Of a DNA stretch of 34,462 bases, positions 1 through 34,462 are shown piece after piece. The notes under the pieces were generated by a model that saw only the letters and a list, made by a program, of their open reading frames with translations, was not told the DNA's origin and did no database searches. The position numbers and the translations under genes were made by a program. Source of the DNA: an uncultured Desulfovibrio sp. Lineage in GTDB: Bacteria > Desulfobacterota > Desulfovibrionia > Desulfovibrionales > Desulfovibrionaceae. Within the stretch, counting starts at the first letter, position 1; each line of letters starts with the position of its first letter. The DNA is taken from contig NZ_CALUWS010000029.1 in assembly GCF_944324525.1 (NCBI RefSeq), positions 1 to 34,462 on the forward strand, written 5' to 3'.

Positions 1-5
1 GGCTT

Positions 6-56
6 GGGGGGAGGGGAACCCCCACCCGCGCTAGGCGAGGGGGTTCCCCTCCCCCC
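6..56. repeat. Long GC-rich inverted repeat downstream of cbiFGH
   Basis: Two perfect 18-base arms (6-23 and 39-56) flank a 15-base loop. The hairpin lies 37 bases past the cbiFGH stop and may stop minus-strand transcription, but there is no T-run on the correct side; the A-run follows it on the plus strand. Its core (TTGGGGGGAGGGGAACC) closely matches the core of the repeats at 15823 and 34411, so it may be the end of another copy of that family cut by the window edge. Confidence 0.5.
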
Positions 57-92
57 TAAAAAAACACGCTCCCCGCCATGCCCGCCGCGGCA

Positions 93-2702
93 TCAGGCTT
101 TGCCGTCCAGATATTTTTCCACATAGCCGCGGGCCTCGTAGAGCGCGCCGTCCTCGTAAAGGGTGCGGGCGCTGCCCATGAGCACGAGGGTGGACATGTC
201 CACGTCGTCCGCGGGGAAGTCGGCCAGCCTGCCGACCCAGCGTTCTTCCTGCGGGCGGCCGGCGTTCTTCACCCAGGCGCAGAGCAGGTCCTCCCCGCGT
301 TCTTCACGGAAGATGCGCAGCGCCTCTTCCAGCAGATGGCGGCGCTTGCGGCCGGCGGGATTGTACAGGGTCACCGGCAGGGCGGAGGCGGCCACGGCCC
401 GCAGGTTGCGGCGCACCTCGTCGGCGGGCACCAGCAGATCCGAGAGGCTGACCAGCGAAAAGCCGTTCTGCAGAGGCGCGCCCAGCGACGCGGCGGCGAT
501 ATTGGCGGCCGTGATGCCGGGCAGCACCGTTATGGGGATGCCGTGGAAGGCCTCCTCGCGGGAACGCAGCTCGAACAGCAGGCCCGCCATGGCCAGAATG
601 CCGGGATCGCCGGAGCAGACCATGCAGACCGTATGCCCGGCGGCGGCGCTTTCCAGCGTGCGGCGGCAGCGTTCGACCTCGCCCATCATGCCGTTCTGGA
701 TCACTTCGCGGTTGCCGATGCGCTGCCGGATGAAGTTCAGATAGGGGCCGTATCCGGCCAGCACGTCGCTGTCCGCGATGGCCGCGCTGACCTGCGGGGT
801 GATCTGCGCCTCGTCGCCGGAGCCGAGGCCCACCACCAGCACCCGGCCGCCGGAGCGTGAGGGGCCTGCCAGATGAGGCAGGCGGGCCAGCGCCAGGGTG
901 ACGCCCTCCCCGACGATCTTGGGCTGGAGGAGACGCCCGCCCTTGCCGGCGGAGAGCAGGCAGGCGGCCTCGCTGACCGAGGCGGTGCCCACACGATCCC
1001 GCACCGTGGCCGAAGGCGTGGGCACGGGCACTTCGTCGAGCTTGTCGGCGGGGTGGAGGTCCAGCGGTATCCCCCATTCCCGCGCCAGGGCAAGGATGGC
1101 TTCCTCGTCGGCCTTGATGTCGCAGGAGGCCAGCCGGGCGATCTGCCGGGGCGCGATCCCCAGCCGGGCAAGGCAGGCTTCCGCCTCGCGCCGCAGCGTT
1201 TCCGGGGCCGTGCCGCGACGGCAGCCCAGGCCCAGCACAAGGGCGCGGCTTGTGATGTCCAGATGTTCCACCCCGGCGGGCACGCTGCCTTCCGCATCCC
1301 AGAGCACGGCGCGCGGGGTGTTGATATCCTCGGCCCGCGCCGCAAAGACCACCTGACCGGTGGCGGCGAAATGGGCGTCGTAGATGTCGCGCGGGCCGCA
1401 GAAGGTGATGCTTTCGCCGGCCAGCAGGGCCGCATTGAGGGGCCGGATGGCATTGACCGTCAGCACGCGGGCCTGGAGGCGGGCCGCCACTTCGTCAAAG
1501 GCGGGCAGGCCGTTCACGTCCGTCGCCGTGCCGATGACCGCCTGACCGCCGGTAAGGCGGGCGATGCGCCGGGCCAGCCGGTTGGCCCCGCCCAGATGGC
1601 CGGAGGTGAGGCTGATGATGTGGCTGCCGCTTTCCGGGCAGGCCAGCACCGCCGGGTCCGTGGATTTGTCTTCCAGCAGGGGCGCGATCTTGCGCACGGC
1701 GATGCCGGTGGCGCTGATGAAGACATGGGCCGCGAACTGCCGCCAGTTCGCCCGCAGGGCGGCGTCGAAACCGTCGCCCGGCAGATGGACGATACCGGCG
1801 GCGGCCTCCTCCTCGCTCAGGGGGCGGGTGGAGAAGATGCGTACGGGCAGATCGAGCCCGGCCGCCATCTCGCGGGCCCGTACGAGACCTTTGGCCGTAA
1901 AGGCGTAGAGGGCGCAAAGACCATCGAAGTGCTCCGCGGGCAGGTGATTGCGGTAGCCGTGCGAGAATTGCGCGTCATACAGGCGAGACGAACTTTCGTG
2001 CGGGCGCAGGGCCTCGCCCACGAGGATGAGGGCCTGACGGCCGATGCCCGCCGCTTCCACCTGCGCGGCGATGTCCGCGAGGCTGCCGCGCAGGACGCGC
2101 TCATCCGGCCAGGAGGCACGGTAGACCACCGCCGCCGGCGTCTCGGGCGCAAGGCCGCCTTCCTTCATGAGGCGGGCCGACAGCGCGGCGATGTGGCCCG
2201 TACTGAGGAAGAAGGCCAGCGTGGCCCCGGTGCGGGCGAAGGCCGCGGCGTCCTCGGAAGCGGGCATGGGCGTGCGGCCGGGCGTGCGGGTGAGGACCAC
2301 GCTCTGGCTGCCGTCCGGGCAGGTCAATTCGCAGCCCAGCGCGGCGGCCGCGGCAAAAACGCTGCTGACCCCCGGCACGATGACGCTTTGGATGCCGCGT
2401 TCGGCGAGGCCGCGTATCTGCTCGTTGATGGCGCCGTACATGGCCGGGTCGCCGGTGTGCAGGCGCACGACCTTCTGTCCCGCTTCGGCGGCCTCACTCA
2501 GGCAGTCCACCTGCGCCGCCAGGTCCATGCCGGCGCTGTCGAGGCGGCGGCAGGAGGGCTTGCAGCAGGCCAGATGGCCGGGATTGACCAGCGAACCGGC
2601 ATAGAGCACGAGGTCCGCTTCTTCCAGCAGACGGCGGCCGCGAACGGTGATGAGGTCTTCCGCGCCCGGACCGGCGCCCACAAAGTTGACGATGCTTTTC
2701 AT
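93..2702 (-). CDS. cbiFGH: Trifunctional cobalamin biosynthesis protein CbiF-CbiG-CbiH
   Basis: An 869-residue fusion of three consecutive enzymes of the anaerobic corrin ring pathway. Residues about 1-250 are a SAM-dependent tetrapyrrole methylase like CbiF/CobM (cobalt-precorrin-4 C11-methyltransferase), with the N-terminal VGAGPGAEDL loop and the HTGDPAMYG motif. Residues about 255-615 resemble CbiG (cobalt-precorrin-5A hydrolase), with ISATGIAVRKIAP and TSGHLGGAN. Residues about 620-869 are a second methylase like CbiH/CobJ (precorrin-3B C17-methyltransferase), with VVGLGSGD and CSGDPGI. The start overlaps the stop of cbiDET as ATGA, so the two genes are translationally coupled. The three activities are usually separate proteins of 240-350 residues each, so the length fits a complete triple fusion. 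It ends in TGA. Confidence 0.93.
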   Translation of the reverse strand: MKSIVNFVGAGPGAEDLITVRGRRLLEEADLVLYAGSLVNPGHLACCKPSCRRLDSAGMDLAAQVDCLSEAAEAGQKVVRLHTGDPAMYGAINEQIRGLAERGIQSVIVPGVSSVFAAAAALGCELTCPDGSQSVVLTRTPGRTPMPASEDAAAFARTGATLAFFLSTGHIAALSARLMKEGGLAPETPAAVVYRASWPDERVLRGSLADIAAQVEAAGIGRQALILVGEALRPHESSSRLYDAQFSHGYRNHLPAEHFDGLCALYAFTAKGLVRAREMAAGLDLPVRIFSTRPLSEEEAAAGIVHLPGDGFDAALRANWRQFAAHVFISATGIAVRKIAPLLEDKSTDPAVLACPESGSHIISLTSGHLGGANRLARRIARLTGGQAVIGTATDVNGLPAFDEVAARLQARVLTVNAIRPLNAALLAGESITFCGPRDIYDAHFAATGQVVFAARAEDINTPRAVLWDAEGSVPAGVEHLDITSRALVLGLGCRRGTAPETLRREAEACLARLGIAPRQIARLASCDIKADEEAILALAREWGIPLDLHPADKLDEVPVPTPSATVRDRVGTASVSEAACLLSAGKGGRLLQPKIVGEGVTLALARLPHLAGPSRSGGRVLVVGLGSGDEAQITPQVSAAIADSDVLAGYGPYLNFIRQRIGNREVIQNGMMGEVERCRRTLESAAAGHTVCMVCSGDPGILAMAGLLFELRSREEAFHGIPITVLPGITAANIAAASLGAPLQNGFSLVSLSDLLVPADEVRRNLRAVAASALPVTLYNPAGRKRRHLLEEALRIFREERGEDLLCAWVKNAGRPQEERWVGRLADFPADDVDMSTLVLMGSARTLYEDGALYEARGYVEKYLDGKA

Positions 2703-5251
2703 GCCTGAGCCTCTTTCTGGAAGGTGAAGATATGGATGGTGTGCTGTGGGCTGAGGTGCCGGTGCACGCGGGCAAGGGGAGCCTCAACGGCCACGTCCAG
2801 ACGGCAGATGCCCGTGCGCCGTTCCGGGGACCAGTGCAGCAGATCGGCAAAGCTCTGCAGGGTGACGGACGAGGCCACCAGCAGACCGCCGGGCCGCAGA
2901 CGCTCCATGCAGGCCGTCAGCAGGTCGGGCAGCTCTCGCCCTCCGCCGCCGAGAAATATCCTGTCCGGGTCGGGCAGGGCGTCCGGCTCACCGTCGGGCA
3001 GGCGTGCCAGGGCCAGCGCCTCGCCCGTGCGGACGCCGTAGTTGGCCACGCCGAGCCGGCGGGCATTGCGCTCCATGAGGGCCACGCGTTCGGCCTTGCG
3101 TTCCACGCCCACCACGCGCAGGCCGGGACAGAGCGCCGCGGCTTCCAGTCCCACGGAGCCGCTGCCCGCGCCCATGTCCCACAGGACGCCCCAATGCGGC
3201 AGGCGCAGACGGGAAAGGATGACCGCCCGCACGTCCGGAGCGGTGATGAGGTGGGCCTCGTGCGCGTAGACTTCATCCGGCAGGCCCAGGGCCAGCAGGG
3301 GCGGCAGGGCCGCTTCGTCCGGCGTGTCCGCCTGCTGTTCCAGCAGCACCAGCAGGGAGGTGGGCCCGCAGGTCAGGGCCGCGATCTCGCGCAGCGGGGC
3401 CTGCACAAGGCGTTCCTCCGGGCTGCCCAGCCGTTCGGCCATGACGGCCGCCCGTCCGGCGGCCTCGGGATGCGTCTCCAGCACGGCGCGGGCGATGGCG
3501 TCCGCCGTGTGGCGGCTGCCCGCGTAGATGACGGTGAGGGGCCATTGCGCGATCTGCCGGGCCGGGATGTCCTCCCCGGAGTGGACGCAGAAAAGGCGGG
3601 CCTCCTGCCAGGGGCGGCCGAGGCGGTGGAAAAGCGCCTGAAAGGCCGTTGGGCCGGGATGGAAAAGGAGATTGTCGCCCGGCCGGGCCAGCGAGGAGAG
3701 GGTGCCGCCGAAACCGTGATACAGGGCGTCCCCGGAGGCCAGCACCGCGATGCGCTCCCCGCCCCGGCTGCGCCGGAGGATCTCCCCGGCGTCCTGTCGG
3801 GCATGGGCCGCGATGACGTGCGTTTCCTTCAGGGGCAGGGGGCAGGCCTCCAGCAGCGAATGCGAAGCATAGACCGCATCGGCCCGCGTGAGCAGGTCCC
3901 GCGTGGCCTCGTCCTCAGGAAAGCCGATGCCGCAGGAGATGACGTCCACCTGTCCGTTGCACCGGTTCTCCGGACGGAGGAAATAGTCCGTTCCCACGCT
4001 TTCCGGCGGGTCGGCCTGCCGGACGGGCTGTCCTGCCGCCGCCGGGAGGTCTTCCGCCAAAGAGGCGGCGTCCGGCAGCGCATCCGGGCCGTTCGTCAGG
4101 GCGGAAGAAGGGGCGGGAGCGGGGACGGCGCCGGCCGGGAGGGCCTCCTCGAAAAGAAAGCTGCCGTCAAAGTCGAAGACCAGCAGGCGCAGGGCCGGGG
4201 AGGCGGGACAATGCCGGGCAAGCTGCTCCAGCGCCAGACGGGCGAGACGGCGCAGCAGGGCCGGACGCGCATCGTCGGGCAGGGACAGCAGGGCCTCACG
4301 CACGGAGACGCTGTGCGCCAGCGCCTCATGCAGGGCCGTGGCTTCCGGCAGGCAGCGCCGTACCTCGGCGCGCAGCAGCGCCATGTCCTGCTGGTTTTTG
4401 GCGGCATGGGTATTGCGGAAACCGGCGGCGTACTTGCAGAGCTTGCCCGCCATACAGGCCACCACCACTTCCTCCATCTTGAGGCGGCAGGCCAGCCCCA
4501 GACTTTCGGCGATGAAATCCCCGATGCAGACGAAGGCGCTTTCCGGCAGATCCGGCAGGCAGCGTCCGGCTCCCTTGCGGGTGCGGCCGCCGGTGCAGAA
4601 GACCATGCTGCGGCCGCCGTCGCGGGCGTGGCCCTCCACGCAGATGCGGATGGTCGCGAGGTAGGCTTCGTGACTGTAGGGGCGCACCAGCCCCGTGGTG
4701 CCGAGCAGGGAGAGCCCACCCTCGATGCCCAGTTGCGGATTGAGCGTATGCCGCGCCAGTTCGACGCCTTCGGGGATGCTGATCTCCAGCAGCCAACAGC
4801 CGGAGCGCAGTCCGGCCCGACAGAGATTGTCCGTCAGCATGCGGCGCGGGCCGCTGTTGATGGCCCAGTGCCCCGGTTCGCAGTCCAGCCCGGCCCGGGT
4901 GCAGAGACCGATGCCCGTGCCGCCGCGCAGGATGAGGTCGGCGTCGGCCACCCGCAGGAAGTAGTCTTCCGGGCGGCATTCGTCGGGCGTGGCGGCGCGC
5001 AGCCGGGCGCAGACGGTGGCCCCGTGGGTGCAGTCGGGATCATCCCCGCCGTTCTTGCGGATGCAGGCCATGTAGGGAGAGGGGGGCGGCAGCAGCGGCA
5101 GACGGCGCTGCCGGCCGTCGGAGAAATGCAGGCTGACGCTCTCCGCCTGTACGCCGTCCCGCAGGCGCAACCAGGCCGCCACGGCCACTGCCGCGGCGCA
5201 GGCGCCCGTGGAATAGCCCCAGCGCAGGCGTGTATGCTCTTTGCTCACCAT
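2699..5251 (-). CDS. cbiDET: Trifunctional cobalamin biosynthesis protein CbiD-CbiE-CbiT
   Basis: An 850-residue fusion. Residues about 1-370 are CbiD (cobalt-precorrin-5B C1-methyltransferase), starting with the family hallmark GYSTGACAAAA-like segment. A low-complexity Pro/Ala linker (about 370-420) leads to CbiE (C5-methyltransferase; GIGFPEDEAT, VLASGDALYHG). Residues about 650-850 are CbiT, the C15-methyltransferase/decarboxylase with a Rossmann SAM site (WDMGAGSGSVGLEAA). CbiE-CbiT fusions (CobL type) are common; adding CbiD at the front is less so. No clear Shine-Dalgarno sequence precedes the chosen ATG, and the gene begins 44 bases after cbiC, so coupling from cbiC or a nearby GTG start is possible. 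It ends in TGA overlapping the ATG of cbiFGH. Confidence 0.93.
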   Translation of the reverse strand: MVSKEHTRLRWGYSTGACAAAVAVAAWLRLRDGVQAESVSLHFSDGRQRRLPLLPPPSPYMACIRKNGGDDPDCTHGATVCARLRAATPDECRPEDYFLRVADADLILRGGTGIGLCTRAGLDCEPGHWAINSGPRRMLTDNLCRAGLRSGCWLLEISIPEGVELARHTLNPQLGIEGGLSLLGTTGLVRPYSHEAYLATIRICVEGHARDGGRSMVFCTGGRTRKGAGRCLPDLPESAFVCIGDFIAESLGLACRLKMEEVVVACMAGKLCKYAAGFRNTHAAKNQQDMALLRAEVRRCLPEATALHEALAHSVSVREALLSLPDDARPALLRRLARLALEQLARHCPASPALRLLVFDFDGSFLFEEALPAGAVPAPAPSSALTNGPDALPDAASLAEDLPAAAGQPVRQADPPESVGTDYFLRPENRCNGQVDVISCGIGFPEDEATRDLLTRADAVYASHSLLEACPLPLKETHVIAAHARQDAGEILRRSRGGERIAVLASGDALYHGFGGTLSSLARPGDNLLFHPGPTAFQALFHRLGRPWQEARLFCVHSGEDIPARQIAQWPLTVIYAGSRHTADAIARAVLETHPEAAGRAAVMAERLGSPEERLVQAPLREIAALTCGPTSLLVLLEQQADTPDEAALPPLLALGLPDEVYAHEAHLITAPDVRAVILSRLRLPHWGVLWDMGAGSGSVGLEAAALCPGLRVVGVERKAERVALMERNARRLGVANYGVRTGEALALARLPDGEPDALPDPDRIFLGGGGRELPDLLTACMERLRPGGLLVASSVTLQSFADLLHWSPERRTGICRLDVAVEAPLARVHRHLSPQHTIHIFTFQKEAQA

Positions 5252-5295
5252 AACGGATCAGCCGACGTGCGGTACAAAGGGGGAGAGGCCGGGCC

Positions 5296-5937
5296 TCAGG
5301 CGCTCTCCATGACGGCGTGCAGGGTGGCCACGGCCAGCGCGCTGCCGCCGCGCCGTCCTTCCAGCACGATCTGCGGCACGTTGCAGCGGGCCAGCAGTTC
5401 CTTGGATTCCACCACGTTGACGAAGCCCACCGGCATGCCGACCACCAGCGCCGGGCGCACGTCCTCCTCCAGGATATAGCGGGCGATGCGGGCCAGCGCC
5501 AGCGGCGCATTGCCGATGAGGACGATGGCCCCCGGCAGCAGGGGCCGCGCTTTCTCGGCGCTGCACAGGGCGCGGGCGCAGCCTTCGGCCCTGGCGCGGG
5601 CCGCGACGTCGGGGTCGCTGATGTAGCAGTGCAGATCCCCGGCGGCGTAGTCCGGGTGCAGGCGGCGCAGCCGCTCCAGCGAAAGGCCGGAGCGCAGCAT
5701 GCTGGAATCCGTGAAAATGGGGGCATGCGCCCGCAGGGCCCGCAGGCCCGCCTGCACGGCATCATGCCGGAAGACCAGGGTATCGGCTATGTGCAGGTCG
5801 GCGGTGGTGTGGATGAGGCGTCGGGCCACGCGCCACTCTTCCGCAGGCATGTCGCGATGGCGGGGATATTCCGCCTCGATGCAACGGAAGCTTTCCTGTT
5901 CGATCTCCGCGCCACTGAGGTTCCAGCGTATTTCCAT
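5296..5937 (-). CDS. cbiC: Cobalt-precorrin-8 methylmutase CbiC
   Basis: A 213-residue protein of the CbiC/CobH family, which moves the C11 methyl group to C12 to give cobyrinate (hydrogenobyrinate in the aerobic route). The N-terminal half carries the family pattern around RRLIHTTAD, with the conserved His proposed as the catalytic acid, and the middle has VGMPVGFVNVVESK. The length is typical. A GGAG lies five bases before the ATG. It starts 13 bases after the cbiL stop and is followed 44 bases later by cbiDET, so all four cbi genes look like one operon. Confidence 0.93.
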   Translation of the reverse strand: MEIRWNLSGAEIEQESFRCIEAEYPRHRDMPAEEWRVARRLIHTTADLHIADTLVFRHDAVQAGLRALRAHAPIFTDSSMLRSGLSLERLRRLHPDYAAGDLHCYISDPDVAARARAEGCARALCSAEKARPLLPGAIVLIGNAPLALARIARYILEEDVRPALVVGMPVGFVNVVESKELLARCNVPQIVLEGRRGGSALAVATLHAVMESA

Positions 5938-5950
5938 ACAGGCTCCGGGC

Positions 5951-6652
5951 TTACTTTTTCTTGACGAGCATGAGGGAAAGGTAGGTCTCCGGGCGCTCCG
6001 CGATGGACGGCAGGTCCTTCAGGATGCATTCGTCCGGCATGGAAAGATGCTCGCCGTAGAGAATCTCCACGTCCTCTTCACGGGAAAGGCGTTCGAGCAA
6101 CGCCTTGCGGCTGCGGTAGGTCTTGAGGAGGACGGTGGTCGAACCGGCGGGGAACTGGATGCTCTCGGCCATGTCCGCCCGGAAGGAGGGGACGATGCGC
6201 AGCTGCTGGCCGTTCTCCACCAGCACGGTCCTGGCCTTGGCGGCAAAGGTCGCAAAGGAGGTGATGCCGGGGACGATCTCCACGTCAAGCTCGGGATGCT
6301 GCTGCCGGATGATGCGCAGCACATAGCCGAACGTGCTGTAGGTCATGGCGTCGCCAAGCGTGGCGAAGGCGCAGTTGCGCCCGGCGCGCAGCTCCGTCAG
6401 GATGGCGGCGGCGTTCTCCTCCACCTGGGCCTGACGCACGGCGGCGTCCCGGGACATGCTGAACACGAGCTGGCGGATCTCCCCACGCGGGGAGAGGGAT
6501 TCCACCACGCTCCGGGAGGTGCTGTCCGCGGCATTGGCTGAGATGACGGTAAAGATGACGTCGGCTCCGCGCAGCACTTCCGCGGCGCGAAACGTCAGGT
6601 ATCGGGGGTCTCCGGGGCCGATGCCGACTCCGTACAGGCTACCGAGCTTCAT
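5951..6652 (-). CDS. cbiL: Precorrin-2/cobalt-factor II C20-methyltransferase CbiL
   Basis: A 233-residue SAM-dependent tetrapyrrole methylase. The start is taken at the ATG reading MKLGSLYGVGIGPGDP, because an AAGGAA sits six bases upstream and the glycine-rich GIGPGDP loop belongs at the very N-terminus of this family; an ATG 60 bases further upstream would add an unrelated stretch. ATLGDAMTYSTFGY is the family's second SAM-binding motif. It is the first gene of the cbi operon, lying after the terminator-like hairpins of the mtt operon. I see no cobalamin riboswitch consensus upstream. It ends in TAA. Confidence 0.92.
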   Translation of the reverse strand: MKLGSLYGVGIGPGDPRYLTFRAAEVLRGADVIFTVISANAADSTSRSVVESLSPRGEIRQLVFSMSRDAAVRQAQVEENAAAILTELRAGRNCAFATLGDAMTYSTFGYVLRIIRQQHPELDVEIVPGITSFATFAAKARTVLVENGQQLRIVPSFRADMAESIQFPAGSTTVLLKTYRSRKALLERLSREEDVEILYGEHLSMPDECILKDLPSIAERPETYLSLMLVKKK

Positions 6653-6850
6653 GAACTGTTCCTTCGTGGCAGAGGGGATGTGCGTACATCCGCCCTGCGG
6701 TATGAATGACATGTCGAAGACGGGGCGGCCAGCTCCGCCGGGTTGCTGCCGCCGTCTTCCGTCCTCCCCTGGGGACGTCCGTCGGAGCGCCCCCGGGAAT
6801 AAGGACTGAAAATGCCGCGCATGTCAATAAAACATCAGCAAGGATCTTGC
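6653..6850 (-). promoter_or_regulatory. Leader region of the cbi operon
   Basis: About 200 bases between the mtt operon hairpins and cbiL. On the minus strand a TTGACA (6827-6822) is followed at 17 bases by CCTTAT, a mediocre match to a -10 box, so a housekeeping promoter is possible but weak. The leader is GC-rich with small inverted repeats, but none of the conserved cobalamin-riboswitch boxes is evident. Confidence 0.25.
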
Positions 6851-6905
6851 GGCGGACCTGCCGCGGGGGTCCGCCATCGGCGCGGCGGGGCAGCCCCGCC
6901 GCGCC
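6851..6905 (-). terminator. Tandem hairpins ending the mtt operon
   Basis: Immediately after the mttB stop codon there are two perfect stem-loops: a 12-bp stem with a 3-base loop (arms 6879-6890 and 6894-6905), and an 8-bp stem (arms 6851-6858 and 6868-6875). There is no T-run, so termination may be Rho-assisted, or the structure may stabilise the transcript 3' end. The region would be translated if the terminal TAG of mttB were read as Pyl. Confidence 0.55.
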
Positions 6906-6934
6906 GGAACCACGGCCCCGTGAGGGGCAAGCGG

Positions 6935-8455
6935 CTAGAAGAGGTTGTTGTCGATAAAGCGCTTGTCTTCCTTGCCCTTCCAGAAGTCGGCCACGCCGAG
7001 CTCTTCTTCGGCTTCCACGAGGATGTCGCGGATGGCCTTGACCTGAGCCGGGCTGAGGGGGTTCTTCTGCTTGTGCGTGGCAAGGATCTCCTTGGCGCGC
7101 TCGCGGGCCTGTTCGTACAGGTCCGGCTTGCCGGAACGCACCCACATGTCGTAATTCTCGCGGTTCATCAGGCGGTAGGTGCTCAGTTCGCCCAGATGCT
7201 CCATGGTATCCATTTCGGCGAGATAGGTGCCGAAGGGGCCGACTTCCTTGATCATGTCCGTGCAGAGGGTCGTGGCGTCAACCTTGAAGCCTGCCAGCAT
7301 GCGCAGCACATAATCAATGACTTCGTCGTCCACAAGCAGGGTCGGGATGTCGAACGTAATGCCCGTCTCAAGCATGCCCTGACCGAAAAGAACACTGGCA
7401 CCTGCCAGAGCGGTCATCAGGCGGTTGAGCGCGCGTTCGGCGCCGGCCTGCATGTCATTGCACTTGCTATCCGTCTAGCCACCGGCAATGTAGCTGGGGA
7501 TATTGTAGTATTTGGACATGCGCGCATGGGCGGCGTTGAGGACGAAGACCTCGGGAGCGCCCACGAGCGAAAGGCCTTTCTTCATGTCCATCACGCAGGC
7601 GGAAGAACCGTAGAAGGTGGGATTGCCCTTCCTCACGCACTGCATCAGGGTGTTGAAGGCCAGGAAGTCGGCGTTATGCACGGCCACGCTGCCCGCATAG
7701 TGGATGGGGGAGGTGGCCCCCTGCTGCACCATGACGAGGATGTGGTTGGGCAGGCCGGCTTCGGACACGATCATGGCGTTCTCGCACGCTTCCTCGGAGA
7801 TGCGCAGCGGGCTGATGGTCGTGTGGTTGAAGGCCGTACGCGGACGCTTCCGCAGCTCTTCCTTGCCGCCCACGGCGACTTCGGCCATCTGGATCATCTT
7901 TTTCGTCTGGAAGGGCGAACCGGAGACCAGATGCATGGGCTTGCTCGTGTAGCAGAGGGCCACTTCCGCATTGTGCATGGAAGCGGACTCGCTCGGCACG
8001 TCCTGCGGGCCGATGGCGCGGTTGTAGATGTGCACGTTGTCGAGCGCATCGACCACGCGCACGATGTCCACCGCGTCCTGCTTGATGGTGGAACGGCGTT
8101 CGCCGGTGTTCATGTCCAGCGTGTAGATGCCTTCACCGAAGTTGGAGGCATACACCTGGTCCTGGGCCATGTGGATATCGTCTTCTTCGGTTCTGCCGTA
8201 ATGCACGAATTCCGAAGGGACGGCTTCCAGCATGTCCTCGACCAGATGACGCGGGAAGTGGGTGCAGCCTTCGCTGTCTTCCCAGCAGCCGTGGTCGCGA
8301 AGCACTTCGCGGGCCTTTTCGCTGCCGAAGGAGACGCCGCGATCCTTGAGCACTTCAAGGGAGGCTTCATGGATTTTTTCACAGTCCTTTTCGCGCAGGA
8401 AGTTCAGCGAAACGCCGACGCCGCCCGTAAGACTGGAATGCGCCCATCTTTTCAT
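6935..8455 (-). CDS. mttB: Trimethylamine:corrinoid methyltransferase MttB with in-frame Pyl codon (copy 1)
   Basis: A full-length MttB of 506 residues if the TAG at 7475-7477 is read as pyrrolysine (residue 327). The first 326 residues end in SYIAGG, and the frame continues after TAG with TDSKCNDMQAG and a normal C-terminal half, exactly where MttB proteins carry Pyl. Gene finders would split it at the TAG. MttB transfers a methyl group from trimethylamine to the Co(I) corrinoid of MttC; Pyl is thought to bind and orient the amine. It is the last gene of the mtt operon, 104 bases after the RamA-like gene. The ATG is preceded by a weak GAGG. Unusually, its terminal stop is also TAG (6935-6937); reading through it would add 36 residues up to a TGA. 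A second copy lies at 27468. Confidence 0.93.
7475..7477 (-). other. Amber codon predicted to encode pyrrolysine, mttB copy 1
   Basis: TAG in frame at codon 327, flanked by MttB-conserved sequence on both sides (AGG before, TDSK after). The sense codon following it is ACG. The window also holds a complete pyl gene set. Confidence 0.93.
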
Positions 8456-8559
8456 AAGAGACCTCGCTCAAAAAGAAAGTGGGATGTGCGTTGGGGCGGG
8501 ATATCCGCCCGGCCTCTGCCATTGTGTGCAGCACCAGATGGAGCCTGCCGCGGCTCCCC

Positions 8560-10314
8560 TCATGCTGCGGGAAATGTCATTTGCTCCACATAGCTTTCGG
8601 AAAAGCCGCTGTGGGCGGAAAGTTCGATATAGCGGGTCCGCCGGATCAGCTCCGAGGCGGCCGTCTGCGCGTCCTTCTCCGTCACATAGCGCAGCGCGCC
8701 GAAGCCGGCCGCATTGCCCAGCACATGGACGCGTTGTTCCAGCTCGGCGGGGATGAGGCCGATGCGTGCGGCGCTGCGGGGACGCATGGCCGAACCAAAA
8801 CCGCCCGCAAGGTAGAGACGCCGGATGTCGTCATAGCGCAGGCCGGCCTCCCGCAGGAGGATCTCCATGCCCGCCCGTACGGCGGCCTTGGCCAGCTGCA
8901 CTTCCCGTATATCGCGCTGGCTGAAGCGCACGGCGTCCGTAAGCAGCAGGGCGTCATCCCGGATGCGCCGGCCCAGCGGCGAGTCGTCGGCTTCCAGATG
9001 GCCCGTCTCATCGACGCATCCGGCATCCAGCAGCAGAGCAAGGGCATCCAGAACGCCCGAACCGCAGATGCCCTGCGCCGGAGCCCCGCCGATGGTGCTG
9101 AAGCGCAGGCCCTGCGCGTCGTCGGCCTCCACGGCGTCGATGGCTCCGTCCTGTCCGGCCATGCCGCAGGAAAGGGTAGCGCCCTCGAAGCAGGGACCGG
9201 CCGCGGCGGAGCAGGCCAGCAGCTTGCCGTCGACATACAGGACCGTCTCGGCATTGGTGCCCAGATCCACCAGCAGGAAGGGCTCCTGCGGATGGTGCGC
9301 ATCCGCGGCCAGCAGCGAGGCCACGATATCCGCCCCGATATAGGAGGATATGCCGGGCATGAGGAAACAGCGCCCGGCCGAGGCGATGTGCAGCAGGCGG
9401 GCGGGCAGACACATGGGCTCCAGCGTGACGGGGATGAAGGGGGCCTTGCTGATATGCTCGCCGGGCAGGCCACAGAGCAGGTGCAGCATGGTCGTGTTGC
9501 CGGTCAGGCAGAGCATGTCCACATCCTGGACGCCGCTCTCCTCAAGCAGACGCCGCAGCATGCCGTCGATCTGACGGCAGATGGCCGCCTGCAGAGGGTT
9601 GCTCCCCTGCCGTCCGGCGCTTTCCCATTCCATTGCCCGGTGGATGCGGCTGATGACGTCCGCTCCGTAGGGGGACTGGGCATTGCGCTCCCCGTGCGCG
9701 GCCACGATGCGCCGTCCGTCAAGATCCACCAGCAGGGCGGCTACCGTGGTCGTGCCGATATCCACGATCAGGGCATGCGGCGTCCCTTGCGGCCGGACCC
9801 CGTGGAGCCGGTCCCCGCGCAGCAGGGCATGCAGCGGCTCGCCGGAACGGAGCTGGGCGGGCAGGGCCGTAAGGTCTTCGAGCGAGAGCTCATGCCCGCC
9901 GGCCTGCGCGGCATCCTGCAGGCGCTGCACATCGCTGCGCTGATCCTCCAGACTGGCGTCGTCCACGGCAAGGGGCACGCGGCGCACAAGCGGATCCCAG
10001 ACATATTCCATGGAAGTGAACTGCGTCAGCACCTTCAGCGTACCGGCATGCGGCACGGTCACTTCCAGCCCGTCGCGCGCCCGCGTATGGCAGGCCAGCC
10101 GCAAACCGGCGGCCAACCGCCGCTCGCCCAGGAGGGTGCGCTCCTCGTCCGCAGGTTCGGTATCGGCATAGATGAGGCACTTGCCGCACTTGCCGAGTCC
10201 GCAAGGCAGGGGCAACAGGCCTTCGTCCCGCAGCAGGTGGGCGATGGGCTCGCCCGCCGTGCAGACGAATTGCCGCGTGCCCTGCTGATGATGTACCGTT
10301 ATGCGCGCTTCCAT
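8560..10314 (-). CDS. Corrinoid activation protein, RACo/RamA-like ATPase with 2Fe-2S domain
   Basis: A 584-residue reductive activator of corrinoid proteins. Residues about 1-90 are a plant-type [2Fe-2S] ferredoxin domain with ligands C38, C43, C46 and C75. The rest is the ASKHA-fold ATPase of the RACo/DUF4445 group, with IVDIGTTTVAALLVDLDG, VDLGTNAE and LAGGFGSA as phosphate-binding motifs. Such proteins use ATP to drive low-potential reduction of inactive Co(II) to Co(I) on the corrinoid protein. The N-terminal 2Fe-2S architecture resembles RACo and bacterial RamQ-type activators rather than archaeal RamA, which has C-terminal 4Fe-4S clusters. The ATG lies three bases after the TAG stop of the DUF1638 gene and in the same frame. 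A GGAG six bases upstream supports independent initiation. It ends in TGA. Confidence 0.9.
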   Translation of the reverse strand: MEARITVHHQQGTRQFVCTAGEPIAHLLRDEGLLPLPCGLGKCGKCLIYADTEPADEERTLLGERRLAAGLRLACHTRARDGLEVTVPHAGTLKVLTQFTSMEYVWDPLVRRVPLAVDDASLEDQRSDVQRLQDAAQAGGHELSLEDLTALPAQLRSGEPLHALLRGDRLHGVRPQGTPHALIVDIGTTTVAALLVDLDGRRIVAAHGERNAQSPYGADVISRIHRAMEWESAGRQGSNPLQAAICRQIDGMLRRLLEESGVQDVDMLCLTGNTTMLHLLCGLPGEHISKAPFIPVTLEPMCLPARLLHIASAGRCFLMPGISSYIGADIVASLLAADAHHPQEPFLLVDLGTNAETVLYVDGKLLACSAAAGPCFEGATLSCGMAGQDGAIDAVEADDAQGLRFSTIGGAPAQGICGSGVLDALALLLDAGCVDETGHLEADDSPLGRRIRDDALLLTDAVRFSQRDIREVQLAKAAVRAGMEILLREAGLRYDDIRRLYLAGGFGSAMRPRSAARIGLIPAELEQRVHVLGNAAGFGALRYVTEKDAQTAASELIRRTRYIELSAHSGFSESYVEQMTFPAA

Positions 10315-10317
10315 GTC

Positions 10318-11025
10318 CTACTCCGCCTTGACGGCCGCTATATTGCCGTCTCCATCCACATCCGCCGTCCATCCGGGCCGCAGGGTCAGGAAACGGTCGT
10401 CCGTTCCGCCCGCCAGCAGCGCCCGGAGAAAATCCGTATGGCCTGTCGTGCTGCGATAGGGCAGGCCGCTGTCCTCCGCCACATAGCGGGCGTCCCGCTC
10501 CACATCCGCCTGCCTGGGGAAGCCCTCATGGCAGATGAGACAGGCATTGGTGTAGTTGGCCAGCCACTGCCGCTCCTGCTCCATGAGGAAGTCGGCATTT
10601 TCGCTGCCGAAGCGCTGGAGGTAGTCGTCGTAACGCTCCCGCCGGGCGCGGATGAATTCCAGTTGCGAGTAGCGCAGCCAACCGGCACTCATCCAATAGG
10701 TGCTGCCGTCCCGCGAGATCTGGCCCAGTTCGCTTTGCGGGCAGCCCAGCAGCACGGGGATGCAGTCATGCACCCGCGGCAAGACCAGGGTGGCCCTGCG
10801 GGCCGTGACGCCCGTCATGCCGCGTCCGCACAGCCCGTACCCGAGGACGATGCGCGTGGCGCCCTGATCTTCCAGCTCGCCAATGGCCGCGCACAGCTGC
10901 CGCCTGAGTTCATCGGGATGGTCGTGCAGGCCCTGCTCAAGATAACGGATGGCCGGAGCGTCGGGGAACTCCGGGGCCAGCCATTCAAGCTCGGGCCGAA
11001 AGACTTCGCAGCAAAGAAGATACAT
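10318..11025 (-). CDS. DUF1638 family protein of the methyltransferase operon
   Basis: A 235-residue protein recognisable as DUF1638 from GYGLCGRGMTGV and the HDCIPVLLG motif. The biochemical role is unknown; family members are known from methylamine and other corrinoid methyltransferase gene neighbourhoods. It has many cysteines (LLCCEVF at the N-terminus, GLCGRG, HDCI, ACLICHEG), suggesting metal or corrinoid handling, which is inference. The start is the ATG reading MYLLCCEV, with GGGAGGA six bases upstream. It lies between mttC and the activator gene. It ends in TAG (10318-10320), followed in frame by one GAC codon and then the ATG of the activator. Confidence 0.85.
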   Translation of the reverse strand: MYLLCCEVFRPELEWLAPEFPDAPAIRYLEQGLHDHPDELRRQLCAAIGELEDQGATRIVLGYGLCGRGMTGVTARRATLVLPRVHDCIPVLLGCPQSELGQISRDGSTYWMSAGWLRYSQLEFIRARRERYDDYLQRFGSENADFLMEQERQWLANYTNACLICHEGFPRQADVERDARYVAEDSGLPYRSTTGHTDFLRALLAGGTDDRFLTLRPGWTADVDGDGNIAAVKAE

Positions 11026-11084
11026 GGCGATCCTCCCGAAAGGGGCCGGCGGCGGGCCGGGGCGGGGCCCCGGCCCGACAGACA

Positions 11085-11735
11085 TCAGGCGTGCATGGCC
11101 GCGCAGACTTCCACAGCCTTTTCGGCCGCGGTCGAGGCGTCGGGGGTATAGATGTCGGCCCCGATGGACTCGCGGAAGGCGTCATTGACAGGCGCGCCGC
11201 CGATCATGACCTTGACCTTGCCGGCCAGTTCCGGGTCGGCCGCCACGGCAGCGACCACATCCTTGATGTGCACCATGGTGGTGGTGAGCAGGGCGGAACA
11301 GGCGATGATGTCGGCCTTGTGCTTCTTGGCCGCTTCGATGTACTTGGCGGGGGCCACGCTGTTGCCGAGGTCGATGACGTTGAGGCCCTTGGATTCCATC
11401 ATCATGCGCACGAGGTTCTTGCCGATGTCGTGCAGGTCGTCCTTGATGGTGCCGATGACCACGGTCCCCTTCTGTTCCATCTGTTCGCCGACCAGCAGGG
11501 GGCGCAGCACGTCGGTGCCGGCGGCCATGGCGCGGGCGGCGATGAGCACTTCGGGGATGAAGATGTCATTGTTCTTGAAGCGTTCCCCGATGACGTCCAT
11601 ACCGGGCATGAGACCTTCGTTGAGGATGGTCAGAGGGGCGATGCCTTCATCCAGGGCCTTCTTGGTCAGATCGGCCACTTCCTTCATCTTACCCTTTTGC
11701 AGCTTTTCGGAAATTTCCTGCAGAATGGCGCTCAT
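11085..11735 (-). CDS. mttC: Corrinoid protein MttC (trimethylamine type)
   Basis: A 216-residue cobalamin-binding protein with an N-terminal four-helix cap (about 1-85) and a Rossmann B12 domain. The base-off/His-on motif D-x-H-x-x-G is at D100, H102 and G105, followed by SALLTTT and GGAPV. It carries the methyl group between MttB-type enzymes and the downstream methyltransferase. The start is the ATG with AAAGGAG seven bases upstream; the open frame continues a further eight codons upstream directly to the TAG stop of cobW. It ends in TGA. It is the only corrinoid protein in the window, so it probably serves all three MttB homologues. Confidence 0.93.
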   Translation of the reverse strand: MSAILQEISEKLQKGKMKEVADLTKKALDEGIAPLTILNEGLMPGMDVIGERFKNNDIFIPEVLIAARAMAAGTDVLRPLLVGEQMEQKGTVVIGTIKDDLHDIGKNLVRMMMESKGLNVIDLGNSVAPAKYIEAAKKHKADIIACSALLTTTMVHIKDVVAAVAADPELAGKVKVMIGGAPVNDAFRESIGADIYTPDASTAAEKAVEVCAAMHA

Positions 11736-11759
11736 GGTATGCTCCTTTGTGCGGGACAC

Positions 11760-12644
11760 CTAAAGGATGTTCCCGGCTTGTAGGGTGTTGCGTACGCTTT
11801 CGGCCGAACCCTGAAAACAAATGATGGTCAGGGGCACCGGGGCAGCGGTGTCGGGGCGCTTTTCGATGCCCCGTCCGGTATCCGAAAGAAACCAGATGCC
11901 GTCACGTGCGCGGACAAAACCCTTGACCCGCAGCACATGTTCTTCTTGCTCGAGGGCGGCGGCGAGCTCGTCCGCCGTACACTCCACGCGATCCACGTTG
12001 AAGGCGTCCGGCCGCGTCTCCGGCGTATTGAAGCCGAAGCTGAAGGAACGGGCGGCGCGGCCGGGCAGCGCGGCCAGATCCAGGCGGCCGTGACTGACGG
12101 CCACCACGGGCAGATCGGGCTCGCGGGAGCCGATGTAGTCCCGCGCCGCGGCGAGTTCCTGTTCCGTGGCCAGATCGCACTTGGTCAGCACGGCCACGGT
12201 GGCCGAGGCCAGCTGACGGGGGATGACTTCCAGCACGCGAGCCAGCTTGAGGCTCTTCACGGGATCGAAAAGACAGATGGTCGAGGTATGGTCAAAATCG
12301 CCGTCCAGCCCGGAAAGCCGCAGCATCTTGTCCACCGCGGAAGGATCGGACATGCCCGAGGCCTCCACGATGACCAGATCCTCGTCCCGCTCGCGCATGT
12401 CGCGCAGGGCCTTCACGAAGGATTCACGCAGGCAGGCGCAGAAGACGGACCCGCCGCCGATCTCCACCACCATGCCGCCGTCAAGGCCGTTCTGGCGGAG
12501 GATGGCGCCATCTACCGGGATCTCGCCGAAGTCGTTGAGCAGCACCGCGACCTTGCGCGTGCGGCAATGCTCGAGCAGATGCCGGAGCAGCGTGGTCTTG
12601 CCGCTGCCGAGAAAACCGGAGAGTATGACGAGTTCCTTGCGCAT
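11760..12644 (-). CDS. CobW/P47K-type G3E GTPase
   Basis: A 294-residue G3E-family GTPase. Walker A is GFLGSGKTT (residues 10-18), NDFGE follows, and TKCD is the base-specificity motif. In place of the canonical CxCC metal motif it has C69-A-C71 in the segment GGGSVFCACL. The C-terminal half matches the CobW C-terminal domain, with HVLRVKGFV. G3E proteins act as metal chaperones or help load cofactors; in corrinoid methyltransferase operons they may assist zinc or cobalamin insertion, which is inference. The start is the ATG preceded by GGAAGG. The frame ends in TAG (11760-11762) and stays open into mttC. Confidence 0.87.
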   Translation of the reverse strand: MRKELVILSGFLGSGKTTLLRHLLEHCRTRKVAVLLNDFGEIPVDGAILRQNGLDGGMVVEIGGGSVFCACLRESFVKALRDMRERDEDLVIVEASGMSDPSAVDKMLRLSGLDGDFDHTSTICLFDPVKSLKLARVLEVIPRQLASATVAVLTKCDLATEQELAAARDYIGSREPDLPVVAVSHGRLDLAALPGRAARSFSFGFNTPETRPDAFNVDRVECTADELAAALEQEEHVLRVKGFVRARDGIWFLSDTGRGIEKRPDTAAPVPLTIICFQGSAESVRNTLQAGNIL

Positions 12645-12690
12645 GGCGGGCCTTCCGTTATTCTTGCCGTTGTGTCTGTGCGCGTCCCTT

Positions 12691-12815
12691 GAACATTTCC
12701 CGTTTGAAACCATACGGCCTGTCGTTTCGCGGAAAAAGCGCGGTTTTCCGCTTGGTTTGGGCCGGGCGGCGCTGTGCCGCCGCCTCGCGTTTTCCCTTTT
12801 TCAAAGCTAAAACGC
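12691..12815 (+). repeat. Dispersed repeat A, copy 1 (between the UroD-like gene and cobW)
   Basis: One of four related copies of about 80-145 bases, all in the same orientation (12691, 23518, 27048, 30473). Shared blocks in order are CATTT(T/C)C then GTTTGAAA, CATACGG, GTTTCGCGGAAAAA, TTTTCCGCTTGGTTT, a GC-rich stem (GGCGGC...GCCGCC), CTCGCGTTTTCC, and CAAAGGCAAAACGC (here CAAAGCTAAAACGC). Two internal hairpins are evident. It lies in the gap between two co-directional genes of the mtt operon. Confidence 0.8.
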
Positions 12816-12881
12816 TCTTGCGTGCCGGCGAGGCTGCCGCCCGTTGGGGGATACATCGGACGGCAGCCCCCGGGGTGGTGT

Positions 12882-14234
12882 CTACCGACGGGCGAGCACT
12901 TCCTCGATCTCTTCGCGCAGCTTTTCCACCGGCGGGATAAGGGAAACGTGCTTGATCTCGCCCTGGACCAGCAGAGAGGGCAGGTTGGTGAGGCCGACCT
13001 TCTTCATGAAGCTCAGGCTTTCGGGATGCATGATGGAACGTTCCACCACCTTGACCTTGTCGCCGTAGGCCTTGGCGGCCGCTTCAGCCGCCGCCACCAT
13101 GTAGCCGCAGGCGGCGCAGGTCTTGGAATCGATGGTCACGGCTTCCAGCAGGACGTGATCGAGGTTGGCGTAATCCGGCATCTCGATCTCGGGCAGGTTC
13201 TCCACCGCCACATAGCTTTCCAGCGCCTTGCGCACGGTCTGCGGGTTGCGGACGGCTTCGCCCACGCCCACGAGGTTGGCGGCCGGAGCGTCAAAGGGGA
13301 CGTCGCAACCAGGCGCGAGGATGAAGCGCTGCGTGCCCATCTTGTCCATGAGGGCAAGGGCTTCCTTCTGGTTGTCCTGCTGCGTGCCGAGCAGCATGGT
13401 CACCGTCAGCTGCAGATTGCCGGAGATGGTGATGTCGTGCGCGTCGGTGATCTGCTTGGCGGCGACGATATCGACGTTCTCGTCGATGGCGATGCAGTCG
13501 GGCTTCGTCTTGCACATGGGCTCGATGTTCTTGGTGGCGTCGCCGCAGACGAAGAAGGACGAGGGGACGTTCTGTTCGCGCAGGGCCGCGAAGAAACGGG
13601 TGTAGGGCTCGCTGAGGAAGGTCTCGAACATGTCGGGAGAGATCTGGGAGACCAGCGGGTCCACGGCGGCGATGATGTCGCAACCGGCCTCGATGTAGTA
13701 GGCGGCCACCTCCCGCACGCGCTCGTCACAGTAGTTCACGAGAGCCTTTACGCCATCTTCGTTGTCGTACATGTCCATGAAGATGTTGGTGCCGCGCAGA
13801 TGGGAGGCCAGAGTGAAGGGGCCGCAGACCAGGCCATACATGGCGATCTCGGGACGCGCCTTCTTGAAGCGGCGCATGACGTCGAGGATGAGGGGGATGC
13901 GGCCGTCTTCACGGGAAATGCGCTTTTCGGGGATGACGAGCTCGCCCTCCAGCGGATGCGTGCAGACCGTGGGCGGCGTATTGTCATACCAGGTGAGATC
14001 GCAGCCCAGGATCTCGGCTTCCACCTGAAGGTCGAACATGGGGGTCATGCCGTCCGGCAGGTATTGGGCTTCGGCTTCGAGGCAGCAGGCATAGAGCTTG
14101 TCTGCATCCTTGAACATCTCCTGAGCCGTATAGCCCTTCAGGTTGGCAATCTGCGATCCGGTATAGGGAACCCACGGACAACGTTCCACGGTCTTTCCCT
14201 TGAGAACTTCCATAATCAGTGCCTTGCCCTGCAT
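12882..14234 (-). CDS. UroD/MtbA-family methyltransferase with C-terminal thioredoxin-like domain
   Basis: A 450-residue protein and the first gene of the mtt operon. Residues about 1-350 belong to the uroporphyrinogen decarboxylase superfamily, which includes MtbA/MtaA enzymes that demethylate methyl-corrinoid proteins. MtbA/MtaA use a zinc site His-x-Cys-(about 75-80)-Cys. Here the cysteines correspond to C230 (FFVCGDATKN) and C310 (LAPGCDVP), but the histidine position is F228. From about 359 a separate thioredoxin/glutaredoxin-like domain follows, with a CAAC redox motif at 373-376 and a cis-Pro-like NLPSL. The methyl acceptor is not evident: coenzyme M would be unusual in a bacterium, and tetrahydrofolate or a thiol are alternatives. 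AAGGAG lies six bases before the ATG. It ends in TAG (12882-12884), and a further in-frame TAG and TGA lie 24-27 codons beyond. Confidence 0.82.
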   Translation of the reverse strand: MQGKALIMEVLKGKTVERCPWVPYTGSQIANLKGYTAQEMFKDADKLYACCLEAEAQYLPDGMTPMFDLQVEAEILGCDLTWYDNTPPTVCTHPLEGELVIPEKRISREDGRIPLILDVMRRFKKARPEIAMYGLVCGPFTLASHLRGTNIFMDMYDNEDGVKALVNYCDERVREVAAYYIEAGCDIIAAVDPLVSQISPDMFETFLSEPYTRFFAALREQNVPSSFFVCGDATKNIEPMCKTKPDCIAIDENVDIVAAKQITDAHDITISGNLQLTVTMLLGTQQDNQKEALALMDKMGTQRFILAPGCDVPFDAPAANLVGVGEAVRNPQTVRKALESYVAVENLPEIEMPDYANLDHVLLEAVTIDSKTCAACGYMVAAAEAAAKAYGDKVKVVERSIMHPESLSFMKKVGLTNLPSLLVQGEIKHVSLIPPVEKLREEIEEVLARR

Positions 14235-14288
14235 GTTAAGCTCCTTGAAAACGTAGCAGTGATGGGAATTCTAGCGCCGGCCACCAAC

Positions 14289-14298
14289 AGATATATCT
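14289..14298. promoter_or_regulatory. GATATATC box upstream of the mtt operon
   Basis: Palindrome AGATATATCT, 55 bases before the first start codon of the mtt operon. On the minus strand it is followed after three bases by TGGTGG. A TAGAAT hexamer (14273-14268) lies 16 bases downstream of the box, so the box could also overlap a -35 region. It matches boxes upstream of the radical SAM gene, pylT and mttB2. Confidence 0.55.
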
Positions 14299-14750
14299 TG
14301 TGATGTAAAAGTAGCCATACCGGCCGCGGATGTCCAGCATTTTTTGGAAGATTGTGAAAAAAATTTTTCGCAGCTCGTAAATTTTCATAAAAAACTTGTA
14401 ATAACAGTATATTATGAAAATATATTTTCCCGGTGAGCATAAGGGGATTAAGGGTGCCATCCGCCAAAAAGGCCCGGAGCGTATAGTGTATCGAAAAGCT
14501 CAGTCTCGGATTTTATTTTTTAATATATTGATATTGTTTGTAAAAATGTGATTGTGTGTCTGGTCTTCGCCCCTTGTGCCGCTTTGCGGGCACGGCTGGC
14601 GGCGGATCAGGCTGTGCCAAAAATCTTTTATGTCAGAATAATATATTGGTATTATTGGTTTTATTTTGATACTGGCGGGTGATTTTCTCCTGGTGGGGAG
14701 ATGTGGAAAAGCTTCGTTGCTTGACAAGCTCCGGGGAGAGAAGTGTAGCA

Positions 14751-14762
14751 TAGATATATCTA
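14751..14762. promoter_or_regulatory. GATATATC box upstream of the radical SAM gene
   Basis: A perfect 12-base palindrome TAGATATATCTA, ending 64 bases before the start codon. As at pylT, three bases separate the GATATATC core from a possible -35 element (TTGTGG, 14764-14769); the best -10 candidate CATAAA (14789-14794) has a long 19-base spacer. Confidence 0.55.
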
Positions 14763-14826
14763 ATTGTGGGGTGCTGCATCCCGCGGCACATAAAGACGGC
14801 ACACAGCCGGCGCAGGAGAGAAGTTC

Positions 14827-15825
14827 ATGGAGATCCGCCCTTTTATCGATCGTCTTGAGGCTAAGGTCCTTCGCGGGGCGCAGGGATCACGGGAAGACGT
14901 GTTGCGCCTGCTGGCACTGACTCCGGATTCGGACGACGTACAGTATCTGGGACAGGCGGCACGGCGTGTGGCCGCGGTGGCCGCGCACAACACAGGGCGC
15001 GTCTGGAGCGCCATAGGTCTGGACTGCCGCCCCTGTCCCAAAAACTGCACGTTCTGTTCCTTTGGAGCCAAGTGGGGACTTGTCCGCGAGGAGAAGGAGC
15101 TCTCCGCCGGGGAGGTCATCGCCATCGCCCGCCGTCTGGTGCGGGAGGGCGCCGCCTGGGTCACCCTGCGTACGACCGAATATTATGGATTCGATCGGGT
15201 GTGCAAAATGGCCCGCCAGATCCGGGACGCCGTGCCGGGGGATTACGGGCTTGTCGTCAACACCGGGCAGATGGGCGAGGAAGAAGTGGCCGCCATGCAG
15301 GCCGCGGGCATCGGGGTGGTCTATCATTCGCTGCGCCTTGGGGAAGGAAAATGCACCTGTTTCAGCCCGCAGGAACGCCTTGTCACCCTGCGGGCCGTGT
15401 CCGCATCCCCCCTGCGGCTGGCGCATCTGGTGGAGCCCGTGGGCCCGGAACATACGGATGAAGAGCTGGCGCATGTCTTCATGACCGCCCTGGAGAATGG
15501 CGCGAGCCTGAGCGGCGTCATGGCCAGGGTCAATGTGCCGGGAACGCCCGGCGCGTCTTCGGCGGAACTGCCCGAGGCCCGGCTTGCCCAAATCGCCGCC
15601 ATCACCCGTTTGTGCGGCGGTCTGCGCGTCCCTGACATCTGCGTGCACCCCGTCAGCCGTCAGGCCGTGGCCTGGGGAGCCAATGTCGTCGTGGTGGAGG
15701 AGGGCGCGGTGCCCCGGAACGAGACTTTCTGCGCGGACGTCTGGCGGGGATTCGATGTGCCGCAGGCCCAGGCGCTCTTCAGGGAAGCCGGCTATACGCT
15801 CCACGGGGAGCAAACCGCCGGTTAG
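14827..15825 (+). CDS. Radical SAM enzyme, BioB/PylB-like, function unknown
   Basis: A 332-residue radical SAM protein with the cluster motif C70-x3-C74-x2-C77 (CPKNCTFC) and an additional C67. A TIM-barrel-like body follows (YYGFDRV, LVVNTGQMG, VVYHSLRLGEG, HLVEPVGPEHT). The organisation resembles BioB, HydE and PylB, but it is not PylB, which is at 17830. AGGAG precedes the ATG. Its place between the mtt operon and pylT, and the shared upstream box, suggest a role in methylamine metabolism, for example cofactor or residue modification; this is inference. It ends in TAG, where the repeat at 15823 begins. Confidence 0.8.
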   Translation: MEIRPFIDRLEAKVLRGAQGSREDVLRLLALTPDSDDVQYLGQAARRVAAVAAHNTGRVWSAIGLDCRPCPKNCTFCSFGAKWGLVREEKELSAGEVIAIARRLVREGAAWVTLRTTEYYGFDRVCKMARQIRDAVPGDYGLVVNTGQMGEEEVAAMQAAGIGVVYHSLRLGEGKCTCFSPQERLVTLRAVSASPLRLAHLVEPVGPEHTDEELAHVFMTALENGASLSGVMARVNVPGTPGASSAELPEARLAQIAAITRLCGGLRVPDICVHPVSRQAVAWGANVVVVEEGAVPRNETFCADVWRGFDVPQAQALFREAGYTLHGEQTAG

Positions 15826-15985
15826 GGCCTGTTGACGCTATTCGCTGCGTGTTTGGGAGAAGGGGAACCCCTCGCTCCGCTGTCGATATCCGTAAGGCTT
15901 CTTCGTGCCTAACGGACACGGCCCGCCGGGCCGCCCGTTGGATCGCCGCCAGCACGGGAGTGTGGTCCCCTTCCCCCAAATGCCC
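15823..15985 (+). repeat. Dispersed repeat B, copy 1 (starts at the stop codon of the radical SAM gene)
   Basis: Begins TAGGGCCTGTTGAC, followed by a CTATTCGCTG block and AAGGGGAACCCCTC. The first 49-52 bases are nearly identical to 34411-34462. Inside, TTTGGGAGAAGGGGA (15852-15866) is the inverted complement, with one mismatch, of 15966-15980, enclosing a further nested hairpin (arms 15911-15915/15935-15939 and 15920-15924/15928-15932). The inverted ends suggest a small non-coding mobile element or a REP-like structure. Confidence 0.7.
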
Positions 15986-16419
15986 TTATCCCTTCCCCAG
16001 TGCGCTTTTTCCGGGGAAGCGTCGGGAAAATGAGGCGGCCCCGCCGCCAAAGACACGTAAAGCGTGCATGGTTTGTTTTTTTCTTGTTTATTGAAGTTGT
16101 TTGTAAAATTTGCGTTAACCGGCCCTGGTTCCCGGCACGCGATATAAAGGTGGGAGCGCCTGCAGGGGAAGTCTGAGGCAGGAGGATTCCTTCCCCGGAG
16201 GGGCAAAGGGGCATGGTGCAGCGCAGGCGGTCACGCGAAAAACATGGGGCATCCGCTCAGCCTGGGCCCTCTGGCGGCTTTCAAGGAGAGTGGAATGCCC
16301 GTCCGGTGGCGCAGGCAGGCGACACGGCGCTGGCCGGCATGGCTGATGTTTCAATCAAGACGCTTCTTTTTTCGCAAGACAAATCTCTGTCAAGGTCAGG
16401 ACTACAAAATATTTTTTCT
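15986..16419. other. Gap between repeat B and the pylT promoter
   Basis: No convincing gene. It contains the possible terminator at 16034-16083, an AT-rich stretch (16070-16115) and a GC-rich part with several possible stems, for example CCTGC (16158)/GCAGG (16178) and CAGGCGG/CCGC near 16225-16265. Short open frames on both strands have no good start signals or recognisable composition. I could not match it to a known riboswitch. Confidence 0.4.
16034..16083 (+). terminator. Possible terminator after the radical SAM gene
   Basis: A 6-bp stem GGCGGC/GCCGCC (16034-16048) and a small 4-bp stem CACG/CGTG (16054-16066) are followed by a T-rich run at 16071-16082. The spacing from stem to T-run is loose. 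Confidence 0.35.
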
Positions 16420-16459
16420 GATATATCTTCTGGACAGGCGGAGGAGAGTAGGCTATAGT
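16420..16459 (+). promoter_or_regulatory. pylT promoter with upstream GATATATC box
   Basis: TGGACA (16431-16436), a 17-base spacer and TATAGT (16454-16459) form a strong housekeeping-type promoter, each element matching consensus at five of six positions. Transcription would start near 16466, about 30 bases before the tRNA. The GATATATC core (16420-16427) ends three bases upstream of the -35 element, a position typical of activator sites. Confidence 0.7.
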
Positions 16460-16496
16460 CCATTCGACGCCTGAATGAGACGGCAATCGGCAAAAC

Positions 16497-16568
16497 GGGG
16501 TGTGGATCGTATGGATCGCAGGGACTCTAAACCCCTGTAGCCGGGTGAGACTCCCGGACACCCCGCCA
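16497..16568 (+). tRNA. pylT: tRNA-Pyl (anticodon CUA)
   Basis: A 72-base amber-suppressor tRNA. The acceptor stem is GGGGTGT/ACACCCC, the D arm has a 4-bp stem GATC/GATC with a 5-base loop, the anticodon arm has loop CTCTAAA with anticodon CTA at 16527-16529, the variable loop is only three bases, the T stem is CCGGG/CCCGG, the discriminator is G and CCA is encoded. One base between acceptor and D stems, the small D loop lacking the usual GG, and the short variable loop are hallmarks of tRNA-Pyl. It is probably cotranscribed with pylSn, which begins 69 bases downstream. Confidence 0.95.
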
Positions 16569-16637
16569 AAAAATTTCCGCCGCCGGAGCATGGCGGGAAC
16601 TGCCGTACCGCAAGCGCAGGCCGTCAGGAGTCTTCCC

Positions 16638-16997
16638 ATGAGCGATATCCCGACGCCTACCCGTCTCGCTCCCAAAAAGCGGACCTACCGCAAGAATCAG
16701 CCGCTTTTCGCCCTTATCGGCAAGATGAAGCTCTGGCCGTCGCGGCGCGGCATCCTCCACGGCATCCGCAGCATGGAAGTGAACGGCGATCATGCCGTCA
16801 TCTCCACCCACTGCGGCAAGACCTTCCTCGTGCGCAACGCGCGTACCTCCCGGGCCAGCCGCTGGCTGCGCAACAAGATCTACGCCACCCCCTGTCCCAT
16901 TTGCCGGGTGCCGGACTGGAAGCTGGAAAAGTATCAGGGCACGGCTTTCCGCAAGAAGTCCGGCGCGGTCCTGCGAGAAGGGAGGGCGGACGCATGA
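16638..16997 (+). CDS. pylSn: Pyrrolysyl-tRNA synthetase N-terminal tRNA-binding protein PylSn
   Basis: A 119-residue stand-alone version of the N-terminal domain of archaeal PylRS, as found in bacteria with split synthetases. It grips the T arm and compact variable loop of tRNA-Pyl. By alignment from memory with the archaeal domain, the zinc ligands would be H41, C59, C86 and C89 (CPIC). The start is the ATG with AGGAG seven bases upstream; the open frame extends back through pylT but that part is the tRNA gene. Its TGA overlaps the ATG of pylSc. Confidence 0.93.
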   Translation: MSDIPTPTRLAPKKRTYRKNQPLFALIGKMKLWPSRRGILHGIRSMEVNGDHAVISTHCGKTFLVRNARTSRASRWLRNKIYATPCPICRVPDWKLEKYQGTAFRKKSGAVLREGRADA

Positions 16998-17833
16998 TCC
17001 GGTTCACCGAAGAACAGCGGCACCGGCTTGCCGAGCTCGGCGCGGAGGCTGCCGGTCTGGACGCCGCATTCGAGGACGCCGTCCAGCGCAATCAGGCCTT
17101 CCAGCAGTGGGAGAGCCGCCTTGTGGCCGAGCAGCACCAGCGGCTCGACCAGTGGTGCGCGCAGCAGCGCCGCCCCTTCATCCTGGAGCTGGAAGAGCGG
17201 CTTGCCGCCGCCCTGCGGGCCGAGGGCTTCCTCCAGATGCATACGCCGCTCATCATCTCCCGCAAGCGTTTGGAAAAGATGGGCGTCTTTTCCGGCTCCA
17301 TCATGGAGAAGCAGGTCTTCTGGCTGGATGACCGTCGCTGCCTGCGGCCCATGCTGGCCCCCAATCTCTACGAATGCATGCGCGAGCTGGGGCGGTTGCG
17401 GCCGCGCCCGCTGCGTCTTTTCGAGATCGGGCCCTGTTTCCGCCGGGAAACGCAGGGGCAGCGGCACGCCAACGAATTCACCATGCTGAATCTGGTGGAG
17501 ATGGGCATCCCCGAGGGGGAGGATCTGCGGGAGCGCCTGTTGCGCTGGGGCCGCCTGGTGCTCGATACGGCGGGCATCGCCGGCTGGCGCATGGTCGGGG
17601 AGGAATCCTCCGTCTACGGCGAAACGGATGACTTTGTGGACGCCAACGGCATGGAGCTGGCCTCCTCGGCGGTCGGGCCCCATCCGCTGGATGCCCCCTG
17701 GGGGATCATGGAAAACTGGGTAGGCATAGGCTTCGGGCTGGAACGGCTGAGCATGGCCGCCACCGGCGAGAGCAATATGGCGCGGACCGGACGCAGCCTT
17801 GCCTATATCAACGGGATCAGGCTGCATCTATGA
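16994..17833 (+). CDS. pylSc: Pyrrolysyl-tRNA synthetase catalytic subunit PylSc
   Basis: A 279-residue class II aminoacyl-tRNA synthetase core that charges tRNA-Pyl. Motif 2 is FEIGPCFRRET and motif 3 is GFGLERL. Against Methanosarcina PylRS, the Pyl pocket residues Y306, N346, Y384 and W417 correspond to Y126, N166, Y208 and W242, while L309 becomes M129 and C348 becomes V168. It starts with ATG overlapping the pylSn stop (ATGA) and ends in TGA overlapping the pylB ATG in the same way, so pylSn, pylSc and pylB are translationally coupled. Confidence 0.95.
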   Translation: MIRFTEEQRHRLAELGAEAAGLDAAFEDAVQRNQAFQQWESRLVAEQHQRLDQWCAQQRRPFILELEERLAAALRAEGFLQMHTPLIISRKRLEKMGVFSGSIMEKQVFWLDDRRCLRPMLAPNLYECMRELGRLRPRPLRLFEIGPCFRRETQGQRHANEFTMLNLVEMGIPEGEDLRERLLRWGRLVLDTAGIAGWRMVGEESSVYGETDDFVDANGMELASSAVGPHPLDAPWGIMENWVGIGFGLERLSMAATGESNMARTGRSLAYINGIRLHL

Positions 17834-18903
17834 ACGGGCTTGCTGCACAGGACCGCCTGCGGGAGCTGTTCTCCCGCACGGAACAGGGCGGGGACGAAGA
17901 ACTTTTCCGGCAGGCGCGGGAAGCGCGGACGGCCTGCTGGGGCGACCGTATCTTTCTGTACGGTTTCCTCTACCTCAGCACCTTTTGCCGCAATGACTGC
18001 GCTTTTTGCCAGTACCGGCGCAGCAATGCGGAGGAGCAGCGGTACCGCAAATCTCTGCGGGAACTGCGGGAGGCGGGGCTGCGTCTGGCGGAGGACGGCG
18101 TCCATCTGCTGGATCTGACGCTGGGAGAGGACCCGTATTTCGTGGAAGGGGAGGGCTTTTCCCGGCTGGAGGAGATGGTAGCCGCCCTGCACCGGGAAAC
18201 AGGCCTGCCCATCATGGTCTCTCCCGGCGTCATCACGGCGGAGCAGCTCACCCGCCTGCGGCAGGCGGGGGCGGACTGGTACGCCTGCTATCAGGAAACG
18301 CATGATCAACGACAGTTCGCCCGACTGCGCCTCGGGCAGGACTTCGACCGCCGCCGTCAGGCGCGGCTGGATGCCGCCGCCGCGGGCCTGCTGGTGGAAG
18401 ACGGCCTGCTGACGGGCTTGGGCGAGACGGCGGACGAACTGGCGGCCTCCCTGCTCGCCATGCGGGCCGAGCCCCTTTCGCAGGTGCGCGCCATGAGCTA
18501 TGTGCCGCATGCCTGCACGCTGCCCGTGTCCGAGCCCGAGGCGGCCGGCGGACAGTGGGCGCATGAGCTGCGCGCCATCGCCGCCATGCGCCGGCTCATG
18601 CCGGACAGGCTCATACCCGCTTCGCTGGATGTGGACGGGCTGGAAGGTCTGCGCATGCGCCTGCAGGCCGGAGCCAATGTGGTGACGTCCATCGTGCCGT
18701 CCGGCTGCGGCTTTGCCGGCGTGGCGACCCGGGAGCTGGATATCGACAACGAGCGGCGCAGCGTGGCCGCCGTCCGGCGCGTACTGGACGATATGGGCAT
18801 GGAGATGGCCACGGCGGCGGACTATGCCCGCTGGGTGGCGGCTCGCCGTCAGGCACTGGCCGCGGACGGCGGACAGTCCGGGGATGTTGCCGCATGCGGG
18901 TAG
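17830..18903 (+). CDS. pylB: Methylornithine synthase PylB (radical SAM)
   Basis: A 357-residue radical SAM mutase converting L-lysine to (3R)-3-methyl-D-ornithine, the first step of pyrrolysine synthesis. The 4Fe-4S motif is C53-x3-C57-x2-C60 (CRNDCAFC). Other family features are LDLTLGEDP, YACYQETH and a C-terminal IVPSGCGFAGVA segment. It ends in TAG (18901-18903), and the pylC ATG lies inside its last codons (18894). If this TAG were read as Pyl, the pylB frame would continue for more than 130 codons over pylC to about 19305. Confidence 0.95.
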   Translation: MNGLAAQDRLRELFSRTEQGGDEELFRQAREARTACWGDRIFLYGFLYLSTFCRNDCAFCQYRRSNAEEQRYRKSLRELREAGLRLAEDGVHLLDLTLGEDPYFVEGEGFSRLEEMVAALHRETGLPIMVSPGVITAEQLTRLRQAGADWYACYQETHDQRQFARLRLGQDFDRRRQARLDAAAAGLLVEDGLLTGLGETADELAASLLAMRAEPLSQVRAMSYVPHACTLPVSEPEAAGGQWAHELRAIAAMRRLMPDRLIPASLDVDGLEGLRMRLQAGANVVTSIVPSGCGFAGVATRELDIDNERRSVAAVRRVLDDMGMEMATAADYARWVAARRQALAADGGQSGDVAACG

Positions 18904-20036
18904 CCGTCATCGGGGGCGGGCTCCAGGGCGTGGAGCTGTGTCTGCTGGCCCGCCGGGCCGGCTGGCGCACGCTGCTCGTGGATCGCCGCCCGCTGCCTCC
19001 GGCCCGCTATCTTGCGGACGATTTCCTGTGCACGGACATCACGGCGGACGATGGCCCGGACGGCATGTCGTCCCCGCTTGTCCGGGCGCTGGACGGCGTG
19101 GATCTGGTCTTTCCGGCGCTGGAGGACGACCCGGCCCTGGCGGCCCTCGGCACGGCCTGCGCGCGTACCGGCGTACCGCTGGCCTTTGACCCGGCGGCAT
19201 ACGCCGTCAGCAGCAGCAAGCTGCGCAGCCGGGACTTCTTCGAGCGCTGCGGCACGCCCATCCCCCGGCCTGTCCGTCCCGATGCTCCGGTACGCTATCC
19301 CCTGATCGCCAAGCCTTCCGCGGGCAGCGGCAGCCGGGGCGTGCATCTGCTGCACGACGAGGCCGAGTTGTCCGCCTGTCTGCCGCAGGGCCTGCGGACG
19401 CCCGGCTGGATCGTGGAGGCCTATTGCCCCGGACGCCAGTTCTCGCTGGAAGTCAGCGGCACGCCGGGCAACTACAGGACGTCCCAGTTTACCGAGTTGT
19501 TGCTTGACGATGTTTTTGACTGTCGCGGCGTCCTTGCCCCGGTGGCTGAGCCGGATATGGCCGCTGCCGTCGCGGAGGAGTTGCACCGTCTGGCCGAGGG
19601 GCTGGCGCTGCACGGGCTCATGGACGTGGAAGTGGTCGCCGCGCCCGACGGCTGGCGCGTGCTGGAGATCGACGCGCGTTTCCCCAGCCAGACGCCGCTG
19701 ACGGTCTGGCTTTCCACGGGCCGCAATCTGGCCGAGGAGCTGGCATCCTGCTTCCTGCCGCTGGAGCCCGCCGCCGGTCGTGACGTCCCCCGTCCGGCGG
19801 CCTATCTCCATGTGGCGCGCCAGGGCGGGGAGATCCGCTTCCCCGGCGAGCATTCCCTGACGCAGGTGGGGCCGCTGCGCCTTGTGGACGGCATCCCCGG
19901 CACGGAAGGCATGCTGCTGGGCGGTGACCTGCGCTCGGGCGACTGGGCGGGCGTGCTGCTGCTGGCGGCGGACAGCGCGGCGGAACTCGAGGAGCGGCGG
20001 CAGGCGGCGCTGGAGTACGTCACGACCGCCGGCTGA
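18894..20036 (+). CDS. pylC: 3-methylornithine-L-lysine ligase PylC
   Basis: A 380-residue ATP-grasp ligase joining 3-methyl-D-ornithine to the epsilon-amine of L-lysine. It has an N-terminal Rossmann-like segment VAVIGGGLQGVE, the ATP-grasp lysine in LIAKPSAGSGSRGV and the metal-binding part MDVEVV...VLEIDARFPS. It starts ten bases inside pylB and ends in TGA. A 111-base gap separates it from pylD, the only real gap between protein genes of the operon. Confidence 0.94.
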   Translation: MRVAVIGGGLQGVELCLLARRAGWRTLLVDRRPLPPARYLADDFLCTDITADDGPDGMSSPLVRALDGVDLVFPALEDDPALAALGTACARTGVPLAFDPAAYAVSSSKLRSRDFFERCGTPIPRPVRPDAPVRYPLIAKPSAGSGSRGVHLLHDEAELSACLPQGLRTPGWIVEAYCPGRQFSLEVSGTPGNYRTSQFTELLLDDVFDCRGVLAPVAEPDMAAAVAEELHRLAEGLALHGLMDVEVVAAPDGWRVLEIDARFPSQTPLTVWLSTGRNLAEELASCFLPLEPAAGRDVPRPAAYLHVARQGGEIRFPGEHSLTQVGPLRLVDGIPGTEGMLLGGDLRSGDWAGVLLLAADSAAELEERRQAALEYVTTAG

Positions 20037-20147
20037 GTCCGTTTTCAGCGCGGCGGCAGGCGGACGGCATGAGGCGGCGGTTTTTCGTGCGTTGCGGCAG
20101 GCCAGGAGAAGATCCGGGCTTTGCCGCATCCGTACAAGGGGGAGAGC

Positions 20148-20996
20148 ATGACCCGACTTTGTGAAAACGATCTGGCCGGTCAGGCCGACGACTGGGGAGT
20201 CTATGCCGCGCGCCTGCGGCAGACGGTGGGCTGCGGCCTTGAGGAGGTATGCGCGCGGGCGCTGGAGCTGTCGCCCGCTGCGGTGCGCCGGGCGCTTGCC
20301 GCCGTGCGGGTGGGCGTGGTGCCTGTGAGCAGCGGCGAAGGCTGCATCCCGGGCTTCGCGGAGCTGCTGGCGGCCACGGCGCGGGCGCTGGGCAGCGCCG
20401 CCGTGGTGCTGCCGCCCGATGACGAGGGCTTTGCCCAGGCGCGGGCCGGGGCGTGCGACGTGTTGCTTTGGGCGGATGACGATACCTATCTTGCCGAACA
20501 TGTCCGCAACGGCGCGTATGCCGAGAACGGCTGGGCCACCGGACGCGGTTTTGCCGCCGCCCTGAGCGGCATGGCGGAACGCTACGCCTGCGAACGCCGG
20601 GTGCTGGTGCTGGGGGCGGGGCCGGTGGGCATGTCCGCCGCCGCCTGGCTTGCCGGGCAGGGCTTTGCCGTCACGCTCTGCGATACCGTGCCGGGCCGGG
20701 CGCAGGCCCGCGCGGCGAACATCCCCCACTGCCGGGGGATCACGCCCGCGGAGCTGGACGGGCTCGCGCCGTTCCCCTGTCTTCTGGACGCCTCTCCCAC
20801 GGATGCCTGCGTTCCCCTGCAACACCTTGCCGCCGGCGTCTGCATCAGCGCGCCCTGCGTGCCCTGTCCCTGGCTGGGATGCGCCCCTGTGCCGGAACGG
20901 CTCTGGCACGATCCGCTGCAGCTGGGGACGGCCGTCATGCTGGCTGCCGCTGCCTGCGGCGTCTCCGGCGGCAGCGCGGAAGGAAAGCGGACGTGA
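20148..20996 (+). CDS. pylD: Pyrrolysine synthase PylD
   Basis: A 282-residue NAD-dependent dehydrogenase of the PylD family that oxidises the methylornithine-lysine dipeptide, after which cyclisation gives pyrrolysine. The dinucleotide site is VLVLGAGPVGMSAAAWL, near residue 155. The start at the ATG reading MTRLCEND is supported by GGGGGAG just upstream; an ATG-like start nine codons earlier lacks one. The TGA stop overlaps the ATG of the next gene (TGATG), tying the importer to the pyl operon. Confidence 0.93.
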   Translation: MTRLCENDLAGQADDWGVYAARLRQTVGCGLEEVCARALELSPAAVRRALAAVRVGVVPVSSGEGCIPGFAELLAATARALGSAAVVLPPDDEGFAQARAGACDVLLWADDDTYLAEHVRNGAYAENGWATGRGFAAALSGMAERYACERRVLVLGAGPVGMSAAAWLAGQGFAVTLCDTVPGRAQARAANIPHCRGITPAELDGLAPFPCLLDASPTDACVPLQHLAAGVCISAPCVPCPWLGCAPVPERLWHDPLQLGTAVMLAAAACGVSGGSAEGKRT

Positions 20997-21979
20997 TGCC
21001 CGCTCGCCTGCTGCGGTCCGGCCTTGCCGTCGCCGTCTGCGCGCTGTGTCTGCTTTTCGCGACGGGGACGCGTGCGGAGACCTGGCGGCTGGGTACCTGG
21101 AAGACCGCGCAGACCCTGCAGCCCTATCTGTATGCCGATGCCGGCGAAGACGGCATTGAGGTACGCATCTCCCCCTTCACCAATCCCGCCGATCAGAAGG
21201 CCGCTCTGCTGGCGGGCAGTCTGGACATGGCCGGGACCACGCTGGCGCTGGCCATCCAGGCCGCCGCACGCGGCGAGCCGGTGGTGCTCGTGGCCTCGCT
21301 GTGCGGCAAGTGCTCGGCGCTGGTGGTGGGCAGGGACAGCGGCATAACGATGCCGGAGCAGCTGCGCGGCAAGCGCATCGCCTATGTGCCGGGCACGATG
21401 CATGAGGTGTTGCTGCGGGATCTGCTGCGCCGGCACGGTCTGGATGCCCGCCGGGACGTGCAGCTCCTGCGGGTGGATTTCTTTGACATGAATACGGCCC
21501 TGGCCCGCGGCGACGTGGACGCCTACCTGTCCGGCGAGCCGCTGCCCGCACAGGCCGTGCGGCGGGGCGTGGGGCGCATCCTGGCCTATCCGTATTTCGA
21601 CGACAGCATCGGTACCGTCAACAGTGGTCTGATCGTGCACAAGGAACTTGTTGCCCGTGATCCGGAGCGGGTACGGCGCATGGTGGCCGCGCACAAGCGG
21701 GCCACGGAGCGTCTGCGTGCGGATACGCGGCGCTGGCTGGATGCCGCCGCCCGTCTGACCGGGCTGGAGCGGGAACTGTTGACGCAGGCCGCGTCCAATA
21801 TGGAACTGACCTGGGACATGGACGCGTCTTTCCTGCGGCGGCTGGCCGCGCTGGGAGCGCGCATGAAGGCGCTGGGGCTCATCGCCCGGGAGCCGGATTA
21901 CGCCGCCCTCGTCGACATCCGGTTCGTGGACGCTCTGCGGACGCCGTCCGCCGGAGCTTCGGCCCCGGAGGCGCGCTGA
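20996..21979 (+). CDS. ABC importer periplasmic substrate-binding protein (SsuA/NrtA/TauA type)
   Basis: A 327-residue secreted protein. Residues 1-28 form a signal peptide with a hydrophobic core (AVAVCALCLLFA) and a TRA cleavage site; there is no lipobox. The mature part follows the NMT1/SsuA fold: a short first strand (WRLGTWKT), the PADQKAALLAGSLDMAG segment, LRGKRIAYVPGTMHE and FFDMNTALARGDVDAYLSGEP. Members import sulfonates, nitrate, thiamine precursors or small amines. The ligand here cannot be read from sequence. Overlap with pylD by TGATG means it is made with the pyl enzymes. Confidence 0.85.
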   Translation: MPARLLRSGLAVAVCALCLLFATGTRAETWRLGTWKTAQTLQPYLYADAGEDGIEVRISPFTNPADQKAALLAGSLDMAGTTLALAIQAAARGEPVVLVASLCGKCSALVVGRDSGITMPEQLRGKRIAYVPGTMHEVLLRDLLRRHGLDARRDVQLLRVDFFDMNTALARGDVDAYLSGEPLPAQAVRRGVGRILAYPYFDDSIGTVNSGLIVHKELVARDPERVRRMVAAHKRATERLRADTRRWLDAAARLTGLERELLTQAASNMELTWDMDASFLRRLAALGARMKALGLIAREPDYAALVDIRFVDALRTPSAGASAPEAR

Positions 21980-21982
21980 TCC

Positions 21983-22762
21983 ATGCGGGAGCGGGCGATC
22001 CGGAGACTGCTGCCGTGGCTGCTGCCCCTGCTGCTGCTCGGGGGCTGGGCCGGCGTCTGCGGGCTGGCCCTTGTGCCGGACTGGCTGCTGCCGCCTCCCT
22101 CGCGCGTGCTGGAGACGTTGGCCGTCTATCTGGGCATGGGCGCGGAAAACGCCGGCTGGAGCGGCTGCTTCTGGCCGGATGCCGCCGCCAGCCTCGGCCG
22201 GGTCGCCTGCGGCTATGCGCTGGCGGCGATCCCGGCCATCCCTCTGGGGCTGCTGGCGGGCCGCTGCGTCTGGGCGGAGCGCCTGCTTGGCGTCAGCCTG
22301 AACGGCATCCGCGCCGTCCCGGGCATAAGCTGGCTGCCGCTGGTCATCCTCTGGTGCGGCATCGGCTTTGTGGCCACGGTGACGCTCATCGCGCTGGCGG
22401 CCTTTTTCCCGGTCTATTTCAGCGCGGCCGCCGGGGCGGCCTCCGTGCCGACCAGCCTGACGGCGACCGGACGGATGCTCGGCCTGTCCCGTGCCGCCGT
22501 GTTCCGGCGCATCGTGCTGCCCTGGGCCATGCCGCAGCTGGCCGCCGGTCTGCGCGTGGCGCTGGGCTTCAGTTTTGCCTATCTCGTGCTGGGCGAGCTG
22601 ACCGGCGTTCCTGACGGGCTGGGAGCGCGCATCATGGAAGCGCGCATGAACGGGCAGGTGGATCTCCTGCTTTGCGGCATCGTCTGCATCGCCTGCCTCG
22701 GCGCTGTCTGCGACAGGGGGCTTGTCCTGCTGCTGCGCCGCCTGCCCGGGATGGTGCGCTGA
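21983..22762 (+). CDS. ABC importer permease (SsuC/TauC type)
   Basis: A 259-residue integral membrane protein with about six hydrophobic segments. The permease EAA-like loop around ATGRMLGLSRAAVFRRIVLPWAMP is the site that docks the ATPase. It follows the binding-protein gene by three bases and its TGA overlaps the ATPase ATG as TGATG. Confidence 0.88.
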   Translation: MRERAIRRLLPWLLPLLLLGGWAGVCGLALVPDWLLPPPSRVLETLAVYLGMGAENAGWSGCFWPDAAASLGRVACGYALAAIPAIPLGLLAGRCVWAERLLGVSLNGIRAVPGISWLPLVILWCGIGFVATVTLIALAAFFPVYFSAAAGAASVPTSLTATGRMLGLSRAAVFRRIVLPWAMPQLAAGLRVALGFSFAYLVLGELTGVPDGLGARIMEARMNGQVDLLLCGIVCIACLGAVCDRGLVLLLRRLPGMVR

Positions 22763-23502
22763 TGTCTCTGCTGGTCTGCCGTTCCCTGCGCAAGTCCTTT
22801 GACGGGCGGCTGGTGCTGCCGCCGACGGATCTCTGCCTTGCGCCGGGCAGCCTGACGGTCCTCATCGGGGAAAGCGGCTGCGGCAAGAGCACGCTGCTGC
22901 GGCTGCTCGCGGGCCTGCTGCCGCCGGACGGCGGGGACGTCCAGCTGGACGGCCGGCCCTGTACCGGGCCCGGGCCGGAGCGGCTGCTGATCTTTCAGGA
23001 AGATACGCTCTTCCCCTGGCTCAGCGTGGCGGAAAACGTGGCCTTCGGCCTGCGGGCCGGCGGGTTGCCCGCCGCCGAACGGCGGGAGAGGGTGGGGAGC
23101 CTGCTGGAGGCCGTGGGCCTTGCCGAAAAGGCGGAGGCCCTGCCCTCGGCCCTGTCCGGCGGCATGCGGCAGCGTACGGCGCTGGCCCGCGCCCTTGCCC
23201 TGCGGCCGCGCCTCCTGCTGCTGGACGAACCCTTTGCCGCGCTGGATGCCCTGACGCGCGGCCGCATGCAGCGCCTGCTGCTCGATCTGCGCGCGCGGAC
23301 CGGGCAGACCATGCTGCTGGTCAGCCATGACGTGGAAGAGGCCTGCCTGCTGGCGGATACGGTGCATGTCCTTGCGGCAGGCCGGGGCATCACGGCCTCG
23401 CATGTCCTGCCGTTCCCCCATCCCCGCCTGCCGGAAGATCCGCAGCTGACGGAGGCACGCCGCACGCTGCGGCGCATGCTGGCGGACAGCGTGCGCCACT
23501 GA
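22762..23502 (+). CDS. ABC importer ATPase (SsuB/TauB type)
   Basis: A 246-residue ATPase with Walker A GESGCGKST, Q-loop IFQEDTLFPW, signature LSGGMRQR, Walker B LLLLDEPFAALD and H-loop VSHDVEEA. This is a complete nucleotide-binding domain of the nitrate/sulfonate/taurine subfamily. It is the last gene of the pylT-pylSn-pylSc-pylB-pylC-pylD-importer unit; repeat A copy 2 begins 16 bases after its stop. Confidence 0.92.
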   Translation: MSLLVCRSLRKSFDGRLVLPPTDLCLAPGSLTVLIGESGCGKSTLLRLLAGLLPPDGGDVQLDGRPCTGPGPERLLIFQEDTLFPWLSVAENVAFGLRAGGLPAAERRERVGSLLEAVGLAEKAEALPSALSGGMRQRTALARALALRPRLLLLDEPFAALDALTRGRMQRLLLDLRARTGQTMLLVSHDVEEACLLADTVHVLAAGRGITASHVLPFPHPRLPEDPQLTEARRTLRRMLADSVRH

Positions 23503-23517
23503 CGGCTTTTCTTCTTT

Positions 23518-23660
23518 GAGAGCATTTCCAGTTTGAAATGCTTCTCGTTTCCCGCCATGCGGCCGGGCGCTGTGCGGAGAAAGCGCGGTTTTTCCGCTTG
23601 GTTTGGCCGGTCGGCGCTGTGTCGGCGACTCGCGTTTTCCTTTTTTCAAAGGCAAAACGC
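23518..23660 (+). repeat. Dispersed repeat A, copy 2 (after the ABC ATPase gene)
   Basis: About 143 bases sharing GAGCATTTCCAGTTTGAAA, AAAGCGCGGTTTTTCCGC, TTGGTTTGG, CGGCGCTGTG, CTCGCGTTTTCC and CAAAGGCAAAACGC with the other copies. It contains a terminator-like stem and ends before a T-rich tract, so it may also serve as the 3' end of the pyl transcript. Confidence 0.8.
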
Positions 23661-23752
23661 TTGAAGTTTTTTCTGCCGTGCGCCTTCTTTTTTTTTTCTC
23701 TCTCTCCGGTCCCGCCTTTCTGTCGGGCCGCCGTCTGCGCCGGACGCAAAGC

Positions 23753-23787
23753 GGGCTTCTCCTGCGGGAAAGGCACAGGAGAAGCCC
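23753..23787 (-). terminator. Terminator hairpin after the non-Pyl mttB homologue
   Basis: A perfect 12-bp stem (GGGCTTCTCCTG at 23753-23764 with CAGGAGAAGCCC at 23776-23787) and an 11-base loop, 27 bases beyond the stop codon of the gene at 23815. Only a short T-run follows on the minus strand. Confidence 0.55.
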
Positions 23788-23814
23788 GGCATAAGGAGGT
23801 CTTGTTCAGGGCGC

Positions 23815-25251
23815 TCAGGCGGAGGCGTCTTCCGCAAAGGCGGCCAGCGCCCGGTTCAGGTCGCTGTCCAGCAGGTCGTCCGGGGCGCTCTGCAGGCGCT
23901 GGGCGCAGCGTTCGGCCGCCCGATCCAGGATATCCGGCTTGCCTTCGGCCTCCCAGGCGTCATAGCTGCTCCAGCAGGCCACATCCGGCAGCCACTGCTT
24001 GCCGCAGGCGGCCAGGGTGCTTTCCTGCATGAGGAAGGACTCGCCGTGCGGAGAATCCAGCAGGTCGCTGATGTCGAAGGCGGCTTCGCTGGTATCGAGG
24101 CCGCGCATCATGCGGTCCGTCCTGCGGAGCATCTCCTCGTCGATGATGTACTTCTCGTAGGAAACGGCCATCATGCCGTCAAGGATGCCGAGGCATTCGT
24201 TGATCATGTGCGTCCCGCCCATGAGCAGCAGGATATAATTCTGCATGGTCTCGTAGCCGGCCTGGATGTCGGCCACCTTGGCATCGGTATTGCCCGCCAT
24301 GAAGCGGGTGGGCAGGCGGTAGAGCGTCTGCGCCAGCTGCAGCGCCGCCCTGTCCACCAGCTTGGAGTCCGGCGAGCCGGTAACGAAGCTGCCGGTGCGC
24401 AGGTCGGAAGCGTAGGTGCCGATGCCGTAGATGACGGGGATACCCGGCGTGACGGCCTGTGCCAGGACGAGGCCGGCGAGGATCTCGGCATTCTGCATGA
24501 CCAGAGCGGCGATGTCGCCAATGGGCGCGCTCACGCCGTTCATGGGCGCGGTGAGCAGAAGGACGGGCTGCCCGGCCCGGGCATAGGCGATGATGGTGTC
24601 CGCGGATTCCTGCGCATACTGCAAAGGAGAGAGCGCGCAAACCGATGCCGTCAGGAAGTAGTTCCGGGCAAGGTAGCCTGATCCCATGACCATCTCCACC
24701 ATGCGGAAAATATCCTGCGTGTTCCGGTTGCTCATCTGCGGCCAGGAGAGGATGGGCTTGTCCGTGTGCCGCAGCAGTTCATGGGTGATGCGCTTGTGTT
24801 TGACGGGCGAGTCGTCGAGCTCATGCGGATCGACGGTGCACTGTCCCACGATGCGGGTAACGGCACTGGTCTGGCCCAGCTTGTAGAAGTTGATGACGTC
24901 GTCGAGCGTGCCCAGCCGCCGCGTGCCGTTGCGCTCCTGCACGAAGACCGGCCCGTGATCCTGCATGACCAGCACGCCGTCCTGCCCGTCGCCGACCAGC
25001 AGGCTCTTCCGGCTGTCGCGCGCTTGCCAGAGGAAACGCGGGGGGCACTGCGCAAGGGCGGCATCCACCTGCGAAGGGGAAAGGCGGACGCATTCCCCGT
25101 CCACCCGTGCCCCGTGGTTCGCCAGCAGGGTGCGGGCCTCCTCCGAATGGAAGAGGACGCCCTTGCGTTCCAGGACCTCCAGCGTCAGCGCATGGACGCG
25201 CTCGAGCTGCTGATCCGTCAGTACCTTGAATTCCCTGTTGAAGTACATCAT
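23815..25251 (-). CDS. MttB superfamily methyltransferase without pyrrolysine (MtgB-like)
   Basis: A 478-residue member of the trimethylamine methyltransferase superfamily. Where Pyl sits in MttB (AGG-Pyl-TDSK), this protein reads AG-N321-TDAK, so it belongs to the large non-Pyl group that includes MtgB (glycine betaine) and related enzymes for proline betaine, carnitine or butyrobetaine. It would demethylate a quaternary amine and pass the methyl group to a corrinoid protein such as MttC. It follows the BCCT gene by 55 bases, which supports a betaine-like substrate. GGGAGG precedes the first of two adjacent ATG codons. It ends in TGA. Confidence 0.88.
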   Translation of the reverse strand: MMYFNREFKVLTDQQLERVHALTLEVLERKGVLFHSEEARTLLANHGARVDGECVRLSPSQVDAALAQCPPRFLWQARDSRKSLLVGDGQDGVLVMQDHGPVFVQERNGTRRLGTLDDVINFYKLGQTSAVTRIVGQCTVDPHELDDSPVKHKRITHELLRHTDKPILSWPQMSNRNTQDIFRMVEMVMGSGYLARNYFLTASVCALSPLQYAQESADTIIAYARAGQPVLLLTAPMNGVSAPIGDIAALVMQNAEILAGLVLAQAVTPGIPVIYGIGTYASDLRTGSFVTGSPDSKLVDRAALQLAQTLYRLPTRFMAGNTDAKVADIQAGYETMQNYILLLMGGTHMINECLGILDGMMAVSYEKYIIDEEMLRRTDRMMRGLDTSEAAFDISDLLDSPHGESFLMQESTLAACGKQWLPDVACWSSYDAWEAEGKPDILDRAAERCAQRLQSAPDDLLDSDLNRALAAFAEDASA

Positions 25252-25306
25252 GAAGCCTATCCTCCCGTACGTTGGGTGCGTCGGATGTTACTGCATTTTC
25301 CCGCGA

Positions 25307-26869
25307 TCAGGAACGGCTGCCGCTGGTGGGGAGCTCGGCATGCATCATGCGCCAGATGGAGACGATGTAGGCGATCATGACGAGGACGAAGAGCGTCCCG
25401 CCGGAGATGGCCAGCGACTTGATGGCCGAGAATCCGCCGGTCACCTGGAAGATGATGCCGGTCATGCCGATGACGCAGCCCCAGAGCACGCGCATGGCCA
25501 GGCTGGAGTGTTCTTCGCCCGGAGCCACCTGCCGCGCGATGAAGTGCGAGGCGGCGTCAGCGGTGGTGATGGCGAAGCCGCAGAAGCAGATGAAGGCGAC
25601 GAAGCAGAGCACGGAGCCGAAGGGGAAGGAACCGAGCAGCATGTACAGCGCCTGCTCGGGATTTTCCTTCACCACCTGCCACATGGGCTGATAGCCGGAG
25701 AGCTGTTCGAAACAGGCGTTGCTGCCCCAGATGGTGAACCACAGCAGGCACATGGCGATGGGGACGATGGCCGTGCCGAAGACGAATTCCCGCATGGTGC
25801 GGCCACGCGAGATGCGCGCGATGAAGCCGCCGGTAAAGGGCACATAGGACATGTTCCAGAGGATGTAGAAGATGAACCAGGTGCCCGACCAGGGACGGGG
25901 AGCGATCTGGGTGGCGTCGGTCCAGAAGAGGTTTTGCGGCAGGCGGAACAGAAATTCGCCCGTGACCTGCAACAGCATGTTCAGCGAGTAGGTGATGGGC
26001 GTATTGCCGAGGAAGAGCACCGCCACCAGCAAAAAGAGGGCAAGATAGCCGGTGGATTCGCTGAACAGGCGCATGCCCTTGGCGATGCCCGACGCGGAAC
26101 TGAGGATATAGATGACGATGAGGCCCAGCATGACGGCGAACTGGCCCACAGGCCCGAGCTCGATGCCGAAGAGCAGCTTGAGGGCAAAGGTGATGGAGGC
26201 CACGCCCAGGCCGATCATCATGGCCACGCCGCCGATGGTCGCCACCCCGGCCAGCACGTCCACGATCTTGCTGATCAGCGTGTCGTTGCAGCGTTCGCCC
26301 AGGATGCCGTAAAGGCCGGTGGAGGTGCGCAGGGGCTTCTTGTAGCGGTAGGCGGCATAGCCGATGGCCCAGCCCGCCGTGCAGAACAGCGGCCAGCCGA
26401 AAAGTCCCCAGTTGACCACGGCCAGGCGGATGGCCTCCGGCACGGCGCGGGGCGTGCCGGCTGTCCCGGCGTCGATGATGGTCGGGGCACTGTAGAGGTG
26501 GTACAGCGGTTCCGCTGCGCCAAAAATCACAAAGCCTGTCCCCAGGCCGGCGCAGAACAACATGCTGACCCAGGCGTAAAAGGAAAATTCGGGCTTGCAG
26601 TCCTCTCCGCCCAGCCGGATCTGGCCGAAGGGCCTGTTCAGCAGCATCCAGAGGGAAAACAGGATGGCCGCCGCGCCGACGGCAAGGATCAGCCAGCTGA
26701 AATTGGTAAGGACGAAATTCTGTATGGAAGCGAAGAAAGCGCCGCAGGCCTCGGGCGCAATAAGGGCGAAAGCCAGGATGATGGCGAACAAAATGAGAGA
26801 AGGCCAGAACAGCTTATGATCGAATACACCCAAAATGCCGGATCGCTGAGGATGAGTCACTGTATTCAT
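25307..26869 (-). CDS. BCCT-family quaternary amine transporter
   Basis: A 520-residue transporter of the betaine/choline/carnitine family with about 12 membrane segments. Diagnostic parts are the glycine stretch CAGLGTGFVIFG and the FIARISRGRTMREF loop. The aromatic segment normally reading close to FYWAWWISW reads FYILWNMSY here, so the tryptophan cage is altered. The start is the ATG reading MNTVTHPQRS with AGGAG five bases upstream; the open frame extends 57 codons further upstream without family similarity. It forms an operon with the following MttB-like gene and probably imports its substrate. Confidence 0.9.
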   Translation of the reverse strand: MNTVTHPQRSGILGVFDHKLFWPSLILFAIILAFALIAPEACGAFFASIQNFVLTNFSWLILAVGAAAILFSLWMLLNRPFGQIRLGGEDCKPEFSFYAWVSMLFCAGLGTGFVIFGAAEPLYHLYSAPTIIDAGTAGTPRAVPEAIRLAVVNWGLFGWPLFCTAGWAIGYAAYRYKKPLRTSTGLYGILGERCNDTLISKIVDVLAGVATIGGVAMMIGLGVASITFALKLLFGIELGPVGQFAVMLGLIVIYILSSASGIAKGMRLFSESTGYLALFLLVAVLFLGNTPITYSLNMLLQVTGEFLFRLPQNLFWTDATQIAPRPWSGTWFIFYILWNMSYVPFTGGFIARISRGRTMREFVFGTAIVPIAMCLLWFTIWGSNACFEQLSGYQPMWQVVKENPEQALYMLLGSFPFGSVLCFVAFICFCGFAITTADAASHFIARQVAPGEEHSSLAMRVLWGCVIGMTGIIFQVTGGFSAIKSLAISGGTLFVLVMIAYIVSIWRMMHAELPTSGSRS

Positions 26870-27047
26870 GATTTCTCCTGAAAAAGCTGTGGATTGGGGC
26901 ATACGTTGAGCCGGGGCCGCAAAATCGGGGCCGGCCGGCAGGGCCCGCGCGGGCGAGTATGCTCGGGATGACTGTCTGGATGACGCAACCGCATCAGCTG
27001 GCCAGGTGTGGGATGGATTGGTGGCTGACCACGCGAACACCTCCTTC

Positions 27048-27187
27048 GAGCATTTTCAGTTTGAAACGTGCAGCGTTTCAAATCATACGGACTGGCGTTT
27101 CGCGGAAAAAACGCGTTTTCCGCTTGGTTTCAGCCGGGCGGCGCTGTGCCGCCGCCTCGCGTTCCGCCTTTTGCAAAGGCAAAACGC
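27048..27187 (+). repeat. Dispersed repeat A, copy 3 (between BCCT gene and mttB2)
   Basis: About 140 bases and probably the most complete copy: GAGCATTTTCAGTTTGAAA, then an inverted GTTTGAAACG...CGTTTCAAA, CATACGG, a GCGGAAAA...TTTTCCGC hairpin, a GGCGGC...GCCGCC hairpin, and CAAAGGCAAAACGC at the end. It lies in the divergent gap 26870-27467. Confidence 0.8.
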
Positions 27188-27219
27188 GCTCACGCACCAG
27201 ATATTTTTAGTGCGAATTA

Positions 27220-27227
27220 GATATATC
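27220..27227. promoter_or_regulatory. GATATATC box, distal, upstream of mttB2
   Basis: An exact GATATATC in TTAGATATATCAAT, 240 bases before mttB2 and about 350 before the BCCT start on the other strand. It lies about 30 bases upstream of a small open frame. Confidence 0.4.
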
Positions 27228-27256
27228 AATAGCGGAGGCTTTGGGCAAGAGGAGAA

Positions 27257-27427
27257 ATGCCCGATTTTCTGCCCGTATTTATAACAACACTATTTTATTG
27301 TATTTTTATAAAATATTTTTTTCACACGATGTATGCTGAAGATAAAATTATCAGATTAAATATTTTTTCATTGCATTTTTTCGACGATACATATATCAAC
27401 AAGAAAAAGCGGGACGGTCCGTGCTGA
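27257..27427 (+). CDS. Possible small hydrophobic protein, 56 residues
   Basis: An open frame beginning ATG CCC GAT with GAGGAG immediately upstream (spacing only two to three bases, shorter than ideal). It encodes a hydrophobic first half (FLPVFITTLFYCIFIKYFF) and a charged tail. The DNA is AT-rich unlike neighbouring genes, and it overlaps the control region of mttB2, so it may be chance. No family is recognised. Confidence 0.2.
   Translation: MPDFLPVFITTLFYCIFIKYFFHTMYAEDKIIRLNIFSLHFFDDTYINKKKRDGPC
27390..27397. promoter_or_regulatory. GATATATC-like box, proximal, upstream of mttB2
   Basis: CATATATC (seven of eight bases), ending 70 bases before the mttB2 start, the same distance as the box before pylT. 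A small inverted repeat (GGGACG...CGTCCC, about 27411-27434) follows it in the leader. Confidence 0.4.
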
Positions 27428-27467
27428 ACGTCCCGGCTGTTTACGGTTGACGAAAAAGGAGGTTCAC

Positions 27468-28946
27468 ATGGCACAGCGCTGGAAACAGGCCGGTAGCCTT
27501 GCCAGCGGTGGATTGAGTCTCAACATGTTCACACAGGACGAGATGGACTCGATTCACAGGGCTACCCTTGAGATCCTCGAAACGACAGGCGTGCTCATCG
27601 GCTCGCCGGAGGCGCGCGAGCTGCTCGTCAAGGCGGGCGCCAGCGTCTATGACGAGGATCTTGTTCGCATCCCCCAATGGCTGGTGGCCGAAGCCGTGGC
27701 CAGCGCGCCCGAAGTGCTGACGCTGCCGGGCCGCACGCCGGACAGGGATGTCATGCTGGATGGGAGGCGGGTGGTCTTCACCAATTTCGGCGAAGCCGTC
27801 TACATCGTGGACCCGAATACCGGCGATCTGCGCAATTCCACCAAGAAGGACGTGGAGGATCTGACCCGTCTGGTGGATGCGCTGGACGTCATCCCGGTCT
27901 GCGAGCGCATGGCCGGGGCGCAGGATTATCCCGAGGCCGTGGCCGAGCTGCACAATTATGAAGCCCTGCTGATGAACACCACCAAGCATGTCTTCACCGG
28001 CGGCGGCAACGGCAAGCTGACCCAGTACATGATCGACATGGCCAAGGCCGCGGTGGGCGAGGAGAATTTCGCCGAACGCTGCCCGGTGACCTTCAACACC
28101 TGCCCCATCAGCCCGCTCAAGCTGACGGCCGACGTCTGCGAGGTCATCATGGTGGCCGCTCGTAACGGCGCCATCGTGAACGTGCTGTCCATGGGCATGG
28201 CCGGCGGGTCCACGCCGGTCAACCTGGCCGGGGCGCTGGTGGTGCATAACTGCGAGGCGCTGGCGGGTCTGGTGCTTTCGCAGGTCACGCGCAAGGGGGC
28301 CAAATTCATTTACGGCAGCTCCTCCACAGCCATGGATCTGCGCTACGGCGCGGCGGTGGTGGGCACGCCGGAACTTGCCATGCTCAACGCCGGCGTCGCC
28401 TGCATGGCCCGCTACTACAAGCTGCCCTCCTGGGCAGCGGGTGGCTAGGGGGACAGCAAGTGCGGCGATGCCCAGAGCGGCCATGAAAAGACGCTGACCG
28501 GACTGCTGCCGATGCTGGCAGGTGCCAACATCATTTACGGTCTCGGTATGCTGGAGATGGGGATGACCATCAGTTACAGCCAGCTCTTGATGGACGCTGA
28601 AATGGCGGAGATGATGCTGTATAGCATGGACGGTATCGTGGTGAACGACGAAACCCTGTCCGTGGACGTGATCAAGGAGGTCGGTCCGCGCGGTGATTTC
28701 CTCTCCCACATGAATACCTTCGAGAATATGCACATCCAGTCGAAGCCCAAACTTATAGACCGGCTGACGCGTGACCGCTGGAAGGAGGCGGGTTCGCTCG
28801 ATATGGAAGCGCGCGCGCTGGAAGCGGCCAAAAAGCTGCTTGCCGAATGGCAGCCGGAACCGCTGTCGGAAGAGGCCCGCAAGCGTGTGCGTGCCGTCAT
28901 CAACGCGGCGGAGCGGGACTACGGCGTGCCGGAAAGCACCCGGTAA
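27468..28946 (+). CDS. mttB: Trimethylamine:corrinoid methyltransferase MttB with in-frame Pyl codon (copy 2)
   Basis: A 492-residue MttB paralogue if the TAG at 28446-28448 is read as pyrrolysine, again residue 327. The frame runs from PSWAAGG across TAG into GDSKCGDAQSGHE and on to a normal C-terminus ending in TAA. AAGGAGG five bases before the ATG is a near-ideal ribosome site. It stands alone, with its own AT-rich leader, and depends on mttC and the activator encoded in the other operon. Sequence differences from copy 1 (for example GDSK rather than TDSK after Pyl) suggest a different substrate preference or expression condition; this is inference. Confidence 0.92.
28446..28448 (+). other. 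Amber codon predicted to encode pyrrolysine, mttB copy 2
   Basis: TAG in frame at codon 327 with MttB sequence on both sides; the next sense codon is GGG. Confidence 0.92.
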
Positions 28947-28955
28947 TGCGGTGCG

Positions 28956-29060
28956 GCGGCCGCCGGCAAGGGCGGCGGCCGCATGAGCGCACAGCCTGTG
29001 GCGGGAACGATCCGTTCCTGTTCGGGATGATCCGGCGGGGCGGCTGCAAGGCCGCCCCGC
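28956..29060. terminator. Hairpins between convergent mttB2 and tolC
   Basis: A 9-bp GC stem (28956-28964 with 28974-28982) and a perfect 10-bp stem (29035-29044 with 29051-29060) followed by TTTG on the plus strand. The second is the better terminator candidate for mttB2. Confidence 0.5.
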
Positions 29061-29098
29061 TTTGCGTGCACAGATGAGAGGGAGAGAAGGACGGGGGC

Positions 29099-30415
29099 TC
29101 AGCGCAGAGCGGTATTCTTCAGCCCCATGTGGAAGTAGAGCTTGGAGCGGGCGATCTGAAAGTCCGCCAGCGCCTTGCTGATGCGCACCTCCGCCTCGGT
29201 CAGCCGGGTCTGGGCGTCGAGGAGTTCGGTGATGGTACCCACATTGGTGGTGTAACGGTTATTGGCCATGGCGTAGCTTTCTTCAGCCGCCTTGAGGCCC
29301 TCGCGGGCGGTCATGAAGACTTCCCGCGCCGCCCGGATATCCATGAGCGCGGTGAGCACATCCGTCCGGGCGGCGGCCAGCGTGTCCTGATAGGCGGCCC
29401 GCAGGCCCGAGGCGCGCTTGCGGTCCCGCGCCACGGCGAACGCGGTTTTGCCTCCCTCAAAGAACGTCCAGGTCACATTGATGCCCAGCGACCAGTATTG
29501 CCGGTCGTAATCGGTACAGCGGCGGTCGGCATAATCCCGGCTGGAGCGCATCCAGTCCGAGGTCAGCTCCACCTGCGGCAGGGCCTCCCCGGCCGTGGCC
29601 AGGGCGCTTTTTTCCGCCGATTCGATGCTCAGGCGGGCAATGTGGATGTCCGGCCGGTGCTGGGCGGCCGGCTTGAGGGCTTCCTCCTCGCTGTAGTCCT
29701 CCTTGCAGGGATAATCCTCCAGCGTGCCCAGATAGCGGACCTTCTCGCCGGGCGGAAGACCGAGGAACTGGTTCAGGCGCAGTTCGGCGGTGCGGATGCT
29801 GTTCTGGACGGTGATGCGCTGTTCCCGGGCCTGCGAGAGCTCGACCTTGTTCTGGAGGACATTGACATACGGGGCCATGCCCACGTCGGCAAAGGTCTGC
29901 GCCGCCGCAAGCTGCGTTTCGATGCGGCGTATGGAGTCCGTGACGTAGCGCAGATCCCGCCGGGCCTGCAGCAGCAGGAAAAACTGCATCTGGACGTTGG
30001 CGATGAGCTCCAGCTCCGCCTGACGCAGCGTCTCGCGGGCGATATCCTTCTCGATGCGCGAACGCTGCAGGCCGTTCAGGTGGGAAAAGCCGGAAAAGAG
30101 GGACCAGGCGGCGCGCAGGCCCTGCGAGTTGCTGGTATTGGAGAGCTCGTCCACGCTGCCGTGCGCGCCGCTGTTTTTGAGGCGGTTGCGGCTTGCCACC
30201 AGAGAAAGACGGGGCCAGAAAACGCTTTGGGCCACGCCTATGTCCATGTAGGCGCTTTGCAGGGCCAGGATCTTTTCTTCCAGACCGGGATTGACCTTGA
30301 GCGCCCGCGCTATGGCGCCGTCCAGCGAGCATTCCCGCGCTGTCGTCCGCTCCGCGCCGCAGAGCAGGCTGCCGCACACCAGCATCAGCATGAACAATGA
30401 CCGCATGTTGAGCAT
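29099..30415 (-). CDS. TolC-family outer membrane channel of a type I secretion system
   Basis: A 438-residue outer membrane efflux protein. An N-terminal signal peptide (MLNMRSLFMLMLVCGSLLC) is followed by two repeated helical/beta halves. The second half shows the family pattern WTFFEGG near a barrel strand and NVGTITELLDAQTRLTEAE. The second of two adjacent ATG codons has GGAGG at a proper five-base distance. It overlaps the end of the truncated hlyD frame. It would complete an ABC-MFP-OMF exporter, but both partners look damaged here. Confidence 0.85.
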   Translation of the reverse strand: MLNMRSLFMLMLVCGSLLCGAERTTARECSLDGAIARALKVNPGLEEKILALQSAYMDIGVAQSVFWPRLSLVASRNRLKNSGAHGSVDELSNTSNSQGLRAAWSLFSGFSHLNGLQRSRIEKDIARETLRQAELELIANVQMQFFLLLQARRDLRYVTDSIRRIETQLAAAQTFADVGMAPYVNVLQNKVELSQAREQRITVQNSIRTAELRLNQFLGLPPGEKVRYLGTLEDYPCKEDYSEEEALKPAAQHRPDIHIARLSIESAEKSALATAGEALPQVELTSDWMRSSRDYADRRCTDYDRQYWSLGINVTWTFFEGGKTAFAVARDRKRASGLRAAYQDTLAAARTDVLTALMDIRAAREVFMTAREGLKAAEESYAMANNRYTTNVGTITELLDAQTRLTEAEVRISKALADFQIARSKLYFHMGLKNTALR

Positions 30416-31404
30416 CATTTCCTCCGGTTCGGGATGCGGGCGCAGTCCGGCAGCGCACGCTTTTTTCCACAAGAGCATTTTCCGTTTGAAACGCTGCGCG
30501 TTCCAAACCATACGGCCTGGCGTTTCGCGGAAAAAACGCGGTTTTTCCGCTCCTTGGCGGCCTGTTCGATGATGCCTATGGTAAGGCCCTCCTTCTGCAG
30601 CTGCAGGCCGTTCTTCTCCTGCTCGGAGGCGGCGATGGCCTGCCGGAGCTTGCCGTGGCTGCCCTGATGGGTGGCAAGCTGGCGCTGCAGTTCCAGGACC
30701 TGCGAACGCTCCAGATACTTTTTTTCCATGAGGACGCGTTTTGCGCCCAGCTCCTCCCTGAGGGTGGCGATGATGGCCCGTTCCGCGTTGAGCTCTTCCT
30801 TCAGGCCAAGGATCTGTTGCGCTATCTGGTTTATCTGCGAATCCAGCAATTCGGACTGGCTGTTGTAGGAAGCCTGACGGGCCGCGAATATCTTTTCTTC
30901 GCTTTCCAGCACGTCCTGGCTCTGATAGTGGGCCACCAGATCAAGGAGTTCCCTGTCCCAGACGATGGGCTGGAAGAGCTTTTTCTCGGCCCGGTAGCGG
31001 CAGCGCGCCGCCAGCGAGAGGATCAGGTTCTTGTTGGCCATGTCCACCGAGGAGCTCACCGTGACGCTGCGCAGGGTGTTCAGGCGCTGTCCGGCCTGCA
31101 CTCTGTCGCCCTCGCGCACATGGATGGCGTCGATGATGCCGCCTTCCAGATGCTGCACGGTCTTGCGCTCGGTATCGATCTTGATGGTGCCGGGCACCAC
31201 CACCGCGCCGCTGATCTTGCCGAAAATGGCCCAGCCGCCGAGCAGGCCGAAAAAAAGCCCGATGACGATGAGCCCCTGCCGGATGATGACGCCGAAACTT
31301 TCGAGTTCGGCGCGGGGCTCAGCCGGTGCGGCGTCCTGTGGTCCCGTCTCCTGCGGCGGACGCTCAACCGGCTGAGGCGGCCGTGCTGTCGTGGGATCCG
31401 GCAT
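30415..31404 (-). pseudogene. Truncated HlyD-family membrane fusion protein
   Basis: The first about 282 residues match type I secretion adaptor proteins: a single membrane helix (GLIVIGLFFGLLGGWAIFG), a lipoyl-like half (VQHLEGGIIDAIHVREGDRV) and long coiled coils. Similarity stops at EQAAKE, exactly where repeat A copy 4 (30473-30550) begins; the last roughly 45 residues are encoded by the repeat and a short remnant and end at the tolC start. Family members usually have 420-480 residues with a second lipoyl half and a C-terminal beta-barrel, so these parts are missing. The ATG at 31404 has the better distance to AGGAGGG than the one at 31410. Confidence 0.8.
30473..30550 (+). repeat. Dispersed repeat A, copy 4 (partial, within the 3' end of hlyD)
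   Basis: The first about 78 bases of the repeat (GAGCATTTTCCGTTTGAAA ... GCGGTTTTTCCGC), lacking the second hairpin and the CAAAGGCAAAACGC end. HlyD-like coding sequence resumes directly beyond it. Confidence 0.8.
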
Positions 31405-33138
31405 AGTCATCCCTCCTGTTGGTGCTTACGGAGATCTGCGGCCTGCGGCTCGCGGCGGCCTGGCGGGGGGCGCTCCCTCTGCGGGAGAGGCGGCGCAGCT
31501 CTTCCATTTTTTGCAGGACGGTATGGCGCGGGCCGTAAAAGAGAGGACTGCCTCCCTGCTGCAGCACGAGGATCTCGTCCACCGCCGCCAGTATGGCCGG
31601 CTTGTGCGCCACCAGGACGACGGTCCGTCCTTCCTGCCGCAGGCGCGTCAGACACTGCATGAGGCGCAGCTCGCCTTCTTCATCAAGATTGGAATTGGGT
31701 TCATCCAGTACGATGAGCCGCGGGTCGCCGTAGAGCGCGCGGGCAAGGCCGATGCGCTGCCGCTGCCCCCCGGAAAGCCCCTGCCCGTATTCCCCGACGG
31801 GCGTATCGTAGCCGGCCGGGAGGCGCAGGATAAGTTCATGCACTCCGGCAAGCCGCGCGGCCCGCACGACCTGATCGGAATTGACGCGCCCCATGCGGGC
31901 GATGTTCTCCGCCACGGTCCCGGCGAAGAGATCCACATCCTGCGGCAGATAGCCCAGAAAATTCCCCAGCCGTTCGGACTCCCAGGTGGCGACGTCCGCG
32001 CCGTCCAGCCGGATGCTTCCTCCGTTCAGCGGCCAGATGCCCAGGAGCAGCTTGCAAAGCGTCGATTTGCCCGACGCGCTCGGCCCGATGACGGCCAGCG
32101 CCGTGCCCGGCCGGAGATGGAAGGACACGCCCTGCAGGATGGGCGTGCTGCCGACGGCAAAGCTGACGGATTCGGCGTGCAGATCGCCGCGCGGCGCGGG
32201 GAGCGGCATGTTCTCCGCCGCATCGTGCGCGGCCAGGGTGGCCCGTATGCGCCTGTAGGCGGCCCGGGCCTCAAGGGATTGCTTGTAGGTGGCTATAGCC
32301 TGATCAAGGGGCGCGAGCGCCCGGCCCATGATGATGGAGGAGGCGATCATGATGCCGGCCGAGCTCTGGTGGGTGATGGCCAGATAGGCCCCCAGCGCAT
32401 AGATGGCCACCTGCAGGCCGATGCGCAGGGACTTGCTGATGGAGTGGAGCAGGCCCACGCGCCGGCTGGCGCACGTCTGCAAGTGGATGACGCGGGCATT
32501 GAGCGCATGCCAGCGCGCGCTGACGGCGCCGATCATGCCCATTGCCCTGACCGTGGGCGCATTGCGGGTGGCCCCGGCAAGCAGGGCGGCGGCCTGCCGG
32601 TTGATGCTGTTGGCTTCCAGCAGGTTGGGCGCGGCCACGCGCTGGGTCAGGATGCCGAAGGTCAGCACCAGCGCGCCGCCCGCCACGGCGACCATGCCCA
32701 TAGCCGGATGCAGGATGAAGATAAGGAGGAAATAAATGGGCATCCACGGCATGTCCAGAAAGGCAAAGACCGCATTGCTGCCCAGAAAGGTACGCAGGGT
32801 CTGCACGTCGCGGATCTCTCCCCGGTCCGGCTGTTTCTGCAGGGCCGAGGCCATGCGCAGCTCCGCATCCAGCACGGGGAAGCTCAGTATGCGTTCAAAT
32901 TCCACACCGGCCCGGATGAGCAGGCGGGAGCGTATCCACTCCAGCACGGCCAGCGTCGCGAGGCAACGACGGCCGCAAGGGTGATGACGACCAGCGTGGA
33001 GACATTGTAGCTCGTCAGCACCCGGTCGTATACCTGCAGCATGTAGATGGAAAAGGTCAGCTGCAGGATGTTGATGAACATGCTGAACAGCATGGCATAA
33101 CCGAAGATCTTTTTGCATGTGGCAAGAAAGGCATCCAT
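31364..33138 (-). pseudogene. Type I secretion ABC transporter ATPase/permease with frameshift
   Basis: A PrtD/HlyB-type exporter of about 590 residues when two frames are joined. The N-terminal part (from the ATG at 33138) reads LFSMFINILQLTFSIYMLQVYDRVLTS in frame one, and from about 32960 the match continues in another frame with LATLAVLEWIRSRLLIRAG. The ATPase domain is intact: Walker A GPSASGKST, signature LSGGQRQRIGLARAL, Walker B LIVLDEP and H-loop VAHK. One base appears to be missing near 32955-32970. It could be a sequencing error, but the truncated HlyD next door favours real decay. It overlaps hlyD by about 40 bases. Confidence 0.8.
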
Positions 33139-33186
33139 GACTCACCCCCTTTGCCGGGACGGATGCGGCGCTCGCCGCGTACTTTC

Positions 33187-33208
33187 CATATATCTTTATC
33201 GATATATA
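33187..33208. promoter_or_regulatory. Inverted pair of GATATATC-like boxes
   Basis: CATATATC (33187-33194), six bases, then GATATATA (33201-33208). The arms ATATATC and GATATAT are perfect inverted complements. They lie about 50 bases upstream of the secretion ATPase gene and 236 bases upstream of the AraC gene. Confidence 0.4.
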
Positions 33209-33273
33209 GATTTTTTTATACATATGCACTATTTAAATTAGCTTATATTTCAATATGATACAGTTTTCAACAG

Positions 33274-33306
33274 AAAAAAGTGCCGCGCAGCGCGGGCCAG
33301 CGGCAC
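33274..33306 (-). terminator. Intrinsic terminator on the minus strand
   Basis: A 7-bp stem GTGCCGC/GCGGCAC (33300-33306 with 33280-33286) followed on the minus strand by six T (33279-33274). No minus-strand gene is evident upstream of it; it lies opposite the leader of the AraC gene. Confidence 0.6.
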
Positions 33307-33444
33307 AGGCAGCGGCGGCGCGGGGGCGGGGCAGCCTCGACCTTTGCGGGCAAGTCGGCTAGACTGGCGGATGAAGAGCCGAAACGCGCGACACGGCGCA
33401 GGCAGTGAGCGGACTGCGCGCCCTTGCTTTTGGGAGAGACGATC

Positions 33445-34413
33445 ATGACGGACGATCTGGAACGGACAAGCCGCCTGAATGCCCGCATCAGGGAAAAGAT
33501 CCTGCAGCATCTGCCGCATCCCGGCATCCTGCCCACGGCCATCGAGGGCTTTCGCCTCGCGCGGCGCGAGGAGACGGGAACGCCGGAAAAATGCTTCGAG
33601 AAGCCGTTGGTGGGGCTGGTCGTGCAGGGGACGAAGCATTCCTACATGGCGGGCCGGGAATATGTGTACTCGACCAACCAGAGCATCGTGGCCGCCGTGG
33701 ACATGCCCATAGCCTCCTACGTGGAAGCGCCGACGCCGGAGCATCCCTTCCTGTTTTGCTACTGTTATCTGGACAAGGCACTGCTGGCCTCGCTGGCGGC
33801 GGAAATGCCGCACGACGCGGAAGCGGGGGGCGGCGAGTTGAGCGGCGTATCCATTGCCGGTACGCCGCCCGATATCATGGAAATGTTCCTTCGCCTCATC
33901 GAGCTGCTGGAAAAGCCGGAGCAGATAGCCCTGCGCGCGCCCATGATGCTGCGCGAGCTGCACTATCTGCTGCTCATCAGTCCGCACGGGCGCATCCTGC
34001 GGCAGATGAACACGCCGGGGACGCAGAACCATCAGGCGGTGCAGGCGCTCAACTGGATCCGCCAGAACTACAAGTCCACTCTGCGCATCGCCACGCTGGC
34101 CCGTCAGGTCAACATGTCCACGGCCAATCTGCACCGCTGCTTCAAGCTGCTCACGGGTCTGAGCCCTCTGCAGTATCAGAAGCAGTTGCGACTGTATGAG
34201 GCGCAGCGTCTCATGCTGTTTGAAAACGAGCGCGCCTCGGCGGCCGCCTTCAAGGTGGGCTACGAGAGCATCACCCAGTTCAACCGGGAGTACAAACGGG
34301 TCTTTGGCGAGCCGCCCCTGAGGGACATGCACCGGCGGCGGGCCTCGGTCGTCCGGCCCGCCATGCCGGACGCCGCGTCGGACCTGCCGCTGTATCCCGT
34401 CAGCGGCGGCTAG
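33445..34413 (+). CDS. AraC-family transcriptional regulator
   Basis: A 322-residue regulator. Residues about 1-185 resemble the AraC_N ligand-binding domain (KPLVGLVVQGTKHSYMAG, then a cupin-like region). Residues about 215-310 form two helix-turn-helix units, with LRIATLARQVNMSTANLHR and AAFKVGYESITQFNREYKR matching the signature second HTH. The start at 33445 has GGGAGAG six bases upstream. The effector is unknown. It is the only transcription factor in the window and thus a candidate, not a proven, regulator of the methylamine genes. It ends in TAG, where repeat B copy 2 begins. Confidence 0.88.
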   Translation: MTDDLERTSRLNARIREKILQHLPHPGILPTAIEGFRLARREETGTPEKCFEKPLVGLVVQGTKHSYMAGREYVYSTNQSIVAAVDMPIASYVEAPTPEHPFLFCYCYLDKALLASLAAEMPHDAEAGGGELSGVSIAGTPPDIMEMFLRLIELLEKPEQIALRAPMMLRELHYLLLISPHGRILRQMNTPGTQNHQAVQALNWIRQNYKSTLRIATLARQVNMSTANLHRCFKLLTGLSPLQYQKQLRLYEAQRLMLFENERASAAAFKVGYESITQFNREYKRVFGEPPLRDMHRRRASVVRPAMPDAASDLPLYPVSGG

Positions 34414-34462
34414 GGCCTGTTGACACTATTCGCTGTCTGTTTGGGGGGAAGGGGAACCCCTC
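34411..34462 (+). repeat. Dispersed repeat B, copy 2 (cut by window end)
   Basis: TAGGGCCTGTTGAC plus the CTATTCGCTG and AAGGGGAACCCCTC blocks, nearly identical to 15823-15871, again starting exactly at a TAG stop codon. Confidence 0.75.

Follow-up and report, generated by a model that had tools for sequence, protein, structure and literature searches.

A palindromic box at pyrrolysine and methylamine promoters of a Desulfovibrio is the probable operator of a GntR-type regulator

RESULTS

We find that a palindromic box with the consensus WGATATATCW recurs at promoters of the pyrrolysine (Pyl) and methylamine genes of an uncultured Desulfovibrio and its relatives. The box is likely the operator of a GntR/FCD regulator, here called GntR-A, and is probably shared with a divergent paralogue, GntR-B. 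A single regulon would thereby comprise pylT and the pyl genes, both Pyl-MttB enzymes, the mtbA/corrinoid/cbi cluster, a radical-SAM gene, a BCCT transporter with mtgB, and the gntR pair. Sequence comparison shows the box to be conserved at these promoters, to be enriched, and to co-occur with GntR-A. The proposed regulon is new; the kind of regulator (GntR/FCD) is known.

Four exact copies of the box lie at promoters of the window

The window, by which we mean the whole stretch of 34,462 nt analyzed, holds exact copies of the box core GATATATC only at 14290, 14753, 16420 and 27220, the four positions given by the initial annotation.

14290 to 14297, minus strand: box at the promoter of mtbA (mtt/cbi cluster), about +5 to +12; exact in 5/5 genomes compared
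14753 to 14760, plus strand: box at the radical-SAM gene, over the start site, 3 nt past the -10; exact in 4/4 Desulfovibrio compared
16420 to 16427, plus strand: box at pylT, 3 nt upstream of the -35, centre about -42; exact in 5/10 pyl-positive genomes
27220 to 27227, minus strand: box whose end forms the bcct-mtgB -10; exact in G000 (this genome), G104 and G162, GATATATT in G106
27390 to 27397, plus strand: variant box CATATATC before the Pyl-mttB2 gene; CATATATC in G000, G104, G162 and G071, AATATATC in G106

Dinucleotide shuffles give an expectation of 0.09 copies in the window, and none of 100 shuffles reached 4. Of the 15 copies in the whole genome, at least 4 would fall within this 34 kb with P = 2.4e-5, a value computed after the fact. 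One-mismatch copies were confirmed at 27390, 33187 and 33201, and another lies at 12850, in the gap between the CobW-like and mtbA genes. The exact copies are all intergenic and overlapped only by short ORFs without support; further one-mismatch copies lie at 2953, 5473 and 8626, each within a minus-strand gene. The proposed spacing of 55 to 70 bases to the downstream gene also held: counted on the sequence, the start of mtbA is 55 nt away from its box and that of the radical-SAM gene 66 nt, pylT follows after 69 nt, and 70 nt separate the variant at 27390 from the mttB2 ATG. The genes concerned are the following.

12882 to 14234, minus strand: MtbA/MtaA-like methyltransferase, first gene of a minus-strand cluster (profile matches)
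14827 to 15825, plus strand: radical-SAM protein, distant relative of BioB/PylB (sub-cut-off profile scores)
16497 to 16568, plus strand: pylT, tRNA-Pyl (from the sequence; nearly invariant block in the cross-genome alignment)
16638 to 20996, plus strand: pylSn, pylSc, pylB, pylC and pylD (TIGR profiles)
20879 to 23502, plus strand: SsuABC-like ABC transporter downstream of pylD (order matches G104 and G106)
23815 to 25251, minus strand: MttB paralogue without Pyl (mtgB), no internal stop
25307 to 26869, minus strand: BCCT transporter (start chosen by us; the open frame extends to 27040)
27447 to 28946, plus strand: mttB2, with an in-frame TAG codon (Pyl); its ATG is probably at 27468

The minus-strand cluster continues with genes for a CobW-like protein, a corrinoid protein, a DUF1638 protein, an AcsV-like activator and a Pyl-MttB (6824-8455), and with cbi genes. 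In the pyl genes, TIGR03912, TIGR02367, TIGR03910 and TIGR03909 scored above cut-off and TIGR03911 just below it (148.9 bits against 150.05), while ARAGORN reported no tRNA, pylT included. All scores of the radical-SAM protein fell short of the cut-offs (bioB, 39.1 bits; PylB, 27.1 bits; Radical_SAM, 28.4 against 29.5). A PYLIS_3 match lies within mttB2 at 28446-28545, and mtgB is, by its resemblance, presumably of the glycine-betaine type.

The box occupies different places relative to the promoter elements

All -35 and -10 elements were assigned by eye.

14308 to 14336, minus strand: mtbA-cluster promoter, -10 TACTTT (14308-14313) and -35 TGGACA (14331-14336), 17-nt spacer
14721 to 14749, plus strand: radical-SAM gene promoter, TTGACA (14721-14726), N17, weak -10 (14744-14749)
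16431 to 16459, plus strand: pylT promoter, TGGACA-N17-TATAGT; TGGACA in 5/5 genomes aligned

At mtbA, the -35 TGGACA is kept in 5/5 genomes, and the gap between -10 and box is 10 nt in all five genomes aligned. The bcct-mtgB promoter reads as a -35 TTGCCC at 27243-27248 followed by an N17 spacer, a TTGC-N17 reading with which the G106 bcct promoter is at odds.

The initial annotation had put hexamers at the -35 position (TGGTGG, TTGTGG and TGGACA), separated by three bases from the boxes of mtbA, the radical-SAM gene and pylT, respectively. All three hexamers are present, but only TGGACA at pylT is conserved in relatives, and we therefore rejected the other two as -35 elements. As a general rule the arrangement is not supported: a box 2 to 3 nt ahead of a conserved -35, itself followed by a 17-nt spacer, is seen at pylT in five genomes, and at none of mtbA, the radical-SAM gene and bcct. 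Read by eye, the box covers the -10 or the start region at most promoters, as a repressor site would, and abuts the -35 at pylT, as an activator site would.

These positions bear on whether the box is only a core-promoter feature, such as an AT-rich -10 or an upstream element, kept along with the promoters. It does coincide with a possible -10 at bcct, at mttB2 and at the separate cbi genes of G106. However, the same 10-mer is kept upstream of the -35 at pylT, 10 nt past the -10 at mtbA and 3 nt past it at the radical-SAM gene, and the box is also found ahead of GntR homologues from other genera (see below), which makes this explanation improbable.

The box is conserved at the same promoters in related genomes

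Comparison across species bore out the idea of a shared regulatory box at methylamine and Pyl promoters. Three other pyl-positive Desulfovibrio (G104, G106 and G162) carry the exact box at mtbA, the radical-SAM gene and pylT; the box at bcct/mttB2 is exact in G104 and G162 and a one-base variant in G106. Bilophila G071, with a different gene order, has the exact box at mtbA and pylT, so that both of these sites are kept in all four relatives, and the exact pylT box is found in these and G000.

We compared 25 upstream regions, with the mttB2 start entered as 27469. GATATATC ranked first among all 8-mers, tied with the overlapping AGATATAT; it occurs in 21 of the regions and in 5/5 promoter families, and the other 4 regions have an end-base variant. 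Since most regions had been picked for having the box in G000, this ranking measures conservation and not discovery. The consensus WGATATATCW comes from 31 aligned sites, hand-picked across genomes. Excluded from it were the two variants in the gntR promoter of G071, the second upstream box of mtbA, an extra CATATATC before G071 mttB2 (L148:2112), and GATATATG copies near pylT in G162 and G106.

Raw genome counts were dropped as evidence because pyl-negative genomes are equally rich (7 to 27 copies in 14 pyl-negative genomes of the genus versus 10 to 17 in the five box-bearing pyl-positive ones). These ordinary totals and the AT-rich intergenic regions are what one would expect of an AT-rich palindrome accumulating by chance in intergenic DNA. 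Against this, the 0.09 copies expected in the window, positions conserved in up to five genomes and the top rank among 8-mers leave chance a negligible probability.

Separately, the reversed word CTATATAG was a weak control, probably owing to avoidance of CTAG-like words, and blastn clustering of the site flanks gave one 32-member cluster, which we ascribed to dispersed repeats and did not use.

An AraC-family protein near mttB2 does not follow the box

The AraC-family protein encoded at 33424-34413 had been suggested as the reader of the box, and its gene does lie near mttB2 in G000, G104 and G162. A search of 16 genomes gave matches with 80% identity or more only in these three and G163. In G106 nothing matched at E <= 1e-30, and in G071 identity reached only 51%, despite boxes at pylT and mtbA in both, while pyl-negative G102 has a 70% match. 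The candidate thus fits poorly, as two genomes bearing the sites have no close orthologue. AraC operators are usually asymmetric, unlike this palindrome.

33187 to 33208, no strand assigned: degenerate pair CATATATC/GATATATA, flanked by the T1SS and AraC genes; missing from the equivalent position of G104 and G162

The letters of this paired site exist as described, but with its absence from the two relatives checked it probably lies outside the regulon; no exact or end-variant box was found between the AraC gene and its neighbour in G104 or G162. On the distribution and the missing pair we rejected the AraC protein, whose binding to the box we consider very improbable.

A GntR/FCD regulator accompanies the box

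A better candidate lies outside the window.

L005:3086-3781 (G000:C17): GntR-A, 231 aa, GntR/FCD regulator (PF00392 and PF07729)

GntR-B is the second GntR gene, beside GntR-A, and in both proteins PF00392 (GntR) and PF07729 (FCD) score above cut-off; the nearest solved sequences are the GntR-family chains 3sxy and 3fms. Matches to GntR-A of at least 78% identity occur in 6 of 348 genomes of the order (87% in G106). Its orthologue is present in 5/5 pyl-positive genomes with the pylT box versus 0/5 other pyl-positive genomes (Fisher P = 0.008), two groups that also separate by phylogeny. The box stands 99 to 102 nt upstream of the GntR-A start in four genomes, with a variant in two more. In G162 and G106 the stretch from the radical-SAM gene to pylT contains the gntR pair. 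Both regulators and the gntR box are also present in G163, yet no pylSc or MttB match was found in its assembly, which is 81% complete.

The association extends to distant relatives. Among 24 diverged GntR homologues (27-50% identity), 6 carry the box no more than 350 nt upstream, always with A/T flanks, where a first-order Markov simulation gave 0.07 expected; 18 are without it. The 24 are the matches with loci once six orthologues of GntR-A and four genes for GntR-B (L063-L066) are removed; another two matches, without a locus, were excluded as well. Because the upstream sites of G331 and G332 are identical, the six amount to about five independent cases. G334, which has no GntR-A orthologue, carries the box at another GntR homologue. 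In G206, which has no MttB match, boxes are found at the gene of an A-type homologue (50% identity to GntR-A, about 31% to GntR-B) and at a divergent dimethylglycine/sarcosine-dehydrogenase-type oxidoreductase followed by ETF.

That GntR-B, and not GntR-A, is the main reader at the pyl/mtt promoters seems to us unlikely, if by no means far-fetched. The six genomes with GntR-A also contain GntR-B. In the putative promoter of GntR-B the box falls, by eye, between the -35 and the -10, and its recognition helix is almost identical, so that the two proteins are indistinguishable site by site. The G206 box, however, adjoins an A-type protein, and more diverged genomes show the box beside GntR homologues. 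The GntR-B leader contains a predicted cobalamin riboswitch (RF00174 match) in 6/6 genomes (106-116 bits).

DISCUSSION

E. coli FadR represses the fad genes. FadR/FCD-type regulators (E. coli FadR; 3sxy, 3fms) share with GntR-A the GntR helix-turn-helix and FCD domains, a short palindromic operator, a box at the regulator's own promoter and a box position that varies between promoters. They differ in the operator, here the proposed WGATATATCW, in the predicted targets, here the pyrrolysine system and methylamine/corrinoid metabolism, and in the riboswitch-led paralogue.

We infer the binding of GntR-A, its ligand and the direction of its control. A GntR-A dimer would bind the palindrome and, without inducer, keep RNA polymerase from promoters whose -10 or start region the box overlaps, until released by a carboxylate that arises in the metabolism of methylated amines or betaine. 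At pylT, where the box sits just upstream of the -35, the regulator may instead cover that element or activate, as FadR is described to do at fabA (PMC4537474). GntR-B may add B12 status, little B12 leading to more GntR-B and a changed output. More tentatively still, two inputs on one 10-bp operator might gate genetic-code expansion: GntR-A would sense an acid derived from methylated amines, GntR-B, made when the B12 riboswitch is free, would report corrinoid shortage, and the same protein-operator pair would repress the enzymes (box on the -10 or start) and activate the tRNA-Pyl promoter (box at about -42).

Trimethylamine-dependent transcriptional control of Pyl has been described in Firmicutes (Prat et al. 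2012, as related in PMC8318568). Common to both systems is transcriptional control of the Pyl machinery and MttB. The Firmicutes belong to a different phylum, and the account in PMC8318568, as far as it goes, names no operator or regulator. That paper also mentions an unspecified transcriptional regulator near the methyltransferase gene. Closer to our case is the trimethylamine/Pyl pathway of Bilophila (Kivenson and Giovannoni 2020, PMC7593587), a related organism with split pylSn/pylSc, mttB with TAG, and separate pyl and mttB loci; a term search of that main text returned zero mentions of GntR, regulator, promoter or transcription factor. Among the papers listed by our literature searches, none was found to link a GntR regulator or the box to pyl/mtt regulation. 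The five named loci included none from Bilophila wadsworthia.

On-demand switching of an extra amino acid in bacteria has so far, in the accounts cited, been described as a Firmicutes transcriptional response without a named operator. Our analysis proposes a specific operator and regulator pair in a Bilophila-related lineage; the use of trimethylamine by Bilophila is of medical interest. It would also tie a pyrrolysine regulon to B12 through a riboswitch. In Ca. Betaina sedimentti, PMC6716910 draws a gntR gene together with opuD and the genes for betaine reductase.

The box in the window and in its genome

The initial annotation had placed an 8-nt palindrome, GATATATC, at 14290, 14753, 16420 and 27220. 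All four copies were confirmed and no further exact site occurs in the window, against 0.09 expected from shuffles. The end variants at 27390, 33187 and 33201 are likewise present, and four other one-mismatch copies were found, three within genes (2953, 5473 and 8626) and one between genes (12850). The genes in question are arranged as follows.

From 14234, minus strand: MtbA/MtaA-like methyltransferase, CobW-like protein, corrinoid protein, DUF1638, AcsV-like activator, Pyl-MttB and cobalamin-synthesis genes
14827-15825, plus strand: radical-SAM protein distantly like BioB/PylB, with a box upstream in four Desulfovibrio
16497-16568, plus strand: pylT (tRNA-Pyl), near-invariant across five genomes and missed by ARAGORN
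Plus strand, following: pylSn, pylSc, pylB, pylC and pylD
20879-23502, plus strand: SsuABC-like ABC transporter directly 3' of pylD, an order kept in the pyl+ Desulfovibrio G104 and G106
Beyond the transporter: mtgB-like and BCCT genes (minus strand), divergent from Pyl-mttB2 (plus strand)

An intergenic repeat starting GGGCCTGTTGAC has two copies, at 15825 and 34413. In a Bilophila (G071), a 34% match to the radical-SAM protein adjoins mttB2 (L148:4350-5300).

The genome of the window (G000) holds 15 copies of the box, and finding at least four within this 34 kb has a probability of 2.4e-5, computed after the fact. Eight of the 11 copies outside the window lie inside script-called open reading frames, some possibly spurious. 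One copy is upstream of gntR-A (L005:2986), another immediately precedes a NifU-like gene (L004:2958), and a third is intergenic without a clear target (L006:3004). Seven of the 15 are flanked by A/T on both sides, namely the four window sites and those in L005, L006 and L002.

Conservation of the box

pylSc was present in 10 of the 348 genomes of the order, and the five named relatives found were MAGs of Desulfovibrio, Mailhella and Bilophila. Exact copies precede mtbA, the radical-SAM gene and pylT in three other pyl+ Desulfovibrio (G104, G106 and G162), and G071 carries them at pylT and mtbA despite a different gene order. MAFFT misplaced the G071 pylT box; its position was taken from the fetched sequence and the aligned sites. 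G104 and G162 keep the exact box at bcct, where G106 has GATATATT; at mttB2 it reads CATATATC in G104, G162 and G071 and AATATATC in G106.

When all 8-mers were ranked over 25 upstream regions from five promoter families, GATATATC (with its overlap AGATATAT) came first with 21 of 25, and the remaining four regions have a box with an end-base variant. Since the families were mostly chosen for having a box in G000, this ranking measures conservation. All 31 aligned sites, which were hand-chosen, have A/T at both flanking positions; the full site is therefore WGATATATCW, as a description of these sites and not a test.

The other five pyl+ genomes had no exact box in the fetched pyl/mtt stretches (G334, 8 and 5.9 kb; G335, about 50 kb in five pieces; G056, G057 and G058, contigs of 5.6, 10.5 and 7.9 kb). 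Elsewhere, G334 has 11 copies, one of them upstream of another GntR homologue, and G335 has 56.

G104 has two further exact boxes. The first lies some 220 nt upstream of a gene of CbiA/CobB type (L036:12532) and is not matched by any box following the cbi genes in G162 (L037); the second is downstream of an AraC paralogue (L074:1613).

GntR-A as candidate reader

The AraC-family protein (ORF 33424-34413), which had been suggested as the reader of the box, was rejected, as its distribution across the 16 genomes searched departs from that of the box. The favoured candidate is GntR-A, whose gene follows the L005:2986 box; it and the product of the divergent gntR-B are both GntR+FCD proteins. The pair lies between the radical-SAM gene and pylT in G162 and G106. 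Among the 348 genomes searched, matches of at least 78% to GntR-A occurred only in G000, G104, G106, G162, G163 and G071. GntR-A was thus present in 5/5 pyl+ genomes with a box at pylT versus 0/5 other pyl+ genomes (P = 0.008, without correction for phylogeny). In G163 the two genes and their box are present, and neither pylSc nor MttB has a match. Sampling 395 genomes from the phylum yielded just two more matches at E <= 1e-40 (G433 and G719). Among 24 diverged GntR homologues, six have a box upstream (0.07 expected) and 18 have none.

G206, with no MttB match, encodes a 50% A-type GntR homologue with a box at its gene and a second box at the divergent gene (L071:5000-9500). The latter encodes DAO, FAO_M and GCV_T domains, the domain set of dimethylglycine and sarcosine dehydrogenases, and an ETF gene is next. 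Because of this neighbour and the BCCT and mtgB genes, our data suggest a betaine-derived acid as candidate ligand, which would fit the FCD domain.

A cobalamin riboswitch precedes gntR-B

In 6/6 genomes, the gntR-B leader is a cobalamin riboswitch (L005:2764-2951 on contig C17 of G000; equivalents in L068, L069, L029, L027 and L070), which apparently puts a transcription factor for a corrinoid-dependent pathway under riboswitch control. In the putative gntR-B promoter, as we read it, the box lies between -35 and -10. In G106, CbiC and a tetrapyrrole-methylase gene lie on a different contig (C19), where they have a box and a riboswitch of their own.

In Firmicutes, Pyl use is under transcriptional feedback, according to a statement in PMC8318568 citing Prat et al. 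2012. A term search of the main text of the Bilophila TMA paper (PMC7593587) returned neither "regulator" nor "promoter", and among the literature matches listed, from searches that do not cover most subscription journals, no paper names this operator or describes pyl genes as regulated by a GntR protein. The proposed GntR/FCD regulon is of a kind already known; its target and its riboswitch-led partner are new.

Position of the box within promoters

The -35 and -10 elements were assigned by our reading of the alignments. At mtbA (5/5), TGGACA-N17-(TACTTT, TAATTT or TAGATT) is followed after 10 nt by the box, and at the radical-SAM gene (4/4), TTGAC(A/G)-N17 and a weak -10 are followed by it after 3 nt. 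In the bcct promoter of G000, G104 and G162, N17 separates a -35 of the TTGC type from TATATC, the end of the box; the promoter of G106 deviates from this layout. Judged from sequence, these three placements are predicted repressor positions. At pylT, the box stands 3 nt (2 nt in G071) before TGGACA, N17 and the -10, with its center at about -42, a position in which a GntR protein may act as an activator.

At mtbA, four genomes have a further, weaker box 128 to 131 nt upstream of the first, reading GATATATT in G104, G162 and G106 and exact in G071 (L111:2085, L029:5498, L026:18055 and L028:1277). Speculatively, two boxes would permit looping. The second box is degenerate in G000.
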